Part shown: positions 1 to 64,000 of the stretch, in pieces
Numbering within the stretch: position 1 is the stretch's first letter
Layout of the letters: each line of letters opens with the position of its first letter
IMG/VR virus record: IMGVR_UViG_3300030102_007788
Location: 33,139-97,138 of that record
Reading direction: 5' to 3' (one strand)
DNA length: 64,000 nucleotides
Source of the DNA: a virus
The notes under the pieces: model-generated
What the model was told of the DNA's origin: nothing
The model's database searches: none
What the model saw: the letters and a program-made list of their open reading frames with translations, nothing else
Program-made: the position numbers and the translations under genes

Positions 1-1298
1 TTCTTGGCCGCAGGGAACCCTCCGAAAGGTAATTCACCTGCTGGTATTTCGCAGCCGCCTTTGTTGATATTGACTGATCCGCCCTGAGGGTAAAGGGCGC
101 TTTTTGTAGCTCCCCATCTTAAGCGACATCCCTGAAGTGTTTTAGAACATTGATCAGCAGCCCAAAAATTCTTGTTAGGTGGGGGTTTTGGGGTCCCTCC
201 GTCTCTTTGTTTTAAGGTTCTCCTGCAGACAAAGTAGTATTTTACTTTTGTGGTTTCATCTACGGTATATACATAGTTGCCGGGATCGTAATCTTCGTTA
301 GCACTGTAAAGGCCTTTATCTTTTTTATGAAAATTTTCTGCAGCTATAGTTTGATTTCCAGCCTCCCTCCATATACTTAGATCTGCGTCAGTGGCAGCGG
401 GGGGAGCATTCTTTAACATCCCTATATTTTTAATATTGTCATTTTCTTGGTCGGTTTTTCCATCTGCTCTAAGAGTATCGAGACCAGCTCTTTCTAGTAA
501 GGGTAGATTTTCACCATCAGCTTCGCCGTTTATATACTTTTCCCATTTTTCAAGTTCAGGATCGTTGTACGGATGCTGATACCAACAGCCTAAACCTCTA
601 TATTGCCAAGAGCATTTATCGGCTAGTATTGTTCTTTTTGGAAGTTTGATATTTTCCAAGTCTAATACAGAGCTTAATTGATATACCAAATTTGCTTTAT
701 TCTCCGTTTGTTTTCTTTCTATGAAATAAACATCGCTTGGTAGGTAAGCAAACGGGTCAGGTTCATATCCGTCAGGTAAAGAATTGGTATGCGCTCCGAT
801 TGCGGCTTCCTTGCTAATTCCAAAGTTAGACGAGTCCAAATATTTTGCAAAGGTCCTCTTTCTTGTCACTTTTGCTCCTACAATATCTCCCATTTTTCTT
901 ATTTGATATTTTAAGAAATTTAATTGACTGATTCCGTCTTCTGTATTGGTCGCTAAACTAAGAGTAGGTTGTGGGGTACTGCCTTTAGTTGTGGATTCAA
1001 AACCTTCAGCCATAATCGGCGCCGGGAAGAAAGCTTTACCTTGCCAAGTGATATAAGAATTGAAAACTTTTATATTATTGTGAAACCTTAGAATACCTCC
1101 TTCAACTTGTGATCTGTCTGTTAACCCTAGTTCTTGGGCGTCTTTTTCTAGATCTATGCTTAAATCTTTTGCTAATGACCGAATATCGATTTCGAATAAG
1201 GTTATGATGGAAGAAGGGGTTAAGTTAGATAGCTCCGCATTTAGAGACCTTATAGAGTTTCTACTTTGAGCTGCGTTTCTTGTGTCGTAATCTGGCAT
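1..1298 (-). CDS. Lambda gpL-like minor tail protein, 3' end cut by window edge
   Basis: Reading the minus strand from the ATG at 1298 gives 432 codons without a stop, so the gene runs off the left edge. The C-terminal part has the gpL signature: C229 and C238, then C384 and C391 (DQCSKTLQGCRLRWG), followed by LPFGGFP near residue 423. In lambda, gpL sits at the tail tip and its four cysteines hold an Fe-S cluster. This protein is much longer than the roughly 230 residues of lambda gpL, mostly because about 145 residues lie between the two cysteine pairs. It starts one base after the stop of the upstream gpM-like gene, which is the gene order of lambda. The family call is strong; the insertion is of unknown function. 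Confidence 0.85.
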   Translation of the reverse strand, partial: MPDYDTRNAAQSRNSIRSLNAELSNLTPSSIITLFEIDIRSLAKDLSIDLEKDAQELGLTDRSQVEGGILRFHNNIKVFNSYITWQGKAFFPAPIMAEGFESTTKGSTPQPTLSLATNTEDGISQLNFLKYQIRKMGDIVGAKVTRKRTFAKYLDSSNFGISKEAAIGAHTNSLPDGYEPDPFAYLPSDVYFIERKQTENKANLVYQLSSVLDLENIKLPKRTILADKCSWQYRGLGCWYQHPYNDPELEKWEKYINGEADGENLPLLERAGLDTLRADGKTDQENDNIKNIGMLKNAPPAATDADLSIWREAGNQTIAAENFHKKDKGLYSANEDYDPGNYVYTVDETTKVKYYFVCRRTLKQRDGGTPKPPPNKNFWAADQCSKTLQGCRLRWGATKSALYPQGGSVNINKGGCEIPAGELPFGGFPAAK

Positions 1299-1299
1299 T

Positions 1300-1884
1300 T
1301 TAATTATTGGTTTCTACGAAAGATGCTTTAATACTATGGTTGTCAACAAAAGCAAAAGACGAAGAAAAGTTAGAGCAGTAGAACCTTTTTTTATAGCCTC
1401 CGTCGGCGTATACTGCGGGTAGATGCTGGACAACAAAACTTTCAACCCCTTTTCGGGCTCTTAAAAAGTGCATTATTGCTTTAGTCTCCTTGTCTGTTCT
1501 CATGTCAAAAGAAACATCGAGTTTCATTAGGGAGTTGTTTATTCCATCTGGAATTCGTTGTTCGTAACCGTTTTGAAAAACTACTGTGTTGGTTTTTGGT
1601 TGAAAATTGGTGGTAGCATTGTAAGAAGGAATCCAGATGAACTGAGGCACTTTTTGCGCTCCTGCAATTTCTGAATTGCCTAAATGCTCTGTATACCCTC
1701 CCCAGAACTCAGTATTTGTAACAGCTGTGTTTAGTGGCACAGCCTTTAAAGCGTAATAATACTTTACCGTTTTGGGTATTAAACCGGAGGGTCTTAGTAG
1801 TTCTTGCACTAAAACTATGTCGTTTTTAGCGTAAGTCCTATTCAGTCTGTGTAGGTCAATATCGTATATGCTGTCAGTTGCCAT
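1300..1884 (-). CDS. Lambda gpM-like minor tail protein
   Basis: A 194-residue protein starting MATDSIYDIDLH. An ATG further upstream is open (from 1989) but would run into the divergent gene; the start at 1884 has an AAGGAAA ribosome site just before it. Residues around FQNGYEQRIPDGINN match the conserved segment of the phage minor tail protein M family, whose members act at the tail tip with gpL. The C-terminal half (SLMKLDVSFDMR, then HFLRARKGVESFVVQHLP) also fits that family. It lies directly before the gpL-like gene. Confidence 0.8.
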   Translation of the reverse strand: MATDSIYDIDLHRLNRTYAKNDIVLVQELLRPSGLIPKTVKYYYALKAVPLNTAVTNTEFWGGYTEHLGNSEIAGAQKVPQFIWIPSYNATTNFQPKTNTVVFQNGYEQRIPDGINNSLMKLDVSFDMRTDKETKAIMHFLRARKGVESFVVQHLPAVYADGGYKKRFYCSNFSSSFAFVDNHSIKASFVETNN

Positions 1885-1945
1885 TTTCCTTGTACCTTTA
1901 TTATTATAATACACTGAAAAAAGAGTGTAAAATAAAGATAAGGTA
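1885..1945. promoter_or_regulatory. Divergent late-type promoter region
   Basis: This short gap separates the minus-strand tail-tip genes from the plus-strand virion genes. On the plus strand AGTGTAAAAT lies at 1924-1933 before the ATG at 1946; on the minus strand AGTGTATTAT lies at 1915-1906 before the ATG at 1884. Both resemble AGTGTAATAT boxes found before other genes in the window. Promoter function is inferred from recurrence and placement. Confidence 0.5.
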
Positions 1946-2824
1946 ATGTTAGGTAGAATTACAAGGGAAGCTGAAAAGCTCACAATCAACGGTAGCGGAA
2001 TAGAAGGAATTCAATCCTTATCGGCTTCTTATAGCTCTGTAGCCAAACCAGTAATAGGATTGGGCGTAAAGCCTGAGATTTCAGCAGATCCTCACAGTTC
2101 TTTTGGGTATTATCCAGAGGGGCCACAGCAGGCTTCTTTGCAGGTAAACACCTTAATGACTCATTTTTTACCAAATCCTGATGAATTTAGCAGTTATAAG
2201 TCCCGAGACCCGCTCCAAAATTATACAGGTCAGTTTCCTTTTAGCGGAATTATAGACCATGGGACTAAAAAGTTCTATTTTACAGAGGGATACTTGGAGA
2301 CTTACTCTGTTAGTTGTGGAATTGGAGAAATACCTCAAAGCTCAACAAGTGCAGTTATTTATGGCAATTTTGGCACCGGAGCTAAATTTGATTCGTGGCA
2401 GCAGTATAATGATGGAGTAACGAGCCCAAACCTTAATATAGCAAGTTATGGGTCTATGGAAATTAATCTAGACACTTTTACAACCAACCGAGTAAATTCT
2501 TTTAATGTAAATATTGCCACACCTAGAATTCCTTTATATGCAATAGGTATCGACCAGCCTACTGGAGTAATCGCTGGCACACCAATCGAAGTTAATGTAA
2601 ATTTTCAAATTGAAGCTGATGATTACGAAATAAAAAATATGCGCCTGAGCCCCGGCGAAACAGTTTTCAAAAATACAATAATAACTTTGAAAGAAAACAA
2701 TTCTCACAATATATTAATTAGGTACTCTTTTGATAACATGTTGTTATCCTCGGAGTCCTTTAATGGAAGTAACAATTCAAACGCTACCGTTGATTTTAAT
2801 TTAAGATCTTTCATTTTAAGGTAA
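1946..2824 (+). CDS. Virion structural protein, paralogue 1 of 3
   Basis: A 292-residue beta-rich protein without recognised enzymatic motifs. It begins with a segment (KLTINGSGIEGIQSLSASYS) that has the same layout as the starts of the next two genes: a short strand, a V/I-NG turn, an S-rich strand, then a P-x-x-x-x-G stretch. All three proteins of 292-303 residues stand in tandem and appear to hold two similar beta domains each. Their place between tail-tip genes and a large TIG-repeat protein suggests a tail or tail-decorating role. Tail tube-like folds are possible but not shown. Confidence 0.6.
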   Translation: MLGRITREAEKLTINGSGIEGIQSLSASYSSVAKPVIGLGVKPEISADPHSSFGYYPEGPQQASLQVNTLMTHFLPNPDEFSSYKSRDPLQNYTGQFPFSGIIDHGTKKFYFTEGYLETYSVSCGIGEIPQSSTSAVIYGNFGTGAKFDSWQQYNDGVTSPNLNIASYGSMEINLDTFTTNRVNSFNVNIATPRIPLYAIGIDQPTGVIAGTPIEVNVNFQIEADDYEIKNMRLSPGETVFKNTIITLKENNSHNILIRYSFDNMLLSSESFNGSNNSNATVDFNLRSFILR

Positions 2825-2828
2825 AAAT

Positions 2829-2838
2829 AGTGTAATAT
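2829..2838 (+). promoter_or_regulatory. AGTGTAATAT box, candidate late promoter
   Basis: Exact AGTGTAATAT 11 bases before the ATG at 2850, with AAAAAAGG between them as a possible ribosome site. The same ten bases occur at 11648 and 36429, again just before start codons. Confidence 0.5.
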
Positions 2839-2849
2839 CAAAAAAGGTT

Positions 2850-3761
2850 ATGGCAAGAATATTTTACGATAAGGCTCCGGTTGAAATTCAGGTGGGTACC
2901 TACAGGGAAACCCTGATAGCGACTGACTGTAGCATAAACTTCAATAACTCTCAGTCCCCTATCTATTCTGTTGGTAAAAAAGGGCCTATCGGCCAGTTTC
3001 CTTCGGCAGCAAGAGCTGGAGACATGTCTTTTAATTTCTTAACCACAATAACAGGAAATTTTGATTCTATAGTGGGAGTTTCTACATCTACTCAGGGTAA
3101 TATTATTAACTACCTAGCAGATGCAATTAAAAATTCAACAGATTCTGAGGCCAGCGGAGTTATTGTAAAATGCGCAGGAGTAAGTGGCGTTGGTTTTCTT
3201 AATTCTTACAGTTTTAATACTACGGCTAATAGCATTTCCTCTTCTAGCGCAGCATTCACTCTTTTTGGGTCAGGTACGCAGCTGCCTGTTAGTGGGAGAT
3301 TGAGCGGTATTAGTGCTGGAGTTGGTATAGGTGGAACTGAAGCAAGTACAGTTACAACAGGTATTGCTCATGGTAGGTTTACAACTATGCCAGCAGCTTT
3401 AAATACAAAGTTGTATGATGACACTACTGCCGAAAATCCCGCCACTGCAACAATTTATAGTGCAGATTATTCTATAAGTTTTAATCATAACCCAATTTAT
3501 AAAATTGGTCAAGAATTTCCCACCACAACATTTTATACAAACGCTTCTGAATCTTTAAACGTTTCTGAAGACCTTTTCAACTCTGGATTAAAATTTGATG
3601 AAACTGCGGCTAGTTACAATCTTGAAATAAAAGGGTTGGCCGGGGCCGGTACTCTAGGTATGAAGGTAAGGGTTAAAGATGCAAAGCAAATTAGCACTTC
3701 AGCAAGTGTGGGATTAGATGATATTATCAGAACTCAAAAATCCTTAACCGCGGTTTATTAA
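2850..3761 (+). CDS. Virion structural protein, paralogue 2 of 3
   Basis: A 303-residue protein rich in Ser, Thr, Gly and Asn, with the same layout as its two neighbours. Two similar segments are visible: IATDCSINFNNSQSPIYSVG near residue 24 and a second, YSADYSISFNHNPIYKIG, near residue 205. This internal duplication supports two related beta domains. It is preceded by a late-type promoter box and followed after one base by the third paralogue. A tail or other virion surface role is inferred from context only. Confidence 0.6.
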   Translation: MARIFYDKAPVEIQVGTYRETLIATDCSINFNNSQSPIYSVGKKGPIGQFPSAARAGDMSFNFLTTITGNFDSIVGVSTSTQGNIINYLADAIKNSTDSEASGVIVKCAGVSGVGFLNSYSFNTTANSISSSSAAFTLFGSGTQLPVSGRLSGISAGVGIGGTEASTVTTGIAHGRFTTMPAALNTKLYDDTTAENPATATIYSADYSISFNHNPIYKIGQEFPTTTFYTNASESLNVSEDLFNSGLKFDETAASYNLEIKGLAGAGTLGMKVRVKDAKQISTSASVGLDDIIRTQKSLTAVY

Positions 3762-3762
3762 T

Positions 3763-4650
3763 GTGTTTTATACTGCCAATAATTCTAAATTACAGGTAAA
3801 CGGAAATGAAATTTTAGCTTCCGACGCTCAAATTTCTTTACAAACCAACTTACAACCCAACTACAATATAACACAGAGGCACACCGCTGATTTTAGGGCA
3901 ACTAACGGTGTGGGAGGCACCCTTTCGTTTAACTATTACTTAACTGGGGTGGACTATTTTAAAAGTTTTATAACAGGTCAAGCGGAGATGCCCTTCACTG
4001 CGAGTCAGGTTATTTCTGGCAATTTTGGCGGTTTAAATTTTGACAGCGGTTACTTAACTTCTTATTCAGTTAATTTTGGGCCTAATGCTTTAGCCACAGC
4101 TAATGCTTCAATATCTTTTTTTGATCAGTTAAATGGGGAATTTGACCCTACAGTTGAACAGGCTCCTACGGATAAAGAGGTCCTGAACTTTAAGAACGCT
4201 ACCGTGTCTCATTATATCCCAATAACCAATGAAACTTTGTCGGGGACTGTAGACGAGTTTGTGGAGGGAACTTTTAATTATGATTGTGAGGTAAAACCGG
4301 TTTATTTAATGGGAGAAACAAAGCCGAGTTCTGTAAACTTTGGACCTAAAAACGTAAGCATGAATTTTGAAACCGATAACCCTACCGGTTATTTACCTTT
4401 TTCAGGAAACACGGCTAGAATTTCCGTAGGGCTGCAAAACTCACAAGGAACTCAGGTTGAAGCTTTTACGTGTTCTGGGGTTATGAGGGGTAGGAATTTA
4501 GCTACTTCAGTTGGAGACTATATTAAGCAAACCATTAACATAACCCAAGCCTCAACACAGGGGACAAATGTATATGTAGCGAGCATAATTGACAGTAATG
4601 GAGTGGCAGGAAACATAGGAGCAGGTACTAGTGGAGGAGGTAACGTATAA
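3763..4650 (+). CDS. Virion structural protein, paralogue 3 of 3
   Basis: A 295-residue protein starting MFYTANNSKLQVNGNE. It again shows two similar segments, QISLQTNLQPNYNI near residue 23 and CEVKPVYLMG near residue 177, and a Gly-rich C-terminus (GNIGAGTSGGGNV). Its stop overlaps the start of the TIG-repeat protein by one base (TAATG), so translation of the two is probably coupled. No catalytic motif is visible. Confidence 0.6.
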   Translation: MFYTANNSKLQVNGNEILASDAQISLQTNLQPNYNITQRHTADFRATNGVGGTLSFNYYLTGVDYFKSFITGQAEMPFTASQVISGNFGGLNFDSGYLTSYSVNFGPNALATANASISFFDQLNGEFDPTVEQAPTDKEVLNFKNATVSHYIPITNETLSGTVDEFVEGTFNYDCEVKPVYLMGETKPSSVNFGPKNVSMNFETDNPTGYLPFSGNTARISVGLQNSQGTQVEAFTCSGVMRGRNLATSVGDYIKQTINITQASTQGTNVYVASIIDSNGVAGNIGAGTSGGGNV

Positions 4651-7600
4651 TGCCAGTATATAACCCTAAGAAGAGTTTTACTTTAAGCGGAGAGGGCTTG
4701 AACTTTATTAATAGAGTTTACTTTGGGGAAGATCAAGTCGAAGAGCTATTTTACCTAGGGTCTACCGGCGTGTCTGGGGAAATCCCTTCTTCAGCTATGA
4801 CTGCCGACCTGACCGCTCAGACTAATGACGGCATACTTAATTTAGGCCGTCCTAACATAGTGTTAGATTCTTCTTCTCAGGTCCTTGTAAGTGGCCTACT
4901 TCCCGAATACGTAAGTGGTCAAGCTGGAGACACTATTGTTATATCGGGAGAAAACTTTCATAAGATAACAAATGTAAACTTTGGAGCCGGTTTAGGCAGC
5001 TCGGGTGAATCTGGTCAATTTTCTGTTATATCTGATCAAATCTTAGAAGTAATTGTTCCAACTGGCGCAAGTTATGATGGGGTAACTGTTTTTTCTTCAC
5101 TTAGAACTGGGCTGAATAATAATCAAACTTTTGCTAGCGGAAAATCATACAACAATTTTATTCCTATTCCCAATGTCACAGGCATAAATTCAGGTATGTT
5201 AGCAAAAGACTCAGAGTTTATTATTGGTGGTGTTAATATGTCAGGGGTAACTGGGGTGTCTGTTAATGATATAATATTTAATCAGTCTTCTTTTGAGAAC
5301 CTAGGGAAGACTGGCGTAAAAGTCACAGTCCCTACAGGTTATGCGCAAGGCAGACCAAACCTTTTGTTGCAAAGCGGAGTTTCTCATTTAGCTCCAGAGG
5401 AATTTTCTTTTAACCCTCTAGCTGAAATAGTTGGAGTGAGTGCTGGAAACATTATTGGCTCTCAGATGACAATATCTGGCCACAACTTTAGCTCCGGTAT
5501 GTTCTACACAGGGCTGGGGTCTCTAACAGGGAGTTTAGTGGAAGTTGGGGAAAAGACCGGATTGTTTACGCAAATATCAGACGCTGGGGGGTACAATAGG
5601 CTTAGAGGCTATGTCCCTACGGGTATATCGATTCTTCTTTCGGGAGGTAACATTAGCGCAGGGGTTACGCCTGATATTTTGCATTTGCCTGTTTCAATTT
5701 TTACGCCAGATTATCCTGTCGCGTACCCTAGTGACAAAACTTTTAGACCCGGTATTGGGAGCCCTTCAGTTTCTCTTATATCACCAACCTCTGGAATAGG
5801 GGGAGATCTTGTCACGATCAGCGGAGAAAATTTATTTGGAATTACTGGAGTCGTTTTCGGCGCTGGTAACGCAGGGATAGGGTCGGAGGGTTTTAATTTT
5901 GGTATTACTGAAGTGATTCCCGGTAAACAAATTACCGCAACAGTCCCTCAGGTGAGTTATGATACAGCGGGTGGGTTTCTGGATATTGAGGTATCGGGAG
6001 CTTTTGGTAATGTTGGTATTGAGGAAGGATTTTTTATATATGGTAAACCTAAAATTAATACTATTATCCCGGGAGGATCTGGTATACTTCCCGGGGCAAC
6101 TGGAACCATATACGGAGAAAGACTTTATTCTGGGTCTGAAGTTTTATTGTATGGAGGAAATGGAGGCTTAGCTTCTAGTAACTTTATACAAAAGTTAAAT
6201 ATTAGCGGCTACAGAGGAGATAATGCTGAAATAGTTTTTAGCTACCCTAACTCTTTTGTGACTGGTAACACATATGGGATTAGGGTTGAAAACCAGAGGG
6301 GTTATCATATTAGTCCGACTAATACTTACAAGATAACCGGATTTAATACACCTTCGGTTGGTGGGGTGAGTTTGGTTAGCGGTACCCAAGGAGAATCTGT
6401 GACCATCTCGGGGTATTTTGAAGAAATATCTCCCAGTGGTTTGAAAATAGGAGAGACAGTTGTTAGTGATTTTACTAGAGTTTCAACTACTGGAATCGTA
6501 TTTGACATACCTACAAAAACTACAAGTAACCTGATAAATATTGAGACTAGCGGAGGATTCGCTAGTACTACGGGTATTTTAAATATAGCCCTTAAAGAGC
6601 CTACAATTAGCGGATATTATCACACTCCGTCTTTTACTGGCGTCAATACTTACTACGATTCAAGTGACCAAGTTTTTGCGCAATCTAATGTAATTACAAT
6701 TACAGGGGAAAGACTAAATTTAGTTACAGGTATTGTTTTCTCTGGAAATAACCAACAGTTTGGTATTAACGAGTTTACAAATAAAGATAATAGCAGTTTA
6801 ACTTTCCGCCTCCCAACTGGAATTAACGCTGCGAGTGGTAATTTTATAACAAAAGATTTTAAAAATAGAGACTCTTTAGTGCCGTTGCCCATAAACGTGT
6901 TTAACTTATCGGGGTATAATAATTTTGTATTACCGGGGCAAAACTTAACTCTTAGCGGGACTAATCTAACAGGATTAAATGTTGCCTTTGATCGAGTTCA
7001 AGGTGGTCAAATAATAGTAGAACCTCATCAAAATTTAGTTTCTGGAGGTACGGATGTTTTAGTTTTAACAATGCCGACTGGGGTAGTAGGAGGCACTGCT
7101 GCTTTTTCAGGGCGTAATAGTGACGACTTTTTTAATTTTGCTTTTGATCCAACTCCTGTTGTTACAGGAACCGTAGGGTTTGGGTCAGCCCTGCAGGCCG
7201 GGACAGGAAACTTGATTACCATTACTGGAGTTAACTTTCCAACTGGGGTGTCCTCTGGAGATTTTGCAATAGGAATAACAGGCACAGGAAACTCGTTATC
7301 TAAGCAACAAGTAGACTTGATAAGAATTGAATCGGCTACAGGGGTTGTCGGAGCAGGAACAAATGTAGCTACCTCATTGGGATCTGGGGAATTATCATTT
7401 AGGCTTCCAAATACTTTTATAGGTACTGGGCAATTTTTTATTAACACAGATAATTCGCTTGCGTTCCAAGATGACATAACCGCAGATTTAAATTCAACTG
7501 GAATAGACACCTCTTTGTTAGACTATGACTTTGTTAGAGCTACTACAAATTTTTTAGGTACTAACTTTAAAATTACAGGAGACAGGGTTAACGCGACTGG

Positions 7601-8018
7601 ATATGGGCCTACCAGAGGGGTTACTGGTCAAGCTGTGGAGTTTACCGGGCACGGGCTTAGGGCTGTTAGGGAAGTTTATTTTCAGGCTCCGAGTGGAGAC
7701 TTATTTAATTCTCAATTTAATGCTAGCTCAGACACAAAGCTCACAGCTTATGTTCCAGAAGAAGCAATAGAAGCTCGAGGAACCGCCAATATTATATTTT
7801 CAGGAGGTACAAATCAAGAGGTAGGCCCATTTGAGATTATTTTAGATGCTAGTGTTGTAGAATTTAACATTGTTGAAGAGGACGATGTGCCGACAAGTTC
7901 TAGCAGGGTTGGTAACTTTACGCAAAAAGAAACCATAAACGGAACTGTCTTTCTAGTTACTAGGACTAGGTTTCCAGATGGAACCACAGCTATTGTGAGT
8001 AGCACTCCGCAAGCTTAA
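4650..8018 (+). CDS. Large IPT/TIG-repeat protein, probable tail adhesin or fibre
   Basis: A 1122-residue protein built of repeated Ig-like units. Each unit has a short strand, a phrase like GxxVTISGENLFGITGVVFG, and then a strand ending in VP-TG. Examples start near residues 92, 378, 478, 575 and 680. This is the IPT/TIG pattern, typical of extracellular binding proteins. The segment near the C-terminus (after about residue 1060) differs and may be a separate tip or attachment domain. It follows three virion paralogues, so a host-binding fibre or tail-attached adhesin is the natural reading. Its stop lies inside a TTAA shared with the stop of the convergent oxygenase gene, leaving no room for a terminator. 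Confidence 0.7.
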   Translation: MPVYNPKKSFTLSGEGLNFINRVYFGEDQVEELFYLGSTGVSGEIPSSAMTADLTAQTNDGILNLGRPNIVLDSSSQVLVSGLLPEYVSGQAGDTIVISGENFHKITNVNFGAGLGSSGESGQFSVISDQILEVIVPTGASYDGVTVFSSLRTGLNNNQTFASGKSYNNFIPIPNVTGINSGMLAKDSEFIIGGVNMSGVTGVSVNDIIFNQSSFENLGKTGVKVTVPTGYAQGRPNLLLQSGVSHLAPEEFSFNPLAEIVGVSAGNIIGSQMTISGHNFSSGMFYTGLGSLTGSLVEVGEKTGLFTQISDAGGYNRLRGYVPTGISILLSGGNISAGVTPDILHLPVSIFTPDYPVAYPSDKTFRPGIGSPSVSLISPTSGIGGDLVTISGENLFGITGVVFGAGNAGIGSEGFNFGITEVIPGKQITATVPQVSYDTAGGFLDIEVSGAFGNVGIEEGFFIYGKPKINTIIPGGSGILPGATGTIYGERLYSGSEVLLYGGNGGLASSNFIQKLNISGYRGDNAEIVFSYPNSFVTGNTYGIRVENQRGYHISPTNTYKITGFNTPSVGGVSLVSGTQGESVTISGYFEEISPSGLKIGETVVSDFTRVSTTGIVFDIPTKTTSNLINIETSGGFASTTGILNIALKEPTISGYYHTPSFTGVNTYYDSSDQVFAQSNVITITGERLNLVTGIVFSGNNQQFGINEFTNKDNSSLTFRLPTGINAASGNFITKDFKNRDSLVPLPINVFNLSGYNNFVLPGQNLTLSGTNLTGLNVAFDRVQGGQIIVEPHQNLVSGGTDVLVLTMPTGVVGGTAAFSGRNSDDFFNFAFDPTPVVTGTVGFGSALQAGTGNLITITGVNFPTGVSSGDFAIGITGTGNSLSKQQVDLIRIESATGVVGAGTNVATSLGSGELSFRLPNTFIGTGQFFINTDNSLAFQDDITADLNSTGIDTSLLDYDFVRATTNFLGTNFKITGDRVNATGYGPTRGVTGQAVEFTGHGLRAVREVYFQAPSGDLFNSQFNASSDTKLTAYVPEEAIEARGTANIIFSGGTNQEVGPFEIILDASVVEFNIVEEDDVPTSSSRVGNFTQKETINGTVFLVTRTRFPDGTTAIVSSTPQA

Positions 8019-8650
8019 CGCTCCCAATTATCATACCTTGCATTAAAGGCTATAGATACTCTCATTGCTTCAGTTGGGTTAGGGTCAACGTAGTGCATTA
8101 GCCAAGATGGGAATATCACAATTTTCCCTTCTTTTACTTCATATGTAAAAAGACTGCTATCGTATTTATTTTTGTTTCTATACCAATTTATATCCCCTTC
8201 AAAAGATAACTCTGGACATGCTATAACGTGCTGGGGGCGTGGGTCTAAAAAGTGAATTAAGCCAGAATTGTGTGGAAAGTTTACGTAATAGCATCCTGAG
8301 TAATGGTTTGATGGGTGAATGTGGGGCGGATTAAAATTTCCTTTTAAATTAACGTTTAGCCAAGCCTCTGGCTTCTCCCATTTTCCTTTTCTCCAAGAAT
8401 GTTCTTTTTCTACATTGTTGAGTAGTTTCAATGTTTGAATTTGAAAAAAGTTATAAAGCTCTGGAACAGCATCAAAATCTAGTTCATCTCCACCGTAAGA
8501 GTCAAGGGATGGGTTAATATCTTTGTTATCGTTGATGTGTGTTTTCGCTATTGGGTGATTGGTTATGTAATCAAGGATCTGTTTTTTGAACTTATCATGA
8601 TAAGGAAAATCGAATTCCCAAAAATCGGTAACAAACAAATCGCGTTTCAT
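8015..8650 (-). CDS. 2OG-Fe(II) oxygenase of the phage/TIGR02466 type
   Basis: A 211-residue protein with the family layout PHIHPSNHYSGCYYV (H110 and H112), HFLDPR, then PSWLMHYVDPNP (H186) and RVSIAFN (R197). These should hold iron and 2-oxoglutarate. Enzymes of this group hydroxylate proteins or small molecules; the substrate here cannot be told. The gene ends inside the overlap with the TIG-repeat gene and overlaps the upstream 69-residue gene by four bases (ATGA). Confidence 0.8.
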   Translation of the reverse strand: MKRDLFVTDFWEFDFPYHDKFKKQILDYITNHPIAKTHINDNKDINPSLDSYGGDELDFDAVPELYNFFQIQTLKLLNNVEKEHSWRKGKWEKPEAWLNVNLKGNFNPPHIHPSNHYSGCYYVNFPHNSGLIHFLDPRPQHVIACPELSFEGDINWYRNKNKYDSSLFTYEVKEGKIVIFPSWLMHYVDPNPTEAMRVSIAFNARYDNWER

Positions 8651-8856
8651 AAATCAGCTTCTCCTATATCTATAAAGTACAAAAGTCTATAAAGCCTTTC
8701 TGTCCCTTCCTGATTAAAAATGTCAATAGGCATATCCATATTTAGATCACTGTTTGGAGTATGTAACCATGTCTCAACATAATTATCGTCCATGACATCA
8801 CAACATTCGTTAACTAAATTTACAAATTCTATTAATTTTTCTTTTTTAACATGCAT
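8647..8856 (-). CDS. Small protein resembling the MbcA/ParS/Xre toxin-binding domain
   Basis: A 69-residue protein. The C-terminal two thirds read WLHTPNSDLNMDMPIDIF followed by a short helix ending DIGEADL, which matches the WL..PN..L....P..L pattern of the antitoxin C-terminal domain (DUF2384). The usual DNA-binding N-terminal domain is missing and no RES-type toxin gene is next to it. Overlaps the aminotransferase gene by 11 bases. A stand-alone toxin neutraliser is one possibility; the call rests on a short motif. Confidence 0.45.
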   Translation of the reverse strand: MHVKKEKLIEFVNLVNECCDVMDDNYVETWLHTPNSDLNMDMPIDIFNQEGTERLYRLLYFIDIGEADL

Positions 8857-9949
8857 GAGAACGAATAATATCCACTATTTCATCTTGCTCTTCCTCCGTT
8901 AGAAAGGGATGCATCGGAAGGCTCAAAACCTCGCTAGATGCTTTTTCTGAGGCGGGGAAATCCCCAAGCTGACCCGCCTTCCACCAAGGGAGAGAAGAAA
9001 ATACGGGTTGTTCATGTAAGCACTTTGGATAATATATAGCAGTTGGAATACCTCTTTTTTGCAGTTTTTCTTTTAACGAATCCCTATCTTTGGTTCTGAT
9101 AGTATATTGCCCGTAGACATGAGTATTGCCTTCTGATATTGATGGGGTTACGCACACTTCTCTTAAGAGCGATGAATAGCGCTTACCAATAGACGATCTA
9201 GCTTCTAGCTCTCTTGAAAAGTGCGGGAGCTTCGCTAAAAGAACTGCTGCTTGTATTGTGTCGAAACGGCCATTCATCCCAACTAGATCGTGATGACCTC
9301 TTTCTATTCCGCCATGATTTCTTATAGATCTAAATTTTAAATTTAACTCTTCGTTATTAGTAAAAAGGGCTCCACCGTCTCCATAACATCCTAATACTTT
9401 CGCGGGGAAAAAACTAGTACTGCCTATAACAGTGGTTCCGCAACTTTTTATTCCGTTTCTTTCTGCTCCAAAACTTTGAGCCCCGTCTTCTATAACGGGC
9501 AAATTATATTTTTTTGCTATAGAAGAAATTTTTTCTATATTAGGTATTTGTCCAAATAAGCTAACTGGGATAATCGCTTTTGTATTTTCATTGATTGCTG
9601 CTTCCAGTAAATCGGGATTCATATTATAGCTATCTAGTTCAATATCTATAAATATTGGAGTGGCTTTTACAGCCATAATAACTTCAGCAGTGCTAATCCA
9701 AGTAAACGGGACGGTTATCACCTCATCGCCGGGGCCTATATCTAAAGCTCTAAGGGCTATCTCTAAACTAACTGTTCCGCTTCCTACTGTTACGCAGTGT
9801 TTAACGCCAACAAAATCTGATAGTTCTTGTTCTAGTTTTTCAATTTCTGGACCCATTAAATACTTACCGTGGTTAAGTACTGAATGGATTGATGAATCTA
9901 TGGAGTCTTTATATTGTTGGTATTGAGATTTTAAATCAATGAACTGCAT
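8846..9949 (-). CDS. DegT/DnrJ/EryC1-type PLP aminotransferase
   Basis: A 367-residue sugar aminotransferase. Visible landmarks are GSGTVSLEIALRAL near residue 57 (cofactor phosphate binding), VIEDGAQSFGA near 152 (Asp155 and Gln158 over the PLP ring) and SFFPAKVLGCYGDGGA near 179, with Lys184 as the Schiff-base lysine. These enzymes transfer an amino group to a keto sugar nucleotide. It could work with the sugar epimerase/dehydratase genes at 30996-33896, although it lies far away. Its stop shares the ATG region of the neighbour at 9949, so it is in an operon with the genes upstream. Confidence 0.88.
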   Translation of the reverse strand: MQFIDLKSQYQQYKDSIDSSIHSVLNHGKYLMGPEIEKLEQELSDFVGVKHCVTVGSGTVSLEIALRALDIGPGDEVITVPFTWISTAEVIMAVKATPIFIDIELDSYNMNPDLLEAAINENTKAIIPVSLFGQIPNIEKISSIAKKYNLPVIEDGAQSFGAERNGIKSCGTTVIGSTSFFPAKVLGCYGDGGALFTNNEELNLKFRSIRNHGGIERGHHDLVGMNGRFDTIQAAVLLAKLPHFSRELEARSSIGKRYSSLLREVCVTPSISEGNTHVYGQYTIRTKDRDSLKEKLQKRGIPTAIYYPKCLHEQPVFSSLPWWKAGQLGDFPASEKASSEVLSLPMHPFLTEEEQDEIVDIIRSHAC

Positions 9950-10620
9950 TATTTCTTACGATCTTTACTTTTTCTGTATTCTTCGTATTTTTGCATTCTT
10001 TCTCTAATTTCTTTATCGTAATCTCCTCTTTGGAATTTCTCTAGTCTCTCTAGCATCGCTTGTTTTTTTTTGGGGTTGTCAATTTTATTAAGGTATTCAA
10101 GCCCTTTTTGGACGACTCTTGGATCTATTTTTGGCCGTCTAGAAGGTACAGTAACAATGTTTGGCTTAGGGGTTGCTGGCGTAGTCTTGAGAGGTTTACT
10201 TTTATCGTCTTTCTTTTTTATGATTGTTGGTTTGGTGTTAAGCTTGGGCAATGTGACAATGGACGGTAATTTGTGGGTATCAAACGAAAGCAACTCTGTT
10301 ACCCCATTGTTGTCTACCTTCACTAAACCTCTTTCTACACTCAGTAACGTTACTCCACTATCTGTTCTCTTTTTAGAGGACAGCGTCAAAAACCTTTTTG
10401 GTATATCTTTAGAGAACATGTAGACGTTAGTAACTCCTCCCCTAGTTATAATACCTGTCAAGTTAAGCTTTATAGGTAGTTGCTCTATTAGTTTTGGAAC
10501 CTCAACTTTTGCTGGCGTCTCTTCAAGTAAGGCGAAGGCGTTCCGTTTAGCGATTGTATCGTAAGGGTTCTCTTGTGCAAAAAGAGAACTAACAAAGAAT
10601 AGTGGTATTAGTTTTTTCAT
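9949..10620 (-). CDS. Secreted or periplasmic protein resembling GspC/PilP-type secretion components
   Basis: The best start is the ATG at 10620, giving a typical signal peptide (MKKLIPLFFVSSLFAQ). Next come NPYDTIAKRNAFAL near residue 18 and a beta segment LNLTGIITRGGVTNVYMF. This N-P-F/Y-x-x-x-x-x-R-N-x-F plus L-x-G-I layout is seen in GspC/PilP-like proteins of type II secretion and type IV pilus machines. The C-terminus is Lys/Pro-rich and then helical and charged. Its start overlaps the pilin-like gene by four bases (ATGA). The family link is by eye and moderate. Confidence 0.5.
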   Translation of the reverse strand: MKKLIPLFFVSSLFAQENPYDTIAKRNAFALLEETPAKVEVPKLIEQLPIKLNLTGIITRGGVTNVYMFSKDIPKRFLTLSSKKRTDSGVTLLSVERGLVKVDNNGVTELLSFDTHKLPSIVTLPKLNTKPTIIKKKDDKSKPLKTTPATPKPNIVTVPSRRPKIDPRVVQKGLEYLNKIDNPKKKQAMLERLEKFQRGDYDKEIRERMQKYEEYRKSKDRKK

Positions 10621-10892
10621 TCTGCGTAATAGTAAGGTATTCTTGCTGAGGTATGGCATTTATAACATTGATCATATGTCTCTATTAAAAGTTTAATATC
10701 GGAGTCCGATATAGTTAGCAGGTCGTACTCTGGCATTTCGTGAAAAGTCTCTATTTGTTTCCTATATACTTTACATGCAGCGATTCTAGCTTGGCGCTGC
10801 GCATTTGCGTAACTTTGTAAGGATAAAGAAATTAGCAAAAATATAACAGTAATGGCTAATAAAAGCTCCAACACTGTAAATCCTTTTTTCAT
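10617..10892 (-). CDS. Type IV pilin-like or pseudopilin-like protein
   Basis: A 91-residue protein with a classical class III signal: MKKG then FTVLELLLAITVIFLL. The prepilin peptidase would cut after Gly4 and methylate Phe5, and Glu9 is the conserved Glu5 of the mature pilin. The hydrophobic helix runs to about residue 25 and the globular part is very short, with cysteines at the end (CYKCH). Together with the GspC-like neighbour this looks like parts of a pilus or secretion machine carried by a phage. The prepilin motif itself is clear. Confidence 0.75.
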   Translation of the reverse strand: MKKGFTVLELLLAITVIFLLISLSLQSYANAQRQARIAACKVYRKQIETFHEMPEYDLLTISDSDIKLLIETYDQCYKCHTSARIPYYYAE

Positions 10893-11134
10893 TCATCTTC
10901 TAATTCTTTTATACACTTGTTTAAATCGCAGCACTCTTGAAGTAAGTTAATAGCCGTGGCTCTCCAGTATTTACCAATATCTCTTAGAGCTTCGTTTTGA
11001 TCCCTTAGTTCTTCTAGGTATTTTTGAGCTTTGTCTATGTGCGGGCAAGTGTTCCCGGGTATAGGAGGACAGTCCTCTTTTATCTCCTTGTATCCTTTAT
11101 GGGGAAAATTCACGCCTTCTGTTTTTCTAGCCAC
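10889..11134 (-). CDS. Hypothetical cysteine-containing protein, GTG start
   Basis: An 81-residue protein read from a GTG at 11134. It overlaps the pyrophosphatase gene by 25 bases and the pilin-like gene by four (ATGA). Five cysteines are present (CPP, CPH, ECCDLNKC), and the middle is a charged helix (residues 35-60). No family recognised. Its tight coupling to the pilin-like gene suggests a shared role. Confidence 0.55.
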   Translation of the reverse strand: MARKTEGVNFPHKGYKEIKEDCPPIPGNTCPHIDKAQKYLEELRDQNEALRDIGKYWRATAINLLQECCDLNKCIKELEDE

Positions 11135-11646
11135 CTATTATGAGCATCCAAAACTACCGTGCTGGCTTTTTTTCCGTTTTTCCATTCGCCCACTTTTACA
11201 GAACTGGCTCTATCAATTTTATAAATTCTGAAAAACTGTTTGTAAATTTTGAGATGCTCCTCTTCTATGGAGGATAAGCGTGGGTAGCGGCTTTTTGGTG
11301 ACCAATGCGGTACAGCTATTACTTTATAATCTGTTTCGTTATTGTCTACAAAATCAAGAACGCCCAAAACTCTACATTTTACTAAACTTCCCCTGTCAAT
11401 AGGGTCGTGATTAAAAATTAAAACATCTAACGGATCTTTATCTAAAGCGTAAGTTTGAGTTATAAACCCATAGTTAACAGGATATTGTAGAGAGGAAACA
11501 AGGCATCTCTCAAGCTCAAATATATCATGATTTTCATTATACTCGTATTTAGTATTAGTTCCTTTAGGGATTTCGACGATACAGCTTATGTGATCAAAGC
11601 CATCTTTTGTAATTGGGATATCGTTTACTAGATTTCTTTTTGTCAT
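11110..11646 (-). CDS. ppa: Inorganic pyrophosphatase, family I
   Basis: A 178-residue enzyme that hydrolyses pyrophosphate and so pulls polymerase and nucleotidyl-transfer reactions forward. The family I signature DKDPLDVLIF lies at residues 69-78, with the metal-binding Asp residues; EIPKGTNTKYEY (25-36) and YPVNYGFI (55-62) also match. The length is normal for the bacterial enzyme. In a phage it probably supports DNA synthesis and sugar-nucleotide synthesis. It is the first gene of a minus-strand run and is divergent from the gene at 11664. Confidence 0.92.
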   Translation of the reverse strand: MTKRNLVNDIPITKDGFDHISCIVEIPKGTNTKYEYNENHDIFELERCLVSSLQYPVNYGFITQTYALDKDPLDVLIFNHDPIDRGSLVKCRVLGVLDFVDNNETDYKVIAVPHWSPKSRYPRLSSIEEEHLKIYKQFFRIYKIDRASSVKVGEWKNGKKASTVVLDAHNRWLEKQKA

Positions 11647-11647
11647 T

Positions 11648-11657
11648 AGTGTAATAT
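11648..11657 (+). promoter_or_regulatory. AGTGTAATAT box, candidate late promoter
   Basis: Exact AGTGTAATAT six bases before the ATG at 11664. If TGTAAT acts as a -10, transcription would begin within a few bases of the start codon, giving a nearly leaderless mRNA. It lies in the 17-base gap between the divergent pyrophosphatase gene and this gene. Confidence 0.5.
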
Positions 11658-11663
11658 TATTTT

Positions 11664-11984
11664 ATGAATCTTTTGGTTCATGCTCCTTTATCTGAGCCGC
11701 CAACGGAATCGCTTCCGTTCAGGTACGTGTTGTCGTGCTGTAAGATTGATTGTGGAATGGAGGTGCTGCTAGAGTGCGAAGAGGGCACTAGGGACTTATA
11801 CTGGAACTTCTTGAGAAAAAGGGGTATGTTTGACTTTATATCAGACATCGTCAACCCATTTGAAGAAAGAGGGTTGAGATTAGACACTAAAGTCCGAAAC
11901 CACCAAAACACCGTAGTAGTTAAGTACATTCGAGTAGAGAATCAAATTGAAATAATTGACCTCGTAAAAGAAAAGGTAATTTAG
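11664..11984 (+). CDS. Hypothetical protein, isolated plus-strand gene
   Basis: A 106-residue protein, the only plus-strand gene between 8 and 20 kb. Two cysteine-containing stretches (SCCKIDC and LLECEEG) and a segment DLYWNFLRKRGMFDFI are visible; the last recalls small phage HAD-like proteins but catalytic residues are not evident, so no function is assigned. Its stop (TAG) overlaps the stop of the convergent 78-residue gene. Confidence 0.5.
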   Translation: MNLLVHAPLSEPPTESLPFRYVLSCCKIDCGMEVLLECEEGTRDLYWNFLRKRGMFDFISDIVNPFEERGLRLDTKVRNHQNTVVVKYIRVENQIEIIDLVKEKVI

Positions 11985-12217
11985 CTGGCAGTTTGCTCTG
12001 CCATATTGTCATGCTTAAGCATTTTAGCTTCTAGTACCTTCACTCTCTCGCTGGCTTCTACTGCTTTTGAAGCTGCATCCTGAGCCATCTGATCAATTTC
12101 TAGGGCTTCATTTTGAGCTTCCTGAGCTGCTTTCCTAGCGTCCTCAGCCGCGTCTTGAGTTGCCGCTGCGCATCTACGGGCTGAATCCAACATTAGTCTT
12201 AAATAACCACTTGCCAT
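11981..12217 (-). CDS. Alanine-rich coiled-coil protein
   Basis: A 78-residue protein dominated by Ala, Glu, Asp and Lys in a heptad-like pattern, for example ATQDAAEDARKAAQEAQNEA, so it is expected to be one long helix. No membrane segment. It follows two DUF2589 genes in the same direction and may be part of the same assembly. An AT-rich TTAATATAATATAACC lies just before its ATG. Confidence 0.55.
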   Translation of the reverse strand: MASGYLRLMLDSARRCAAATQDAAEDARKAAQEAQNEALEIDQMAQDAASKAVEASERVKVLEAKMLKHDNMAEQTAS

Positions 12218-12229
12218 GGTTATATTATA

Positions 12230-12706
12230 TTAAGTTGGGATAGTTTTTACAATTTTATCATTAACCCTAGCTAGTCCTTCAGGGGTTTCGCCGTTTTTTA
12301 TAGTTAATTTTACTTTTGCTAAGGTTTTTTTAGGGTCTTTACGGCCAATCATAGCAATCATACGTCGTTTTTTATGATTATCTTCGTTCTCAAACTGACC
12401 TAAATCTACATCAAACTCCATTTCAAGAGAATCAATTTTAAGATGATTGTGCCCAGCAAGGGTCATGAGAGGTATCTCTACTTCTTGCTCTCCCTCACTA
12501 GTAGGAAGCATCATTTTTTTTGTAATTGGCCGACCATACTCGTCAAAATACGTGCCTATGACCCTTTTTAAATGCTCAGTTTCTACATAGCGTTGAGCAT
12601 AGACTACGGAGTTATAAAGACACTGGATCAGATGATCAAACGTTTTTAACGCAGGAGCACCCTTGAAAGATCCAGATTTAGAATAAGATAATTTGTCGTC
12701 AGACAT
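12230..12706 (-). CDS. DUF2589-like protein, paralogue B
   Basis: A 158-residue protein. The middle, VEIPLMTLAGHNHLKIDSLE then MEFDVDLGQ, matches the DUF2589 core (I-P-L-x-x-L-x-x-x-x-x-L-x-I-D-x-x-x-x-x-F), and the end (VKLTIKNGETPEGLARV) resembles the end of the preceding paralogue (DDGAPEGLMKVLD). Function of the family is not established. Its start lies one base from the stop of paralogue A. Confidence 0.65.
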   Translation of the reverse strand: MSDDKLSYSKSGSFKGAPALKTFDHLIQCLYNSVVYAQRYVETEHLKRVIGTYFDEYGRPITKKMMLPTSEGEQEVEIPLMTLAGHNHLKIDSLEMEFDVDLGQFENEDNHKKRRMIAMIGRKDPKKTLAKVKLTIKNGETPEGLARVNDKIVKTIPT

Positions 12707-13302
12707 TATTTATTGCCGCCACCGCCGCCAGCAGGAACAGGTTGGATAGCTGCTCCGAGAATGTCAAGAACCTTCATCAGCCCTTCAGGAGCTCCGTCGT
12801 CCCGGGCCTCTACGTGAACAGTATATTTTGCGGAGTTATCAGTTTTGCGAATATTTTCGCTTTTGGTGGATACAGAAGCGTTAAGGTTTACCTTCACGGG
12901 AGACCACCAATTATCATACTTAACACTTAGGTCAGTCTTTGTGTTTACTGAGCTTGTGTCTTGAGTACTGGATTTAACCTCCATGTCAAAATCAACAGTG
13001 GCTCTTTTTACTCCCAAGTTAGGGGTTTGAATGATTGACAACAATGGAACCTTCATCTTTCGGTTTTCAATAGTTGTGGTGATGGTTCCGTCTGCTGCTT
13101 TAGATTCTACCGGGGCATCATAATCGAATTCTACGGTGCGAGCACTAAGTTTTCCGTTTCCGTCGTCTTCGAGTCCGATGTCTTTTATAAACTGTTCCGT
13201 TGTGTGAGCAAGTTGGCCCTGTGCTTTTGCTGCTCCGAGTAATGGTTCTGCGATTAATGTCCCAATTGGGAGCCCTTTGAATTGATCTGCTATGCTAGCC
13301 AT
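12706..13302 (-). CDS. DUF2589-like protein, paralogue A
   Basis: A 198-residue protein with the N-terminal helix typical of DUF2589 (LPIGTLIAEPLLGAAKAQGQ), then a beta-rich core beginning MKVPLLSIIQTPNLGVKRAT. The C-terminus is a short Gly tail (PAGGGGGNK). DUF2589 proteins occur in bacteria in pairs or sets; their task is unknown. The adjacent paralogue and the Ala-rich coiled-coil protein may form one complex with it. Confidence 0.7.
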   Translation of the reverse strand: MASIADQFKGLPIGTLIAEPLLGAAKAQGQLAHTTEQFIKDIGLEDDGNGKLSARTVEFDYDAPVESKAADGTITTTIENRKMKVPLLSIIQTPNLGVKRATVDFDMEVKSSTQDTSSVNTKTDLSVKYDNWWSPVKVNLNASVSTKSENIRKTDNSAKYTVHVEARDDGAPEGLMKVLDILGAAIQPVPAGGGGGNK

Positions 13303-13310
13303 AAATAACC

Positions 13311-13320
13311 TTACACAATA
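13311..13320 (-). promoter_or_regulatory. TTGTGTAA-type box before the DUF2589 genes
   Basis: The minus strand reads TATTGTGTAAGGTTATTT before the ATG at 13302. It shares GTGTAA with the late-type boxes but differs after that, so the assignment is weak. The AAGG may instead be the ribosome site. Confidence 0.3.
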
Positions 13321-13515
13321 TTATCGACCAGATACGAATTTTTGAAAAATATTCTTTAAATCATTTAAAAAAATTCGGGACATTTCTACTCTTACGGCAT
13401 CGGTGTCTTCCATGACTACAGTGTCCTTTATCAACTTCTCGTATTTCTCCTTAGCGGAAATAATCGCTTTGTGAGTTTCAACTGGTTTATTTCTTTCAAA
13501 TTCAGAGATATTCAT
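13321..13515 (-). CDS. Hypothetical helical protein
   Basis: A 64-residue, mostly charged protein that should be helical. It overlaps the upstream 64-residue gene by 14 bases. No recognised family. Confidence 0.5.
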   Translation of the reverse strand: MNISEFERNKPVETHKAIISAKEKYEKLIKDTVVMEDTDAVRVEMSRIFLNDLKNIFQKFVSGR

Positions 13516-13696
13516 CTTTTTCTACAAGGCTTGTTTTTACGCTTTTCATTAGGCCCATTATCCTATCGAATTCAACTAATTCGCCGTTTAGTTTTTTTCC
13601 CTCGAAATTGTCTAAATCGTTACAAAGAGCGATTATATCACAAGTTATTTGCTTTAATTTAAAAGCATCCGGAGAAAAAACATATGAGCGGGACAT
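13502..13696 (-). CDS. Hypothetical protein
   Basis: A 64-residue protein starting MSRSYVFSPDAFK, mostly helical in appearance. It lies downstream of nrdB with a 17-base gap and may belong to the same operon. No recognised family. Confidence 0.5.
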   Translation of the reverse strand: MSRSYVFSPDAFKLKQITCDIIALCNDLDNFEGKKLNGELVEFDRIMGLMKSVKTSLVEKDEYL

Positions 13697-13713
13697 ATCT
13701 GTAAAAAATTACA

Positions 13714-14730
13714 TCAAAAGTCATCCTCAAGGGAACCCGATTGTTGATATTCTCTAACTCTTCTTTCAAAGAAGTTCCCCATAGCTTGAACGTCTACTAC
13801 TTCCCCTAGCCATGGGAAAGGATTTTTATCTGATTCAAATCTATATTCAAGGCCTATACCTTCTAACCTGCGGTTGCCGATGTAATGCATATAGTCTACA
13901 AACATCTCAGCGTTAAGGCCGAGAATACCCCTAGGTAAAACATCTTTAGCATAGGCTATCTCAAGCTGTACAGCTTTCTGTACATGTTCGGTTACCTCCT
14001 GCTGAAACGCTTTAGTCCATATTTTAGGATTTTGCTCTATAATTTGATTAATTACATAAGTACCGAATTTAATGTGAGAACTTTCGTCTCGTAGGGTATA
14101 TTTAATCTGATCAGCAACGCCTTGCATTTTATTCTGGCGGCCAAGTGCCAGCAACATTGCAAACCCACTAAAGAAAAAGATGCCTTCGCAAACAATCCAG
14201 TAAGTAATAAAATTTCTTAAAATTTCTTTTCTACCCTCTTGGGTGTGGGGATTAAAGTCTGACCTGCTTAAATCAGTCGTAATGCTCATCAAGAAGTCAT
14301 CTTTAGCTTTAATTGACGGAATATTCAGATAAGCCTGATAAACTTCATCTATCTTAAGATCCAAAGAATCGCAAACGTAAACAATAGTAAGATTATGAAG
14401 GCTCTCCTCAAACGCTTGTCTAAGAATATACTGACGACACTCAGCATCAGTAATGTACCTAAAACCAGAAAGTAATAAATTATTACCAACAAGAGATTCA
14501 CTACCGGCAAAGAAGCCGAGTGAACGTTTGACCAAAAGTTTTTCATCGTCAGTTATTTCTCCGTTTTTCCATTGCTTAATATCGTCTGCCATAGAGATTT
14601 CTGTTGGCATCCAGTTATTAGCGCAGCCCTTTAAGAATAAGTCCCAAGCGGTCTTATGCTTGTGCGGAAGAATACAGTTAACCCCCGCTACATCTTTCCC
14701 AAGTATTTGTCCGTTCTTTGATTCGCTCAT
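13714..14730 (-). CDS. nrdB: Ribonucleotide reductase class I small subunit, Tyr-less (class Ic-like)
   Basis: A 338-residue R2 protein that, with NrdA, reduces ribonucleotides. Likely metal ligands are Glu78 (in GSESLVGNN), Glu109 and His112 (EESLH), Glu182 (CEGIFF), Glu216 and His219 (RDESSH). Overall it looks like the chlamydial R2: start of the carboxylate set is Glu rather than Asp, and ANNWMPTEISM, IPSIKAKDDF and RQNKM match. The residue four after His112, which holds the radical tyrosine in class Ia, is Ile116. A tyrosyl radical is therefore not possible at that site, and a metal-based oxidant of the Mn/Fe kind is inferred. Its ATG overlaps the stop of the glycosyltransferase gene (ATGA), which couples it to nrdA. 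Confidence 0.9.
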   Translation of the reverse strand: MSESKNGQILGKDVAGVNCILPHKHKTAWDLFLKGCANNWMPTEISMADDIKQWKNGEITDDEKLLVKRSLGFFAGSESLVGNNLLLSGFRYITDAECRQYILRQAFEESLHNLTIVYVCDSLDLKIDEVYQAYLNIPSIKAKDDFLMSITTDLSRSDFNPHTQEGRKEILRNFITYWIVCEGIFFFSGFAMLLALGRQNKMQGVADQIKYTLRDESSHIKFGTYVINQIIEQNPKIWTKAFQQEVTEHVQKAVQLEIAYAKDVLPRGILGLNAEMFVDYMHYIGNRRLEGIGLEYRFESDKNPFPWLGEVVDVQAMGNFFERRVREYQQSGSLEDDF

Positions 14731-15488
14731 TTTGTATAATAAGTAGATTGTGCTTTAAGATTCCCTAAGTAAGTATTAAAACCGCGATGGCCAAGATTTA
14801 CGTCAGAGACGACTTTTATCTTTCCGCCTAAAGATGTCCAGAGTTTACAAAAGCCATAATCTTCGCTTTCATACTTCTTAGTTTCTTCATTTACTTTACA
14901 CTGAAAAATATCGTAAAAGTTATCTCCCGCGTCCATATATCCATCTATATCATTTTTGTAATGAAGCTCTGGTTTTTCTTTGATAATTTTTTCTATACAT
15001 TCTCTTTTTATAAGCATGAAGCCGGTTGCTGCGTATTTAGCTTCAACCGAAGTTTGAGTTTTAGATTTTTTAAATTCTTCGAAATCTAGCTCTGTGGAGA
15101 AATCGGTTGCTAGATGCCTCCAATATTCGGGGAGCTTACCTGTCGAAGCCATTAGCTCAATTTTCTGACCATTGAAATACTTCTTGGGGTAGACTCCCAC
15201 TACTACATCGTCGTCTTCGTCAACCAGTTTTAAAACATCAAATGCGCTAAACTGTATATCAGTATCGACAAAAAGTAGGTGGGTGTAGTCTTTATTTAAC
15301 ATGAAAGCTACAGCTGCATTTCTTCCGCGGCTAATTAAGCTTTCAAACCAAATAGACCTTAATCCGATCTTGATTCCTTTCTGTCTACAAACCGATAGAA
15401 AGTCGATGGTGCTCATCATGTAATCAGAGTGAACCATCCCCGTGTATCCAATCACGGGATAGAATATATTTACTTTAGAGTAATCCAT
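14727..15488 (-). CDS. GT-A type glycosyltransferase between nrdA and nrdB
   Basis: A 253-residue protein when started at the ATG at 15488, which overlaps the nrdA stop (TAATG). A DxD motif is present in HLLFVDTDIQFSAFD, preceded by SRGRNAAVAFML, as in nucleotide-sugar transferases. Later landmarks are AATGFMLIKRECIE and a Glu/Asp-rich acceptor region (YESEDYGFCK). Donor and acceptor are unknown. It is odd that a sugar transferase is translationally coupled on both sides to the two RNR subunits. Confidence 0.75.
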   Translation of the reverse strand: MDYSKVNIFYPVIGYTGMVHSDYMMSTIDFLSVCRQKGIKIGLRSIWFESLISRGRNAAVAFMLNKDYTHLLFVDTDIQFSAFDVLKLVDEDDDVVVGVYPKKYFNGQKIELMASTGKLPEYWRHLATDFSTELDFEEFKKSKTQTSVEAKYAATGFMLIKRECIEKIIKEKPELHYKNDIDGYMDAGDNFYDIFQCKVNEETKKYESEDYGFCKLWTSLGGKIKVVSDVNLGHRGFNTYLGNLKAQSTYYTK

Positions 15489-17917
15489 TATTGGCAAGCC
15501 TCACATGCTTCAGGGTTGGCGATAGAACAAGCTATTTGTTCTTCTTCAGTATATTCTTTTTTAGTTGACTTTTCAACTTTGGAAGCACCTCGGTTGCGTA
15601 AATAATACGTAGTTTTCAAGCCTGCTTCCCACGCTGCCATATAAATGTCATTGAGATATTTTAGACTTGTCCCTTTGTTATAAAGGTTAAACGAAATACC
15701 TTGGTCAATCCACTTTTGTCTAGTGGCGTTACATTCAATTAATTTGAACATATCTCGATCAAAAGCAGTTTTATACTTCTCTTTATACTTTTCTGGGATA
15801 TCTAGAAGGGTTACGTCTCCGTCCACTTCCTTAACAGCTTCCGCAAACTGAGGGTTCCAAATACCCTCTTTTTTCATGTCGTTGACGAATTGTTCGTTTG
15901 TGATGTAGAAGTTTCCGCTTTTGTTTTCGTAGACGAAGAGGACCGAGAAGTTCGGTTCGATGCTCTGCTCCACACCGTTGATATAACCAATAGTGGCAGT
16001 AGGAGCAATTGCCATAGTGTTGCTATTTCGGATTCCATATTTTGAAATACTCTCCCTTACTTCTGACCAATCCATTTTACCCCCCCGGGGGGTGCCTGAA
16101 GATTTTTTTCTAAAATCTAGTAATCGATTGTATGTGTCGATAGGTAATTCACCCTTATCCCATAGAGATCCAGAGTAAGTTTTATAACTGCCTCTTTCTT
16201 GAGCAAGCTTACTAGAAGAAAGAATAGCGTGATAAGAAAAGAACTCGGTAAGTTCATCGACATATTTTACGGCTTCATCTGAATCGTATTGTAAGTCAAC
16301 GAGTTGCAATACATCATGAGTGGCCATCATGCCAAGACCAATTGGTCTATGTTGCATGTTTGCGTTTTCAGCTTCTTTTGTTGGATAGAAGTTTAAATCT
16401 ATTACGTTATCAAGGAGGCGTATAGCTGTTTTAACTGTACTAGCTAATAAATCTTTGTTTAGCGCATATTTACCTGACTCGTCTTGAGATAGGTGATTTT
16501 TTAGATTAACGCTGCCTAGGTTGCAAACAGCGGTTTCTCCGATTTCTACTTTTTCTCCGTCTTTGTATTTAGATGGTTTTGTATGTAGTAATATTTCAGT
16601 GCATAGGTTGCTGGAGTGGACAGTCCCTTGATGCTGATTGCTATACCTTAAGTTAGATGGGTCTTTAAAAGTAATCCAAGGATGTGAGGTTTCAAATAAA
16701 ACCTTTAACATTTTCTTCCAAAGTTCTTTAGCTTTTACCTTGCGAAAGTTCTTAAGTTCTCCCGCCTCGGCTTTATTAACCATCTGCTCGTAAACTGCGG
16801 TAAAACAATCCCCAAATGCTTCATGCAGGTCTCTTGAATCCGAAGGACAAAACATGTACCAGTCTTCATCAGTTTTAACTTTCTGCATAAATAGGTCAGG
16901 AACCCAAGAGGCTGTGTTCATGTCGTGACACCGTAGTCTTTCGTCGCCGGTATTTCTGCGAAGGTTGAGGAAATCCTCAAAATCGAGATGCCAAGGCTCC
17001 AGATAAGCGCAACCAGCGCCGGGCCTTTTACCTCCTTGATTTACCGCGACGAGTGTGTCGTTGAGGATTTTGAGCCATGGCACAAGACCTCCAGAAATCC
17101 CGTTTGTGCCTTTGATATAAGCCCCAGAAGCACGAAAATTAGTAACATCAAAGCCAAGACCTCCGGCGTACTTACTCTTTCTGGCCTCTTGCCAGACTCC
17201 TTCGAATATTCCGTCGATACTGTCATCGAATGTATTTAGGTAACATGAGCTTAATTGAGAGTGAGTAGTTCCACTATTAAAAAGAGTAGGAGTGGATGGA
17301 GTGTACAGCAAATTGCTAAACAGGTTATAGAATTCAATTGCTCGTTCTTCTTTGTTATCTTCATTTAAGGCCAAGCCCATTGCTATCCGCATCCAGAAAG
17401 CTTGCGGGGACTCTATAATCTTATTATTATTGCGAATAAAGTATCTGTCGATTAAAATTTGTAATCCGAGGTATTTAAATTTCCTGTCTCTTTCTGGAAC
17501 AAGGGCTTCTGATAATTTTTTTAAGTCGTAATCAAGCAGCCTTTCGTTTAAAATGTCGTTTTTTACAAGTTTTTTAACACCTTGGACAAAAGCTTTCTTA
17601 TACTGAAGATCAAAAGTATCCGAATCTACACTTTCCCTGAAAACTTCTTTGTATAAAGCGTTAACAGCTAGAGCGGCAGCAGCGTTGCTGTAGTTAGGCT
17701 CTTTTTCTATCTTAGCTCGGGCCGACAAGATCAAAGCTTCATCAATCTCTTTGGTGGTAATTTTATCATAAAGTTGTAACTGTGCATCAAGAATAATCTC
17801 ACTGGCAGAAACGTTATTTCCGTCTATCCCAGCGCAGGCCCTATAAACACATTTGTTTATTTTCTCTACGTCAAACTGCTCTAGTTTACCGTTTCTCTTT
17901 TTTACTTTTATTTCCAT
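15488..17917 (-). CDS. nrdA: Ribonucleotide reductase class I large subunit
   Basis: An 809-residue catalytic subunit. An ATP-cone domain occupies about residues 1-95 (KKRNGKLEQFDVEKINKCVY). The core has SGTTHSQLSSCYL with one of the redox cysteines, SSNLCTEILLH with the radical cysteine flanked by Asn and Glu, ETAVCNLGSVNL with the second redox cysteine, and PTATIGYINGVEQSIEP. The tail EEEQIACSIANPEACEACQ holds the C-terminal cysteine pair that re-reduces the site. Upstream lie a CCCTG-type promoter and a hairpin in what would be the leader. Length and order of motifs are normal, so the enzyme looks intact and allosterically regulated. Confidence 0.95.
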   Translation of the reverse strand: MEIKVKKRNGKLEQFDVEKINKCVYRACAGIDGNNVSASEIILDAQLQLYDKITTKEIDEALILSARAKIEKEPNYSNAAAALAVNALYKEVFRESVDSDTFDLQYKKAFVQGVKKLVKNDILNERLLDYDLKKLSEALVPERDRKFKYLGLQILIDRYFIRNNNKIIESPQAFWMRIAMGLALNEDNKEERAIEFYNLFSNLLYTPSTPTLFNSGTTHSQLSSCYLNTFDDSIDGIFEGVWQEARKSKYAGGLGFDVTNFRASGAYIKGTNGISGGLVPWLKILNDTLVAVNQGGKRPGAGCAYLEPWHLDFEDFLNLRRNTGDERLRCHDMNTASWVPDLFMQKVKTDEDWYMFCPSDSRDLHEAFGDCFTAVYEQMVNKAEAGELKNFRKVKAKELWKKMLKVLFETSHPWITFKDPSNLRYSNQHQGTVHSSNLCTEILLHTKPSKYKDGEKVEIGETAVCNLGSVNLKNHLSQDESGKYALNKDLLASTVKTAIRLLDNVIDLNFYPTKEAENANMQHRPIGLGMMATHDVLQLVDLQYDSDEAVKYVDELTEFFSYHAILSSSKLAQERGSYKTYSGSLWDKGELPIDTYNRLLDFRKKSSGTPRGGKMDWSEVRESISKYGIRNSNTMAIAPTATIGYINGVEQSIEPNFSVLFVYENKSGNFYITNEQFVNDMKKEGIWNPQFAEAVKEVDGDVTLLDIPEKYKEKYKTAFDRDMFKLIECNATRQKWIDQGISFNLYNKGTSLKYLNDIYMAAWEAGLKTTYYLRNRGASKVEKSTKKEYTEEEQIACSIANPEACEACQ

Positions 17918-17936
17918 GTCGTTAGTAGAAAAAAAT

Positions 17937-17955
17937 ACACCTACAATCGAGGTGT
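17937..17955. terminator. Hairpin with U-tracts on both sides, in the nrdA leader
   Basis: ACACCT at 17937-17942 pairs with AGGTGT at 17950-17955. T-runs follow on both strands, TTTTTT on plus and ATTTTTTT on minus, so it can act as a two-way terminator. It also falls just where the nrdA transcript from the upstream CCCTG promoter would start, so it could be an attenuator or a 5' protective hairpin. Confidence 0.6.
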
Positions 17956-17961
17956 TTTTTT

Positions 17962-17990
17962 ATGTTATGCCTTACAGGGAGAGTGGTCAA
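17962..17990 (-). promoter_or_regulatory. CCCTG-type promoter for nrdA
   Basis: On the minus strand TTGACC (17990-17985), CCCTG (17979-17975), then TAACAT (17967-17962) with a 17-base spacer. The CCCTG box begins 11 bases from the start of the -35, as in four other promoters in the window. The start codon is 45 bases beyond the -10, so unlike the others this transcript has a leader. Confidence 0.65.
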
Positions 17991-17991
17991 G

Positions 17992-18159
17992 TCATTTTTC
18001 GACGATTTCCAGTTTTTCTTTGACCTTTTTCTGCATGGCAGTTAAATATTTTTTTGCTTGCTGTAATCCTTCATCAGTGTGTGGGAATGCCCCATACGAC
18101 CATTTTCTTTCTATAGATTCGATTAAATAATATTTTTTATTTTTTTTGTTTCTTGGCAT
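17992..18159 (-). CDS. Hypothetical small basic protein
   Basis: A 55-residue protein starting MPRNKKNKKYYLIESIERKW. It overlaps the upstream coiled-coil gene by 23 bases and ends two bases before the nrdA promoter. Lys-rich ends and a helix in the C-terminal half are seen. Aromatic YGAFPHTDEGLQQAKKYL recalls small host or phage proteins with no known task. Confidence 0.5.
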   Translation of the reverse strand: MPRNKKNKKYYLIESIERKWSYGAFPHTDEGLQQAKKYLTAMQKKVKEKLEIVEK

Positions 18160-18466
18160 ACTTTTTAACGAAGTTTACAATTCTTAATTCCAGTTCCATT
18201 AAATTTTTTTCAAGAATATCTAGCTGGTTATTCTCGAATTCAATCCTATTCATCAAGGAGCGCATCTCTTTTGAGTATTGCGCGTACTTTGATTCAGCCT
18301 CTTCTGTTGGGAGGTAAGAGGCCTCTGCCTCTAACTCGTCCATTTTGGCAAAAAGTTTGTTAGCCTCATCTTCCCAAAAACCGATACTATCACAGCAAAG
18401 ATTAGCAGATTCTAAAAGATCTTTCTTTTTGTCTGAAAGAAGCTGTACTTGTTGTTCAAATTTCAT
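18137..18466 (-). CDS. Hypothetical coiled-coil protein
   Basis: A 109-residue, almost wholly helical, charged protein (for example LMNRIEFENNQLDILEKNLM). Two cysteines (CC) near residue 24. No recognised family. It overlaps the upstream gene by 11 bases and the downstream one by 23, so it sits in a tight operon. Confidence 0.55.
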   Translation of the reverse strand: MKFEQQVQLLSDKKKDLLESANLCCDSIGFWEDEANKLFAKMDELEAEASYLPTEEAESKYAQYSKEMRSLMNRIEFENNQLDILEKNLMELELRIVNFVKKYAKKQKK

Positions 18467-18644
18467 TAAGTAGAGTCTTTCTGATTAATTTAAGTTTTGA
18501 GGTCATAAAACCTTCGCCGGTGTTTTGGGTGGGGTCTTCTTCTTTTTTTGTAAAATCTTCAGACTGAGAGAACTCTATGAGTTGTTCTATTAGCTGTATC
18601 ACTTGGTCGTGGGCAGCTTGAGTTATGATAACATCGTTAGTCAT
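18456..18644 (-). CDS. Hypothetical protein
   Basis: A 62-residue acidic, helical protein starting MTNDVIITQAAHDQ. The first gene of a three-gene run upstream of the nrdA promoter. No recognised family. Confidence 0.45.
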   Translation of the reverse strand: MTNDVIITQAAHDQVIQLIEQLIEFSQSEDFTKKEEDPTQNTGEGFMTSKLKLIRKTLLNEI

Positions 18645-18693
18645 TTAAAAAAATTTTATTTTATAGAAGACGGAAAGTCAAATACTATTACAC

Positions 18694-18718
18694 AAAAAAA
18701 CCGGGCCGAAGCCCGGTT
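18694..18718 (-). terminator. Rho-independent terminator after hsp20
   Basis: The minus strand reads CCGGGC, loop TTCG, GCCCGG, then seven T. It is a strong GC stem with a stable tetraloop, placed just after the hsp20 stop. Confidence 0.85.
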
Positions 18719-18724
18719 GTCCCG

Positions 18725-19093
18725 CTATGTTATTTGGATTTCCTTGGGTTTGTGCTTTTCTTTTCTTTTAAGGGTTATAGTGAGGATACCTTTGTCCAGT
18801 TTTGCCTCTACTGAAGACGTGTCTGCTTTCTCTGGTACTCTGTAGGTTTCTCCAAACTTAACTTCCTTCCCCCGCCTTTTGGTTTTTCCTTGCAAGTTGA
18901 GGTGTCCGGTATTGTCAATTTTGATGCTGACATCTTTCTTATCAAAACCGGGCATTTCTACCTCGAACACATAATCTCCGTCCTCTTCAAAAAAATAATT
19001 GTTTTCTTCGTGGAAGGCTCTTTCGATGTCGGTGAATAACGGCGTTGCGAAATCGAGCAAGCCCCTGCTAAAAGATGTACTTGGCGTATACAT
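18725..19093 (-). CDS. Hsp20/alpha-crystallin family small heat-shock protein
   Basis: A 122-residue chaperone that binds unfolding proteins. The alpha-crystallin domain runs from about residue 36 (DGDYVFEVEMPGFDKKDVSI) to KGILTITLKRK, followed by an I-x-I motif (IQI) at the C-terminus that joins dimers into oligomers. The N-terminal arm is short. Its ATG lies seven bases after a TATAAT, so the mRNA may be leaderless. Palindromes upstream suggest a repressor site. Small heat-shock proteins are common in large aquatic phages. Confidence 0.92.
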   Translation of the reverse strand: MYTPSTSFSRGLLDFATPLFTDIERAFHEENNYFFEEDGDYVFEVEMPGFDKKDVSIKIDNTGHLNLQGKTKRRGKEVKFGETYRVPEKADTSSVEAKLDKGILTITLKRKEKHKPKEIQIT

Positions 19094-19198
19094 ACGATTT
19101 ATTATAGCAGCGGGTGTGCCAACTTGGCATGGCGCTGTTTTTCCTAGGAAAAATGAAGGTTTTAATTTTTAGGTGTGGAACAACTGAGACATTTTGAA
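19094..19198 (-). promoter_or_regulatory. hsp20 promoter with two palindromes
   Basis: On the minus strand TATAAT lies seven bases before the hsp20 ATG (19093). TGCCAACTTGGCA at 19117-19129 is a perfect palindrome around one base and covers the -35 area. Further upstream TTTTTCCTAGGAAAAA at 19138-19153 is a perfect 16-base palindrome. Both look like operator sites. No good -35 hexamer is seen. Confidence 0.5.
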
Positions 19199-19420
19199 TC
19201 AAGGTGTCTCATAAGATAGGGACCTTATGTCATACATGGAAACAACTTCGGTTTCAAGAGGGTTTTCGAATTTAGAAATTTCAAAGTATTCTTCGTCAAT
19301 GACTCTCTCTACTTTTCCTTTCCATTTTGATCCGTCTTTGGCGCGGACAACAAGAACTTGATCCCCCACCATTTTTGAGTTGTAAGACATTAAGTCTTTT
19401 TTTGAATTGTTAGTGTCCAT
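19199..19420 (-). CDS. Hypothetical protein downstream of dut
   Basis: The start at 19420 (MDTNNSKKD) follows the dut stop by one base; a longer reading frame back to 19441 would overlap dut. The 73-residue product has an SH3-like run (VGDQVLVVRAKDGSKWKGKV) that resembles small beta-barrel domains, but no family is assigned. Confidence 0.5.
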   Translation of the reverse strand: MDTNNSKKDLMSYNSKMVGDQVLVVRAKDGSKWKGKVERVIDEEYFEISKFENPLETEVVSMYDIRSLSYETP

Positions 19421-19421
19421 T

Positions 19422-19895
19422 TTATCTACCGGAACTGCCAAATCCGCCTTCGCCTCTTTGGCTATTTTCTAATGTTTTCATTTCAATCCATTCTGGCGTG
19501 TGGCAACTTTCAATTATGAGTTGAGCCACTCTATCGCCGGGTTTTACGTCAAACTTGTTAGCTGAACCGAACATAGACTCGTAAACACTCGGCTTTAAAT
19601 TATAGCCTTCAAAGTTTAGGTTTATCAATAAAATTTTTATTTCACCCCGATAACCTGAATCCACGACCCCAGCCATGACATCTATTCCTCTTTTTACAGC
19701 CAGTCCACTTCTAGGGGCAATCCGTCCATAAAAACCTTCAGGAATTTCTACGCTAATTCCTGTCGAAATTAATGTTCTTTGGCCCGGCTCCAAAGTGGCG
19801 TACTCTGTTGAAAAAAGGTCAAACCCGGCATCAGAAGTGTTAGCTCGGTAGGGAGCTAAGGCTTCTTTGTTTATTTTTTTATAATTTATTTTCAT
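19422..19895 (-). CDS. dut: dUTP diphosphatase
   Basis: A 157-residue trimeric-type dUTPase, which keeps uracil out of DNA and supplies dUMP to ThyX. All five motifs are visible: SDAGFDLFS, APRSGLA, GVVDSGYRGEI, PGDRVAQLII, and the Gly-rich tail RGEGGFGSSGR. There is an insertion of about 15 residues before motif 4 (NFEGYNLKPSVYESMFGS). The gene overlaps the dCMP deaminase gene by four bases (ATGA). Confidence 0.94.
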   Translation of the reverse strand: MKINYKKINKEALAPYRANTSDAGFDLFSTEYATLEPGQRTLISTGISVEIPEGFYGRIAPRSGLAVKRGIDVMAGVVDSGYRGEIKILLINLNFEGYNLKPSVYESMFGSANKFDVKPGDRVAQLIIESCHTPEWIEMKTLENSQRGEGGFGSSGR

Positions 19896-20296
19896 AGTTT
19901 AACGCAGTCAATTCCGTAAAAATCAAAAATGTTTAACGCCGCGACATCTCTATCATAAACTTCTTCATAGACGACTTTTTTAACACCGTATGCTGCTATC
20001 ATAGTAGCACATGAGGAGCATGGAAGTAGCGTGCATGCAAGGAGATTTACTTCCCCTCTTTTGACTAAACTCAAGCAGTTAACCTCAGCATGAATCATAT
20101 AGGGTCTGCGGTGGTTTCGGTTCCGAAAAAATTGATACGAGACATCTTTTCCCGGAGCTAAACCGTTGTAGCCAACTGCAACTATCATATTTTTGCTGTT
20201 AAGAGCACAGGCTCCGACTTTTTTGTAGATGTCCTCACTCCTTTGCGCAGCGGTCCTAGCAATATCTAACGCGTATTTTTCCCAAGAAACTCTCAT
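19892..20296 (-). CDS. dCMP deaminase
   Basis: A 134-residue zinc enzyme converting dCMP to dUMP, the substrate of ThyX (53297). The zinc site is His69 with catalytic Glu71 (HAEVNCL) and Cys93/Cys96 (PCSSC). KKVGACALNSKNMIVAVGYN upstream also fits the family. It starts the minus-strand operon with dut and has an AAGGAAG ribosome site. Confidence 0.92.
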   Translation of the reverse strand: MRVSWEKYALDIARTAAQRSEDIYKKVGACALNSKNMIVAVGYNGLAPGKDVSYQFFRNRNHRRPYMIHAEVNCLSLVKRGEVNLLACTLLPCSSCATMIAAYGVKKVVYEEVYDRDVAALNIFDFYGIDCVKL

Positions 20297-20313
20297 AATC
20301 TTCCTTAAAAATC

Positions 20314-20344
20314 ACAACCTAAATCAAACAGGTTGCCAAATCAA
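20314..20344 (-). promoter_or_regulatory. Degenerate CCCTG-type promoter and hairpin before the dCMP deaminase gene
   Basis: On the minus strand TTGATT (20344-20339), ACCTG beginning 11 bases from the -35 start, then TAGGTT after a 17-base spacer. CAACCT at 20315-20320 pairs with AGGTTG at 20330-20335, so the box lies in a hairpin. Weaker than the other members. Confidence 0.4.
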
Positions 20345-20357
20345 GAAAAAAAAGTTG

Positions 20358-20386
20358 TTGACTTCCCTGCCTGAGTCAATTACAGC
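20358..20386 (+). promoter_or_regulatory. CCCTG-type promoter for the structured RNA
   Basis: TTGACT at 20358-20363 and CCCTG at 20365-20369, seven bases from the -35 start as in the promoter at 22327. The -10 is weak: TTACAG or TACAGC depending on a 16 or 17 base spacer. Transcription would begin near 20392, right before the first hairpin of the RNA. Confidence 0.55.
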
Positions 20387-20389
20387 TTG

Positions 20390-20690
20390 CTCACGTAGCA
20401 CTTCCGTCTTGCTACGGTAAAAGGTAGGCGGATCCGCAATCTATGTGTCCGGCTCTGCTGTGGAGACTTGCAACCGGAGGAACTAACTGGCGTGAAAAGG
20501 GCGCTTCGTTAGGCGAGTAGTATAGGCGATGTCATATGGGTGGAAACTACCACGCACCCAAAAAAGGCTAGCCGGGGAGAATTCTCAGGGAAAAGTAAAA
20601 AGATTGCCGATGTTCTGGAATAGCCGCCAAAACGGGGAAAGTCTCCGTTTCACTTCGACTTTCTAGGGAAAAGTTTTATATATATTTATT
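20390..20690 (+). ncRNA. Large structured RNA, not recognised
   Basis: A gene-free stretch of over 400 bases with stops in all frames. Visible helices: GTAGCA/TGCTAC (20395-20415); GGCGG/CCGCC (20427-20431 with 20624-20628); GCAATCT/AGATTGC (20436-20442 with 20601-20607), which closes a multi-branch loop; TCCGG/CCGGA (20447-20478); CTAAC/GTTAG (20483-20512) with an inner GCGT/GCGC; GGGTG/CACCC (20538-20559); GAGAATTCTC (20577-20586); and a nine-pair hairpin (20630-20650). Loops are rich in unpaired A. A T-rich tail follows. It is not a tRNA or tmRNA, and I could not match it to RNase P or a group I intron core. The strand is inferred from the promoter and tail. Confidence 0.65.
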
Positions 20691-20693
20691 TAT

Positions 20694-20707
20694 TTAACTA
20701 TAGTTAA
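20694..20707. promoter_or_regulatory. Palindrome TTAACTATAGTTAA, operator-like
   Basis: A perfect 14-base palindrome 13 bases before the ATG at 20720. TATAGT inside it could be a -10, so a protein bound here would block transcription of the kinase/sigma operon. The GTTAA half-site also recurs at 59389-59430. Confidence 0.45.
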
Positions 20708-20719
20708 CTTTAATTAAAC

Positions 20720-21316
20720 ATGGATTTTAATTACAAAAATATAGGTATATCCGGGGTCGCAGGATCCGGCAAAAATACTCTAGCTGAAATACTGGGGCTG
20801 TTTTTTTCTAGATTACAGTTGCCGATTAAAGAGCTTTCAATTGCAAGGAACTTAAAGCAGGAGATAAGCCCCGTCTGTAAGAGTCTTTATTCTATTGATT
20901 CTCTTAATTGCTCCAGAGAGGAGAAAAATTTAATCAGACCTATGCTGGTTGCTCACGGAGAAATAAAAAGAAAAATGACAGAGGGTACTCATTGGACCTC
21001 ATTACTGGAGAAAGATTTAGAAAAAGATAAAATAAATATTATTACCGACATAAGATACGCTGAATATCCCGAGGATGAATATTTTTGGCTTACAAAAAAA
21101 GCAAACGGCGTATTGATTCACGTTTCAAGGTACGACGAAATCGATGGAGAAAGACATTTCATAAAACCTGCAAATCCGTCTGAGGAGAAAAACGACCATC
21201 GAGTAAAAAAATTATCAGATTTTTCCTTAAATTGGAAAACTGAAAAGAATTATGGAGATATGATCTTTAACTGCCGAAAATTACTCAAGTGGCTTAAAAA
21301 AATATATGTCGAATGA
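20720..21316 (+). CDS. P-loop kinase, probably deoxynucleoside monophosphate kinase-like
   Basis: A 198-residue protein with a Walker A loop at residues 11-19 (GVAGSGKNTLAE) and IITDIRYAEYPEDEYFWL near residue 93, which resembles the dNMP kinase (T4 gp1-like) layout with an Asp-Arg pair. That enzyme phosphorylates dNMPs, including modified ones. The assignment is by P-loop, length and genome context with dCMP deaminase, dut, RNR and ThyX. It leads a plus-strand operon with the sigma factor. Confidence 0.65.
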   Translation: MDFNYKNIGISGVAGSGKNTLAEILGLFFSRLQLPIKELSIARNLKQEISPVCKSLYSIDSLNCSREEKNLIRPMLVAHGEIKRKMTEGTHWTSLLEKDLEKDKINIITDIRYAEYPEDEYFWLTKKANGVLIHVSRYDEIDGERHFIKPANPSEEKNDHRVKKLSDFSLNWKTEKNYGDMIFNCRKLLKWLKKIYVE

Positions 21317-21746
21317 TACCGTAGAGGATAGTTTATGCCAACCTATCGTAGCTTATTGCGGTAGAAATGCTAGTATAAATTTTTCCCCTGAAAATGCCAA
21401 TAAAGCTTTAGGTTTTTCTTTCGACAATCACTACGCTTTATTCAATTATGAGATTCGAATAGTAAGATTCAACGGTAAAGATGTAAAAGCAACAGAAAAT
21501 AATGAGAATTATTATCTAGTAGAAATTTTCATATGCTCAGATGACTTGAATGATGATTCTTTTTGCGATTCTTATATTTTCAGAGAAGAAAATTTAGAAG
21601 ATTTAATTGAGTATGTTATAATATTGCCACGTCTCTTTAAAAGACACCATCGTTATGTTCTTGCCATGGAGAGAGATGACGTGTGTTTTTTTAAAGATTT
21701 CGGGTATAAGGTTGACTTATGGAAACAGGCTGCTGGGATAATATAA
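21306..21746 (+). CDS. Hypothetical protein
   Basis: A 146-residue acidic protein that overlaps the kinase gene by 11 bases and the sigma gene by 28. Segments such as YLVEIFICSDDLNDDSFC look like mixed alpha/beta. No family recognised. Because it is locked between the kinase and the sigma factor it may be co-regulated with them. Confidence 0.5.
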   Translation: MSNDTVEDSLCQPIVAYCGRNASINFSPENANKALGFSFDNHYALFNYEIRIVRFNGKDVKATENNENYYLVEIFICSDDLNDDSFCDSYIFREENLEDLIEYVIILPRLFKRHHRYVLAMERDDVCFFKDFGYKVDLWKQAAGII

Positions 21747-22318
21747 CGGATAATTGTCTAGTAAATAATGTAAAAAATAGCAATTGTGAGGAAAGCTTAC
21801 TAGAACTGTCAAACAGGCATACTGGACTTTGCTTCAAAATAATGAAAAAATACGCAAAGACTTTTTGCGCCAATGATATCTGCATCCAAGAAAAACACGC
21901 TGAAAAAAATTTAATTATTTGGAATTCAGCAAAGACTTTTAACACTGAAAAAAATGTAAAATTTTCTACTTGGCTAGCCAATCAAGTTAAATACAGCTGC
22001 CTTAATGAAATTAACAAAAAGTCTAAAGACAGACTAGTAACGCTTGAAGATGAGATGCTGGACGTGTTAAAAGATCCACCAGAAGAAGAGGATTCTGGTA
22101 TCTTTGAGTATACTAATAATATTTTAAAGCAACTTCGAGATAACAGGATTCAAAACATCTTCTCAATGAGGTATTCGAAAGAGGTTAAAAAGCCTTCATG
22201 GTCTCTAATTGCAAAAAGACTTGATATCAGCACTCAAACAGCTATAAACCTACATAATAGAGGCTTGGAAATTTTAAGAAAAAAAATCAAAAGTAATAAA
22301 TTTTTAGACAATGTTTAA
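21719..22318 (+). CDS. Phage RNA polymerase sigma factor, sigma-70 family
   Basis: A 199-residue protein. Region 2 is recognisable in LCFKIMKKYAKT followed by AKTFNTEKNVKFSTWLANQV (roughly residues 76-95), the part that contacts core polymerase and the -10. A region 4-like helix-turn-helix follows near the C-terminus: SWSLIAKRLDISTQTAINLH then RGLEILRKKI. It is shorter than a housekeeping sigma and resembles T4 gp55-like late sigma factors. It may read the AGTGTAATAT boxes. It lies just before the CCCTG promoter at 22327. Confidence 0.75.
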   Translation: METGCWDNITDNCLVNNVKNSNCEESLLELSNRHTGLCFKIMKKYAKTFCANDICIQEKHAEKNLIIWNSAKTFNTEKNVKFSTWLANQVKYSCLNEINKKSKDRLVTLEDEMLDVLKDPPEEEDSGIFEYTNNILKQLRDNRIQNIFSMRYSKEVKKPSWSLIAKRLDISTQTAINLHNRGLEILRKKIKSNKFLDNV

Positions 22319-22326
22319 AAAAAGTG

Positions 22327-22353
22327 TTGACACCCCTGCCAGAGGGGTATAAT
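22327..22353 (+). promoter_or_regulatory. CCCTG-type promoter with consensus -10
   Basis: TTGACA (22327-22332), CCCTG (22334-22338) and TATAAT (22348-22353), spacer only 15 bases. CCCCT and AGGGG in the spacer form an inverted repeat. The ATG at 22366 lies 12 bases beyond the -10, so the mRNA would have almost no leader. Confidence 0.75.
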
Positions 22354-22365
22354 ATACAGACTCTT

Positions 22366-22665
22366 ATGTCTACCGAACAAAAGAACAACGACTGGAAAGA
22401 GCGTGAATTAGGCGCTCTTTGGGCAAAGAAAAGCAACAACGGTTCTCAGTACATGACTGGCCATATTGAAGTTAAAGGGGCATCTGGAAAGGTGCAGCTC
22501 GTAGTCTTCAAAAATAAAGGCAAGTACAATGACGACGGAACTGTTAAAAGCGAGAACGCTCCCGATCTTCGCATCTATCTTAGTGAACCACGCGAGGAGC
22601 GCTCTAATAAAGCCGAGACCACGGCTGCGACTACAAACCAATCCAATAACGACCCATTGTTTTAA
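22366..22665 (+). CDS. DUF736-like protein with SSB-like acidic tip
   Basis: A 99-residue protein from the ATG at 22366; an earlier in-frame start would lie within the promoter. The core ELGALWAKKSNNGSQYMTGH, then VQLVVFKNKGKY and ENAPDLRIYL, matches the DUF736 layout. The tail NNDPLF ends in an acidic-hydrophobic tip like those of single-stranded DNA-binding proteins. A role in DNA replication is inferred. The next gene starts in its stop codon (TAATG). Confidence 0.6.
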   Translation: MSTEQKNNDWKERELGALWAKKSNNGSQYMTGHIEVKGASGKVQLVVFKNKGKYNDDGTVKSENAPDLRIYLSEPREERSNKAETTAATTNQSNNDPLF

Positions 22666-23771
22666 TGTCGGACATAGCCTTACATCTTCCAATTAACGGT
22701 GTAAGCTTTGGTCAGGTTAGCACTGCCCTTCTGCGTGAATATTACCAGAAGGGCGTGCAACCTTTTATTTTTACAATAGGCCAAGTTGACCTCAACTCAC
22801 AAGAAGCGGACAAGGATTTCACCAAGTGGATAGAGTCCTGCATTAAAAAGTCCTTCGAAGAGTACAAAAGGTCTACGCCTATCTTAAAGCTGTGGCATTT
22901 AAACCATGAAAGTTTATCGTCTTACAGCAAAAGTCAGACTCTTTTTACTTTTTATGAATTAGATCACCCTACGACATATGAAGTAAATATTGCTAAAAAT
23001 CAGTCCAATATAATCGTAAGTAGCACTCACGCTAAACAAATTTTTGAGGCAGTCGGTTTAACTAACTGCCACTACGTTCCTTTGGGTTTTGATAAAAACA
23101 ATTTCAAAGTAAAAGATCAGCAATACCTTGAGGGTAAAATTGTCTTTAATCTTACTGGTAAGTTAGAAAAAAGAAAGCACCACAAAGAGGTAATTCAAGC
23201 TTGGGTTAAAAAGTACGGCAATAATAAAGACTACGTTTTGCAGTGCGCTATTACAAACCCCTTCATGAAAGAAGAGGATTTCAAGAGTAGGCTTTCCCAT
23301 ATACTTGACGGCAAAAGTTATTTTAATCTTAACTTTTTAGGGAGTATGCAGAAAAATGTTCTGTACAATGATTTTCTAAACTCCTCTAACATTGTTATAG
23401 GCATGTCGGGGGGAGAGGGCTGGGGCTTACCAGAGTTTCAATCTACTGCCCTTGGAAAACATGCGGTTATACTTGATGCGCCGGGTTACCAAGAGTGGGC
23501 GAATGAAAAAAATGCTGTCATGATAAAGCCTGATGGAAAAGAAGAAGCTGCCGACGGTATATTTTTTAATAAAGGTGGAGCTTTTAATCAGGGGAGTATA
23601 TTTACCTTTAATGAAGATGAATTCATCGCTGGCTGCGAGCAGGCTGTAGAAAGATACAAGTCTTCTCCCGTAAACACCGAGGGGTTAAAACTGCAAGATG
23701 AGTTCACTTACGAAAAGACAGTCAAAAGTATCACGGACATCATGCAATCACAAGGAGAAATAAATGCCTGA
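22665..23771 (+). CDS. GT-B glycosyltransferase, family 4-like
   Basis: A 368-residue protein. The donor-binding C-terminal half shows GMSGGEGWGLPEFQSTALGK near residue 246, with the conserved Glu of the E-x7-E pair, and NLTGKLEKRKHHKEVIQAW before it. The N-terminal half is a Rossmann-like acceptor domain. First of a run of sugar-transfer genes. Confidence 0.82.
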   Translation: MSDIALHLPINGVSFGQVSTALLREYYQKGVQPFIFTIGQVDLNSQEADKDFTKWIESCIKKSFEEYKRSTPILKLWHLNHESLSSYSKSQTLFTFYELDHPTTYEVNIAKNQSNIIVSSTHAKQIFEAVGLTNCHYVPLGFDKNNFKVKDQQYLEGKIVFNLTGKLEKRKHHKEVIQAWVKKYGNNKDYVLQCAITNPFMKEEDFKSRLSHILDGKSYFNLNFLGSMQKNVLYNDFLNSSNIVIGMSGGEGWGLPEFQSTALGKHAVILDAPGYQEWANEKNAVMIKPDGKEEAADGIFFNKGGAFNQGSIFTFNEDEFIAGCEQAVERYKSSPVNTEGLKLQDEFTYEKTVKSITDIMQSQGEINA

Positions 23772-24129
23772 GTATATTTACGAACACCCTGAAACCGGCG
23801 AAAAAATAACTGTTTGGCAGACTATTCACGAGGCTCATGAATATGAAGTCGATGGAGTTGCTTATAACAGGGTTTATACGGTACCTAACGCTTCAATAGA
23901 TACAAAGATTGACCCTTTTTCTCAAAAAGAATTTAGGGAGAAAGCTAAAGCTTCAACTATTGGAGACCTGTGGGATCAGTCAGCGGAAGCTTCCGAGAAA
24001 AGAACTGAGAAGCTTGGGCACGATCCTGTTAAGCAAAAACATTTTGAGGACTATTCCAAGAAAAATAAAGGCGCCAAACATCCACTAGACAGAGGTAAAG
24101 TGGATAATTCCAACTTTACTCTTGAATGA
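23764..24129 (+). CDS. Hypothetical protein, FmdB-like N-terminus without cysteines
   Basis: A 121-residue hydrophilic protein starting MPEYIYEHPETGEKITVWQT. The first 50 residues have the shape of the FmdB/zinc-ribbon domain found in many phages, but the metal-binding cysteines are absent, so it should not bind zinc. The rest is charged and helical. Confidence 0.5.
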   Translation: MPEYIYEHPETGEKITVWQTIHEAHEYEVDGVAYNRVYTVPNASIDTKIDPFSQKEFREKAKASTIGDLWDQSAEASEKRTEKLGHDPVKQKHFEDYSKKNKGAKHPLDRGKVDNSNFTLE

Positions 24130-25007
24130 TAAAATATACCGTAATAGACGACTCCGCTATACAGCTAGGAGGCACGTCACTTACTTTAGAGGCCATAACA
24201 GAGCCTTTTAAAGATGAGTGTGAGTTTATTACGACTTCAGAGTTAACAAAAACTCATTTACAATTCAAGCACCCTAAAGTTTGGATTATAGGTAACACCT
24301 TAGGACTCTCTAGAGAATCTTATGAGTCATTATTAGAGGTTATAAAAAATAGAACTTCTATTAAAATAGATTTTGATTATGGATTTTGCAGGTTCAGAGG
24401 GCCAACCCCGCACCGCGTTTTAGGTAAAAAAGAGTGCGATTGTCTGGTAAACTCAGAAACAGCAACACTAAAAAATTTATACTACCAAATAAAAGAAAAC
24501 AGCTCCGCTGTCTTCTACATGTCAGAGGCGCAACGTCAGATTCATCAACAGGCAATTGGCATAAAAGATGAGCAGTCTATAGTTTTATCATCCTGTTTTA
24601 CTAGCGATTCTTTCAAAAAAATGAAAGAGTACAGAAGTAAGCTTAAATCAGAAAAGTATGCAGTGATTGATGGCCATCAAGGCTGGCACTCTGAAGCTAA
24701 AGGTGTTACAAAGTCAATTAATTATGCCGTGACTAAAAATTTAGCTTACGATGTGTTTAAAACAGACACGCATGACGAAATGCTTGATAAACTAAGTGAG
24801 TATAAAGGATTAATATTTTTACCCACTATCGAAGATACCTGCCCTAGGATAACCATCGAAGCGAAACTTATGGGCTTGGAAGTTATAACAAATGAAAACT
24901 CCCAGCACACCTCTGAAAGCTGGTGGAACTTCAGTTTAGAGAAGATGGAAGAATACTTAAAAGAAAGGCCAGAATTATTACATCAAAAACTCATAAGTTT
25001 GAGTTAA
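24126..25007 (+). CDS. Glycosyltransferase-like protein
   Basis: A 293-residue protein. The C-terminal part LIFLPTIEDTCPRITIEAKL then GLEVITNENSQH resembles the donor domain of GT-B enzymes, where E-x7-E residues bind the sugar nucleotide. The N-terminus starts with a Rossmann-like strand and a short loop (VIDDSAIQLGGTSL). Family number not assigned. Confidence 0.6.
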   Translation: MIKYTVIDDSAIQLGGTSLTLEAITEPFKDECEFITTSELTKTHLQFKHPKVWIIGNTLGLSRESYESLLEVIKNRTSIKIDFDYGFCRFRGPTPHRVLGKKECDCLVNSETATLKNLYYQIKENSSAVFYMSEAQRQIHQQAIGIKDEQSIVLSSCFTSDSFKKMKEYRSKLKSEKYAVIDGHQGWHSEAKGVTKSINYAVTKNLAYDVFKTDTHDEMLDKLSEYKGLIFLPTIEDTCPRITIEAKLMGLEVITNENSQHTSESWWNFSLEKMEEYLKERPELLHQKLISLS

Positions 25008-25744
25008 TTGCTAGGATTCATGGTGACTGTTTGCATAACATTAAAAGGTTAGTATCTAGTGTTTTAGTCCAAAGTCATTATAATTTTAGGCTTCATTTAG
25101 CTATCGACAAAACCTCTAACGAGGTTATTTCTTTATGCAGGCAGATAGAATCTGACCCTCAGTGCGTTATGCCTTTTCCCGTCGATTACCCATCCGGTAC
25201 AATAAAAGTCTGGGAAAACAATGGTGACCGACTTTACGCTGTAGCCAACACGGCTCGCGTTTTAGATTCTCTTAACGATATAGATTCAATTATAGGAGTC
25301 ATAGATGCTGACGACCAACTCTGTGAAAGGAGCGCTTTACAGTGGGTCAACAGACTTTACAATAACGCAAATTTAGGCGCTGTTTGGACATCAAACATCT
25401 GGGAGCCGTATGGTATTAATTTATGTTCAAACAATTTAGATGACTCTCAAGATGTATATAAACATCCTTGGGTAAGTAGTCACTTCAGAACCTTCAAGCT
25501 CGGATATTATAAAAGAGTTAATCCAGATAATTTTAAAGATGAAAATGGCGACTGGATGAAAAGGTGCGAAGACCAAACTTTTATGCTTCCCATTATCCAC
25601 GTAATTCATAAAAATAACGAGCACACACATTTTTTAGAAAATCCATGTTATCTGTATAGAGGATATCAAGAGATAGGTGGTGAAGCGCATCAATACCAAA
25701 TGCAATTAGAAAAATTTATAAGAAATAGAGGTTTTGTAGAATGA
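24923..25744 (+). CDS. Glycosyltransferase family 2-like (GT-A)
   Basis: Up to 273 residues from a GTG at 24923, overlapping the previous gene by 85 bases; the true start is probably a little later, near FELIARIHGDCLH. Landmarks: ARIHGDCLHNIKRLVSSVLVQ (family 2 N-terminus) and GVIDADDQLCERSALQW, with the DxD metal site. The C-terminal part carries KRCEDQTFMLPI, the usual acceptor-side acidic pair. Confidence 0.72.
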   Translation: MELQFREDGRILKRKARIITSKTHKFELIARIHGDCLHNIKRLVSSVLVQSHYNFRLHLAIDKTSNEVISLCRQIESDPQCVMPFPVDYPSGTIKVWENNGDRLYAVANTARVLDSLNDIDSIIGVIDADDQLCERSALQWVNRLYNNANLGAVWTSNIWEPYGINLCSNNLDDSQDVYKHPWVSSHFRTFKLGYYKRVNPDNFKDENGDWMKRCEDQTFMLPIIHVIHKNNEHTHFLENPCYLYRGYQEIGGEAHQYQMQLEKFIRNRGFVE

Positions 25745-26691
25745 GTTTTAGTTTTTATATAAATAACTGTAGTCCGACAGGCGGTCCCGGTATTTTTGGA
25801 GGCCGTCTTAAAAAGCAGTTTGAAAAAAATGGTCATAAATTTGTAGACCCATATGTGTCCGGGGAAGTTCCTGAAAAAAATATCTCTATTATACAAGGGG
25901 AGAGAATACCGGGATGTCCTTTTAACATGCTTAGGCTAGATGGTCTTTATTTTGATTCGGATAATCCCAATAATGATCAAATGAATTCGGGTATTTTTAA
26001 GAGCTTTGACGAAGCAGACTATATAGTTTACCAGTCCGAGTTCTCAAAAGAAATGTATCACGCTTTTTACAAGGATAAACCTTTTACTATTATTGCTAAT
26101 GGTATAGACCAGCAAGATTTTATTTCAAACGCGAAGCCTATAAAGTATGAAAATCCAGTTTTTTCCAAATACGAAAAAATATGCGTTGCTTCAGCTTCTT
26201 GGCGCAGGCATAAAAGGTTAGAAGAAACTATAGAGGCATTTAAAGACCCTAAACTTAAAAACGTATTACTGATTGCGTTAGGAGGTTTTGAATATATAAA
26301 AGACAAATCTTCAATACCTGAGAATGTTATACTAACACCTTTACTGAAACCTAACGATACTGCCTCTATTTATACAATGGCTGATGCTATGATTCATTTA
26401 GCTTGGTTAGATTGGTGTCCAAATACTGTTGTAGAGGCCTTGTCTTGCGGAGCTCCAGTTCTATGCTCTCATAACGGTGGTACTAAGGAGCTAGTTAAAG
26501 ATGACGGAGTAGTTATTCAGCTAGAAGAAGACTATGATATAGGCACTAAAGTTCCTCTTTACAACCCACCAAAAGTAGATACAAAAATAATTGTTGATGG
26601 TGTTTTAGAGGTTATAGAAAAATCAACGCTTTTTGATAGGCCTGATCTAGATATTAGTTACGTAGCTAATCAATACGAGGAACACTTATGA
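25741..26691 (+). CDS. Glycosyltransferase family 4-like (GT-B)
   Basis: A 316-residue protein. It has a glycine loop (SPTGGPGIFGGRL) near the start, VASASWRRHKRLEETIEAF in the middle, and TVVEALSCGAPVLCSHNGGT near residue 225 with the conserved Glu. Its start overlaps the previous stop by four bases (ATGA). Confidence 0.82.
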   Translation: MSFSFYINNCSPTGGPGIFGGRLKKQFEKNGHKFVDPYVSGEVPEKNISIIQGERIPGCPFNMLRLDGLYFDSDNPNNDQMNSGIFKSFDEADYIVYQSEFSKEMYHAFYKDKPFTIIANGIDQQDFISNAKPIKYENPVFSKYEKICVASASWRRHKRLEETIEAFKDPKLKNVLLIALGGFEYIKDKSSIPENVILTPLLKPNDTASIYTMADAMIHLAWLDWCPNTVVEALSCGAPVLCSHNGGTKELVKDDGVVIQLEEDYDIGTKVPLYNPPKVDTKIIVDGVLEVIEKSTLFDRPDLDISYVANQYEEHL

Positions 26692-27584
26692 AAAATTATA
26701 ACGCTTGTATTTCTTATATATCCTCACGAGAGAACTGTATAGGTAACTCTCTAAAGTCACTACATGATAACTTTAATTATAAATACAACTACCCTGTCTA
26801 CGTTCATTATTTTGACGATATATATTCTCATCCCGATTTACTAAAGTCAGTACATGAGCAAATAGGTGATTACATCCAATTTATCAAAATAGATTATAAC
26901 ACCCCAAAACATGTAAAAAAGGAAGACTTATTTTTTAATAGAGATTTGTGGTATGTGAATAATCATTTTTCCGTACATAGGATTGGTTACTTGCATATGT
27001 GTCATTTTGTTAGCAACATGTTTGAGTATCCCAACACTAAGTTTCATGAGTATGATTACGTAATGGTTCATGACGATGAAGCTGGATACAATTCAGAATT
27101 ACCTTACAACCCATTTGAAATTCTCTCTGAGCGGGAAGAATTTTTAGGTAGTTTTAAATCAGGCCAAAGGTTAAGAGACGGCAAACCTCACCAAGGTCAC
27201 TTAGACACTAGAATTGGTCTTTGTGAACTAACAGTTAATTTCTTAAAAAAGAATAACATAACCCCTAAAAATAAAAAGTTATTAAATTTGTTAGATAGCG
27301 ATACTGCTGAAAGTGACTTTCACTTTTTAGATTGGTGCGACACTTACGTCCTTAAAACATCAATGTTTAAAACTGATATATGGAAACTCTGGATAAAGGA
27401 GGTGAACGAAAGTGGAGGTATCTACAAATACCGCTGGGGAGACAATGAAATAATTAGCCTATTTGCGCATTTTGTTCAAGAGGAAATTTTTGATTTTAAA
27501 GCTGTTGAGGAGGGATACCACGACTTAGGTAAATACAGAAGACTACAAGACACCGCGCCAAGTGTGCAAGACCTAAATAAATGA
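26688..27584 (+). CDS. Glycosyltransferase family 15-like (Kre2/Mnt1 type)
   Basis: A 298-residue protein. YDYVMVHDDEAGYNSELPYN near residue 123 corresponds to the acidic donor-binding stretch of the Kre2/Mnt1 alpha-1,2-mannosyltransferases. KYRWGDNEIISLF near residue 246 matches the signature RWGDAPV-H-S-I of that family. GT15 enzymes are known chiefly from fungi. The protein lacks a membrane anchor. In this context it may add a mannose-type sugar. Overlaps both neighbours by four bases. Confidence 0.65.
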   Translation: MKNYNACISYISSRENCIGNSLKSLHDNFNYKYNYPVYVHYFDDIYSHPDLLKSVHEQIGDYIQFIKIDYNTPKHVKKEDLFFNRDLWYVNNHFSVHRIGYLHMCHFVSNMFEYPNTKFHEYDYVMVHDDEAGYNSELPYNPFEILSEREEFLGSFKSGQRLRDGKPHQGHLDTRIGLCELTVNFLKKNNITPKNKKLLNLLDSDTAESDFHFLDWCDTYVLKTSMFKTDIWKLWIKEVNESGGIYKYRWGDNEIISLFAHFVQEEIFDFKAVEEGYHDLGKYRRLQDTAPSVQDLNK

Positions 27585-28516
27585 CCTTTTACATCATAGA
27601 GCCTCATTTTCACTATCAACAGTTTTCTTATTATTCTACATTAGCAAAAGAAATAGTAAAAAATGAAGATGCCCAAGTAGCCCTAAATCCAAATTCTATC
27701 CAAGACATACCAGAATCTCTTTCTAAAGAGAATTGTATTTTTTTAGGCTTGGGTTTTTTCGATAGCAAATGCTATGAAAAACATTTTTCTAACTTCCTGA
27801 ATACAAAGGCTTTAAAAATAGCATACTTGCATAAAGTAAAAAACTCCTATCAAGAAAAAATAAACTTCTGCAAAAGCCATAAGGTAGATTTGATTCTAAC
27901 TTCCACCCCCTTAGAAAAAGAAATACAAGAAGATTCAGGTATACGAACTTTCACTTTACCATATGGAGCAGATCCCAATACTTTCAATATTGCCCCTGAT
28001 GTTAAAAAACAATATGACATAAGCTTCAGCGGCGCTATGCATGAAAACAAGCAGGGTGTACCAGAAGAATTATTAAACATAAGATTTAAAGCGCGTGATC
28101 TTATCAAAGAAAGAAAAGACTTGTCTATTTTTTGGAATGGCTCTGACGACCCCAGTCAATCCTATAGAATGTCCCAGCCTGAATATGTCAAAAAACTAAA
28201 TCAAAGCAAGATCTGGTATGCTGCGACTGGGCCAGCTTGGGACATGAACCCTCGTCATTCTGAAATTTTATTTTGCGGAGCTGTTTTGCTTACAAACGAA
28301 ACCCCTAGCGGTTATTATGACCAATGGGAGGACGGTTTTAATTGTGTTCGATACAAGACGGATCTGTCAAATCTTAATGAAAAAATAAATGAAGCGTTAG
28401 AAAAACAAGAATTTATAAGCAAAAACGCATATAATTTTGCGTTAGATAATTTAACTCCTAATAAAATTTACGAAAGACTTAAGTGGATAATAAAGCAAAA
28501 TTTAAAGATAATTTAA
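27581..28516 (+). CDS. CgeB-like glycosyltransferase (GT-B)
   Basis: A 311-residue protein whose C-terminal third reads MNPRHSEILFCGAVLLTNET then PSGYYDQWEDGFNCVRYKT, the layout of the Glyco_trans_1_2/CgeB group. GADPNTFNIAPDVKKQYDIS precedes it. It overlaps the radical SAM gene by 34 bases. Confidence 0.72.
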   Translation: MTFYIIEPHFHYQQFSYYSTLAKEIVKNEDAQVALNPNSIQDIPESLSKENCIFLGLGFFDSKCYEKHFSNFLNTKALKIAYLHKVKNSYQEKINFCKSHKVDLILTSTPLEKEIQEDSGIRTFTLPYGADPNTFNIAPDVKKQYDISFSGAMHENKQGVPEELLNIRFKARDLIKERKDLSIFWNGSDDPSQSYRMSQPEYVKKLNQSKIWYAATGPAWDMNPRHSEILFCGAVLLTNETPSGYYDQWEDGFNCVRYKTDLSNLNEKINEALEKQEFISKNAYNFALDNLTPNKIYERLKWIIKQNLKII

Positions 28517-29337
28517 AGCTTATAGAGATAGAAATTTTTTCTTTCTGTAATAGGAAGTGCTGGTTTTGCCCCAACTCTTATGTGGATCGTATTTCAGAAA
28601 CAACTTTCATGAATGAGGAAGTATATTTAGGCCTCATCAAACAACTTCAGGAAATAGATTATTCAGGCGAGTTAACATACAGCAGATACAACGAGCCCCT
28701 TTCTTACCGAGAAGTTTTTACTAAAAGAGTAAAACAAGCTCGTAAACTTTTACCAAATGCAACCTTAAGAACAAATACTAACGGAGATTATATAACTAGA
28801 GATTACATAGAAGAGCTTTGTGACATAGGGCTAGATCAACTTTGGATTCAACAGTATTTAGCTAATCAAGAAAGGTACAATCATGCTAAAGTAAAATCAA
28901 AAATGATATCTAAAATTAAAAAATTAGACTTACCTTACGAAACGCTTGTTGATATAGAAGGCTGTAAAATAGAGTTTGACCTCTCTCACAGGGATACCAC
29001 AATTCACCTTAGGGCAAGAAACTTTGCGATTGACGGATCTAGCAGAGGAGGTACCGTACCTATTGCAGAGCAGTACACAAGAACACAACGATGCCTTCAG
29101 CCGTTTCATAATATGTACATTGATTACAACGGGCACGTTATGGTGTGTTGCGCCCTAAGGTCTGACGTGGAGCCTTACGACGAAGGTAGAATGGGGCACA
29201 TAAACCAAGGTAAATTATGGGACATACATTCTAGCGACACCTATAAACCTTGGAGGGAGCACCATAAAGAAGACGGCCCCAAAGAGGGGGTTTGCAAAAC
29301 TTGCAGAGACAATGTCAAGCCATCTTATCTAGAATGA
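28483..29337 (+). CDS. Radical SAM enzyme with SPASM-like C-terminus
   Basis: A 284-residue enzyme. CNRKCWFC puts Cys22, Cys26 and Cys29 in the CxxxCxxC motif that holds the SAM-cleaving Fe4S4 cluster. The C-terminal part has more cysteines (C204, C222, C223, C271, C274; CKTC) in the SPASM pattern, which holds an extra cluster. Such enzymes make epimers, dehydrogenated sugars or peptide modifications. The substrate is unknown, but its place within the sugar island points to a sugar or glycan precursor. Starts at GTG. Confidence 0.82.
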   Translation: MDNKAKFKDNLKLIEIEIFSFCNRKCWFCPNSYVDRISETTFMNEEVYLGLIKQLQEIDYSGELTYSRYNEPLSYREVFTKRVKQARKLLPNATLRTNTNGDYITRDYIEELCDIGLDQLWIQQYLANQERYNHAKVKSKMISKIKKLDLPYETLVDIEGCKIEFDLSHRDTTIHLRARNFAIDGSSRGGTVPIAEQYTRTQRCLQPFHNMYIDYNGHVMVCCALRSDVEPYDEGRMGHINQGKLWDIHSSDTYKPWREHHKEDGPKEGVCKTCRDNVKPSYLE

Positions 29338-30110
29338 AAACAGCGGTACTTATAACAGGTCAACTTAGAGACTATAAGATAAATTGCCTTAACCATGTCA
29401 AGCATCTTATAGAACCCAACAACGCAGATGTTTTTGTTTATGCATGCACTCAAAATACTATTCACAACTGCGGTAAGAGTCTAGACCAGAAATATTATAG
29501 AACTGCTAACTATGGCAAAGATGAGATAATTGATAATGTAAGTGAAATATATGGCAATTACTTAAAACTTGTAGAAGTAGATGAAAATGAAAAGTTAACG
29601 GAGGATGACTTTGGCACACTTGGATATTTCAGAACAAGGATGCAAAACCAAATAGATAACATAGGCAAAGGTTTTGCTATGGCTAAGTCCCATGACGATT
29701 ATGACGTTATAATTAGATGCAGACCTGACAACTCTATGTACTTGCAGCCTGTCAAAGTTAAGGATTTCCCTTTTAACGACACTACAATATATAGCACGGT
29801 TTTTATGCCATCTAGGCATAGGGATTTATGTTTTTTTGCGATGGCTAACCCACACGTATTTGAAAAATACTGCTCTTACGAATACCTTAAAGGGGAAGAC
29901 CCAAATAGAAAGGATAGTAACTTTTTATGCACGGAGCACGCTTGGGAGGGGTATTTAATGCAAAACGGCATAAATGTTCAATATATACCAGATGTATGCA
30001 GGCCATTCACTCAATTTGACAAAAGCACAAAAGTAGCAGATTTCCCATACAGAAACGAAAAAGAAAAGTTGGTGGATCATCACGGAAATTGGGTAGATCA
30101 AGTAATATAA
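29334..30110 (+). CDS. Glycosyltransferase-like protein
   Basis: From the ATG at 29334 (overlapping the previous stop, ATGA) the protein has 258 residues. The N-terminus MKTAVLITGQLRDYK is typical of a small group of predicted phage and viral glycosyltransferases. DDYDVIIRCRPDNSMYLQPV near residue 120 holds a D-N-D-like donor site. No certain family. Confidence 0.55.
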   Translation: MKTAVLITGQLRDYKINCLNHVKHLIEPNNADVFVYACTQNTIHNCGKSLDQKYYRTANYGKDEIIDNVSEIYGNYLKLVEVDENEKLTEDDFGTLGYFRTRMQNQIDNIGKGFAMAKSHDDYDVIIRCRPDNSMYLQPVKVKDFPFNDTTIYSTVFMPSRHRDLCFFAMANPHVFEKYCSYEYLKGEDPNRKDSNFLCTEHAWEGYLMQNGINVQYIPDVCRPFTQFDKSTKVADFPYRNEKEKLVDHHGNWVDQVI

Positions 30111-30991
30111 TGCAGCCTGTTATAAGAGTAGACTTTACCGTAGGGTTTGGTAATAACTTATTCCAATTTGTTTACGCTAAATTATTAGCTGAAAAAATCG
30201 GAGCCAAGATTTATATTCTCTCTCCTATTACAGACTACTTTGGAATAGATTGCCTAGACTTGCTAGTAGCAGACGACACCTATGAAAATGTTTCTGTATA
30301 TTTTTCTAGTAAAATTTTTGAAAACGGGCTTCCCTTAAAACAGGTGACTACCGAGCAGCAGGCTAAGACCGAGCTAGAGAACCCTTCAAAGTGCAACTAT
30401 TTACTTAATGGTTATTTCGAAGATTATACGTTATACGAAACCCATCTTGAAAAAATTAGATCTTGGTTTATTAGACCTGATGTTATAGATAAAGAAAATG
30501 CAGTCTTGCATCTAAGGTTAGGAGATAGGTTATTCATCCCCACAACTTACCAACAGGAAAGTCTTCTTACTTTCGATAAGTATAAACGCGGCTTAGATCA
30601 AATGGATTTTGACAAACTTTACATTGTTTCTGACCTACCTGAGTGGAGGCATTTTAAATATGATGAGCTTTTACAATACAGATACCACGTTAAGGTTGAG
30701 GAAAATACTCTCGAAATGTCTGCAAAAGCTGCTAATTACGTAAACGAATTAGTTGAAAAATTTTCAAATTCATATAAAATAAGCTTTTGTAACGGTAATC
30801 TTAGTTCTGATTTTTATAAGATTATGAGCTACGATAAAATTATTTTTGGCTATAGCACTTTCGCTTGGTGGGCAGCCGCTTTAAGCGGCGCTTCTAAAGT
30901 AGGTGTTTTTGAACCATGGAGGCCATGGAAAAAAGAAAATAATAAAAATTTAGGTAAAACAAGCTACCCCGGTTGGTTTGGGTGGAAATAA
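30110..30991 (+). CDS. Alpha-1,2-fucosyltransferase-like (GT11)
   Basis: From the ATG at 30110 (TAATG overlap) the protein has 293 residues. The GT11 motifs are present: GFGNNLFQFVYAKLLAEK at the start, LHLRLGDRL in the middle (H-x-R-x-G-D) and FGYSTFAWWAAALSG near the end. GT11 uses GDP-L-fucose. Two genes down lie the enzymes that make GDP-L-fucose, which supports this call. Confidence 0.8.
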   Translation: MQPVIRVDFTVGFGNNLFQFVYAKLLAEKIGAKIYILSPITDYFGIDCLDLLVADDTYENVSVYFSSKIFENGLPLKQVTTEQQAKTELENPSKCNYLLNGYFEDYTLYETHLEKIRSWFIRPDVIDKENAVLHLRLGDRLFIPTTYQQESLLTFDKYKRGLDQMDFDKLYIVSDLPEWRHFKYDELLQYRYHVKVEENTLEMSAKAANYVNELVEKFSNSYKISFCNGNLSSDFYKIMSYDKIIFGYSTFAWWAAALSGASKVGVFEPWRPWKKENNKNLGKTSYPGWFGWK

Positions 30992-30995
30992 AATT

Positions 30996-31934
30996 ATGAA
31001 ACATATAGTAACAGGCGGAGCGGGTTTTATAGGAACTCACTTAGTTAAAAAACTTGTAGAGCAAGGTGATGAGGTAGTTGTAATTGATAATCACTCCTCC
31101 TCTGGCGGTGAACTTTTAAATGAGAACAGTTTAAAAGAATCTGTGACAACAATTTCTGGCGATATATCGTATATAAAAACCCAGACAGGCTTGCATCATA
31201 AGTTAAAAGACGCTTTTGAAGGTGTCGATACTGTTTTTCATTTAGCTGCGAGAGCTAGAGTGCAACCTTCAATTGAAAATCCAGTATTTTTTAATGCGAC
31301 TAACGTTGAAGGAACATTAAACATGCTGGAGTATGCGCGAGAAGCCAAGGTTAGAAGGTTTGTTTTTACTTCCTCTTCTTCTCTTTATGGCGATACAGAA
31401 GTTTTTCCAACTCCCGAAACGCTGGAGCCTAACCCCTTAAGCCCCTACGGTCTACAAAAACTAATAGGAGAACAGTATTGCCAGTTATATTCTCGCATCC
31501 ACGATATGGATACAGTGTGCTTAAGATACTTTAATGTTTACGGAGAAGGAGCTCCAACAAAAGGTGCTTATTGTCTCGTTATGGGTATATTTATCAGGCA
31601 AGCACTTGAAGGAAAAAATTTAACTATATATGGAAACGGGCAGCAACGCAGGGATTTTACTTATGTAGGCGATGTTGTAAACGCCAATATCTTAGCCTCT
31701 AAGTGCGATAAAAAGTTCGCGGGAGAAGCTTTCAATATAGGGAACGGAGAAAACAAAAGCGTTCAAGAGATTGCAGACGTTTTCAAGCTGCCCTGCGATT
31801 ATTTACCGGCAAGATTAGAGCCCCAACAGACCTTAGCGGATAATTCTAAAGCTAAGGAAGTGCTAGGGTGGGAACCTACCGGAGATGTTGTAACGTGGCT
31901 GGAAAGACATTTAACAGAAATACTTAAAAAATGA
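30996..31934 (+). CDS. SDR NAD-dependent epimerase/dehydratase acting on a sugar nucleotide
   Basis: From the ATG at 30996 the protein has 312 residues. GGAGFIGTHLVKKL binds NAD. The catalytic set is SSSSLYG and PYGLQKLIGEQ (Y-x-x-x-K). RYFNVYGEGAPTKGAY follows. It is closest in shape to UDP-GlcNAc/UDP-Glc 4-epimerases and UDP-sugar dehydratases; which one cannot be told. Confidence 0.82.
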   Translation: MKHIVTGGAGFIGTHLVKKLVEQGDEVVVIDNHSSSGGELLNENSLKESVTTISGDISYIKTQTGLHHKLKDAFEGVDTVFHLAARARVQPSIENPVFFNATNVEGTLNMLEYAREAKVRRFVFTSSSSLYGDTEVFPTPETLEPNPLSPYGLQKLIGEQYCQLYSRIHDMDTVCLRYFNVYGEGAPTKGAYCLVMGIFIRQALEGKNLTIYGNGQQRRDFTYVGDVVNANILASKCDKKFAGEAFNIGNGENKSVQEIADVFKLPCDYLPARLEPQQTLADNSKAKEVLGWEPTGDVVTWLERHLTEILKK

Positions 31935-32863
31935 AAATATTCATAGCAGGGCATAATGGTCTTGTTGGTTCAGCCATCAAGAGAAGGTTAGCGGGAGAAG
32001 ACGTTGAAGTAATTTATGCTAATAGGCATAGCTTAGACCTACTCGACCAAAGGGCAGTAGGGTACTTCTTCGAAGCGAATAAGCCAGACGTTGTCATAGA
32101 TGCCGCAGCCAAAGTTGGAGGTATTCACGCTAACAATATCTATCCAGCAGATTTCATTTATCAAAATTTACAGATTCAAAATAATATAATTCACAGCTGC
32201 TTTGAAAACAAAGTTAAGAAGTTAATTTTTTTAGGTAGTATATGTATTTACCCAAAGTTTGCTGAGCAACCAATCAAGGAAGAATACTTACTGACTTCAC
32301 CCCTTGAGCCTACTAACGAACCCTATGCCGTAGCAAAGATAGCTGGAATTAAGATGTGTCAAAGTTATTACCGCCAGCATGATTGTGATTTCTTTTCTTT
32401 GATGCCAACGAATCAATACGGGCCTAATGATAATTTTCACCCCGAGAATTCTCATGTTTTACCAGCCCTTTTACGACGTTTTCATGAAGCTAAACGAGAC
32501 GGTGTGCCTTCTGTTAAGGTGTGGGGCACGGGTAAAGCTAAAAGAGAGTTTCAATATGTTGACGACTTGGCTGATGCTTGCGCTTTTGCTATTGAAAATA
32601 TTACAGCAGCCGATGTCTACGAAAACGGAGCCACACATTTAAACGTGGGAACAGGGGAAGAGTGGTCAATAGAAGGCTTGGCTCAAAAGATAGCTCAAGT
32701 TGTCGGTTACGAGGGCGATATATTGTTTGACGATAGAAAGCCAGACGGAGTACTAAGGCGTGTTGGAGACAACTCTCGTATAAACAAATTAGGCTGGAGT
32801 CACAAATACTCTTTAGAAGAAGGTCTCGATTTAACCTATAATTGGTACAAGGATAATGTCTAA
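31931..32863 (+). CDS. fcl: GDP-L-fucose synthase
   Basis: A 310-residue SDR enzyme, the second step of GDP-L-fucose synthesis: epimerisation and reduction of GDP-4-keto-6-deoxymannose. GHNGLVGSAIKRRL, AAKVGGIHANN, LGSICIYPKFA, EPYAVAKIAGIKM and REFQYVDDLADA are all hallmarks. Adjacent gmd gives the substrate. Confidence 0.93.
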   Translation: MKIFIAGHNGLVGSAIKRRLAGEDVEVIYANRHSLDLLDQRAVGYFFEANKPDVVIDAAAKVGGIHANNIYPADFIYQNLQIQNNIIHSCFENKVKKLIFLGSICIYPKFAEQPIKEEYLLTSPLEPTNEPYAVAKIAGIKMCQSYYRQHDCDFFSLMPTNQYGPNDNFHPENSHVLPALLRRFHEAKRDGVPSVKVWGTGKAKREFQYVDDLADACAFAIENITAADVYENGATHLNVGTGEEWSIEGLAQKIAQVVGYEGDILFDDRKPDGVLRRVGDNSRINKLGWSHKYSLEEGLDLTYNWYKDNV

Positions 32864-33896
32864 GAGAGTATTAGTAACAGGAATCACTGGGCAAGACGGT
32901 TCCAACATGGTTGATTACTTGCTAAAAAATACCGATCACTTAATTTTTGGTATGGCAAGAAGGTCGTCTAACATAAATTTAGAAAACTGTACTGATTTTA
33001 TTGATGACGAAAGGTTTCAGTTAGTTTACGGAGACCTAACGGACAGCTTTTCAATCGCTAAATTAGTACAAGAGATTCAACCAGACTATTTTATAAATTT
33101 CGCCGCCAACTCTTTTGTTGGATGTAGCTGGGATATGCCTGAGCACGTAATGGACACTAATACTGTTGGCACCATTAGGTGCTTAGAGGCTATTAGGAGA
33201 TATCAACCTAAATGTAGATATTACAGTGCCGGAAGTTCAGAAGAGATGGGAGACGTAGATTACAGCCCACAAGATAAAGCTCACCCACCTAAACCCAGAA
33301 GCCCATATGGAGTATCCAAAGTAGCGGCTAGATATTTAGTTAAAGTTTATAGAGAGTCCTATGGAATCTTCGCCATTCATGGCATCTTGTATAATCACGA
33401 GGGTATCCGAAGAGGCGAAGAGTTCGTTACCCGTAAAATTACCAAGGGAGTTGCTCGTATATTATGTGCAATGGACCAAGGGAAGGAATTTGACCCGATC
33501 TCGCTAGGCAATATAAATTCCAAGCGAGATTGGTCTGATTCTGAAGATTTCATCCATGGAGTTTGGCTTATGCTTAATCAAGATGAGCCAAAAGAATATA
33601 TTCTATCCAGCAACGAAACTCATACAATAAAAGAGTTTGTTGAAGTAGCTTTTGAAGCTGCTGGTATTGAAGGCACATGGAGCGGAGAAGGGATAAACGA
33701 AAAATATACATGCTCCCTTGACAAGACTCCATTAGTAGTAATATCTGAGAAATTTTATCGCCCCTGTGAGGTAGATATTCTTTATGGCGATTCTACCCCA
33801 ATAAGAGAAGAGCTAGGATGGAAACCTGAATGGGACTTTAATGGTTTAGTAACTAGAATGGTAAACAATGACATTCGGTTGAAAAAAAATGGATGA
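32856..33896 (+). CDS. gmd: GDP-mannose 4,6-dehydratase
   Basis: A 346-residue SDR enzyme, the first step from GDP-mannose to GDP-L-fucose. GITGQDGSNMVDYLL, RSSNINLENC, AGSSEEMGDV, PRSPYGVSKVAARYLV and YNHEGIRRGEEFVTRKITKG follow the family closely. Overlaps fcl by eight bases. Confidence 0.93.
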   Translation: MSKRVLVTGITGQDGSNMVDYLLKNTDHLIFGMARRSSNINLENCTDFIDDERFQLVYGDLTDSFSIAKLVQEIQPDYFINFAANSFVGCSWDMPEHVMDTNTVGTIRCLEAIRRYQPKCRYYSAGSSEEMGDVDYSPQDKAHPPKPRSPYGVSKVAARYLVKVYRESYGIFAIHGILYNHEGIRRGEEFVTRKITKGVARILCAMDQGKEFDPISLGNINSKRDWSDSEDFIHGVWLMLNQDEPKEYILSSNETHTIKEFVEVAFEAAGIEGTWSGEGINEKYTCSLDKTPLVVISEKFYRPCEVDILYGDSTPIREELGWKPEWDFNGLVTRMVNNDIRLKKNG

Positions 33897-34521
33897 TTAC
33901 ATTTGCATTTTTGACAACGTCTTTAATGACACTAGCAAGATAGACAGTTTTTACGACTATCTGCTAACTGAACCTGACTTAAATTATTTTTGCGAAAAAG
34001 ATAAAATTTTAAATTTTAATGAAGGGGAAGAGTATTTTAACCACTCTTCAGTGTTCAAGCACATATGGGATAAGCACGCTTCTCATTTTGACACAAAGAA
34101 AAAAACTCTTTATTTTGAAATGTGGTACAACCATAGCCATGGGGCTTATCACGTAGACAAAGACGAAGGTCATTACGATTTAAATAATGAAATTATCAGC
34201 CCTATATTTTCTTCTGTATTTTTTTTAGGACCCAGTGAAACTATTAGTGGAGGTGATCTGTATATAAATACGTTAGGTATGAGCGCTTTGGACGAGTTTG
34301 AAAGACCTAAAACTAAGCATAATATTTTAAATGTCGATGGGCCAGAGTGGGTTAAAATTGATTTCAGGTACAATAGATTAGTCGTTTTTGATCCTCGTTA
34401 TCCACACGTTGTCTCCCCAATTATTTGCGAGAACGAAAAGTTGCCACGTACCAGTATTGCGTTAAACCCTTGGGATAAGCCTTTGGTAGAAGGAACTCCC
34501 TATGGTTATTTCAACAAGTAA
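33889..34521 (+). CDS. 2OG-Fe(II) oxygenase-like protein
   Basis: A 210-residue protein. HSHGAYHVDKDEGH near residue 84 gives an H-x-D pair, and YPHVVSPI and LPRTSIALNPWDKP near the end give the distal His and the Arg that holds 2-oxoglutarate. Such enzymes often hydroxylate proteins or sugars. It closes the sugar island and overlaps gmd by eight bases. Confidence 0.7.
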   Translation: MDDYICIFDNVFNDTSKIDSFYDYLLTEPDLNYFCEKDKILNFNEGEEYFNHSSVFKHIWDKHASHFDTKKKTLYFEMWYNHSHGAYHVDKDEGHYDLNNEIISPIFSSVFFLGPSETISGGDLYINTLGMSALDEFERPKTKHNILNVDGPEWVKIDFRYNRLVVFDPRYPHVVSPIICENEKLPRTSIALNPWDKPLVEGTPYGYFNK

Positions 34522-34527
34522 AACGTC

Positions 34528-34556
34528 TTGACTTACTTCCCTGTTTCGCCCATCAT
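34528..34556 (+). promoter_or_regulatory. CCCTG-type promoter for the uvsX operon
   Basis: TTGACT (34528-34533), CCCTG (34539-34543), CATCAT (34551-34556), spacer 17. The ATG at 34563 is only six bases beyond the -10, so the transcript would begin about at the start codon. Confidence 0.7.
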
Positions 34557-34562
34557 TCATTT

Positions 34563-34946
34563 ATGGCCGCTAAACGGAAGCGCAAACCTACCTTAAATCA
34601 GTTCATTATCAATAAGCTTCTGGATAATCCAAAAGCTATTTGGAAGAACAAAGGTATCGTTTCCCGTGAAATGGGGTTCACAAAAAAATTAATAGAAAAA
34701 TACCCGCTTGAGGCTTTTTGGAGGGCGTTGCCTTTGAAATTTAGCGCCGAAAGCTTGGCTTGGTACATTTCTCCACAGGGATGGGCCTACCTTAAAATAG
34801 AGTTTGCTAAATTTTCTATGGATATTAAGCCTAGCGAGACCCATAATACGTCGGACTCCAAGTTCGGAGAGGACAAAATTATTTCAAAAACTACTAGAAC
34901 AATAGAGGATTTTTTAAAGTATGGCAGCGAAAAAGAAAACGGTTGA
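34563..34946 (+). CDS. Hypothetical basic protein before uvsX
   Basis: A 127-residue protein, Lys/Arg-rich at the N-terminus (MAAKRKRKPTLNQF). LEAFWRALPLKFSAESLAWY is the most hydrophobic stretch. It overlaps uvsX by 26 bases, so it may act with the recombinase, for example as a loader, but no family is recognised. Confidence 0.55.
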   Translation: MAAKRKRKPTLNQFIINKLLDNPKAIWKNKGIVSREMGFTKKLIEKYPLEAFWRALPLKFSAESLAWYISPQGWAYLKIEFAKFSMDIKPSETHNTSDSKFGEDKIISKTTRTIEDFLKYGSEKENG

Positions 34947-36012
34947 AGGGTTTAACCCAGTAGATCAGATAGAAAGCTATCTTAATGCTCACAAAGATGA
35001 GCATTTTAATTTTGAAGAAGAGCCAAATTACGTGGTTTCAAGCGGCAGCTTGCTTCTCGATAACGAAATGTCAGGAGGAATCAGGCCCGGAGTTATTAGG
35101 GCATCTGGTGTATCAGAAGGCGGCAAGACATCTTGTGCCCTGTCTTTTGCTAGAAATTTTCAAGATACCGTTAAGAACGGAATGGTTATCTACATCAAAT
35201 CGGAGGGTAGATTATCTCCCGAAATGATAGAGAGATCAGGCGTAGACACCTCCAAGGAAAAATGGTTTGTCTATAAAAGTAATATTTTTGAAAGCGTTTT
35301 ACAGTTAATGAGGGAGATGATCATGAACAACCCTACTGACTGTAGGTATTTCTTTATCATTGACTCTATGGACGCAATGGTTCCCAAAAAAGATCTAGAG
35401 AAGGGTTTTGACGACCCAGATAAGGTGGCTGGAGGTTCAGTATTAAGCTCCACATTTCTAAAGAAAATGGCTTTAGGACTTTCCACAAAAGGTCACATTT
35501 GTTTCATGATCTCTCAGGTTAGAAGTAAGGTGAGCGTGAACCAGTATGAAAAAACTGACCCCAAGCTAACAAATGCCTCTGGCGGCAATGCCCTTCTTCA
35601 CTACTCTGATTGGATTCTGGAATTTCAGCAGCGATTTGGAGGCGATTCAATTCCCGCTAAAGCTGACAAGCCTGAAGGTCATTATTGCAAGATTGTATTT
35701 CGTAAGAGTGCAAACGAAAAGACAGGAACTGTTGTCCGCTACCCAATTAAATATGGCAGAGTAAACGGTAAAAGTGTCTGGGTGGAGTATGAAGTGCTTC
35801 AGTTTATGATGGAGTGGGACATGGTAGATGTTAAAGGCGCATGGATAATCGTTGACGATCAAATTGTAGAGGACGTTAAAAAAGAAACTGGACTCGAGAT
35901 CGCCTCAAAACATCAAGGTGCAGATAATTTCAGAAAATATCTAGAAGAGAACACCGAAATATGCAATTACCTGTTTAGCAAATTCAGGAATGCTCTCACC
36001 ATTGCATCGTGA
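34921..36012 (+). CDS. uvsX: RecA/UvsX-like recombinase
   Basis: A 363-residue strand-exchange protein. Walker A GVSEGGKT is at residues 63-70, followed by a catalytic-Glu strand (YIKSEGRLSPEMIERSGVD) and a Walker B (YFFIIDSMDAMVPKK). NASGGNALLHYSDWILEFQ near residue 218 matches the RecA L2 and following strand. Its divergence from host RecA suggests a phage UvsX-type role in recombination-dependent replication. Confidence 0.88.
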   Translation: MAAKKKTVEGFNPVDQIESYLNAHKDEHFNFEEEPNYVVSSGSLLLDNEMSGGIRPGVIRASGVSEGGKTSCALSFARNFQDTVKNGMVIYIKSEGRLSPEMIERSGVDTSKEKWFVYKSNIFESVLQLMREMIMNNPTDCRYFFIIDSMDAMVPKKDLEKGFDDPDKVAGGSVLSSTFLKKMALGLSTKGHICFMISQVRSKVSVNQYEKTDPKLTNASGGNALLHYSDWILEFQQRFGGDSIPAKADKPEGHYCKIVFRKSANEKTGTVVRYPIKYGRVNGKSVWVEYEVLQFMMEWDMVDVKGAWIIVDDQIVEDVKKETGLEIASKHQGADNFRKYLEENTEICNYLFSKFRNALTIAS

Positions 36013-36425
36013 AGCTTTACGACATAAGAGGGAGACTTGTAAATAAAAGTGTCACTAGATATAAAATTGACTGGGATGCCGCTTGTAGATCAAAACTACA
36101 ATACAACGTTAAACAATTTTTCAAAACGTTTTGGTATGGCCAAATCTGCTATGAAGAGTTTCCAGTTTACGGAACTAGGATGAAAGTTGATCTAGTAAAC
36201 ATGACTAAAAGAATAGCTGTTGAAACCCAAGGGGCACAGCACGACTCCTTTAACAAGTTTTTCCACAATAACTCTAGAGCCAATTACTTAAGGTCAATAA
36301 CTCGCGACCACGATAAAAGAATATGGTTAGAAAACAATAATTTTAAAGTTTTAGAGATTTTTGAGGAAGATTTAAAGTCTTTATCGAAAAAGTATATTAG
36401 CGATAAGTTTGAAATAGATATCTAA
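36009..36425 (+). CDS. Vsr/PD-(D/E)XK-like nuclease
   Basis: A 138-residue protein. TRMKVDLVNMTKRIAVETQG near residue 56 carries the D...E-x-Q core and QHDSFNKFF follows; HDKRIWLENNNFKVLEIFEE is the usual C-terminal helix and strand of the Vsr/DUF559 fold. Its ATG overlaps the uvsX stop (GTGA), suggesting a joint role in recombination or repair. Confidence 0.6.
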   Translation: MKLYDIRGRLVNKSVTRYKIDWDAACRSKLQYNVKQFFKTFWYGQICYEEFPVYGTRMKVDLVNMTKRIAVETQGAQHDSFNKFFHNNSRANYLRSITRDHDKRIWLENNNFKVLEIFEEDLKSLSKKYISDKFEIDI

Positions 36426-36428
36426 AAT

Positions 36429-36438
36429 AGTGTAATAT
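36429..36438 (+). promoter_or_regulatory. AGTGTAATAT box, candidate late promoter
   Basis: Exact AGTGTAATAT two bases before an ATG at 36441 and eight before the ATG at 36447. If TGTAAT acts as a -10 the transcript would start about 36443, making the second ATG the usable one. Confidence 0.5.
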
Positions 36439-36446
36439 TTATGCAG

Positions 36447-36719
36447 ATGAGTAAAAGCCAAACGACAAGAATTCCGGACTCGCTCCTAGATCAAATTAGT
36501 GAGTGGTCTTGCGGAGGATTCATGTTATTTAATTTCGATGAGGATGGTAATCCCCAAGTATACTCAAAAGTAGAGAGTGAAAAGAACGCTATGTCTCTAC
36601 AATACTTAATTAACCATTGGTCTGAAGCCATGGAATCGATGAATTCAGATACTTTCATTAAAAATTTAAATAGTGCTTTTGACGATCCAGAAGAAGAAGG
36701 ATACGAAGACGATGAGTGA
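36447..36719 (+). CDS. Hypothetical acidic protein
   Basis: A 90-residue protein from the ATG at 36447 (92 from 36441). The C-terminus is strongly acidic (DDPEEEGYEDDE). It overlaps the tubulin-like gene by eight bases. No recognised family. Confidence 0.5.
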   Translation: MSKSQTTRIPDSLLDQISEWSCGGFMLFNFDEDGNPQVYSKVESEKNAMSLQYLINHWSEAMESMNSDTFIKNLNSAFDDPEEEGYEDDE

Positions 36720-37977
36720 TACCGATATAAACCAATACTACCCACAGGACGAAGTTCCTCCTGTTACTTTAACTGCTGGCGAGGCACCAGAAGCTGCTCC
36801 CGCAACACCAGAAGAACCCAAGCCAAATACTGAGGAGGCTCCAGCTACGGAACCTGTAGAAGACTTGGGCATTGATTTACCAGATATTCCACTACCCGAC
36901 GACGAACCGATAGAAGACGCGATCAAAGATACTTTTGACGATGCTGCTTTTAACTTTGCGGTTGTGGGTGTCGGGCAAGGAGGTTCTAGGCTGGCTGAGT
37001 CTTTTTGGAACTTGGGTTATCGTCGTGTTGGTGTTATTAACACCGCTCAACAGGATCTTTCTTTGATCAAAATTCCTGAATCAAATAAATTGCTAATTGG
37101 TGATGGAGGAGCTGGTAAAAATCCTGACGCCGCTGATGAGGTATTTAGAACTAGATATGAAGACATATTAGATTTTCTTAAAAAGACTTTCGGCGCTGGA
37201 TACGAAAGGGTTCTGGTGTGTGCTGGCGCAGGTGGAGGCACCGGAGCGGGAGGGGTCGCTAGGGTTTTGGAAATTTGCCATGATCTAAATCAGTCTCTCG
37301 GAAAAGAGACTAAGGATACTGACGCAAAGGTTGGATGCATTCTTGCGTTACCAACTAAAGGCGAAGGTATCAAAGTCCAAGACAACGCTAAGAAAACGAC
37401 ACTTAAAGTCTTAGACTTGCAAAAAGCTGGCGTTATCTCCCCGTTGGTTATACTGGACAATGAAAAAATTAAGCAGCTTTATCCCAAGCTGAGCGTAAAT
37501 CAATTTTGGACTACTGCAAATAGCAGTATCTGTTCTGTATTTCATTTGTTCAATAAGATTTCCGCTAAAGAATCTGCTTATACTACTTTTGACAAAGCTG
37601 ATTTGGATACTATTTTCTCATCGGGAATTATTATGTTTGGAGCAACTCCTGTTAAGGATACATCCGAAACTGGCATTTCTTACGCCGTGAGAGATAATTT
37701 GCGTAAGAATATTTTAGCAGGCGTTGACGCATCAACCGGAAACGTTGCTGCTTGTATCATTATCGGAGACAAAGATTCTCTTGACAATATCCCTCAGTCT
37801 AGCTTAGAACATGGGTTTGAACAATTGAGTCGGATGATGGGTTCAGGCTCAACAGTTCACCGCGGTATTTATGCTGGCGCCAAGAAAGGCGTAGCCGTTT
37901 ATACTGCTATCGGAGGTCTGCAGGCACCTGAAAACCTGTTCGATTATTTCTTCAAAGTGGACCGAGTATATAAATAG
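36712..37977 (+). CDS. FtsZ/tubulin-like GTPase
   Basis: A 421-residue protein. Residues 1-78 are an acidic, Pro/Ala/Glu-rich tail. The GTPase part starts at VVGVGQGGSRLAESFWNLGY (84-103). AGAGGGTGAGG (171-181) is the tubulin signature GGGTG(S/T)G that grips the GTP phosphates. TFDKADLDTIFSSGIIMFG (292-310) matches the T7 loop and strand of FtsZ, with Asp294 and Asp297 in place for GTP hydrolysis. So it looks active, and closer to FtsZ than to PhuZ. Phage tubulins position DNA or the replication zone in the host cell. The N-terminal tail is unusual. Confidence 0.85.
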   Translation: MSDTDINQYYPQDEVPPVTLTAGEAPEAAPATPEEPKPNTEEAPATEPVEDLGIDLPDIPLPDDEPIEDAIKDTFDDAAFNFAVVGVGQGGSRLAESFWNLGYRRVGVINTAQQDLSLIKIPESNKLLIGDGGAGKNPDAADEVFRTRYEDILDFLKKTFGAGYERVLVCAGAGGGTGAGGVARVLEICHDLNQSLGKETKDTDAKVGCILALPTKGEGIKVQDNAKKTTLKVLDLQKAGVISPLVILDNEKIKQLYPKLSVNQFWTTANSSICSVFHLFNKISAKESAYTTFDKADLDTIFSSGIIMFGATPVKDTSETGISYAVRDNLRKNILAGVDASTGNVAACIIIGDKDSLDNIPQSSLEHGFEQLSRMMGSGSTVHRGIYAGAKKGVAVYTAIGGLQAPENLFDYFFKVDRVYK

Positions 37978-37980
37978 TAT

Positions 37981-39486
37981 ATGCCCATATATTCTAATCA
38001 AGTCGAGCATCATGTGCTCGGCGGGCTGCTAAAACACCCAACTGTCCTTTCGGAGATTGATTCTTTTGTTAGTATAGGTGATTTCTACAACGATGTTCAT
38101 CAGACTATATATTGCGTATTAAGAGATTCTATCCTTAGCGATGATAAGATCGATAAGGTGCTAATTGCTACAAAGATATCTAATTTAGGTATTTCCTCAA
38201 AAGATGATATCGAGATATACGATTATATAAATACTCTTTTCCACACCCCAATTACTAAAGGCGCTGTTATAGAAGCTTGCAAGGAATTGGTTAAGTTTAG
38301 AATCAGAAGAGAGTTAAGCGAGACTGCTGACAGAATAAAAGATCATGTTAAGAATTCTTCATGCGAAACATTAGAGGATATTATATCTAAGTCAGACTCT
38401 ATATACGGGGACAAGGTAACTAGCTACTCCTTTGAGGATGACCCTAAAAATGTTTTTGATGATTTAGAATACCTCATTGAAGAGAGGGGCAACAACCCAG
38501 TCGAGGACACAGGACTCGCTACGCCTTACAATGAGTTTAATCGATTGTTTGGCGGCCTAAGAGACGGTAACGTATATGCAATTGTTTCTAGACCAGCGCA
38601 GGGTAAAACTACTTTCATAAACGACATCTGCCTTGGCACCGCAATCAAAGCAAACGTGCCAGTACTAGTACTGGATACAGAGATGACAACTGAAGAGATT
38701 CAGTTTCGTATGGCAGCAGCAAATACTGGAGTCCCTCTGTGGTATTTGGAAACTGGTAAGTTCAGAAATAACAAAGAAATGTTAAATAAGGTTAGAAACT
38801 ATTTTAATAACCTTAAGACCCATAATTACTTCCACTACCATGTAAAAAATAAAAACGTTGACGAGATATGCGCTTTAATTAGGAGGTGGCATATGAAGCA
38901 TGTTGGCCGAGGTAATAAATGCATTATAGCTTACGACTATGTAAAACTTACAGGTGAAAAGGTAAGTCAAAACTGGGCAGAGCACCAAGCTATCGGCGAG
39001 AAGATTGATAAACTTAAAAGGATAGCTGAAGAAATAAAAGCTCCACTTATTACTGCTATGCAGATGAATAGGTCGGGAGAAAGCCATAACAGAAATTCTA
39101 ATACTCTTGTTGACGATAGTTCAGTAATATCGTTATCCGATAGACTTCAGTGGTTTGCTACATTCGTAGCCATCTTTCGGCGAAAGACGGTAGACGAAAT
39201 AGCGTTAGATGGAGAACGTTTTGGTACTCATAAACTTGTACCACTTAAAACTCGATTCCAAGGTAAGGACGCAGCAGGTCACCAAGATTTAATTCGTCGG
39301 CAAACTGTAGAAACTATAAATGGCAGAGAGGTTGAAAGTGAAAGATTGATGAACAACTTCCTTAACTTCACCGTAGAGAACTTTAAAGTGTCAGAGCAAG
39401 GGTCACTTCAAGACATCATCAGATTTGAGTCTCAGAATTTTGATATACAGTCTGGAAACAATGATGACGACGGATTACTAATATGA
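37981..39486 (+). CDS. dnaB: DnaB-like replicative helicase
   Basis: A 501-residue protein. The N-terminal domain (SNQVEHHVLGGLLKHPTVL) matches the DnaB N-domain. RecA-like core: SRPAQGKTTF Walker A at 203-212, LVLDTEMTTEEIQFRMAA, Walker B CIIAYDYVKL, and ITAMQMNRSGE with the helicase Gln/Arg sensors. It unwinds the phage fork and works with the next gene, the primase. The C-terminus is acidic (NNDDDGLLI). Confidence 0.92.
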   Translation: MPIYSNQVEHHVLGGLLKHPTVLSEIDSFVSIGDFYNDVHQTIYCVLRDSILSDDKIDKVLIATKISNLGISSKDDIEIYDYINTLFHTPITKGAVIEACKELVKFRIRRELSETADRIKDHVKNSSCETLEDIISKSDSIYGDKVTSYSFEDDPKNVFDDLEYLIEERGNNPVEDTGLATPYNEFNRLFGGLRDGNVYAIVSRPAQGKTTFINDICLGTAIKANVPVLVLDTEMTTEEIQFRMAAANTGVPLWYLETGKFRNNKEMLNKVRNYFNNLKTHNYFHYHVKNKNVDEICALIRRWHMKHVGRGNKCIIAYDYVKLTGEKVSQNWAEHQAIGEKIDKLKRIAEEIKAPLITAMQMNRSGESHNRNSNTLVDDSSVISLSDRLQWFATFVAIFRRKTVDEIALDGERFGTHKLVPLKTRFQGKDAAGHQDLIRRQTVETINGREVESERLMNNFLNFTVENFKVSEQGSLQDIIRFESQNFDIQSGNNDDDGLLI

Positions 39487-40379
39487 GCGATGGTATTAAA
39501 GATATCTTAACAGAGATAGGTTATACTCTTCGTGACTGCGGTAAGGAGTATAGAACTAAACCCCTATACAGAGATTCTGATAACCCAAATGTATTATGTA
39601 TTCAAAAAGAAACTGGTGTTTGGTTTGACTTCAAAGAAAACAAATACGGAAAGCTAGAAGATCTAGTAAAGCTCACCTTAGACCTCAAAGATATCTCAGA
39701 GGCAAAAGATTTCATCAAAAGCAAGGGCGTAACGCATACCGTAGCTCGACCAAAAGAAAAACTAAAAAGCCAAGCCTTTTACAAGTTAGATAATTTGAGT
39801 AAAATGTTTCCCGAGTACGAATACTGGGAGAGTAGAGGTGTTAGCTCCACCACACTGAAGATGTTAGAAAGCGGAGTGATGAAAGAGGGAAAATTAAACA
39901 GTAGATATGTTTTTCCTATTTTTGATGGTTATGATCGATTGGTAGGTTGCGCAGGGAGAGATATCACTAATAAAAGCCCGATAAAATGGAAACTTTTAGG
40001 GGAAAAGAGGTACTGGGTCTATCCTTTTAAATACAATAAAGATGAAATATTAAAAACCAAACACGTATTCCTAGTCGAAAGCATTGGCGATATGCTAAGC
40101 TTATGGGAAGCTGGGATTAAAAATACTTTAGTTTTATTCGGTTTATCCGCGTCATCAAAAATTAAACAAATCTTGATGATGTTAAATCTGGATAAAATTT
40201 ATATTTCCCTCAATAATGATGAAAGCGAAGCGGGGAACAATGCTGCGAAAAGCATTTACGTAAGCCTCTCTAATCATTTTGACAATAACCAGTTACAAAT
40301 TGAACTTCCAACTAAAAACGATTTTGGTTGTATGTCAAAAGAAGAAATATTAACATGGCACAAAAGAATAAAGATGTAA
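39483..40379 (+). CDS. TOPRIM-type DNA primase
   Basis: A 298-residue primase without the long DnaG C-terminal helicase-binding domain. GVWFDFKENKYG near residue 48 resembles the zinc-less N-terminal phage primase domain. SRYVFPIFDGYDRLVGCAGR then VFLVESIGDMLSLWEAGI holds the TOPRIM Glu, and KIYISLNNDESEAGNNAAKS the acidic metal site. Its start overlaps dnaB by four bases. Confidence 0.82.
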   Translation: MSDGIKDILTEIGYTLRDCGKEYRTKPLYRDSDNPNVLCIQKETGVWFDFKENKYGKLEDLVKLTLDLKDISEAKDFIKSKGVTHTVARPKEKLKSQAFYKLDNLSKMFPEYEYWESRGVSSTTLKMLESGVMKEGKLNSRYVFPIFDGYDRLVGCAGRDITNKSPIKWKLLGEKRYWVYPFKYNKDEILKTKHVFLVESIGDMLSLWEAGIKNTLVLFGLSASSKIKQILMMLNLDKIYISLNNDESEAGNNAAKSIYVSLSNHFDNNQLQIELPTKNDFGCMSKEEILTWHKRIKM

Positions 40380-41353
40380 AAGAAAGAATACTTTCAGCAT
40401 CTAGAATTAAGACCCTCGAGACTTGTTCTTGGTCATATTGGTGCAACTATCACCTAAAAGTACCACAGAAGCAAAATGAGGGCGCCTTACGGGGTACTGT
40501 GTGCCATCTAGTGTTTGAAATGCTTGTCAAACCCAAACATAAAAAACATTTTACTAAAATTTTAAAGGCTAGCAGTATTCACGGTAGCCCTGCTGTTTTG
40601 CGTATGGTAATGAAGCACCTCACGCAAATGGAAAAAAGCTTTGACCTACCCATGACCAATGAGGAGAACACCGAATTGGTTGATGACATGATAGTTGTAG
40701 GCCTGAACTGCGATTTTTTTGGGAAAGGAGGTAAAGTTGACAAGCCTGAGCATGAGTTTCTTCTGGAAAGTAAAGATCCCGAATACAAAATAAGGGGCTT
40801 TATTGACAAACCTATAGTCTACAAAAAAGGTAAAAAGATTAAAATTGTAGATTATAAAAGTAGTAAGTATAAATTTCGTGGGGAAGAACTGCACTCAAAT
40901 GTTCAAGCGATGGTTTATACTCTGGCTGCTCAAAAAGAGTGGGAAGGTTATACCCCTACTGTAGAATTTCAATTTCTGAGACACCCCCGCAGCCCATTGC
41001 AGCAGCTACAGTTTAATAAAGAGCAGCTTCGAGGACTAGAGTATTATCTAGCTCATACTTTTTTTATTATAAATAATTTTACAGAAGAAACCGCCAAAAC
41101 TAACTATGCGGCAGACACCAAGAAAAATTCTTGGCTATGTAAGATTGGAAAATGGAGATGCCCTTACTTAGATGCGTATGATTACTTTGCTATTGTAGAC
41201 AAAGAAGGTAAAGAAATTAAAAGCTCTTTTAAGCGTAAAGACTTGGTAGGCAAAGTTTTAGATGGGCAAAAAATTAAAAAAAAGAATTACCCCGGATGCC
41301 CTCGTCACGAGCCGCAAAGCGCCTCAGAGAATATCCTTGACATGTTTACCTGA
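40355..41353 (+). CDS. PD-(D/E)XK nuclease of the RecB/Cas4 type
   Basis: A 332-residue protein from the ATG at 40355. SASRIKTLETCSWSYWCNYH holds the first cysteines; GFIDKPIVYK then KIVDYKSSKYKFRGEELHSN gives the D...D-Y-K nuclease core; C-terminal CKIGKWRCPY and CPRH could complete an Fe-S cluster as in AddB/Cas4. Probable exonuclease in recombination or replication. Overlaps primase by 25 bases. Confidence 0.75.
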   Translation: MAQKNKDVKERILSASRIKTLETCSWSYWCNYHLKVPQKQNEGALRGTVCHLVFEMLVKPKHKKHFTKILKASSIHGSPAVLRMVMKHLTQMEKSFDLPMTNEENTELVDDMIVVGLNCDFFGKGGKVDKPEHEFLLESKDPEYKIRGFIDKPIVYKKGKKIKIVDYKSSKYKFRGEELHSNVQAMVYTLAAQKEWEGYTPTVEFQFLRHPRSPLQQLQFNKEQLRGLEYYLAHTFFIINNFTEETAKTNYAADTKKNSWLCKIGKWRCPYLDAYDYFAIVDKEGKEIKSSFKRKDLVGKVLDGQKIKKKNYPGCPRHEPQSASENILDMFT

Positions 41354-41373
41354 TTCCATTAAGCTTTTGTCTT

Positions 41374-42138
41374 ATGGAGGAAATTGTCCCGCTGTTTAAA
41401 AGTCATTGTAGTCTCGGGAGGTCAATACTGACCTTAGAGAAACCAAAGGATGAGGCTGACCCTGAAACCAGTGATTCAGTTTTCGATATAGTCAAGCAGG
41501 AAAACTTAGAGGATGTTTTTCTAGTCGAGGATAATATGACAGGTTTTCTTCAGGCCTACACAAATGCAGAAGAACTTGGAGTTAAACTAGTTTTTGGACT
41601 GCGCATTACTTTTTGCCCAGACCACGCAAATAAATCAGAAGAGGGAAGGAAAAATTCTTACAAAAATATTATATTTGCCAAGAACAACGCTGGGTATAAA
41701 CAGTTAATAAAAATATATACTCACGCATCTCAGGATGGCTTCTATTATGAACCGCGTACAGATAACGCTAAATTTAAAGAGTTTTATACGGAAGACCTGA
41801 TGTTGGCGATACCTTTTTATGATTCTTTTCTGTATGTTAATAAATATACAGACTCAAGCTGTGTTCCGAATTTTTCTTTTTGTGATCCAATTTTCTTTGT
41901 TGAGGATAACGACGTGTTAGTCGATCAAGATTTGGAAGCTTCAGTGCATAAGTTTTGTGATGGTAAATATGACATAATCAAAACAAAAAGTATATTTTAT
42001 AAAAATAAGACAGACTTCGGAGCTTATTTAACACACCGATGCATCAGTAAAAGAACCAGTTTGGAAAAGCCAAACTTTGATGGTATGTGCTCTAATGAAT
42101 TTTGTTTTGAAAGCTACAAGGAGGTAGTGAATGGATAG
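41374..42138 (+). CDS. Free-standing PHP domain of DNA polymerase III alpha
   Basis: A 254-residue protein. FKSHCSLGRSIL fits the start of the polymerase PHP domain. TNAEELGVKLVFGLRITFC and KNIIFAKNNAGYKQLIKIYT follow the DnaE PHP line by line, as does GFYYEPRTDNAKF. The DHGN motif is changed to EDNM, so a metal site His is lost and the domain is probably not a nuclease. The rest of the polymerase is the gene at 43012; the DEDDh exonuclease lies between. Overlaps the next gene by eight bases. Confidence 0.75.
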   Translation: MEEIVPLFKSHCSLGRSILTLEKPKDEADPETSDSVFDIVKQENLEDVFLVEDNMTGFLQAYTNAEELGVKLVFGLRITFCPDHANKSEEGRKNSYKNIIFAKNNAGYKQLIKIYTHASQDGFYYEPRTDNAKFKEFYTEDLMLAIPFYDSFLYVNKYTDSSCVPNFSFCDPIFFVEDNDVLVDQDLEASVHKFCDGKYDIIKTKSIFYKNKTDFGAYLTHRCISKRTSLEKPNFDGMCSNEFCFESYKEVVNG

Positions 42139-42796
42139 CCATTTAATTAGATTTCAAGAGAAAAAGTTTTTGTTTTTGGATTTTGAAACGTTTAATTTAA
42201 ATTTAAACAACGAGTTTAATTTACCTTGGCAAGTTGCCACGTTATATCTAGAAACGAGGAACAATGGAAATGGGAAGTTAATCACGGATGAGTTGTGCAG
42301 GCACGACTTGTATATTAAATGGGATACAGATTTAAAAATAGGAGAAGGAGCCAGAAGGATTACTGGCTATTCCGAAACTAAATTTAAAAGTAGGTGCATA
42401 CCGCAAGAGGAAGCTTTTAAAAAAATATACAACTTGTGCGAAGAGTGTGATTACATCGTAGGGCATAATGTTTTAGGGTTTGATATATACCTTTTAAGAG
42501 ACTGGTACAGAGCTCACAGTAAAGAATATAAACATTTACCATTTAAAGTAATTGATACTTTAGCTTTTGCTAGATCAATAGCAATAGACTATAGCTTCGC
42601 AAACAGTGGTAGCTCTTTATTTGAATTTCAAATGAAGATGCTTAATGTAAGAAAAAAGGGCCTAAAAACCAGCTTGGGAGCTCTAGGCAAGTCTTATTCA
42701 ATAGATCATGATTATGAAAAACTTCATGACGCTTTAGTTGATTTAGAACTTAACAGTAAAGTCTGGGATAAAATTAAACTCCAGATAGATTTTTAA
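42131..42796 (+). CDS. DnaQ-like DEDDh 3'-5' exonuclease (proofreading)
   Basis: A 221-residue protein. FLFLDFETFNL (motif I, D-x-E), YIVGHNVLGFDIYLL (motif II) and KLHDALVDLELN (motif III with H and D) are all present. Its place between PHP domain and polymerase core of a split Pol III makes it the likely proofreader of that polymerase. Confidence 0.85.
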   Translation: MDSHLIRFQEKKFLFLDFETFNLNLNNEFNLPWQVATLYLETRNNGNGKLITDELCRHDLYIKWDTDLKIGEGARRITGYSETKFKSRCIPQEEAFKKIYNLCEECDYIVGHNVLGFDIYLLRDWYRAHSKEYKHLPFKVIDTLAFARSIAIDYSFANSGSSLFEFQMKMLNVRKKGLKTSLGALGKSYSIDHDYEKLHDALVDLELNSKVWDKIKLQIDF

Positions 42797-42812
42797 ATAA
42801 TTAAAAAGCGGC

Positions 42813-42818
42813 TATAAT
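42813..42818 (+). promoter_or_regulatory. TATAAT box before the small gene at 42825
   Basis: GCTATAATATGG with a TATAAT six bases before an ATG at 42825. No -35 hexamer is seen. Similar GCTATAATA lies before hsp20. Possibly an extended -10 or phage sigma promoter. Confidence 0.35.
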
Positions 42819-42824
42819 ATGGTT

Positions 42825-43064
42825 ATGGCCAGTTTAGATTTTGTATATGACCTTACAGATAGATTTGAAGAAGATAATATTGAGTATGTTGTCGTCGCTC
42901 TACGAGAAGGTAAAGAATTAGATAAAGTAGATGTATTTTATAAAACAAAACCAGAGTCAAAGGCCTCTATGCTTACTGCCTTGGAACAGCTTTCAAAGTT
43001 AATAAAAGAAGATGACGGAGATAGTTCAGACGGCAAAAAAAAGAAGAGGCGAAGGAAAAAATAA
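42825..43064 (+). CDS. Small protein between exonuclease and polymerase core
   Basis: A 79-residue protein (81 if the ATG at 42819 is used). Mixed alpha/beta start (FVYDLTDRFEEDNIEYVVVA), an acidic hinge, and a very basic tail (GKKKKRRRKK). It overlaps the polymerase gene by 53 bases. It may hold the split polymerase together or bind DNA, but no family is recognised. Confidence 0.6.
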   Translation: MASLDFVYDLTDRFEEDNIEYVVVALREGKELDKVDVFYKTKPESKASMLTALEQLSKLIKEDDGDSSDGKKKKRRRKK

Positions 43065-45642
43065 ATTTTCCAGTAGGTTTAAGTCTCTAAACGTTCCCCT
43101 ACATGGAGTAAGATTACCAACGTTTACTCCTGAAAAAAAATATCTAGAAGAATATGGGGTCGATGAATCGGCTTCTAATTTAGAATTCTTGAAGCAGATT
43201 TGCCGCAAGAGGTTCAAAGAACTCAAACTCGGGGAGAAAACGAACTCCAAAGAGTACAATGACCGAATGATCAAAGAGCTTAACTTGATCGAAGAGTTAG
43301 GGTTCGTTGATTATATGCTTCTTGTCTGGAAGGTTATAAGATTCTGCAGGGACGGGGATATACCCCTAGGTTTAGGAAGAGGTTCCGCTGCGGGGAGTTT
43401 GGTTTTATATCTTCTTCACGTTACCTCTATTGACCCAATCAAGTATGGTTTGTTTTTTGAAAGATTTGTTTCTAAAGCTCGCGCTAAAAAAAGTGTTGTA
43501 GATGGGGTGACTTATCTTGATGGAGACTTGATGTGTGACGTTGATATAGATGTATGTTATTACAGGCGTCAAGAGATATTGCAGTACCTCAAACAAGAAT
43601 TTGAAGGTTATAGTTCTAAAATTTTAACGCTCAACACGCTTTCCGGTAAACTTGTAATGAAGGAGTGCGGTAAAGTTGTCGCGGAGAAAAATGAAGTTGA
43701 AATGAATCAAGTGTCAGGAATGATACCTAAAATTTTTGGTCAGGTTATGGACATAGCCGATGCAAGAGAAGAGGTTCCTGAGTTTGACGAATGGTGTGAT
43801 AATAATCCTAAAGTTTTTAAGATTGCTCAAAAGATAAAAGGACTGATTAAAAATAAAGGGGTTCATGCTTCAGCGGTCATGCTATCTTATCATAAAACTA
43901 TAGATAGCTGTCCCTGCGAGCTTGACTCATCAAAAGAGCCTGTCTCCTCTTTTGAGGCTGACTGGGTTAACAAATTTAATGTTAAATTAGATGTTTTAGG
44001 TTTAAGAACTTCTTCCGTGGTTCACGAATGTTGCAAAACGATTAGAGAGATAAGAGGCGAAGAGCTTTATCCCGAGACTATTGATTTAGATAATCCAGAA
44101 ATTTATGAGTTATTAAATAGAGGGATGGAGGAAGGCCTCTCAAGCGGACTGTTTCAAATTGAAGGTGATTTGGCTGCTCAAACTTGCACCAAAGTTAAAC
44201 CTACCAACTTTGAACATTTAAGTGCTGTTCTAGCACTAGCTAGGCCGGGAGCAATGGACTACATTGATCGTTATGCTGAATACGTTAACGAAAAAATCTA
44301 TGAACCTGTCCATGAGTTCTTTGATGAGATCTTAGAGGAAACTGGCGGCATCGTTCTTTACCAAGAACAGATGATGAAGATGGCAAATAAAATCGGCTTC
44401 ACTCTCGACGAGGCTGAAATTTTACGCCGTATTGTCGGTAAGAAAAAAGTCTCAGAAGTTAAAAAATGGAAAAAGAAGATTAGAGATAAAGTCAAGGAGA
44501 ATAATCTAGCAAAGGAAATTGGAGACGTACTTTGGAAAGTATTAGAGGACTCTGCTAATTACTCTTACAATAAATCGCATTCGGTTTCTTATGCAGCTTT
44601 AGCTGCCGCTACTGCTTACTTAAAATTTAAATATCCTCGTGAATTTTACTTGTCGTTACTTAAAATGACAAAGTATGAACCTAAACCTTTAGAGGAAATA
44701 GCCAGCATATCCCGCGAGCTAAAGTTAATGGGAATTAAATTGCTCGGGCCAAACTTATTGAAGTCTGAAATGGATTTTTCTGTCGAGGGAGAAAATATTA
44801 GATTTGGCTTAACTTCAATTAAGGGTATTGCTGAAAAGTCTATAGAAAAGCTAGAGTCTTTTAAAGACCAATACTCGAACAAGTTTGAAGTGTTCCAAGG
44901 AGCCAACCAAGCAGGGATTGGAGTAGGTATATTATCATCCCTTATTCAAGCGGGGGCTTTGGACGGAGATATAAAGCAATCTAGAAGTAAAATAGTAGCC
45001 GAAGCACAACTTTGGAATTTACTAACAGCAAGAGAGCGTGGTCTAGTTTTTGATATTGCGGCTGAATACAATTACGATTTGTCTAAGATAGTTCAAATGA
45101 TGTTTAAAGAGCTCAAAGATATCAAAGGAAAACCTTTGATTAAAGAGTCACGGATGAACACTATCCGAAAACATTTTGCGCCGTATAAAGAAATCTACAA
45201 TAAAAATAGCGCTAATGAAGATTTTGCAAACTGGTACTATGAAAACATATTACTAGGATATACTTACGGTAAAAGATTAAAGGACGTAAGCCCCGAGTAC
45301 AATCATTTAGTTTCTATTGAAGATGCTTTACAAGCAGGGGAGGGCTCAGTTTCCTTTATCGGTACTGTTGAAGATACTTGGCTAACTAAAAGTAAGAAGG
45401 GAACTCCTTACTTTAAGATAACCATGAAAGATGAATCTGCCGATTGCACCGTTATGATTTTTTCTAACAAGAAAAAAGACAACATTGAGGAATGTAAACG
45501 CGCCAACGATGGAGTGCTACCCAAAAAGGGTAATATTGTAATTATAAAAGGCGTAGTAAAAGAAGGTAATACTGTTTTTGGTAATTTAGCCAAAGTACAG
45601 GATCAAAAAATTTATATGAAATTAAGCGAGATAAAGTCTTGA
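43012..45642 (+). CDS. dnaE: DNA polymerase III alpha core (lacks PHP domain)
   Basis: An 876-residue polymerase that starts where a PHP domain normally ends. GLGRGSAAGSLVLYLL (about 120-135) and IDPIKYGLFFERFV precede the catalytic CDVDID (175-180) carrying two of the metal-binding Asp; VKLDVLGLRTSSVV near 323 gives the third. GVHASAVMLSY, LFQIEGDLAAQTC, KSHSVSYAALAAATAYLKFK and an OB fold near the end (GSVSFIGTVEDTWLTK) follow the bacterial order. The first 20 residues are unusual. It lacks the PHP domain, which is the gene at 41374. Its stop lies within the promoter for the SSB-like gene. Confidence 0.9.
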   Translation: MTEIVQTAKKRRGEGKNKFSSRFKSLNVPLHGVRLPTFTPEKKYLEEYGVDESASNLEFLKQICRKRFKELKLGEKTNSKEYNDRMIKELNLIEELGFVDYMLLVWKVIRFCRDGDIPLGLGRGSAAGSLVLYLLHVTSIDPIKYGLFFERFVSKARAKKSVVDGVTYLDGDLMCDVDIDVCYYRRQEILQYLKQEFEGYSSKILTLNTLSGKLVMKECGKVVAEKNEVEMNQVSGMIPKIFGQVMDIADAREEVPEFDEWCDNNPKVFKIAQKIKGLIKNKGVHASAVMLSYHKTIDSCPCELDSSKEPVSSFEADWVNKFNVKLDVLGLRTSSVVHECCKTIREIRGEELYPETIDLDNPEIYELLNRGMEEGLSSGLFQIEGDLAAQTCTKVKPTNFEHLSAVLALARPGAMDYIDRYAEYVNEKIYEPVHEFFDEILEETGGIVLYQEQMMKMANKIGFTLDEAEILRRIVGKKKVSEVKKWKKKIRDKVKENNLAKEIGDVLWKVLEDSANYSYNKSHSVSYAALAAATAYLKFKYPREFYLSLLKMTKYEPKPLEEIASISRELKLMGIKLLGPNLLKSEMDFSVEGENIRFGLTSIKGIAEKSIEKLESFKDQYSNKFEVFQGANQAGIGVGILSSLIQAGALDGDIKQSRSKIVAEAQLWNLLTARERGLVFDIAAEYNYDLSKIVQMMFKELKDIKGKPLIKESRMNTIRKHFAPYKEIYNKNSANEDFANWYYENILLGYTYGKRLKDVSPEYNHLVSIEDALQAGEGSVSFIGTVEDTWLTKSKKGTPYFKITMKDESADCTVMIFSNKKKDNIEECKRANDGVLPKKGNIVIIKGVVKEGNTVFGNLAKVQDQKIYMKLSEIKS

Positions 45643-45667
45643 CACGAAACCCTGAATCAAATACTCT
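45639..45667 (+). promoter_or_regulatory. CCCTG-type promoter for the SSB-like gene
   Basis: TTGACA (45639-45644), CCCTG (45650-45654), TACTCT (45662-45667), spacer 17. The -35 overlaps the polymerase stop codon (TGA at 45640-45642). ATG lies 11 bases beyond the -10. Confidence 0.7.
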
Positions 45668-45678
45668 AATCAACTGAC

Positions 45679-46245
45679 ATGTTACAGTTCTATAAACCTA
45701 ATCCAAAAAATAGCGGCTCCGCCTGTTCGTTCTCCTACAGCAAAAAAGACAAAGCTGTCTGGGTGAATTTCGTTAAACAAGCTACTTGGAACGACCAAAC
45801 CAAAACTGGAACGTTCAAGAGCTCTGGCCCAGACAAGAAGGCTAACTCAAAGTTTAATATAACTGAGGTAGCTGGAGTTGTCCGAGCCATTGAGCAAAAT
45901 AGCGAGTTTGGCAACTTTCACGGAAACAAGGAAAGAAACACCACCTTTAAGTTTTGCCCATATTTACGAGACGGCAAACAAGTAGGTTATAGCTTTTCCT
46001 TGAACCAGAATGATTCTCAAGCTAACGTAAAGAAATCTTTTATCATTGGGTTCACCTTTGAAGAAGGCAGGATGTTGAAAGAGTATGCTTTGGCAGCTAT
46101 GAGAAATTATTTTGATACCGTTATCGACGAAAGCAATTACGGCGGAAATGGTCAAAATACTAAGCCAAATGAGGAAAAAGTAGAAAATACGGCTCCTTCC
46201 ACGAATAATAACCAAGGTGGCAACGTTGGTGATATTCCGTGGTAA
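45679..46245 (+). CDS. Probable single-stranded DNA-binding protein
   Basis: A 188-residue protein. The core contains SKFNITEVAGVVRAIEQNSE, TTFKFCPY and SFIIGFTFEEGRMLKEYALA, an arrangement seen in PC4/Whirly-like phage SSB proteins. After it comes a Gln/Asn/Thr/Gly-rich linker and an acidic-hydrophobic tip VGDIPW, like the D-D-I-P-F tip of bacterial SSB. It comes just after the polymerase gene. Confidence 0.6.
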   Translation: MLQFYKPNPKNSGSACSFSYSKKDKAVWVNFVKQATWNDQTKTGTFKSSGPDKKANSKFNITEVAGVVRAIEQNSEFGNFHGNKERNTTFKFCPYLRDGKQVGYSFSLNQNDSQANVKKSFIIGFTFEEGRMLKEYALAAMRNYFDTVIDESNYGGNGQNTKPNEEKVENTAPSTNNNQGGNVGDIPW

Positions 46246-48167
46246 TGAAGAAGCTTTTATTTCAAACTGATTCTAGTTTAGCTAAGACGGGCTTTGGCAG
46301 AAATGCTAAGGCCCTCTTGTCTTATCTATATAAAACAAAAAAATATGAAATAGTACAGTATTGCTGTGGGACTGACTACTCAAACGCTGCACTCAAAGCT
46401 ACTCCGTGGAAGTCGATTGGCACTCTCCCTGACGATCCCGCAGAGAGGCAAAGAGTTGGACAGGATGCTGGACAAGCTCGCCTAGCAAGCTATGGCGGCT
46501 ATCTTATTGATAAAGTCATCAAAGAGGAAAAGCCGGATTTTTATTTTGGGGTTCAGGATATTTGGGGTACAGAATTTGCAATTGATAAACCTTGGTTTAA
46601 TAAAATAAATTCAGTTATTTGGACGACCCTAGACTCCCTACCTATCCTTCCGTCAGCGATACAAAATGCTTCAAAAATAGAAAATTATTGGATTTGGAGC
46701 TCTTTTGCTACGAAGGCTCTTCACGAACTAGGTCATAAACATGTTAAAACAATGCACGGATGCATTGATGCCTCCAGCTTTTATAGATTTGATGACGATT
46801 CAAGAAAACTACTCAGAAAAAATCACAACATAGAAGAAGATGCTTTTATAATTGGTTTTGTTTTCAGGAATCAGTTAAGAAAATCTGTCCCCAATCTGTT
46901 AGAGGGGTACGCAAGATGGAAAAAAGAAAATAATCCATCTCGCAAAACATATCTTTTACTGCATACGTACTGGAAGGAAGGTTGGAATATCCACTCTCTC
47001 GCTAAAGAATACGGTATTCCCCGTGAAGAGATTTTAACCACTTACGTTTGCAAAAAATGCTCCGGTTATCAAATTAAACCTTACAGCGGGGAGGATCAAC
47101 AATGCCCTGCTTGCCACCCTGAAAAATCGCAAGTTACTACTAGCGTAGGCTTCGGCATTACAGAAGAACAGCTCAATGAAGTATACAACCTAATGGACGT
47201 ATACTGCCATCCGTTCACTAGCGGTGGCCAAGAAATTCCTATCCAAGAAGCAAAGCTAACAGAGTTGATAACCCTAGTTACAGATTATAGTTGCGGAGAA
47301 GAAAGCTGCGAAGAAGGATCTGGCTCTATACCTTTAAACTGGACTGAGTATAGAGAGCATCAGACAGAATTCAGAAAAGCTTCTACATGCCCTATATCAA
47401 TCGCATCTAGCATAGATACAGTATACAATATGCCCAAAGAAGAAGCTGAAGCTCAAGGCGAAGCTTCTAGAAAGTGGGCTATAGAAAACTTCTCAGTTGA
47501 GTCAGTAGGTAAAAAATTTGAAGAGTTCATAGACAACACTCCTTCTAAAAATTACGACTTCAAAGACGAGGATCCTGAAAAGCAAAAGCGAAATTTTCCA
47601 GACGCCATCATTCCTCACGTCGAGAGTGATTCTGAATGGGTTCTCTCCCTATACAAACTCATTCTTAATACAGATAATCACGTAAATGATGAAGGTTATA
47701 AGACTTGGATGAACTCCCTTGGGAATAAAGTCCCTAGGTCTCAGGTAGAAGAATATTTCAGAAAGGTAGCGAAAGAGCATAACGCAAAATATTTCCCAGT
47801 TAAGATAGAGGATTACCTAGATGAAGATGACGCTGGCAAAAGAATTTTGTATGTTATGCCCGAATCTCAGGTAGATGTGTTTTTATCTACAGCTTTGTTT
47901 AAGTCTATTAAAACCAAGTACCCTGAATATAATTTATACGTGTCAACTAAGCCTGAAAATATTTCTATACTGTTAGGGAACGAGCATGTTCACGCAACTA
48001 TTCCATACAACGCTCAGTTTGACAACACTTTATACCTAGAGGGTATCGGTGGAGAGAATGGCCTTTTTGAAATAGCTTTCACTCCCCACTTAACCACACA
48101 AAGAGTCAGCAACTATATCCACAACGATAAAGACATTATAAACAAAAAAGAGCTATGCACATTTTAG
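46245..48167 (+). CDS. GT4-like glycosyltransferase with zinc ribbon and start of a GT9 domain
   Basis: A 640-residue protein from the ATG at 46245 (TAATG overlap). N-terminal GT-B part: FQTDSSLAKTGFGRNAKALL. In the middle is a zinc ribbon insertion, CKKCSGY then CPAC, near residues 265-285. EVYNLMDVYCHPFTSGGQEI is the donor domain. From ILYVMPESQVDVFLSTALFK (near residue 533) the sequence resembles the start of family 9 (heptosyltransferase) enzymes, but the ORF stops after about 100 residues and the rest is in the next, overlapping frame. Confidence 0.72.
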   Translation: MKKLLFQTDSSLAKTGFGRNAKALLSYLYKTKKYEIVQYCCGTDYSNAALKATPWKSIGTLPDDPAERQRVGQDAGQARLASYGGYLIDKVIKEEKPDFYFGVQDIWGTEFAIDKPWFNKINSVIWTTLDSLPILPSAIQNASKIENYWIWSSFATKALHELGHKHVKTMHGCIDASSFYRFDDDSRKLLRKNHNIEEDAFIIGFVFRNQLRKSVPNLLEGYARWKKENNPSRKTYLLLHTYWKEGWNIHSLAKEYGIPREEILTTYVCKKCSGYQIKPYSGEDQQCPACHPEKSQVTTSVGFGITEEQLNEVYNLMDVYCHPFTSGGQEIPIQEAKLTELITLVTDYSCGEESCEEGSGSIPLNWTEYREHQTEFRKASTCPISIASSIDTVYNMPKEEAEAQGEASRKWAIENFSVESVGKKFEEFIDNTPSKNYDFKDEDPEKQKRNFPDAIIPHVESDSEWVLSLYKLILNTDNHVNDEGYKTWMNSLGNKVPRSQVEEYFRKVAKEHNAKYFPVKIEDYLDEDDAGKRILYVMPESQVDVFLSTALFKSIKTKYPEYNLYVSTKPENISILLGNEHVHATIPYNAQFDNTLYLEGIGGENGLFEIAFTPHLTTQRVSNYIHNDKDIINKKELCTF

Positions 48168-49348
48168 AGTCTTATGCTTTACAGAATGATCTTAAAATAG
48201 ATCGACCAAACGTATACGAGAAGTATTTCCCTTTAGCTGTAGATAAATTTATTACCCTAGACTCCTCATGTCTTCAAACTGGGGCAATGCAGTATGACCA
48301 CTGGAATTTGGTAACAGAATATTTAACGCCTCGATTACAAAAACATGGGATTACAATCCTTCAGCTAGGTTCTAAAAACTGCCAGCCTATACACGGCTGC
48401 TACCAAGCTACTGGCCAGTGCGACTTTAATCAGCAAAGCTATATTATAAAAAGGTCACTGTTGCACCTAAGTACAAATAACGAGTCGTCTCATGTAGCTT
48501 CCTCATACGGCAAGAAATTAGTCACGCTTTTTCCTTACAATTGTTATATAGGTCAATTTAAACCTTACTGGTCTGAAGAGAATGATATCACCCTGCTGCA
48601 AGGAAAGGGGCAGCACAATAAGCCTTCTTTTAACCCTTCAGAAAACCCCAAATCTATTAATAGCATAAAACCTGACGAGGTAGCAAAAGCAGTTCTTAAA
48701 AAACTAAATATTTATGATGAAAATGACCCTGCATGGCAATATAACATATTAAAAATTGGGCCTTCTTTAAACAGGAGAAGAATAGAATCTAATTTATCCC
48801 ATATAGTTGATTGTAGCAAGCTGGGTGTCAGCTCCATCATTCTAAGAATGGACTTGAACCACAATGAAGAGAACTTAGTCGAGCAGTTGAAAGTATCACC
48901 CTGTTCAATCATAACCAGTAAAGCAATTAGTGAATCAATTATAGATACATATTCCAAAAAAATACTTGAAGTTGTATATTACATAACAGATGATCACGAC
49001 CCAAGTTTTATTAAAAAGCTGAAGTCTAAGTCCATTAACTTTGTTTTAAGAAGCAGGAGAACAGAAAACGAAATAAATGATATCAAAATTGACTACATGG
49101 ATTACGGATTAATTCACGCCATCTCCCCAAGAAGCCAAAAGGATTTTGAGGAATTAAAAGATAAAGATAATTTATATTATAAATCTAATTATTATATCAT
49201 TCATAATGGTAAATTTTACCCTAGCACCGCCGCGCTGCTTCGCCTTACTCACGGTATGGAAACTTTTGAGCAAAAGCCTCAGCCGATTATCGACGACCCT
49301 TTGTTTTGGGAAGATATTGATCATTTTCAAATAATGCAAAAAAAATAG
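48155..49348 (+). CDS. GT9-like C-terminal part plus extra domain, separate frame
   Basis: A 397-residue protein. The first 150 residues (WNLVTEYLTPRLQKHGITIL, then HLSTNNESSHVASSYGKKLV) resemble the donor half of family 9 glycosyltransferases. The frame is -1 relative to the previous gene and overlaps it by 13 bases after a run of six A. It may be made by frameshifting, by reinitiation at the ATG at 48155, or the split may be real. The C-terminal 200 residues are of unknown type. Confidence 0.6.
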   Translation: MHILESYALQNDLKIDRPNVYEKYFPLAVDKFITLDSSCLQTGAMQYDHWNLVTEYLTPRLQKHGITILQLGSKNCQPIHGCYQATGQCDFNQQSYIIKRSLLHLSTNNESSHVASSYGKKLVTLFPYNCYIGQFKPYWSEENDITLLQGKGQHNKPSFNPSENPKSINSIKPDEVAKAVLKKLNIYDENDPAWQYNILKIGPSLNRRRIESNLSHIVDCSKLGVSSIILRMDLNHNEENLVEQLKVSPCSIITSKAISESIIDTYSKKILEVVYYITDDHDPSFIKKLKSKSINFVLRSRRTENEINDIKIDYMDYGLIHAISPRSQKDFEELKDKDNLYYKSNYYIIHNGKFYPSTAALLRLTHGMETFEQKPQPIIDDPLFWEDIDHFQIMQKK

Positions 49349-49377
49349 TTGACTTAGCTCCCTGTCTCTAATAAAGT
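49349..49377 (+). promoter_or_regulatory. CCCTG-type promoter for the 236-residue gene
   Basis: TTGACT (49349-49354), CCCTG (49360-49364), TAAAGT (49372-49377), spacer 17. ATG at 49388 lies 10 bases beyond the -10. Confidence 0.7.
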
Positions 49378-49387
49378 CATCTCTCTT

Positions 49388-50098
49388 ATGGCAAACACAA
49401 ATAAGCCTCCCGTAGATTTCAAGCGTAACCAGTACGGTCTTCTAGAAGATAAAAATATAAAATATGAATTTAGTGAAGATGGTACGGTAAACTGGCGCAA
49501 AATGATCAAGACTGAGTTCCTTGTAGCAAACAGGGAACTTACCGATGAAACAGATGTCTCCAAGTTAGAAGATAGAGAGCTGATCATTCTACTTGGAGGG
49601 CTGAAAGATTTGGCTGCCATACGCGGGTATACCTCAGTAGAGTATAAGATTCACGAAGCATCAACAGAATACGTATGTGCTTCATGTAGAATAACTTGGG
49701 TTCCTAATTACGAAACAGAAGGTGACGACCCTATTGTATTTGAAGCTATTGCTGATGCAAACCTCAACAATACCGAAGGATTCAGTCAGATGTATTTAGC
49801 TGCGATTGCAGAGAATAGGGCGTTTTGTCGAGCTGTTCGTAATTTCTTACGCATCAACATCGTAGCTAAAGAGGAATGTAAATCTGTTCGGATTGCAAAG
49901 CCAAACCCCAAGAAAAACTCTGCTTCTCCAGAAATATTTTTGACCAACCTTATGAAAGATAAGAAGATAGATTTTGAAGCTATCAAAGGTAAGATGGTTA
50001 AGGAGTCGGTTGACGGCGCTTCAGATTGGGAAACAGTTAAAGATATTCCTCGTTTGAAGATGTTTGAGATTATAGAGAGAATTCAGAAGAAGAAATGA
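49388..50098 (+). CDS. Conserved-looking phage protein, possible DNA annealing role
   Basis: A 236-residue protein. GGLKDLAAIRGYTSVEYKIH, then VCASCRITW and LAAIAENRAFCRAVRNFLRI (near residue 138) form a pattern that recalls phage proteins with Rad52/Sak-like roles, where an R-A-x-x-R-A-L helix follows a V-x-A-x-x-x-I strand. This is weak. It has its own early-type promoter and its end overlaps the cupin gene by four bases. Confidence 0.4.
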   Translation: MANTNKPPVDFKRNQYGLLEDKNIKYEFSEDGTVNWRKMIKTEFLVANRELTDETDVSKLEDRELIILLGGLKDLAAIRGYTSVEYKIHEASTEYVCASCRITWVPNYETEGDDPIVFEAIADANLNNTEGFSQMYLAAIAENRAFCRAVRNFLRINIVAKEECKSVRIAKPNPKKNSASPEIFLTNLMKDKKIDFEAIKGKMVKESVDGASDWETVKDIPRLKMFEIIERIQKKK

Positions 50099-50451
50099 GT
50101 AAACCCGTTAATGTTAAAAAGGTTGAAAAGCCTTGGGGTAAGGAGTTTTGGTTAGCCAACAACAAAGACCATGATTACTGTGGTAAAATTTTAATAATTA
50201 ATCCCGGCTCTGGTACGTCTCTTCATTTCCACTCCAAGAAACATGAGACTTTTTATATACTGGAAGGTTCTCTTGAGCTTACGCTGATTGATACTGAGAC
50301 CACAGAGGAACACACTGTTTGTATGGAGGAAGGGAATGCTTTTGAGCTGTCTCAGAACGTCCCTCACCGGCTAGAATCTGGAGAAGGAGCAAAGATCATA
50401 GAGATAAGCACCTTCCACGAAGATAGCGATAGCTACCGTGTTCTAAAATGA
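50095..50451 (+). CDS. Cupin, mannose-6-phosphate isomerase-like
   Basis: A 118-residue single-domain cupin. VEKPWGKEFWLA starts as in the C-terminal cupin of type II phosphomannose isomerases; LHFHSKKHETFYILEGSLEL holds the metal-binding H-x-H and E, and VPHRLESGE the last His. It probably interconverts a sugar phosphate, perhaps supplying mannose for GDP-mannose. Confidence 0.72.
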   Translation: MSKPVNVKKVEKPWGKEFWLANNKDHDYCGKILIINPGSGTSLHFHSKKHETFYILEGSLELTLIDTETTEEHTVCMEEGNAFELSQNVPHRLESGEGAKIIEISTFHEDSDSYRVLK

Positions 50452-50870
50452 AATTGGCAATAGTTAGCGGCGGGTTTGACCCAGTGCATATAGGTCATCT
50501 TGAGTTATTCGAGAAAGCTAAATCAATGGCAGACTCTTTGTATGTCATTATCAATAGCGACAAATTTCTTGAGAGAAAAAAGGGCAAACCTTTTATGAAC
50601 TTCAGAGAAAGGTCTACTATTGTCCAAGCCTTGAAACCTGTTAACATGATTATTGGCAGTATCGATGTGGATGATACGGTATGTAAAACTTTGAAGTGGG
50701 TACATGGTATGTACAAACAAAGATATAGTGAAATAATGTTTTGCAACGGTGGAGACCGAACAGGCGGCACAAATACCCCAGAGCATGAGTTATGTCAGGA
50801 GTTGGGTATTGAAACTGTTTACGGACTCGGCGAAAAAGTACAGAGCAGTAGTTGGCTGTTAAAGAAATGA
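50448..50870 (+). CDS. Nucleotidylyltransferase, cytidylyltransferase-like
   Basis: A 140-residue enzyme of the HIGH-type nucleotidyltransferase superfamily. GGFDPVHIGHLELFEKAK has the T/H-x-G-H motif and SSSWLLKK is the C-terminal S/T signature. It may activate a sugar or alcohol phosphate for the glycan pathway (as RfaE2 or TagD do). Overlaps the cupin gene by four bases. Confidence 0.82.
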   Translation: MKLAIVSGGFDPVHIGHLELFEKAKSMADSLYVIINSDKFLERKKGKPFMNFRERSTIVQALKPVNMIIGSIDVDDTVCKTLKWVHGMYKQRYSEIMFCNGGDRTGGTNTPEHELCQELGIETVYGLGEKVQSSSWLLKK

Positions 50871-51619
50871 AAACGTTTATATTATTCATGGTGGCTTCCG
50901 TCGCTGCTTTCGCGCAGACAGCGGAAGATAGATCAATCGTTTCCTTTACAAACGAATACATTCCTGAGCTTGATGAAAGGGTACTGACTCGCGAAGAAAT
51001 TTGGGAAGAGCCTAAAGGAAAAGAATATTACCCCATCAACGATATCATTACAAAGAAAACCTTATTTATACCTGTCACAGGGGCAAATAAAGCTTTTTAT
51101 CAATCTCTAAATTATTACAACAGAAATCTTTTTATGGCGCTAAGAAAAGCTGCTGAAAAAGCCAGAGAAGATAAAAAAACGATGTATGTTAATATTGTAG
51201 GCGGGCAGGGGATTCCTGCTCATACATTTGGAGGCAGAAACAATACATATAAAGCCTCTGAATATACAGAAGGGCAATGGACTGTTCTTGGAATAAGCCC
51301 AAAAGGTGATCTAGTAAAAGATCATTACCAACATGGAGAGTATGGTAAGCTGGGCCGTGATGGCATCTCTTACGAGCATGCTATAAAAACATTCAAAGCC
51401 ACCGCTCTACGTAAAGCCGCGGAGAGAGCTGAGAAAAATGACGAGGAAAATGACTGGCATGTTATATTTGATTTAGGCGATCAAGTATCCCAAACTTATA
51501 TATTTAAAACTTTTTCTGAGTATGAGGAATTTTACAATTTAACTCGATTATATGAACAAGATAAAAGTTCATACGAGGTAAAGAAGGTCAAGGCGTCAAA
51601 ACCTTTAACTGAAAAATAG
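50867..51619 (+). CDS. Secreted protein of unknown function
   Basis: From the ATG at 50867 (overlapping the previous stop) the product has 250 residues with a clean signal peptide, MKTFILFMVASVAAFAQ. The mature part is charged, with repeated KAAEKAREDKK-like helices and a Gly-rich segment (VNIVGGQGIPAHTFGGRN). No catalytic motif seen. A phage protein exported to the periplasm might act on the host envelope or against other phages. Confidence 0.6.
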   Translation: MKTFILFMVASVAAFAQTAEDRSIVSFTNEYIPELDERVLTREEIWEEPKGKEYYPINDIITKKTLFIPVTGANKAFYQSLNYYNRNLFMALRKAAEKAREDKKTMYVNIVGGQGIPAHTFGGRNNTYKASEYTEGQWTVLGISPKGDLVKDHYQHGEYGKLGRDGISYEHAIKTFKATALRKAAERAEKNDEENDWHVIFDLGDQVSQTYIFKTFSEYEEFYNLTRLYEQDKSSYEVKKVKASKPLTEK

Positions 51620-51626
51620 CCTTGAA

Positions 51627-52226
51627 ATGAACTCTGTCAAATTAGACAAACAGGTTCTAAAAAACTTAGTTTCGTTAGGTAAAAAACGTCACGAAGCTAA
51701 AGATATTTCTTTTCGTAATCACAGCAAGCATGGAAGATTTCGCAAATACAAAGGTGATAGCGATGTTACTATTTATGATTTAACAGTTACAAAACGTCAT
51801 ATCCCTCACATCGCTGGCGTTATAGGTGAGTTCGCCTACGGCAAACTTATAGGAGAAGATGTAGATCGAAAAATATACTCCGTTAGGGATGACGGGGTAG
51901 ACTTCAAAAACGGAGCAGAGGTAAAGACTTCAACGTTCTATACAGGCTCCTTTGGCCAGACCGAGCTTAAAATACCTAAAAGGGAATATATCGAAAGAAG
52001 CCCTAGCCTTTACGTGCTTGCTCGATTGAATTCTAAACTATTACTTAAATCTCCCAACGAAATGATTGTTGACATTTTGGGTCAAATCTCTAATAATAAG
52101 TTTGATTCTTTGAAACAAGAGAAGCAATACATTGAGGGTGGCCCAATTAACTATGTCGTAAAACAAAGCGACCTCGACCCCGTAAAAGTGGTTGAGAAAC
52201 CTTGGTTTTTTGACCTTTGGAATTAA
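51627..52226 (+). CDS. Restriction endonuclease-like PD-(D/E)XK protein
   Basis: A 199-residue protein. GVIGEFAYGKLIGEDVDRKI and then DDGVDFKNGAEVKTSTFYTG form the typical D...E-x-K nuclease site. The N-terminus is a short basic helical part. It may cut host DNA or act in recombination. Confidence 0.6.
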   Translation: MNSVKLDKQVLKNLVSLGKKRHEAKDISFRNHSKHGRFRKYKGDSDVTIYDLTVTKRHIPHIAGVIGEFAYGKLIGEDVDRKIYSVRDDGVDFKNGAEVKTSTFYTGSFGQTELKIPKREYIERSPSLYVLARLNSKLLLKSPNEMIVDILGQISNNKFDSLKQEKQYIEGGPINYVVKQSDLDPVKVVEKPWFFDLWN

Positions 52227-52235
52227 TTACGCTTT

Positions 52236-52727
52236 ATGGGAATGTTTGATGAAATAAAAGTACCTAAGTCCTATTTAAAAGGACTCCTGACAAAAGACCA
52301 AGAGAAACTCCTTAGTGGTAATAATTACCAGACTAAATCTTTTGAAAACTTTTTGGGGCAATATAAAATTTATAGACAGAGATTGTATTTTAAAGATGCC
52401 GAGTGCTCTAAAGAGGAAAAGTGGGTAAGGACTTCGCATAGCGGAAAAGTTAATTTTTATAACTCTATGACTGACCAAGATGGAAATGAATGGTGGGCTG
52501 AGTTTGGTTTTTTATTTAAAGATGGGGTTTTAGATAAAAAAGAGGTAGTTAAATTTGAGATGATGGAAACCGCTGAAGAGGCAAAGAGAAAAGCAGAGAG
52601 ATTTCTGCAAACCTCAAAGGAGCAAGACGCTATTCGAGCCACGTTTAAGTATAAGTTTTTCAATTGCCTGAGTAGATTTTTTTATAAATTTTATTCGTGG
52701 AGTCAAAAAAAGATAACTTTTAGGTGA
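52236..52727 (+). CDS. Hypothetical phage protein (MGMFDEIK family)
   Basis: A 163-residue protein. The N-terminus MGMFDEIKVPKSYLKG is a start seen in many phage proteins of unknown use. Later a Trp-rich stretch (NEWWAEFGFLFKDG) and a helical basic C-terminus. Confidence 0.5.
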   Translation: MGMFDEIKVPKSYLKGLLTKDQEKLLSGNNYQTKSFENFLGQYKIYRQRLYFKDAECSKEEKWVRTSHSGKVNFYNSMTDQDGNEWWAEFGFLFKDGVLDKKEVVKFEMMETAEEAKRKAERFLQTSKEQDAIRATFKYKFFNCLSRFFYKFYSWSQKKITFR

Positions 52728-52763
52728 GGTAAGTTCAAACACCTAAATCTCTAGTTAAATATT

Positions 52764-53006
52764 ATGAAATCATTCATTAACTTCGAGTATATGATTACTC
52801 CGGGAATCTTAAAGATTCTTTGTTATATTGGGGCAGTAGTTACTGTCGTTATGGGAATTTTTGCGCTTTTCTCGGGAGCTTCCGATGCGGCGACAGCCGG
52901 AATTAGCTTGATGGTTTTGGGGCCAATAGCTTGCCGTATTTATACAGAGCTGTTGTTGGTCATCTTTGAAATCCATAAGACTCTCAAAGAAATACGAGAT
53001 AAGTAA
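52764..53006 (+). CDS. DUF4282-like small membrane protein
   Basis: An 80-residue protein with two predicted membrane segments: ILCYIGAVVTVVMGIFALFS (19-38) and a second around residues 45-68 (SLMVLGPIACRIYTELLLVI). The N-terminal FEYMITPGILKIL and the G-P-I-x-x-R-I-Y-x-E motif match DUF4282. Confidence 0.75.
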   Translation: MKSFINFEYMITPGILKILCYIGAVVTVVMGIFALFSGASDAATAGISLMVLGPIACRIYTELLLVIFEIHKTLKEIRDK

Positions 53007-53023
53007 TAGGGGTGTGAATCTCC

Positions 53024-53099
53024 GCCCCGATGGCCGAAAGGATAAGGCAACAGCCTTCTAAGCTGTAGATTCTAGGTTCGAATCCTAGTCGGGGTACCA
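53024..53099 (+). tRNA. tRNA-Arg (anticodon UCU)
   Basis: A 76-base cloverleaf with an encoded CCA. The acceptor GCCCCGA pairs with TCGGGGT (the first pair is G-U), anticodon stem ACAGC/GCTGT with loop CTTCTAA, so TCT reads AGA, and T arm CTAGG/CCTAG. AGA is a common codon here, so the phage may supplement the host. Confidence 0.95.
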
Positions 53100-53171
53100 T
53101 TTTGAATTTATTTGTTTTACTGCTAAAAAACTACTGGAAATTTAAATTTAAAAATTTATTTTTTAAAGAGC

Positions 53172-53181
53172 GGTGTAATTG
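53172..53181 (+). promoter_or_regulatory. GTGTAAT box before the zinc-ribbon gene
   Basis: GGTGTAATTG six bases before the ATG at 53188. Fits the AGTGTAATAT family. Confidence 0.4.
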
Positions 53182-53187
53182 CAAAGT

Positions 53188-53307
53188 ATGTGTGACTGCT
53201 CCGAATGCAAAAAAGGGTTTGAAGAAATAGACCTTATTTGGGTGCAGGTAAAGAAAGAACTTTTATTACTCTGTAAGGAGTGCTACAAAAAATTATATGA
53301 ACGTTAA
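53188..53307 (+). CDS. Small zinc-ribbon-like protein
   Basis: A 39-residue protein starting MCDCSECKKGFEEI. It has a CxCxxC at the start and CKEC near the end (residues 29-32), which could bind a zinc ion. Its end overlaps thyX by 11 bases. Too short to place further. Confidence 0.55.
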   Translation: MCDCSECKKGFEEIDLIWVQVKKELLLLCKECYKKLYER

Positions 53308-53938
53308 GCTTATTTCATTATCTCAACCGCATGATAGCAGTATGAGTTGTGAAGATTTGATTGCTTACTGCGCTAGAGTTAGCAACCCATCTAATCAGAA
53401 CAACACCGCAACAGCCCCAAAACTGTTGAAGTATTTGATCAAACACCGTCATTGGTCTCCTTTCGAGATGGTAAGCATGACTCTCGAAATAAAAACTAGC
53501 AGAGCTATCGCTGCGCAAATTTTAAGGCATCGCAGTTTTAGCTTTCAAGAGTTTAGCCAAAGATATTCTGAAGCTCAAACTTTAGAACCTGTGGAAATAA
53601 GGAAGCAGGCTGAAAAAAATCGCCAGAGTAGTGTTGATGGATTTCAGGATTCTTATTTACTTTCCAGAGTAAGAGAACATACCGCAAAAGGCATTTCATT
53701 ATACAAAGAGTTGGTGGCAGCAGGAGCGGCAAAAGAGTCGGCAAGAATGATTCTACCGCTTACCACTGAAACAACAATGTATATGGGAGGAACTATTAGA
53801 TCTTGGGTGCATTATATAGATTTACGGTCACAAGAGGACACACAGAAAGAGCACAGAGAAATAGCTTTAGCATGCAGGGATATTTTTTGCGAGAACTTCC
53901 CTAACATTTCTGAAGCGTTGGAGTGGAAAAGTGTGTAA
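53297..53938 (+). CDS. thyX: Flavin-dependent thymidylate synthase
   Basis: A 213-residue enzyme that makes dTMP from dUMP with FAD and methylene-THF. The ThyX motif RHRSFSFQEFSQRYS is at residues 77-91. HRHWSPFEMVSMTLEIKTSR before it and LPLTTETTMYMGGTIRSWVH after it (with the substrate-binding Arg) complete the active site. With dCMP deaminase and dut it forms a dTTP route. Stop overlaps a GTGTAAT box. Confidence 0.95.
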   Translation: MNVKLISLSQPHDSSMSCEDLIAYCARVSNPSNQNNTATAPKLLKYLIKHRHWSPFEMVSMTLEIKTSRAIAAQILRHRSFSFQEFSQRYSEAQTLEPVEIRKQAEKNRQSSVDGFQDSYLLSRVREHTAKGISLYKELVAAGAAKESARMILPLTTETTMYMGGTIRSWVHYIDLRSQEDTQKEHREIALACRDIFCENFPNISEALEWKSV

Positions 53939-53941
53939 TTT
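53932..53941 (+). promoter_or_regulatory. GTGTAAT box over the thyX stop
   Basis: TGTGTAATTT includes the thyX stop codon and lies six bases before the ATG at 53948. Resembles the AGTGTAATAT boxes. Confidence 0.35.
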
Positions 53942-53947
53942 TAGAAA

Positions 53948-55123
53948 ATGATTGTTGATTTCACATCTCAAATTATAGCGGAAAAAGAGAATAAGACTCT
54001 TAACAAGCCTTTTCGTACCCCCGGCGGCCCTAAAAAGTTTTCAGTTTATGTTAAAAATGAGAAGGGCAACGTTGTAAAAGTTAATTTTGGCGACCCAAAT
54101 ATGGAGATCAAGCGCGACGACCCTAACCGACGTAAGAATTTTCGTGCTCGTCATAACTGCGACAACCCCGGCCCAAAAACAAAAGCTCGCTATTGGTCTT
54201 GTAAAATGTGGAGCAAGAAGAGCGTTACCCAGATGACTAAAGGCTCACATCCGGGGTATGATTGGGACGGTGAAACTATTTTTGATTTAGATGAGATCCT
54301 TACAATTAACCCAGCTCTTGCTTTAATAGACGACCCAGAGGAGGAGGAAAATGAAGAAGGCTGCGACTGTAATACTGATTGTGGATGTGAAGAGGCTGAA
54401 GCGGCTCACGACATGTCTAAGTATAGCTTTAATAACCCCGGTGAGGCTATGAAAAAAGCCAAAGAAATGGGGTTTGACGATATTCACACTCACGGCGATG
54501 GGGATGATACAGTTTTTATGCCGGGGCCAAGCCATGAAGCTTTAATGAAGAAACTGGAGTCTAAAGGTAGCTTGTGGAAAAACATACATAATAAAAGAGA
54601 AAGAATTAAAAAAGGCTCTGGAGAAAAAATGAGAAAGAAGGGGGATAAGGGCGCTCCAACTCCTGAGCAAATGAAAAAAGCCAAGAAGAAGAAGGTATAC
54701 GCTGAGTACGACATGACTCTCGAAGAATATGATGAGGTTATGGATTTAGAGGATGCTGTTGCTGCAAGGCCGGGGCGCAAGTCAGGAGCTCAAACACCAG
54801 CCAAACCCAGCGAAAGAAAAAAGGGCTCTTCTAAAAACAAACCCGGCAGCGCAGGTAAGGGTGGGTCGGCAATCACATTTTCAGAAAAAGTTATTAACTC
54901 TCTCAAAAATAAAGTAAAAGAACATAATTCTAAAAGTAAGAAAAAAGTCACACTTGGTCAACTGAAAAAGGTCTATAGAAGAGGAGCGGGGGCTTTCTCC
55001 CAATCCCATAGGCCCGGTATGACTAGGGGAGGGTGGGCCATGGCTCGCGTTAACATGTTCTTAAAAATGAAGCGAGGCGGGAAAGTTAAGGATTCTTACC
55101 GCAAAGCTGATGGAGATATCTAA
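53948..55123 (+). CDS. Conserved phage protein with DUF5872-like C-terminus
   Basis: A 391-residue protein of two parts. Residues 1-120: NKPFRTPGGPKKFSVYVKNE, VVKVNFGDPNMEIKRDDP and ARYWSCKMWS, a domain common in phages and often next to structural genes. Then an acidic, Cys-rich linker (CDCNTDCGCEE) and a long basic Gly/Lys part, closing with the DUF5872-like end (KKVTLGQLKKVYRRGAGAFS, RPGMTRGGWAMARVNMFLKM). Role not known. Confidence 0.65.
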   Translation: MIVDFTSQIIAEKENKTLNKPFRTPGGPKKFSVYVKNEKGNVVKVNFGDPNMEIKRDDPNRRKNFRARHNCDNPGPKTKARYWSCKMWSKKSVTQMTKGSHPGYDWDGETIFDLDEILTINPALALIDDPEEEENEEGCDCNTDCGCEEAEAAHDMSKYSFNNPGEAMKKAKEMGFDDIHTHGDGDDTVFMPGPSHEALMKKLESKGSLWKNIHNKRERIKKGSGEKMRKKGDKGAPTPEQMKKAKKKKVYAEYDMTLEEYDEVMDLEDAVAARPGRKSGAQTPAKPSERKKGSSKNKPGSAGKGGSAITFSEKVINSLKNKVKEHNSKSKKKVTLGQLKKVYRRGAGAFSQSHRPGMTRGGWAMARVNMFLKMKRGGKVKDSYRKADGDI

Positions 55124-55124
55124 T

Positions 55125-55271
55125 ATGTCTAGCAAAGAGCAAATTCAAGATATGATTGAGGATTTATCCGGTTTAGATATTAGCCGCATGGGGGAAGAAG
55201 AGAGGGAAGAGGCGACTTATATTGTGAACGATATTATCATTTCTCTTGAAGAATTAATAGATTTATTGTAG
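55125..55271 (+). CDS. Hypothetical acidic protein
   Basis: A 48-residue protein starting MSSKEQIQDMIEDLSGLDIS, highly acidic and helical, one base after the previous stop. No family recognised. Confidence 0.5.
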   Translation: MSSKEQIQDMIEDLSGLDISRMGEEEREEATYIVNDIIISLEELIDLL

Positions 55272-55292
55272 TTTTCGAGGCACAATACTTAA

Positions 55293-55649
55293 ATGTATGA
55301 GTATAGTGCTGAAGTCCTCAGAATAGTTGACGGTGACACGGTTGATGTATTAATTGACTGTGGTTTTTCTACTTTCCGCAAAGAAAGGGTGCGTCTTTAC
55401 GGTATAAACGCCCCTGAGAGCCGTACCAGAGACAAAGAAGAGAAGGTTAGGGGTCTAGCCGCCAAAGCGCGTTTAGAGGAGCTTATAAGCCTTACCTCGT
55501 CAAAAATTGTCATAAAGACGGAACTAGACAAGAAAGGTAAATATGGTCGAATACTTGGGGTGCTATGGGATGAGGATAAGAAGAAAAACTTTAATCAAAT
55601 GCTTGTCTCAGAAGGGCATGCAGTAGAATATAACGGGGGCGAAAGATGA
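55293..55649 (+). CDS. Thermonuclease (SNase) family nuclease
   Basis: A 118-residue protein. RIVDGDTVDVLID and RVRLYGINAPESRTRD hold the catalytic Asp/Arg/Glu set of the staphylococcal nuclease fold; KGKYGRILG gives the second Arg. No signal peptide, so it is cytoplasmic. Stop overlaps next gene by four bases. Confidence 0.88.
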   Translation: MYEYSAEVLRIVDGDTVDVLIDCGFSTFRKERVRLYGINAPESRTRDKEEKVRGLAAKARLEELISLTSSKIVIKTELDKKGKYGRILGVLWDEDKKKNFNQMLVSEGHAVEYNGGER

Positions 55650-55876
55650 CACCTGACTGCTTAGCGAAAAGAGTTTTTTTATGTTTCTTGTTGGTTATAA
55701 TTTTTATTGGCTGCGCCGGATGCCATAGCGTTAAGTGGGAGTGGTTACCCCAAGGCAAAAAATTAAAACTTAATAAAGAAGTCCCCCGTTTTTCAGACCC
55801 GCGACCTTTCATTAACGGGAGCGAAACAGGCGAGCCCACCCCCAAAGGAATAACTATTATTAAAGGCAGCTTTTAA
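55646..55876 (+). CDS. Lipoprotein
   Basis: A 76-residue protein with a hydrophobic N-terminus FLCFLLVIIFIGCAGC, ending in a lipobox-like GCAGC, so it should be lipidated at a cysteine near 23-26. The mature part is short (KWEWLPQGKKLKLNKEVPRF). Could be an outer-membrane spanin or an immunity lipoprotein; no i-spanin partner is evident. Confidence 0.6.
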   Translation: MTPDCLAKRVFLCFLLVIIFIGCAGCHSVKWEWLPQGKKLKLNKEVPRFSDPRPFINGSETGEPTPKGITIIKGSF

Positions 55877-56484
55877 TGAACATTGGTGTTATCAGTTTTG
55901 AGTGCCCACCAAATAACGATAGGGCTCTCAGTTTCCCAAATAAACAAAAGTATTGCGACAAGCACGGCTATACTTTTCTGTCTTATACCGAATCCTTAAA
56001 TGAATATTGTCATCCATCTTGGAGTAAAATACTATATCTAATTAAACATTTGCGGGATTTTGACTGGCTTGTATGGACTGATGCTGATACCTATATCATA
56101 AATTCTGATATAAAACTTGAAAGCTTTATTAAGAATGGTAAGGAGTTTATTATACAATGTGACACCGAGGGAAATTATACAGCTATTAACGCAGGAGTTA
56201 TCTTTGTAAAAAATTCTCAGTTCTGTTATAACCTTTTAAAAATATGGTGGGAAACACACACGATGGAGATGTGTAGGAACCTCAATAATGATGAGTGGGA
56301 ACAGCTCGGGCTTAAGTACCTAATAGGCCAGAAAGGTGAGAAGTATCAGGGTATAATTGATGTTATATTGGACGATAAAACAGGATTTAATGTTATACCG
56401 GAGTTTACAGATGAAAATACTTTTATAATGCATGCTAGAAAACCGCATAAAAACATAGAAGATGTTAAGCATTTGATTTTTTAG
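55876..56484 (+). CDS. Glycosyltransferase family 34-like (Gma12/Mnn10 type)
   Basis: A 202-residue protein. NKQKYCDKHGYTFLSYTESL, then HPSWSKILYLIKHL and DWLVWTDADTYIIN (DxD) match the Gma12/Mnn10 group line by line; INAGVIFVKNSQFCYNLLKI is the usual N-A-G strand. Fungal and plant families are the known members; a phage copy is unusual. No membrane anchor. Confidence 0.68.
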   Translation: MNIGVISFECPPNNDRALSFPNKQKYCDKHGYTFLSYTESLNEYCHPSWSKILYLIKHLRDFDWLVWTDADTYIINSDIKLESFIKNGKEFIIQCDTEGNYTAINAGVIFVKNSQFCYNLLKIWWETHTMEMCRNLNNDEWEQLGLKYLIGQKGEKYQGIIDVILDDKTGFNVIPEFTDENTFIMHARKPHKNIEDVKHLIF

Positions 56485-56485
56485 A

Positions 56486-56737
56486 ATGAAAGATTATATA
56501 AAAAAAGCTTTAGATGACTTGGTAAAGAATAGGCCGCAAATAAACTTAGATAGTGAGGCGGCTAGAATTCAGATTGCGGAGCATGTCGCTCACTGCATAA
56601 AAGAATCTTTAGTAGAGGAAACTAAAGATAAATGTGTTATTTGCGGGTGCGTAACAGAGTATGATAGATTTGATCATATCGATAAAAGATACTTCTATGT
56701 AGAAGGGGCCGGGCAGCTTTGCCCAGACTGTTACTAG
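56486..56737 (+). CDS. Small zinc-finger-like protein
   Basis: An 83-residue protein. CVICGCVTEYDRFDH and CPDCY give a C-x2-C ... C-x2-C zinc site in the C-terminal half; the N-terminus is a helix. No family recognised. Confidence 0.5.
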   Translation: MKDYIKKALDDLVKNRPQINLDSEAARIQIAEHVAHCIKESLVEETKDKCVICGCVTEYDRFDHIDKRYFYVEGAGQLCPDCY

Positions 56738-56741
56738 TGCT

Positions 56742-57890
56742 TTGACAAACGTAGTTTTTATTTCTAATTTTAGTGGTCCTTCAGGTTCCGCAATAGCTGC
56801 CCGCGGTTACTTCAAAATACTTGCGACTCACCCAAAAATAAATTTAAAAGCAATAAACGCTAAACCCGAAGGGGCGATAGGCGAAGAACCTGAAAACTTT
56901 AACAGGTATCTCAGCAAAAGTCTTCCGGAAAGCTATGTCCTTATCTATCTTATAGAGCCGGGAGAACAGCATCTAACTAATGCTTGCGACCAAACCGGTT
57001 GTAACATCAGAAAAATAATACAGCATTCCACAAAATGTTTAATATTTACCGCGTGGGAATGTATAGGTATTCCAAATACGTGGAGAAATTTTTTTAACAA
57101 TTACGCAGACGAAGTAGTAACTTATTGTAATTTTCAGCAAAGAAATTTATCGGGAGAGCTAAACAGGACTGTTAATATCATTCCTCATTTAGTATCTGTA
57201 AATACCCAAGGAACTAGCAATAACTCTAACACTGAAAAATTCAGGATATTGTCTATCTCCCAATGGTCTGAGAGGAAGGGCTTCGATATAGCTATTCAAG
57301 CGTATTTATGTGAATTTTTTAACCACCAAGATGTAGAGTTTGTGATAAAAACTTATGGTAGATCTGGCGTCGCTGGCGAAGACCTTGAGATAAAAAAACA
57401 AATAATGAATTATAAAGCTAACTGTTCTCGTCTTGGACAACTACCAAAATGTCAAATCAAATTATGGGTAGCGGCTACTACATTTAACAATATAGATCGC
57501 CTCTATGATAATTGTGACTTGTACTTTTCTCCCACAAGAGGAGAGGGTTTTGGACTGACTATTGCTGAAGCTTTAGTTAGAGGTAAAAGAGTTTTAGTCC
57601 CAGATCAAGGAGGGCATTTGGACTACATCCACCCTAACAATTATTTTATAAAAAGTCGATGGGAGACGATGAGATGTGCCGATTGGAGTATAAATTATTC
57701 ATCTGAGTTTAAGTTAGTTGAACCAGATTTTGAAGATACTAGATTACAGTTAAGAAAAGCTTACGAAGACTTTACAAATAAGAAACAAGAATGGGCAAAT
57801 AAACAAGAGGCCAGCCAAAAATTTACGATGGATTATCTTTCAGAAGATAAGATAAAAAGTAGTCTAGAAAGAGTATTAGGTATAAAATAA
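56742..57890 (+). CDS. Glycosyltransferase family 4-like (GT-B)
   Basis: A 382-residue protein read from a TTG at 56742, just after the previous stop. N-terminal SNFSGPSGSAIAARGYFKIL is the acceptor domain; SISQWSERKGFDIAIQAYLC, and SPTRGEGFGLTIAEALVRGK with the donor-binding E-x7-E, lie in the second half. Confidence 0.82.
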   Translation: MTNVVFISNFSGPSGSAIAARGYFKILATHPKINLKAINAKPEGAIGEEPENFNRYLSKSLPESYVLIYLIEPGEQHLTNACDQTGCNIRKIIQHSTKCLIFTAWECIGIPNTWRNFFNNYADEVVTYCNFQQRNLSGELNRTVNIIPHLVSVNTQGTSNNSNTEKFRILSISQWSERKGFDIAIQAYLCEFFNHQDVEFVIKTYGRSGVAGEDLEIKKQIMNYKANCSRLGQLPKCQIKLWVAATTFNNIDRLYDNCDLYFSPTRGEGFGLTIAEALVRGKRVLVPDQGGHLDYIHPNNYFIKSRWETMRCADWSINYSSEFKLVEPDFEDTRLQLRKAYEDFTNKKQEWANKQEASQKFTMDYLSEDKIKSSLERVLGIK

Positions 57891-57895
57891 GGGCA

Positions 57896-57985
57896 ATGAC
57901 GAAAAAAGAGATTATAAGTTTTTGGATACTCATACTTTTATGTATTGTATTAAACTGTTTTTTGGCCGCTAAATATTTAGTATGA
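57896..57985 (+). CDS. Micro-protein with one membrane segment
   Basis: A 29-residue protein starting MTKKEIISF, then a hydrophobic stretch WILILLCIVLNCFLAAKYLV. Overlaps the next ORF by four bases (ATGA), which favours translation. Could be a holin-like or accessory lysis peptide. Confidence 0.45.
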   Translation: MTKKEIISFWILILLCIVLNCFLAAKYLV

Positions 57986-58107
57986 TTGAGCTAGCATTAC
58001 AAGTTACATCGGGATTAATAATCTTTATAGCATTCATGTTTGCTTGGTCGTCTACCAGACTAGTAGAAGAAAAAAAGAAAAGAAAGAAAGATAAGGATAG
58101 TGATTAA
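57982..58107 (+). CDS. Micro-protein with one membrane segment
   Basis: A 41-residue protein. ALQVTSGLIIFIAFMFAWSS forms one membrane helix, followed by a very basic tail (EEKKKRKKDKDSD). Overlaps both neighbours. May belong to a small holin or antiholin set. Confidence 0.45.
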   Translation: MIELALQVTSGLIIFIAFMFAWSSTRLVEEKKKRKKDKDSD

Positions 58108-58294
58108 AAAACTATGGCTGATTTGGTGCAGGACGGTTGACCACCGTATCGGAAAGAATGACGATGATGAGCCAGAAATACCTATCCTTACCCTAAAGCA
58201 AGCTCAGATAAGTCTTTTTATTAGGACTTTTATTATTCTTGTAAATTTAATTACGTGTTTTTTCATAGTAGCTAATATAATACATAAATGGTAA
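58100..58294 (+). CDS. Small membrane protein, GTG start
   Basis: A 64-residue protein read from GTG at 58100, overlapping the previous gene by eight bases. It has a C-terminal hydrophobic segment FIRTFIILVNLITCFFIVAN and a charged middle. The third of three membrane micro-proteins. Confidence 0.45.
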   Translation: MIKKLWLIWCRTVDHRIGKNDDDEPEIPILTLKQAQISLFIRTFIILVNLITCFFIVANIIHKW

Positions 58295-58590
58295 ACGAAA
58301 AAGATATCGAAAAAATCCTGAACGATCTTCTTGAAAAAGACCAGTCCGCAATGATAGCTTTGCTATCTTTAACTGTACCAACTAAAAAAGCAGTTTTGGA
58401 GGATTACGACGTTAGGTTTGGTAGTCGTGGCGGCGATTACCCTCAGCTTGGGATAATCACCATACTAAACAAGATCATTGAGAGTTCAAATAAAAGGATT
58501 AAGTTTGATTATAGCTGCGATCCCATCAGTATGGAAATGACCCCACATAAATTTAAATTAGTGGATATAAATAAAAGATATGACGTATAA
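58288..58590 (+). CDS. Hypothetical protein
   Basis: A 100-residue soluble protein starting MVNEKDIEKILNDLL. Overlaps the membrane micro-protein gene by seven bases and the next gene by 11. No family recognised. Confidence 0.45.
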   Translation: MVNEKDIEKILNDLLEKDQSAMIALLSLTVPTKKAVLEDYDVRFGSRGGDYPQLGIITILNKIIESSNKRIKFDYSCDPISMEMTPHKFKLVDINKRYDV

Positions 58591-58843
58591 AGAGTTACTG
58601 TTTAAAATGGCGAGAAGGGGGATGTTGAGTCTCTCTAACGACAAAGATGGACGAGGCCTCTTCTGGATGGGTATGAGCAATATGGAAGCTCTTGAAAAAG
58701 AGTTTGATTGGAAAGATTTTGAAGGGGAAGATCCGCCTGAAAAAGAATACTACATAGACAAGCAGGGAAGAAGGCAGGAGAAGTGCGAAGACTTTGAATA
58801 TAGACAGTATCCATTCAAAAGTGAATCAGAAAACGTCAAATAA
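58580..58843 (+). CDS. Hypothetical protein
   Basis: An 87-residue protein with MARRGMLSLSNDKDGRGLFW near the start and a charged C-terminus. No family recognised. Its 3' end overlaps the start of the next small gene. Confidence 0.45.
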   Translation: MTYKELLFKMARRGMLSLSNDKDGRGLFWMGMSNMEALEKEFDWKDFEGEDPPEKEYYIDKQGRRQEKCEDFEYRQYPFKSESENVK

Positions 58844-59078
58844 ACACATATTTATGAACGAAAAAAATCCAAATAAACAACTTTATATACTCGAGAATAA
58901 AGATATTACTTGGGAGTATGACGAAGATTCTCTAACTGCTAAAATTATAGAAACTTTAGATGCAATAGCTGAAGGAAGTATAAAGCTTTCTTCTCCTTAT
59001 CAGCCAAATCTTGGGACAAAATATATTGGATCAGATGTAAGAAAAAGTATCGCTGAAGCAATAGTAGATAAATTGTGA
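58821..59078 (+). CDS. Small protein with two copies of the MNxKxxNKH peptide
   Basis: Starts either at GTG 58821 or ATG 58854. With the first start it begins with NQKTSNKH and then MNEKNPNKQ, two copies of the same nine-residue peptide; with the second it begins with one. Otherwise a short acidic protein (ITWEYDEDSLTAKIIETLDA). The nearby gene at 59075 carries two more copies. Confidence 0.5.
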   Translation: MNQKTSNKHIFMNEKNPNKQLYILENKDITWEYDEDSLTAKIIETLDAIAEGSIKLSSPYQPNLGTKYIGSDVRKSIAEAIVDKL

Positions 59079-59245
59079 ACGAAAAAACGCCAAATAAACA
59101 CAATTTTACTCCACGGGAAGCCCCGAAACTTCCCGAGAATGAAAATTTTGTTTCTCATTCTGATATACCTTGGCCCTTAATGAGCGAATGCCTAGAGCGT
59201 GATAGACAAATTCAAATTATGAACGATAAAATGCCAAATAAACAC
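58821..59245 (+). repeat. Four dispersed copies of a 27-base repeat encoding MNxKxxNKH
   Basis: Copies at 58821-58847, 58854-58880, 59075-59101 and 59219-59245. Each begins with GTG or ATG, ends in CCAAATAAACA(C/A) or close to it, and is in the frame of the gene that holds it. Copies 1 and 2 are in one ORF, copies 3 and 4 in the next. Confidence 0.7.
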
Positions 59246-59389
59246 AATCTCCCCGATGTCCGATCATTCACATTTGACGACGATAAGAACGATTGGACTG
59301 AAGAAAGTTATCATAATTTTTATTTTTTTGAGGGTGAGGATGCCAAGGTAATTTATCATTATTATGATACTGGTGAAGCAAAAGGTTAA
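59075..59389 (+). CDS. Small protein with two more copies of the MNxKxxNKH peptide
   Basis: A 104-residue protein from GTG at 59075, beginning MNEKTPNKHNF. An in-frame second copy MNDKMPNKHNL at residue 49 could be an internal start, giving a 56-residue product. The rest is acidic (FDDDKNDWTEESYHNFYFFE). It overlaps the previous gene by four bases. Confidence 0.5.
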   Translation: MNEKTPNKHNFTPREAPKLPENENFVSHSDIPWPLMSECLERDRQIQIMNDKMPNKHNLPDVRSFTFDDDKNDWTEESYHNFYFFEGEDAKVIYHYYDTGEAKG

Positions 59390-59430
59390 TTAACAGATTA
59401 GTTAATCTCAGGGTTAACAGTCTCGTTAAC
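59389..59430. repeat. 12-bp phased (A/G)TTAA(C/T) array
   Basis: ATTAAC at 59389, GTTAAT at 59401, GTTAAC at 59413 and GTTAAC at 59425, each exactly 12 bases from the next. AGATTAGTTAATCT inside it is near-palindromic. The array is about 120 bases upstream of the rIIA promoter. It may be a cooperative repressor or activator site or a replication element. The rest of 59390-59547 is AT-rich, with one weak hairpin (GAGGTA/TACCTC, 59458-59491). Confidence 0.5.
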
Positions 59431-59547
59431 TTCATAAAAAAAATTTTTTTGAGTTGAGAGGTATTTAATTTATCTTGTTAAAAACTACCTCATTCTTCTC
59501 ATAAAAATTATTTTTTTTGACAGAGCATAAAAATATGAAAAAAGGGG

Positions 59548-59576
59548 TTGACTTGTTTCCCTGCATCAGTTATGCT
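59548..59576 (+). promoter_or_regulatory. CCCTG-type promoter for rIIA
   Basis: TTGACT (59548-59553), CCCTG (59559-59563), TATGCT (59571-59576), spacer 17. The ATG at 59587 is 10 bases beyond the -10. The rIIA gene thus lacks a normal leader. Confidence 0.72.
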
Positions 59577-59586
59577 GTTCTTCGTT

Positions 59587-62016
59587 ATGATTACTTCGTC
59601 ACAACAGACAACGCTAAAACAGTCCGACGATTTCCAGTCGGTATCCTTTGGAATAAAAGAGAGTGGACTCTCTCATATCTTCAACGTCCTGCGAAATCAA
59701 TTATATTCTGATAAGATTCTCGCAGTTATTCGTGAGTATTCTACTAATGCGGTAGATGCCCACATTGAAGTAGGTAAAGCAGACCTACCTATATTAGTTA
59801 CTCTCCCCTCTGCTCTTACGCCTGAGTTCAAGGTGCGAGATTTTGGTCGAGGTTTGACAGAAACTCAAGTCTCTGAGATTTATGCAATGTATGGTGAATC
59901 TACCAAACGAGGCACAAATGAACAGATTGGTCAGTTGGGGCTTGGTTCAAAATCGGCATTCGCTTATGGAGATAATTTTATCATAAATTCTTATGTTAAG
60001 GGAACGAAAACAACATATAATGCCTTTATCGACCCCTCTGATGTTGGTCAGATATCCAAAATTCATACCGAAAAGACCGATGAGAAGGATGGCATTGAAA
60101 TTGTTATACCAGTAAAATCGGATGACCATGACGAGTTTTACAGAAAGGCAGTTCGTTTATACAAGTATTTCAAGGTTGTTCCTAGTGTCAAGGGAGCAAG
60201 CCAAGAGCAACTAGAAAGAGACTTGGAACAGGATGAAGTTGTCGTTACAAAAGATAACTGGAGTCTTGTAAAAGGCGACTCGTATGCGGTGATGGGCAAC
60301 ATTGCCTATCCCCTAGACTACTCTGCTTTGAACTTGGGTTGGCAGGATGAGAGAGCAGATTTAATTTCAGCGGGAGTTGTGATTGATTTTGCGATTGGCG
60401 ATTTGGAAATTTCTGCTTCCCGTGAAGCATTGCAATATACCGATAAGACAAAAGATGTTATCATTAAAAAACTAGAAGCGATTATCAAACAACTACCCGA
60501 TGTATTGGGCGAGAAGTTTGACGAATGTGATACTTTATGGGATGTAAAGGTTTTATATAATGAGGCTTTTCGGCATGGAGGTTTTGGTCAAAAGATTCGC
60601 AAGATAGTAGAAACCAAGGGTATTTTATGGAATGGTATCAAGGTTACTAATGGAAATTTCAGCACTCAAAAATGGAAATCTGAGCATCTTGAATTAAAGC
60701 ATTTTAGTAAACCTAATCATTACGGTAATCGTAAACGTGTTAGGGGCGAGGAAGCTAATAACATTTATGCTAAAAATGATGTTTTAATAATTGTAGATGA
60801 TTTGCCTACGCATCACGGTAGACTGAATCGTATCGCACCTTTAGTGGAGAATTACGATAAGCGCGATGAGCAGCACAAGGATACTCCCGTATATGAATCT
60901 GTTTATTTGATAAACTTCCGCGAAAGTAAAGCCAAGCAGGAGTTTTACGACCAAACTAAATTTGATTTTCCTACGAAAAAACTGTCAGAGTATCCCAAGA
61001 TTGTATTGCGCGATATATACCCAAGCAATTCGACAGTATCGGGAGGCACTACTACTAAAAACTCAAAGCATAGCACCAAGGTTTTTTCCTTGGATGCGGA
61101 ATGCTCTCATGGTCATTATCATAATTGCCGTAGCGACTTCTTTGAGTCTAATGAAGTTGATTTAGATGAAGGGGGAGTTTATGTCATCGTGGATAAATTT
61201 TATTGGGGAAATGACAGGGATGGAGACAAGCATCCCTCGCACCTCGTTAAAAAGGTAAAAGCATTAACAAACATAGGTATAGATGTTCCTACTGTTTATG
61301 CGATGAAACCTACTGAGAAGAACTTAAAAGCAGTAGACGGCAAGCAATGGACTTACTTTGAAGATTGGGCGATTGAGGCGTTTCAAAATTATATCGGTGA
61401 GCTTGGCTACGTCGAAGATTTATACTTCAAATTGGTAGCAGAAAACCATACCAAGTTATGTGACCGCAATGATACATTTTGTGATGCGTTAATAACAATG
61501 AGTGAAAAAGATGATAGTTTCATCGACTCACTTCCAGAGTCATTAGCTAAAACATATCTCAATCGTTACCATGAAATGAATCGGGAAAGTGGAAGTGAAG
61601 CGGATAAAGAGTTATCTAAAATTAGAGACGCTTTCAATACGATTGGCAAATCAACCCGTGAATATGGGTATGGTTATTGCGACTCTGAGGAAAAGCTCGA
61701 AAAGATTAAGAATCCTGACACAAGAGGCATCCTAGACTATTGTCTGACTAAAGATTGGGATTGGTTGCGTGAAGCAGAGCATGACTTGAATGCAATGAAC
61801 GAGGAATGCCAGAAACGCTATAAGATGATTACATTGATGGATGACTCTAACTATAATTGGAGGAATCAAACCAAGGCTATAAAAGCAGCAAAAGAATACA
61901 TCACCATAGTTGAAGCGACATATAATATTAAAAAAAAGATAGAAAAAACAAAGGCATCAAACGCTGATTTACTCGCAAAGTTTCCAGAGAACATTTTCTT
62001 AAACGCTAACGTATAA
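59587..62016 (+). CDS. rIIA: rIIA-like protein, GHKL ATPase
   Basis: From the ATG at 59587 the product has 809 residues. The N-terminal GHKL ATPase is clear: REYSTNAVDAH (49-59, the N-box), DFGRGL (85-90, G1) and GQLGLGSKSAF (115-125, G2), as in T4 rIIA. T4 rIIA acts with rIIB in membrane-linked lysis timing and escape from the lambda Rex exclusion. The rest is alpha/beta and unassigned. An earlier in-frame start is inside the promoter. Confidence 0.85.
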   Translation: MITSSQQTTLKQSDDFQSVSFGIKESGLSHIFNVLRNQLYSDKILAVIREYSTNAVDAHIEVGKADLPILVTLPSALTPEFKVRDFGRGLTETQVSEIYAMYGESTKRGTNEQIGQLGLGSKSAFAYGDNFIINSYVKGTKTTYNAFIDPSDVGQISKIHTEKTDEKDGIEIVIPVKSDDHDEFYRKAVRLYKYFKVVPSVKGASQEQLERDLEQDEVVVTKDNWSLVKGDSYAVMGNIAYPLDYSALNLGWQDERADLISAGVVIDFAIGDLEISASREALQYTDKTKDVIIKKLEAIIKQLPDVLGEKFDECDTLWDVKVLYNEAFRHGGFGQKIRKIVETKGILWNGIKVTNGNFSTQKWKSEHLELKHFSKPNHYGNRKRVRGEEANNIYAKNDVLIIVDDLPTHHGRLNRIAPLVENYDKRDEQHKDTPVYESVYLINFRESKAKQEFYDQTKFDFPTKKLSEYPKIVLRDIYPSNSTVSGGTTTKNSKHSTKVFSLDAECSHGHYHNCRSDFFESNEVDLDEGGVYVIVDKFYWGNDRDGDKHPSHLVKKVKALTNIGIDVPTVYAMKPTEKNLKAVDGKQWTYFEDWAIEAFQNYIGELGYVEDLYFKLVAENHTKLCDRNDTFCDALITMSEKDDSFIDSLPESLAKTYLNRYHEMNRESGSEADKELSKIRDAFNTIGKSTREYGYGYCDSEEKLEKIKNPDTRGILDYCLTKDWDWLREAEHDLNAMNEECQKRYKMITLMDDSNYNWRNQTKAIKAAKEYITIVEATYNIKKKIEKTKASNADLLAKFPENIFLNANV

Positions 62017-62033
62017 AAAACGAAAGGACTAAT

Positions 62034-62876
62034 ATGTTACCATACATACTTACTGATAACTCGCTGACCATTGTAGTAGATGGCAAAGCACTCACGATGG
62101 AGAAAACGAATCCATCATTCAACGAGGCAACTAAACTTCTCGCAGAAGAACGGTTTGATGAATTGCCTGACTTGTTCGATGTTCCAAAGGCAGTCGAAAA
62201 ATTCGCAGATGGAAACATATCTGTCTCCGATGGTGAGGTTCGTTACAAAGATGAAACGATTCACAATCATGTTGTAGGTCGAATCCTTGACTTCATGCGT
62301 CAGGGACTGCCATATAAGCCTCTGGTGAGGTTTTTGGATAAGCTCATGGAGAATCCCTCTCGTCGTGCTGTAAACGAGTTGTATGCGTTCCTTGAACACA
62401 AGGCAATGCCTTTGACTCCAGACGGTAACTTTCTTGCCTACAAGGGAGTGAGAGAGGATTATACCGATTGGCACTCTGGCAAATTCCGCAACCAAGTTGG
62501 TGATGAGCATGAAATGATTCGCAACAAGGTCTGCGATGACGCAAACATTGGATGTTCTTACGGGTTCCATGCTGGTAGCTTGGAGTATGCCAAGGGATAC
62601 GGTAATGGAGGTCATTTAATGGTTGTTGAAATCGACCCCCGTGATGTTGTTAGTGTTCCATTGGATTGCGACCAGCAAAAATTACGCACCGCAAAGTATA
62701 AGGTTGTTTCACACTTTGAAAAGAAGTTGGAAGAACCAATGTGCGATGATTACGGTGATTACGTTGAATTGGACGATGAGGAACCTAGCGATAACTCTCA
62801 ATGGGATAATGGCTTTGATGCTGGCTACGAGGCAGCAAAAAAGGATTTAGTGGATAGTCTGTCCACTAAAAAGTAG
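62034..62876 (+). CDS. rIIB: rIIB-like protein
   Basis: A 280-residue protein with an AAAGGA ribosome site. ELYAFLEHKAMPLTPDGNFL, AYKGVREDYTDWHSGKFRN and GCSYGFHAGSLEYAKGYG, then VEIDPRDVVSVPLDCDQQKL, follow T4 rIIB. The start MLPYILTDNSLTIVVDGKAL also fits. Acidic C-terminus. Position after rIIA supports the pairing. Confidence 0.85.
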   Translation: MLPYILTDNSLTIVVDGKALTMEKTNPSFNEATKLLAEERFDELPDLFDVPKAVEKFADGNISVSDGEVRYKDETIHNHVVGRILDFMRQGLPYKPLVRFLDKLMENPSRRAVNELYAFLEHKAMPLTPDGNFLAYKGVREDYTDWHSGKFRNQVGDEHEMIRNKVCDDANIGCSYGFHAGSLEYAKGYGNGGHLMVVEIDPRDVVSVPLDCDQQKLRTAKYKVVSHFEKKLEEPMCDDYGDYVELDDEEPSDNSQWDNGFDAGYEAAKKDLVDSLSTKK

Positions 62877-62892
62877 CGTAGGTCATAACAAC

Positions 62893-62957
62893 GCCTTGTC
62901 AGAGCATTTAAGAAGTTTTCGTAGTTGTCCCTTCTTACTGTAAGTCTCTGGCGAGGC
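62893..62957 (+). ncRNA. Strong stem-loop between rIIB and the glycosylase gene
   Basis: GCCTTGTCAGAG (62893-62904) pairs with CTCTGGCGAGGC (62946-62957) over 12 pairs (two G-U); inside it TAAGAAG (62909-62915) pairs with CTTCTTA (62931-62937) over seven. A second hairpin, ATGTT/AACAT at 62963-62976, precedes TTTTA. The gap is 127 bases. It could be an sRNA, a processing site or a leader. Strand inferred from gene direction. Confidence 0.5.
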
Positions 62958-63003
62958 AACCTATGTTAAAAAACATTTTACTAACGCTATAAAAAAAATT
63001 TTT

Positions 63004-63687
63004 ATGACCTGCACTACCAAAGTTGAAAGTTTCTTTGATTCAATCAGAGACAAGGATATAGAGTCCTACAACGATTACTGGGGAGAGTTAAAACCTCAAT
63101 CAAGCAATGCAGCATTTCGCAGATACTTATTCGCCTTCATGTCGGTGCATACCAGTTGGAAGAATAACTGTAAAGGCTACAACGCAATCAAGCAATTTGG
63201 CAAGTGGACACTTGAAAAGACTAATCAATTAGAACTCTGGAATTACAATGCAGACACTTTATTCACGGCTATCGAATCTACTAGAGTTGGGATGCAGAAT
63301 AACCGCACCAATTACATTGGGACTTTTAACGATGCTTTTTGGGACAATCCTGACGATTACCTTAATCCTGCTAGTGGCGAAGGATGGGCTGAGTGGCGCG
63401 ATAGATTGGCTAAAAAAATTCTAGGGTTGGGTAAGGCTAAAACATCATTTGCGATTGAAATGTTGTTCCCACTTGAAGCTCAAGTAGTCTGTATGGACAC
63501 TCACTTGTTTCAAGTATATGGACTGAATCAGACCAAGCACTCCAAGTTGTATAACGATATTGAAGCTGATTGGCTTGAGCGGAGTGAGCAACGAGGCATT
63601 GCACCTTACATGGCGCGATGCTTGTATTGGGACAAAAACCAGAAGCGTAAAAATTCACGTTATTGGAGCAAAGTTTTAGAAGCGTAA
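63004..63687 (+). CDS. HhH-GPD-like DNA glycosylase-related protein
   Basis: A 227-residue protein. KKILGLGKAKTSFAIEMLFP near residue 138 resembles the helix-hairpin-helix and following helix of endonuclease III-like glycosylases, and VVCMDTHLFQVYGLN has the V-D-T-H that carries the catalytic Asp. The C-terminal Fe-S cluster loop is absent. A base-excision role is possible; the call is moderate. Confidence 0.5.
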   Translation: MTCTTKVESFFDSIRDKDIESYNDYWGELKPQSSNAAFRRYLFAFMSVHTSWKNNCKGYNAIKQFGKWTLEKTNQLELWNYNADTLFTAIESTRVGMQNNRTNYIGTFNDAFWDNPDDYLNPASGEGWAEWRDRLAKKILGLGKAKTSFAIEMLFPLEAQVVCMDTHLFQVYGLNQTKHSKLYNDIEADWLERSEQRGIAPYMARCLYWDKNQKRKNSRYWSKVLEA

Positions 63688-63710
63688 TGTGTTACCCCAT
63701 AGGAGTTGAA

Positions 63711-63974
63711 ATGAAAAAAGATGTTCCCCATTATACTTGCACCGATATCATATCAGATATAAACGCCGATGCGGTTTTCGCTGACGGTTTTGATGCAGCG
63801 ATTATAGGTTACGATTCAAATTGCACGGTAGTCTATGATTACGATAAGTGCATGAAAATCTTAATGGAACGTGATAGCATGACAGAGCATGAAGCGCATG
63901 AGTATATGGAGTTTAATGTTGTCAGCGCACACGTTGGAGACTACACGCCGATATTTATACATAGATTAGATTGA
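63711..63974 (+). CDS. Conserved phage hypothetical protein
   Basis: An 87-residue protein from the ATG at 63711. DGFDAAIIGYDSNCTVVYDY, then MTEHEAHEYMEFNVVSAHVG and TPIFI, a pattern shared by many small phage proteins of unknown task. It overlaps the next start (ATGA). Confidence 0.6.
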   Translation: MKKDVPHYTCTDIISDINADAVFADGFDAAIIGYDSNCTVVYDYDKCMKILMERDSMTEHEAHEYMEFNVVSAHVGDYTPIFIHRLD

Positions 63975-64000
63975 TGACTAAAACAAAATGCTATACTTGT
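63974..64000 (+). CDS. Start of a gene cut by the window edge
   Basis: ATG at 63974 overlaps the previous stop. Only MTKTKCYTC is visible; the CYTC suggests a zinc-binding start. Confidence 0.35.

Follow-up and report, generated by a model that had tools for sequence, protein, structure and literature searches.

Among the RNAs that phages and prophages are known to encode, two come closest in kind to the element described here: GOLLD, a stand-alone, large and ornate pseudoknotted RNA whose function is not known, and ROOL, a complex RNA with several pseudoknots and no known protein partner (PMC12286853). Large structured RNAs of unknown function, with OLE as a further example, still are an open problem, to which we add a compact member with solid covariation. 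It was observed in a stretch of 64,000 nucleotides (the window, to which coordinates refer unless another record is named) comprising positions 33,139 to 97,138 of the 170,406-base IMG/VR virus record IMGVR_UViG_3300030102_007788, the genome of an uncultured large phage; as terminase and tail-fibre genes are present elsewhere in the 170-kb record, this is a tailed phage. Sequence comparison (seven homologues, covariation and a strand test) confirms that positions 20391-20680 on the plus strand encode a conserved structured RNA of about 290 nt, here called type A.

The RNA gene sits within a nucleotide-metabolism block between two divergent genes. To its left, a dCMP deaminase gene (19892-20296, minus strand; phrog_174, E=1e-33) is accompanied on the same strand by genes for dUTPase and ribonucleotide reductase; to its right, a deoxynucleoside monophosphate (dNMP) kinase gene (20720-21316, plus strand; phrog_139, E=4e-10) is followed by a gene without assignment and a sigma-like gene. 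The product of the latter (21719-22318, plus strand) is sigma-70-like, with matches to phrog_351, phrog_36 and, weakly, Pfam region 2, and is a candidate recogniser of the phage's own promoters. Directly before the RNA stands a promoter-like sequence (20358-20386, plus strand) consisting of a -35 element TTGACT (20358-20363), a 17-nt spacer and a -10 element TACAGC (20381-20386); TTGAC is invariant among the type A homologues, where a TANAAN-like hexamer follows at equal spacing. An earlier reading of this DNA, made by a model from the letters and their open reading frames (the sequence-only reading), had assigned the promoter to a CCCTG family of the phage's own. Such a family is real in this genome, the pattern TTGAC-N4..8-CCCTG matching 7 times in the window against 0.28 expected, but the CCCTG at this site (20365-20369, inside the spacer) follows TTGAC after 2 nt, the usual gap being about 6. 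The copies in the window lie at 70, 17975 (minus strand), 32652 (minus strand), 34528, 45639, 49349 and 59548, and more occur elsewhere in the record. Farther along the plus strand, a long one-direction series of ORFs, each encoding some 270-370 aa (approximately 22665-33896), contains matches to phage glycosyltransferases in its first and third ORFs, and a Tubulin/FtsZ-family GTPase (36673-37977; PF00091, E=3e-11) is possibly a phage tubulin of the PhuZ-like kind.

The element is non-coding, as had been read: no ORF of at least 60 aa lies within 20421-20719, and the sole ORF touching the element (20229-20420, plus strand) is largely antisense to the deaminase gene. The homologues that the sequence-only reading had recommended looking for exist and covary. 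Searching viral contigs with the deaminase, conserved stretches of the element and an alignment of kinases as queries, we found type A in seven distinct contigs, the window included; querying with the dNMP kinase of the window by itself retrieved almost nothing, and it was the kinase alignment that succeeded. The first three type A sequences compared are 77-84% identical, and conservation falls outside the RNA. On alignment A8 we scored one hand-written fold of 72 pairs, including an H-type pseudoknot at the 5' end: 98.8% of the cells are paired versus 93.4% in shuffles (none of 500 as good), 19 pairs are changed on both sides versus 9.9 (again none of 500), and the covariation score is 0.261 versus 0.146, these shuffle statistics ignoring kinship and referring to a fold drawn on the very sequences scored. 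Chance is very unlikely, because controls in which the partners were slid by 1-3 columns gave 29-45% paired cells and 0-3 double-changed pairs, and because double changes occur in PK1-S2, P3, P4 and P7. G.U cells outnumber A.C cells by 34 to 3, so that the plus strand is the folding RNA. Folding of the single sequence gave z = +0.64 for the plus strand against dinucleotide shuffles, 72 of 100 of which fold equally well, and an uninformative z = -0.31 for the minus strand; the evidence for an RNA is therefore comparative.

The 5' end forms an H-type pseudoknot, PK1 (20395-20432), with stems S1 (20395-20400 with 20410-20415) and S2 (20403-20409 with 20426-20432), in which 3 of 6 and 5 of 7 pairs, respectively, are changed on both sides and 100% of the cells are paired. 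Here the sequence-only reading had drawn a 5' hairpin, GUAGCA/UGCUAC, which holds up and covaries, with double changes in 3 of its 6 pairs; missed was the pseudoknot itself, made by pairing of the hairpin loop CCGUCU with the downstream AGGCGG. The outer helix GGCGG/CCGCC of that reading has to be abandoned, since GGCGG closes the 5' pseudoknot: 65.7% of the cells are paired, without any double change and no better than in shuffles. The core is a multiloop (20436-20607) closed by P1 (20436-20442 with 20601-20607), the helix GCAATCT/AGATTGC, which lies exactly where it had been placed, is kept in all seven homologues and shows one C-G to U-A pair. The inner hairpins also proved real, namely P2 (20448-20452 with 20474-20478), P3 (20483-20487 with 20508-20512), P5 (20525-20527 with 20571-20573), P4 (20538-20542 with 20555-20559) and P6 (20575-20578 with 20583-20586), among which P3 and P4 covary clearly. 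A possible pseudoknot GUAG/CUAC joins 20517-20520 to 20547-20550 in the P4 loop; its invariance in all seven type A copies counts neither for nor against it.

Directly 5' of the 3' strand of P1 lies the first copy of a motif, AGGGAAAAG (20587-20595), invariant in type A. The hairpin P7 (20612-20633, pairing 20612-20618 with 20627-20633) has double changes in 3 of its 7 pairs and is followed by PK2 (20634-20663), a putative 3' pseudoknot or set of alternative hairpins (20634-20635 with 20645-20646; GAAAGUC, 20637-20643, with GACUUUC, 20657-20663), whose nearly invariant sequence across type A leaves the pairing as an inferred one. The second copy of AGGGAAAAG (20665-20673) lies at the 3' end of the RNA before a U/A-rich tail; the forward strand of the 170 kb holds just four copies, two of them within the type A RNA. 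The 3' hairpin ACGGGGA/UCUCCGU of the sequence-only reading is kept, with seven pairs instead of nine, and overlaps the invariant alternative GAAAGUC/GACUUUC. Altogether, the 3' part offers three mutually exclusive, nearly invariant pairings: ACGGGGA/UCUCCGU, GAAAGUC:GACUUUC, and GACUUUC with the GAAAAGU before the U/A-rich tail. No classical terminator is present at the type A 3' end.

None of the 4227 families of Rfam 15 reaches its curated (gathering) threshold on the element; at relaxed thresholds the best E is 1.7, all matches being far below gathering and chance-like, and the only gathering-level match in the window is a tRNA-Arg at 53024, 32 kb away. Together with the covarying homologues, these negatives support the initial view of a large structured RNA that is not a tRNA, tmRNA, RNase P, 6S RNA or group I intron. 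The RNA thus is outside every Rfam 15 family, structured phage RNAs of unknown function being a known kind, and we found no earlier description of it in literature that lay mostly outside the subscription journals.

Less closely related phages carry other RNAs in the non-coding gap that precedes this kinase gene, here types B (~430 nt) and C (~400 nt), neither of which has a match in Rfam. Type-specific HMMs retrieve their own members with E values as low as about 1e-115 for A, 1e-142 for B and 1e-97 for C; neither these nor the covariance models yield a convincing cross-match among the three. Types B and C have their own covariation and their own pseudoknots. In type B, 97.8% of the cells are paired, 14 of 31 pairs are changed on both sides and a pseudoknot CCCG:CGGG shows a C-G to U-A change; in type C, whose fold was derived from a seed alignment smaller than the full set, the six-pair helix H1 is changed on both sides at every pair. 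Type B begins with a boxA-like sequence, GUUCUUUGUUA (identified by eye), which was not seen in types A or C. A TTGAC-type start signal precedes members of all three types. Among 50,697 phage records none is similar to A, B or C at the DNA level, and a scan of the genome collection for the type B core pattern gave 20 stretches, about the chance number, none of which the type B HMM matched convincingly (best E 0.02). The type B match in record L185 (E ~2e-4) is nearly confined to one stretch, includes no core hairpin and is probably due to chance. A divergent type B-like RNA (E ~5e-5) with its own TTGACA..TATACT-like promoter occurs in L119 (24-170, minus strand), and L019 encodes a phage tmRNA (10023-10442, plus strand; Rfam tmRNA, 140 bits).

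Covariance models for types C (R1), B (R2) and A (R3) were run over whole records, which may be fragments. The window genome and three other type A records, scanned with all three models, contain type A only; the type B records searched lack C, type C records lack A and B at a significant level, and no examined record holds two types. Several records without an RNA beside the kinase carry a type C RNA elsewhere, and in four (G007, G012, G013 and G018) none of R1, R2 and R3 had a credible match. Most of the clade's large phages that we examined have the RNA, one copy per genome, and for A, B and C alike one type occurs per genome at the same locus or in its neighbourhood, as far as records that may be fragments can tell. 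A, B and C probably are one functional family with three diverged types; it is from their place, size and mutual exclusivity, together with a short motif, that we infer common descent. That three forms alternate at a single locus suggests a function under strong selection and a fast-changing molecule, as a host-virus conflict might produce.

A motif similar to AGGGAAAAG is also found in types B and C. Type C shows the order CUAARGRAAAG-like motif, genome-specific strand, GC-rich terminator-like hairpin, after which the motif returns with a similar strand. The first strand is more complementary to the upstream (pre-pseudoknot) segment of its own genome than to those of other genomes (mean 14.7 vs 11.5, p<=5e-5), the two copies agree inside each genome (p<=5e-5), and copy 2, too, is a better fit to the upstream segment than expected by chance (p ~0.009); all three values are based on hand-chosen anchors and ignore kinship. 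The type B strand GGAUAAGCAGUC, or a genome-specific variant of it, likewise appears twice; in type A the motif occurs twice and the repeated strand is absent. Such duplicated strands suggest that pairing partners may be swapped or that two modules serve equally for binding, and the modules of hairpin, RGGRAAAAG and helix strand near the 3' end are candidate sites of protein binding or assembly.

Among 64 distinct RNA copies, 42 have the kinase gene next downstream on the same strand, 17 have a different gene in that orientation and 5 a convergent one; given the last two groups, the family is not the leader of one operon. In type A the kinase always comes next, starting no more than about 20 nt beyond the aligned region; the association with one gene class is thus constant for this type, though not across the family, and here a leader role is conceivable. 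Types B and C mostly adjoin a conserved protein of about 140 aa encoded upstream, usually no more than about 50 nt from the start of the RNA model. Examples are found in L041 (1485-1994) and L064 (1535-2026); the protein begins with MT (MTV start region) and belongs to no Pfam family. Its AlphaFold2 model, a confident one (mean pLDDT 88), has Foldseek matches that are winged-helix proteins, none of them below E 0.001, and a winged helix is accordingly the predicted fold. A search of limited power did not detect the gene in the window genome, and it is therefore unlikely to encode an obligate partner of type A. The RNA thus has a frequent protein neighbour in two of the three types, and its natural variants are numerous enough to inform mutational and structural studies.

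How should such an RNA be understood? It is conserved and covarying, its strand is defined, promoter-like sequence precedes it and, family-wide, it is independent of the downstream gene. On balance we favour, as probable, an autonomous structured non-coding RNA gene of about 290 nt with its own promoter, type A of a probable family and most likely acting in trans. Its transcription would run rightward, starting at a sigma-70-like promoter of its own where the flanking genes diverge; the RNA would fold into the 5' pseudoknot, the core multiloop, the 3' hairpin and a switch-like 3' pseudoknot, ending in the second AGGGAAAAG motif, and would most likely act as an architectural RNA or as part of an RNA-protein particle. 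A bolder reading, which we put forward tentatively and would not yet call probable, is that of an undescribed multi-pseudoknotted RNA class in nearly every genome of the large-phage clade, existing in three mutually exclusive forms that diverged beyond recognition at one locus and building a dedicated phage ribonucleoprotein (with the winged-helix protein in B and C) through duplicated hairpin-RGGRAAAAG-strand modules able to exchange pairing partners. For type A, the main rival to a trans-acting RNA is a cis-acting leader that would control the dNMP kinase and the nucleotide operon as a riboswitch or attenuator, with the alternative 3' pairings as expression platform. The kinase directly 3' of every type A copy (and of 42 of the 64 copies of all types), the switch-like look of the mutually exclusive, nearly invariant 3' pairings and the suitability of such a role to a nucleotide-metabolism block all speak for it. 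However, the next gene is not the kinase in 17 copies and is convergent in 5, the RNA lies away from the kinase in other records, promoter-like sequence separates RNA and kinase in at least two type B genomes (L019 and L024), and L069 seems to have a tRNA-like gene between the two. The sequence-only reading had offered a regulatory RNA, a packaged RNA or a ribonucleoprotein scaffold as possible roles; of these, adjacency across the family argues against a simple cis-regulatory leader, and we regard this explanation as rather unlikely. In the alignment, the tRNA-like gene of L069 appears directly 3' of the type B RNA, at about 2316-2490 on the plus strand.

The remaining explanations appear considerably weaker. 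A site at a divergent promoter, upstream of an operon in which the sigma-like protein (21719-22318) is encoded as well, and the boxA-like GUUCUUUGUUA at the start of type B might point to an RNA acting on transcription, either as a 6S-type binder of RNA polymerase or in antitermination, with a host or phage-modified polymerase as its target. 6S RNA is a long rod with a central bubble resembling an open complex; the fold supported here is a multiloop with pseudoknots and no long bubbled hairpin, Rfam yields no 6S match and types A and C show no boxA-like sequence, which together make this role improbable. Another proposal is a packaging RNA that, like the pRNA of phi29, would multimerise on the portal to drive DNA packaging: its occurrence in most examined clade members, one type in each, its strong structure and the terminase of this genome would fit, but the gene is not near that of the terminase, no pRNA match was obtained from Rfam, no ring-forming loop pairing is established, and we hold it to be quite improbable. 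Equally improbable in our view is a decoy, guide or anti-defence RNA, or the RNA component of a two-part system with the winged-helix gene; the frequent upstream partner gene of types B and C and the genome-specific duplicated strands would suit this proposal; against it stand the failure to find the partner gene in the window genome, a predicted winged-helix fold that is no known nuclease or toxin, and the lack of identified CRISPR-like repeats. Finally, the divergent point, the neighbouring AT-rich stretch and a local minimum of GC skew could be taken as signs of a DNA-level element, an origin or cruciform, instead of an RNA; the strand-specific pairing (34 G.U vs 3 A.C cells) and the covarying pseudoknot stems make this extremely improbable. 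An origin proposed from GC skew was rejected, the turn being only local and explained by gene direction.

In comparison with known systems, the RNA shares with the riboswitches and attenuators of nucleotide genes a multiloop with pseudoknots 5' of a biosynthetic gene and alternative 3' pairings, but the family's downstream gene varies or faces the opposite way and no known aptamer was matched. Like phi29-type pRNA and bacterial 6S RNA it belongs to the small structured phage or cellular RNAs with promoters of their own, from which it differs in architecture and gene context and, as judged by Rfam, in sequence. ROOL likewise is a phage-encoded complex RNA with pseudoknots; it forms octameric cages and often lies near tRNA islands. 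Many GOLLD RNAs exceed 800 nt and are near tRNA islands, in contrast to types A (~290 nt) and B (~430 nt), which lie beside nucleotide-metabolism genes; the RNA lies near no tRNA island in the window, and within the family L069 is, by eye, the one possible exception. The Rfam search detected no sequence or secondary structure homologous to GOLLD or ROOL. What the RNA has in common with GOLLD is a phage-encoded, stand-alone nature (for type A presumably so) and a covariation-supported fold of many helices with pseudoknots, and the likeness to both GOLLD and ROOL is one in kind, between RNAs that are unrelated by Rfam.

Follow-up and report, generated by a model that had tools for sequence, protein, structure and literature searches.

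A distinct clade of phage tubulins, apparently nearest to TubZ, with a conserved peptide in its N-terminal tail

A tubulin/FtsZ-superfamily GTPase encoded among the replication genes of an uncultured bacterial virus raises the question of which branch of the superfamily it belongs to and what such a protein could do for a phage. The gene lies on the + strand at 36712–37977 of the window (the whole 64,000-nucleotide stretch analysed), opens with an ATG at 36712, closes with a stop at 37977 and encodes 421 residues. It is the sole tubulin gene in the 170,406-base record, which at ~170 kb is below jumbo size and may be incomplete. Relatives share its MSDT... beginning, and an AAGGA-type site lies closely upstream of the ATG. 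Pfam Tubulin (PF00091) matched the protein at E 3.2e-11 with 44.3 bits (cut-off 33) and matched 39/39 family members. Together with IMG/VR relatives, a maximum-likelihood (ML) tree and an AlphaFold2 model (pTM 0.78), this match identifies the protein as a superfamily member in a distinct phage clade. The fold, GTPase motifs, purifying selection, clade, tail features and gene contexts described below are all drawn from sequence or structure prediction.

The first-pass annotation had read a GGGTGAG motif and a two-Asp T7 loop in this protein and expected it to bind and hydrolyse GTP. Both elements are present. The T4 loop, or tubulin signature, GAGGGTGAG, occupies residues 172–180 (37225–37251), and the T7 loop FDKAD occupies residues 293–297 (37588–37602) within the stretch FDKADLDT (293–300). 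The T1 loop GVGQGG (residues 86–91, 36967–36984) and the T3 loop GAGK with its basic residue (133–136, 37108–37119) are likewise in place, all on the + strand. In an alignment of 39 sequences, T1 (G-x-GQGG), T3 (GAGK), T4 (GAGGG(T/S)G) and T7 (FDxxD) were invariant or almost so, and the loops and both T7 aspartates were unchanged among sequences of just 45–60% identity. The aspartates, D294 and D297, are invariant in all 39 members and correspond in alignment to D209 and D212, the catalytic aspartates of E. coli FtsZ. Four residues of the H10-S9 region (V382, H383, G385 and Y387) are invariant across the family, and in phiKZ TubZ the longitudinal interface requires rearrangement of the H10-S9 loop (PMC3678025). 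Between the window gene and its close relatives pS was 0.81–0.91, with synonymous sites near saturation, and pN was 0.05–0.07. Because pS is near saturation while pN is low, conservation of the gene exceeds chance, and by this measure it is under strong purifying selection. As the annotation anticipated, the protein is a real and probably active tubulin-superfamily GTPase.

The GTPase domain is preceded by the ~78-residue acidic, Pro-rich tail (pI 4.05) that had also been described, with the qualification that conservation is confined to residues ~51–62 and the Pro-rich rest is lineage-specific. Residues 1–50 (36712–36861, + strand) vary in length and sequence; they are predicted to be disordered (pLDDT 30–39) and have a mean top-residue frequency of 0.11–0.28. 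Its length ahead of the T1 loop differs widely across the family: L057 has 38 residues there, whereas L022 and L043 have well over 100. Residues 51–62, DLGIDLPDIPLP (36862–36897, + strand), form a conserved block with the core P-D-I-P-x-P, and among 24 representatives the frequencies were 92% for P57, 88% for D58, 88% for I59, 83% for P60 and 96% for P62. This motif sits 15–20 residues ahead of the GTPase domain and is absent from all other ORFs of the same phage. Its block reaches a pLDDT of ~58, compared with 30–39 in the remaining tail, and at only ~58 no docking is predicted. The pattern of conservation supports a short peptide suited to partner binding, in keeping with the earlier suggestion that the tail may bind one.

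The other end of the protein is correspondingly short. Family members have 4–23 residues beyond the last strand, compared with 64–79 in TubZ and phage G. At this length neither the C-terminal linker and conserved peptide of FtsZ nor, judged also from the model, a C-terminal helix H11 with tail or knuckle is present. The phiKZ TubZ study records a C-terminal H11 for Bacillus, c-st and phiKZ-like proteins alike, and in phiKZ TubZ it describes no significant N-terminal extension and an acidic C-terminal knuckle that contacts the adjacent subunit (PMC3678025). The layout of the interaction tail is therefore reversed relative to phiKZ TubZ, being N-terminal rather than C-terminal, and we infer that the N-terminal peptide does the job of a C-terminal tail.

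We next consider how widely the family is distributed. A peptide scan of IMG/VR recovered 18 relatives, and profile scans recovered 23 and then at least 202, a lower bound because these scans were pattern-limited; the best 80 of the 202 were retrieved. In one relative (L061, 857–2023) the tubulin ORF is in two pieces, possibly through sequencing error. In INPHARED, tblastn with the window protein gave no match at E <= 0.01, and the distant member L057 matched Bacillus phage G gp138 (E 1e-12); almost no cultured phage carries a member of the clade. Closer cellular relatives were sought and rejected: none emerged when GTDB was scanned with family peptides, a second scan returned FtsZ/CetZ only, at 24–29% identity, and a Bacteroidota sample reached at most 72 bits. 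In the most distant phages with the same replication module the tubulin is 56–65% identical, and UvsX (38–39%), DnaB (37–45%), primase (43–47%) and Pol III (52%) all fall below it.

The protein had been thought to look more like FtsZ, and here the comparisons pointed elsewhere. The family profile scored plasmid TubZs at 88–129 bits and phage G gp138 at 99, compared with 42 for E. coli FtsZ; other cellular FtsZ/CetZ scored 45–86 bits against the full-length profile, and PhuZ was undetected by it. The NCBIfam FtsZ equivalog TIGR00065 gave the window protein 58.8 bits, below its cut-off of 295.2. FtsZ_C (PF12327) matched 0/39 members at E<=0.1 (control E. coli FtsZ, 3e-37), and the PhuZ C-terminal domain (PF22334) matched 0/39 (control phiKZ, 2e-37). 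TubZ-like_C (PF22453) matched 23/39 with a best E of 1.7e-6, the window protein not being among them at E<=0.1. Structural matches of the model ranked TubZ (Z 36.5) above CetZ (34.4) and FtsZ (~31.6). The basic T3 residue also occurs in phage G and in the majority of plasmid TubZs; the FtsZ and CetZ proteins examined lack it.

In ML trees the phage family formed its own clade (support 100/100), and the FtsZ clade was recovered at 100/100 without it. The protein is therefore not a recently copied host FtsZ, the outcome by which the phylogeny proposed in the first-pass annotation would have refuted its reading. Placement on the TubZ side was supported at 83/48 or 90/77; PhuZ, with a branch length of 4.6, was omitted from the second tree. 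Forcing the family together with FtsZ cost 3.7 log units (AU p = 0.245), and with CetZ p was 0.084. The deep tree thus favours TubZ, with the order relative to FtsZ statistically open. Four lines of evidence, profile scores, predicted structure and the T3 residue among them, favour TubZ as the nearest relative, a position favoured rather than proven by the tree.

Each known group nevertheless differs from the family. TubZ, known from Bacillales plasmid partition and also from phage c-st, gives the top profile scores and fold match, yet is only ~21–30% identical, belongs outside the family's clade, comes with TubR/tubC, neither of which was found near the window tubulin, and carries C-terminal H11 plus tail where the family has an acidic N-terminal tail. 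Phage G gp138, annotated FtsZ-like, is a phage tubulin with a GAGR T3 loop, but it clusters with pBM400-type TubZs and has a 64-residue C-terminal tail and no N-terminal one. PhuZ of the phiKZ-like chimalliviruses is also a tubulin of lytic phages, but has its own C-terminal domain and its acidic tail at the opposite end. FtsZ and CetZ share the superfamily fold, the T7 Asp pair and GGGTGxG, but have a non-basic residue at the matching T3 position, and FtsZ has an FtsZ_C domain and C-terminal peptide that the family lacks. The top viral structural match in BFVD, A0A6J5RW92 from an uncultured Caudovirales phage (E 4e-30), shows 27% identity; its name, 'FtsZ Cell division GTPase', comes from annotation alone, with no described function.

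These comparisons bear on the possibility that the protein inhibits or hijacks host division, either by co-assembling with, capping or poisoning host FtsZ or by using its tail to compete for FtsZ partners. In some lineages the tails contain LGIDLPDI or DIDIPDIP, loosely like the C-terminal peptides of FtsZ (LDIPAFL in E. coli, LGIEFLD-type ends in archaea). However, this resemblance is lineage-specific, and the shared core PDIPxP differs from the FtsZ peptide and is internal rather than terminal. Identity to FtsZ is just 20–23%, and the family has retained a GTPase that would be superfluous in a poison. We consider a role of this kind unlikely.

The locus itself bears on a second possibility, namely that the tubulin would serve type III (TubZRC-like) partition and segregate an extrachromosomal phage genome, the role reported for TubZ of phage c-st. 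As the first-pass annotation had placed it, the gene lies in the replication module, with UvsX and a nuclease on one side and DnaB, primase and Pol III on the other. The order is tight and co-directional, all on the + strand: a UvsX-like recombinase (34921–36012; phrog_97, E 5e-33), a small endonuclease-like protein (36009–36425; phrog_9084, weak PF04480), a 92-residue acidic protein beginning SCGGFMLFNFDEDGNPQVYSK (36441–36719), the tubulin, a DnaB-like replicative helicase (37981–39486; phrog_19, E 6e-55), a DNA primase (39483–40379; phrog_47, E 6e-24), a PD-(D/E)XK nuclease and a DNA polymerase III alpha-type polymerase, whose main part is at 43012–45642 (phrog_405, E 5e-161). That polymerase seems split, with a 254-residue ORF (41374–42138) covering phrog_405 positions 64–182 and an 876-residue ORF (43012–45642) covering 324–1079, and two genes between them; the relative L050 (13021–16599) has one undivided polymerase of 1193 residues.

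Partition would fit the kinship with plasmid TubZs, which are nearest by profile, fold and T3 residue, and the 92-residue gene overlaps the tubulin start by 8 bp, much as tubR does on plasmids. That upstream protein, however, is acidic (pI 4.05), conserved but restricted to the window group, without a family match, and unrelated to TubR (hhalign 0.4%). Neither a TubR-like neighbour nor iterons/tubC were found at the tubulin locus, and the family lacks the C-terminal tail by which TubZ recruits its cofactor. RIIA, RNR, an own polymerase and terminase are encoded, which suggests a lytic phage. Partition on these grounds seems improbable.

Gene contexts in other phages weakened the earlier idea that the protein positions the replication zone, which rested partly on its location. 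In 11–12 of 25 representatives the tubulin instead lies in a terminase-portal block, in three gene orders: terL-TUB-portal (L021, L022, L041), portal-TUB (L046, L071, L074, L077, L079) and portal-c17-TUB (L070, L072, L083). In the remaining representatives it lies by UvsX/DnaB, as in the window group, or at unrelated sites. No companion gene of the tubulin is shared between any two contexts, so no partner was identified. This recurrent adjacency to terL and portal would suit a packaging or virion accessory, in which the tubulin works locally with terminase or portal, for example delivering or organising procapsids, and does not move DNA. Against this, the window phage has an equivalent terL-portal-c17 block (terL 68–69% identical) without tubulin, and the adjacency is missing in many relatives. 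At terL loci with sufficient room the tubulin was adjacent in 15/34 and missing there in 19/34, and at window-like terL loci it was adjacent in 0/80; long contigs were few in this shared-terminase core-gene comparison, and the tubulin can sit elsewhere in the genome. We regard a purely local packaging role as improbable. One 230 kb record (L058) has no close match to the shared terminase, and thus the widest family exceeds that terminase clade.

A PhuZ-type spindle of a nucleus-forming phage is highly improbable, in agreement with the first-pass annotation, which set the protein apart from PhuZ: the tubulin is on a phage with a large genome and PhuZs are among its viral structural matches, but neither chimallin (phmmer with phiKZ ChmA) nor multisubunit RNA polymerase (PF00562) was found in the possibly incomplete record, PF22334 was unmatched, the family profile did not see PhuZ, and the H11/knuckle tail is missing.

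The reading that we favour, by a modest measure, is that the protein is a cytomotive, TubZ-nearest phage tubulin that positions DNA and/or capsids in lytic growth, with the N-terminal peptide as contact. This reading is put forward because the GTPase is strictly intact and the gene lies beside replication or packaging genes, with no partition partners found nearby. It draws further on the purifying selection, the higher identity of the tubulin than of its replication neighbours in distant phages, the TubZ fold match, the invariant H10-S9 residues, the short C-terminus and the motif that is unique in the phage. Weighing against it, no accompanying gene points to a partner, the low pLDDT of the motif predicts no docking, and adjacency to packaging genes is not general and could be an effect of expression timing. 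The tubulin would bind GTP and then polymerise head to tail, with the T7-loop Asp pair completing the hydrolysis site within the subunit interface. No chimallin nucleus would be involved when the filaments place capsids, replicating phage DNA or both. The PDIPxP peptide may contact a cargo or anchor, or a neighbouring subunit, and would replace the C-terminal tail used by TubZ and PhuZ. In nucleus-forming phages PhuZ serves DNA centring and capsid transport (PMC7950403, PMC10299810).

A 2020 review recognises two groups of phage tubulins, c-st TubZ and PhuZ (PMC7950403), and among marine jumbo phages one survey reports tubulin as peculiar to the phiKZ-like cluster (PMC9123017). The present family is a widespread viral one, so far uncharacterised, although partial coverage of literature and phages means that it may have been named before. 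That it constitutes a third group, of uncultured ~150–230 kb phages without a nucleus, with an N-terminal interaction tail and a link to packaging, is a tentative proposal that we hold at slightly less than even strength. If this proposal is true, many phages beyond the jumbo nucleus-formers organise the cell interior with filaments; if the family forms filaments, phage cytoskeletons would be more frequent than has been supposed and need not accompany a phage nucleus. As a proposed contact, the PDIPxP peptide lends itself to direct testing.

Several features of these genomes were observed in passing. A 3210-residue ORF follows the terminase-portal block in G000 C1 (139354–148986; L029:7355–16987), and L026 carries ORFs of 2183 and 1968 residues. 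In L068 (G007:C1:25465–27299) terL appears as two overlapping ORFs (model positions 1–427 and 423–608), either a true split or a frameshift. In one lineage (L057/L058, 9076–11568) cytidyltransferase- and NAD synthetase-annotated genes follow the tubulin on the opposite strand. Finally, about ten successive genes of ~270–370 residues each occupy 24126–33896 of the window; two that were examined are of GDP-mannose dehydratase/epimerase type and a third falls in their cluster, which hints that the phage carries a pathway for sugars or surface glycans.

Follow-up and report, generated by a model that had tools for sequence, protein, structure and literature searches.

We found that the DNA polymerase III alpha of a phage is divided between two genes, one encoding a stand-alone PHP protein and the other a DnaE-type polymerase core (POL), with the gene of a DEDDh exonuclease (EXO) between them. 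This arrangement had been put forward in an original prediction made on the same DNA, and it is borne out by family and profile matches and by the conservation of the loci. The window, i.e., the whole stretch of DNA analysed (64,000 nucleotides), lies at 33139-97138 in a virus record of 170,406 bp that is possibly incomplete. It includes the following genes of a replication block:

34921, UvsX-like recombinase (replication block)
36673, FtsZ/tubulin-like protein (replication block)
37981..39486, plus strand, DnaB-like replicative helicase (PF03796, 6.2e-28; conserved neighbour)
39483..40379, plus strand, TOPRIM DNA primase-like protein (PF13155, 2.8e-9; phrog_47, 5.6e-24; conserved neighbour)
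40328..41353, plus strand, PD-(D/E)XK nuclease (PF12705, 4.4e-19; conserved order)
41374..42138, plus strand, stand-alone PHP protein, 254 aa (PF02811, TIGR00594, match to T. aquaticus DnaE)
42131..42796, plus strand, EXO, epsilon/DnaQ-like DEDDh 3'-5' exonuclease, 221 aa (phrog_192, invariant DEDDh)
42819..43064, plus strand, SML, small putative accessory protein, 81 aa (adjoins POL; without family match)
43012..45642, plus strand, POL, DnaE-type Pol III alpha core, 876 aa, with palm, fingers, HhH and OB-like regions (PF07733, PF17657, PF14579, TIGR00594)
45679..46245, plus strand, conserved downstream protein ending in GDIPW (conserved order)

The ATG of EXO overlaps the stop of the PHP gene by 8 nt, and the ORFs of SML and POL overlap by 53 nt, a stretch that spans an A8 run. 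The protein ending in GDIPW had no family match in Pfam, PHROG or NCBIfam; its position and tail make SSB a possible label.

Two genes rebuild one DnaE chain

The original prediction had left room for the first of the four proteins lacking a PHP fold. By its sequence it is a PHP: it matches Pfam PF02811 above the cut-off (E 6.6e-13), it aligns to positions 39-246 of the NCBIfam model TIGR00594, and the profile of its family matches residues 94-252 of T. aquaticus DnaE. POL matches PF07733 (2.6e-57), PF17657 (5.9e-37) and PF14579 (8.2e-13), and scores 445.6 bits against TIGR00594 (cut-off 434.35) over model positions 286-1022. The two matches to this model add up to almost all of a DnaE chain, so that one chain is rebuilt from two genes. 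PHP is absent from the POL chain itself; in every family locus tested it has a gene of its own.

The core was predicted to keep an intact DVDID motif, and it does. D178, D180 and D327 are invariant in 20 sequences; we take the catalytic pair to be the second and third aspartates of the motif (D178 and D180), together with D327 (compare D401/D403/D555 in E. coli). The succession of palm, fingers, HhH and, tentatively, OB-like regions is that of DnaE1 of T. aquaticus and E. coli. The OB-like assignment stems from a weak match of residues 781-855 to PF01336 (E 0.0016, below the cut-off) and a weak match to residues 1035-1085 of T. aquaticus DnaE. The chain stops about 20 residues after the OB-like match, which leaves no room for a tau-binding domain. 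The phage set thus differs from bacterial DnaE1 in having PHP and core as separate genes with EXO between them, in a POL too short for the tau-binding domain, and in the clamp motif: the internal QxxLF-like beta-clamp motif, which in DnaE sits between HhH and OB, is missing after residue 640 from 103 of 108 phage cores, although divergent motifs are possible. We found no beta clamp, clamp-loader (PF13177) or PolA families in the 170-kb record, itself possibly incomplete, and POL is probably the phage replicase because neither a PolA nor a beta clamp family was found there.

The PHP protein has lost its metal site

A separate PHP of 254 residues with a change from DHGN to EDNM had been predicted. 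The separate gene stands; we prefer to read the change as TDHGNM to LVE-DNM, one residue being deleted. When aligned with intact PHPs (HHDHEHCDH), the protein of the window has all nine metal residues replaced. The motif HHDHEH[C/H]DH is intact in none of the 19 split PHPs. All 19 carry gap-K-(E/D)-gap-R-(K/R)-F-(S/T)-x at these positions, the D position being occupied by E or D and the others replaced. Judging from these alignments, the split PHP cannot have the usual role of a metal nuclease, because the metal site is gone. In bacteria, inactive PHP domains are described as being complemented by a DnaQ that is either intrinsic or standalone (PMC12926913), and the loss of the metal site in PHP with retention of DEDDh in the split lineage fits this pattern. 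E. coli DnaE1 with epsilon likewise combines an inactive PHP with an active DEDDh exonuclease.

The dN/dS of PHP is 0.035 (window against contig L003). Positions K9, D53 and R77 are invariant in an alignment of 22 members, and two new motifs, PFYDS and KSIYY, are found across the lineage. Such features could also be expected if PHP had been freed from the polymerase for another role in replication or repair, e.g., as an exonuclease adaptor or regulator, with POL working without PHP. The Mycobacterium phage Riparian, which has a 770-aa core and no PHP gene in the stretch examined, is consistent with this reading. Against it, PHP and EXO are found in 110 of the 110 loci (first sets) with at least 4.6 kb of sequence upstream of POL, and PHP and POL span almost the whole DnaE chain; we regard a freed PHP as unlikely.

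The exonuclease and the resemblance to PolC

EXO matches PHROG 192, 'DNA polymerase exonuclease subunit' (1.3e-18), and the EXO of one relative (L329) passes the cut-off of Pfam RNase_T (PF00929, 2.3e-9). Its DEDDh site is present, with D17, E19, D118, H199 and D204 invariant in 21 sequences. The chain ends 17 residues past D204, the last catalytic aspartate. In E. coli, the C-terminal tail of epsilon binds PHP; in DnaQ/epsilon subunits the C-terminal segment binds the clamp as well. By comparison, EXO appears to be devoid of an epsilon-type PHP-binding tail, and because of this its tethering cannot be E. coli-like.

The order of the genes had been taken as reminiscent of a PolC broken into genes, a link that did not hold up. 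The likeness is that PHP, exonuclease and polymerase are encoded together. In PolC, a single chain, the exonuclease interrupts PHP and an OB domain lies N-terminal to PHP (PMC3919608), whereas the phage has separate genes and a POL of the DnaE type. A PolC-derived replicase that was broken up, with EXO as the remnant of the exonuclease inserted in PHP, would account for the gene order and for the best match of EXO among solved structures, the T. maritima PolC exonuclease (9.5e-9, against 8.5e-5 for DnaQ). In NCBIfam, on the other hand, the DnaQ epsilon families rank best for EXO. The profile of POL matches DnaE structures at 1e-113 and PolC with only 6e-9 to 5e-7 across some 100 residues, POL has no match to TIGR01405 in NCBIfam, and its weak OB match is C-terminal, as in DnaE. 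Furthermore, PHP is complete and uninterrupted ahead of the EXO gene, with the break just past its end. We therefore reject descent from PolC as extremely improbable. On sequence grounds the resemblance is superficial, because the core is of the DnaE type and EXO follows, rather than interrupts, a complete PHP.

The small protein and the possibility of a joined polypeptide

SML matched no family in Pfam, NCBIfam or the PDB sequences, and gave only a marginal match in PHROG, to a family of unknown function. The gene directly preceding POL was SML in each of the 75 loci checked. Its tail is basic in the protein of the window and varies between basic and acidic among relatives. It is missing from the basal clade, where the order is PHP-EXO-POL.

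The overlap between SML and POL across the A8 run raises the possibility that the pieces are joined after all, by a +1 frameshift at this run or, for PHP and POL, by a hidden split intein. The +1 relation recurs in many relatives, and a split intein occurs inside POL in some of them (L044, L171, L178). However, when all overlaps were compared, their length and frame varied: other relatives have a 4-nt overlap in another frame, or no SML. We thus reject a frameshift fusion and prefer translational coupling, because the overlaps vary and SML is dispensable. An intein at the PHP/POL break was also rejected, since intein halves are not visible at the ends of PHP or POL and the inteins that do occur lie within POL. 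Cyanobacterial DnaE is encoded by two genes, and a split intein links the two halves (PMC3919608); Pol III alpha is a two-gene protein in both cases, but the PHP/core break of the phage comes without an intein. Finally, many relatives have unrelated genes that separate EXO from PHP or from POL (by inspection cupin-like, SET-like, HNH-like, glycosyltransferase-like and sulfotransferase-like), and a single translation product is ruled out in those relatives because such genes separate the parts. Taken with these observations, a joined polypeptide is very unlikely.

The split is conserved and ancestral in a phage lineage

A first search with POL gave 57 viral loci. A profile search with PHP confirmed 547 relatives, and one with the POL of the basal clade 353; in each case we fetched 80 of them. 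PHP and POL are separate genes in 207 fetched loci, with 147 distinct PHP sequences; because the searches overlap, some contigs appear more than once among the loci fetched. The order PHP-EXO-(SML)-POL was found without exception in these loci. We found no fused PHP-core member within the clade, and the basal-clade query returned split loci only. Relatives with a fused form, which the original prediction had proposed to search for, were limited to L056 and L057, which lie outside the clade at 29% identity.

The record is metagenomic and a homopolymer lies within the SML-POL overlap, so that an assembly error, or else a decaying pseudogene, had to be considered. Relatives have entire genes between the parts, and the break is not the sequencing error that the original prediction had envisaged as a reason to join the frames. 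The 207 loci are split alike, the same four ORFs recur at 97-99% identity in L002 and L003, two contigs that belong to other metagenome records, and dN/dS is 0.03-0.10 for all four genes (sampled pairs with dS not saturated), which indicates purifying selection. We reject this explanation with near certainty.

In the loci examined of the basal clade, PHP-EXO-POL is followed by a Clp-like AAA+ gene. As this clade has the split but not SML, the separation of PHP from the core goes back to the ancestor of the lineage, and SML was either a later gain or a loss at the base. A tree of 40 cores (770 columns) unites the 19 cores of the split family in one clade with a long stem and full support (100/100). 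Among isolated phages in INPHARED, we found no relative of POL above about 33% identity and none of EXO. In genome assemblies, the best matches (47% and 41% identity) fall on contigs of two Flavobacteriales metagenome bins. They give a weak hint of Bacteroidota hosts, weak because viral contigs are often misbinned.

Other phage polymerases with a separate PHP or exonuclease gene

The split of PHP from the core was itself already known from the isolated Gordonia phage Suzy (Terapinvirus), there without an exonuclease. Its PHP (gp64, 318 aa) and core (gp65, 811 aa) are adjacent separate genes, and it differs from the split lineage in a nearly intact PHP metal site (HHEHEHCDH) as well as in having no exonuclease between the two genes. 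In the 40-core tree, the Suzy core falls outside the split family, in a strongly supported clade that it shares with fused phages. Because of this position, its split is independent of the one described here, and the PHP/core split arose at least twice.

In Pbunavirus and Wifcevirus (Pseudomonas phage LBL3, Escherichia phage vB_Eco4M-7n), a DnaQ-like gene adjoins the phage DnaE and the PHP site is similarly degenerate, unlike in Suzy and several fused phage DnaEs, which keep the metal motif. LBL3 and Eco4M-7n differ from the split lineage in that PHP is fused to the core, with the DnaQ-like gene directly upstream of PHP. The arrangement reported here is not described in the literature that we searched, and an earlier report of a PHP-less viral DnaE may exist elsewhere.

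A replicase that may assemble in trans

We consider it probable that the phage makes the catalytic core of a DnaE-type replicase of its own from these four genes, in pieces, with PHP docking in trans. POL would carry out synthesis. PHP, having lost its metal site, would dock at the place usually taken by the fused PHP domain and act as a structural subunit. EXO would proofread, kept beside POL by PHP, by POL or by both, and SML would be an accessory protein translated with POL. The overlapping genes would favour coupled translation and assembly. We infer the assembly in trans, the sites of docking and what SML does; the conservation of an operon alone is no proof of binding. The tail-less EXO and the lack of a clamp motif in most cores count against this reading.

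A more tentative extension, possible rather than probable, is that the free PHP has been retooled, with motifs of its own, and tethers the tail-less EXO, SML or both to a PHP-less POL that has no canonical clamp or tau parts. Processivity and proofreading would then be organised unlike in any C-family replicase studied.

Implications

C-family phage replicases exist in a multi-gene form, which annotation would leave as partial 'DNA polymerase' matches, and the junction between PHP and core tolerates a gene break. In bacterial replicases PHP frequently has no catalytic activity, and what it still does (in structure, in docking of the exonuclease or in both) is usually studied by mutating the fused domain. 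A large lineage of uncultured phages with a free-standing PHP is a natural test of PHP function: because PHP has already been cut free in nature, PHP, EXO and the core can be mixed and assayed separately.

Insertions and breaks in the polymerase gene of relatives

In some of the relatives' loci fetched by homology searches (L-numbers, with coordinates counted within each locus), the gene of the DnaE-type Pol III alpha core (POL) carries an insertion or is broken:

L044 8025-11027, also L171 and L178: POL with an apparent split intein, insertion point SFN(K/R)^SHS
L051 8031-10970: POL with a contiguous mini-intein, insertion point identical to that of the split intein
L184 7021-9619: POL as two ORFs (148 and 731 aa), broken in the palm, ORFs overlapping by 44 nt

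The insertion shared by L044, L171 and L178 looks like a naturally split intein, whose N half starts with CLSEDTVVET and whose C half starts with MQTLKIKS and ends with VTSN, followed by SHS. The break in L184 is probably an assembly frameshift.

Gene neighbourhoods

In the basal clade, which lacks the small protein SML, a Clp-type AAA+ ATPase gene lies directly 3' of POL and often overlaps its stop:

L329 7517-9799; L384 7539-9983; L051 10967-13345; L062 9044-10552: Clp-type AAA+ ATPase gene

The window itself encodes:

8015-17917: NrdA/NrdB, a 2OG-Fe(II) oxygenase and an aminotransferase
22665-33896: about ten successive ORFs of 270-370 aa each
36673-37977: FtsZ/tubulin-like protein (434 aa), adjoining the replication genes
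59548-62876: RIIA/RIIB-like lysis inhibitors

The FtsZ/tubulin-like protein matches Pfam Tubulin (3.4e-11) and, under the cut-off, NCBIfam ftsZ; by sequence comparison, its closest solved chain is plasmid RepX (4ei7, 2.9e-12). Three of the successive ORFs were scanned, two giving glycosyltransferase family matches and the last an epimerase match.

Variants around PHP and SML

L050 3346-4665: PHP protein of 439 aa, lengthened at its C-terminus
L050 5289-7361, opposite strand: glycine-rich ORF (690 aa), tail-fibre-like in appearance, between the exonuclease gene and SML
L031 3831-4082; L037 6213-6464; L050 7793-8044: SML with an acidic tip replacing the basic tail

The Pfam match in the lengthened PHP protein covers the PHP part only. 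The acidic SML tips (DDDFDF, DDDQPF and NDDEPF in L031, L037 and L050, respectively) are similar to the C-terminal tips of SSB.
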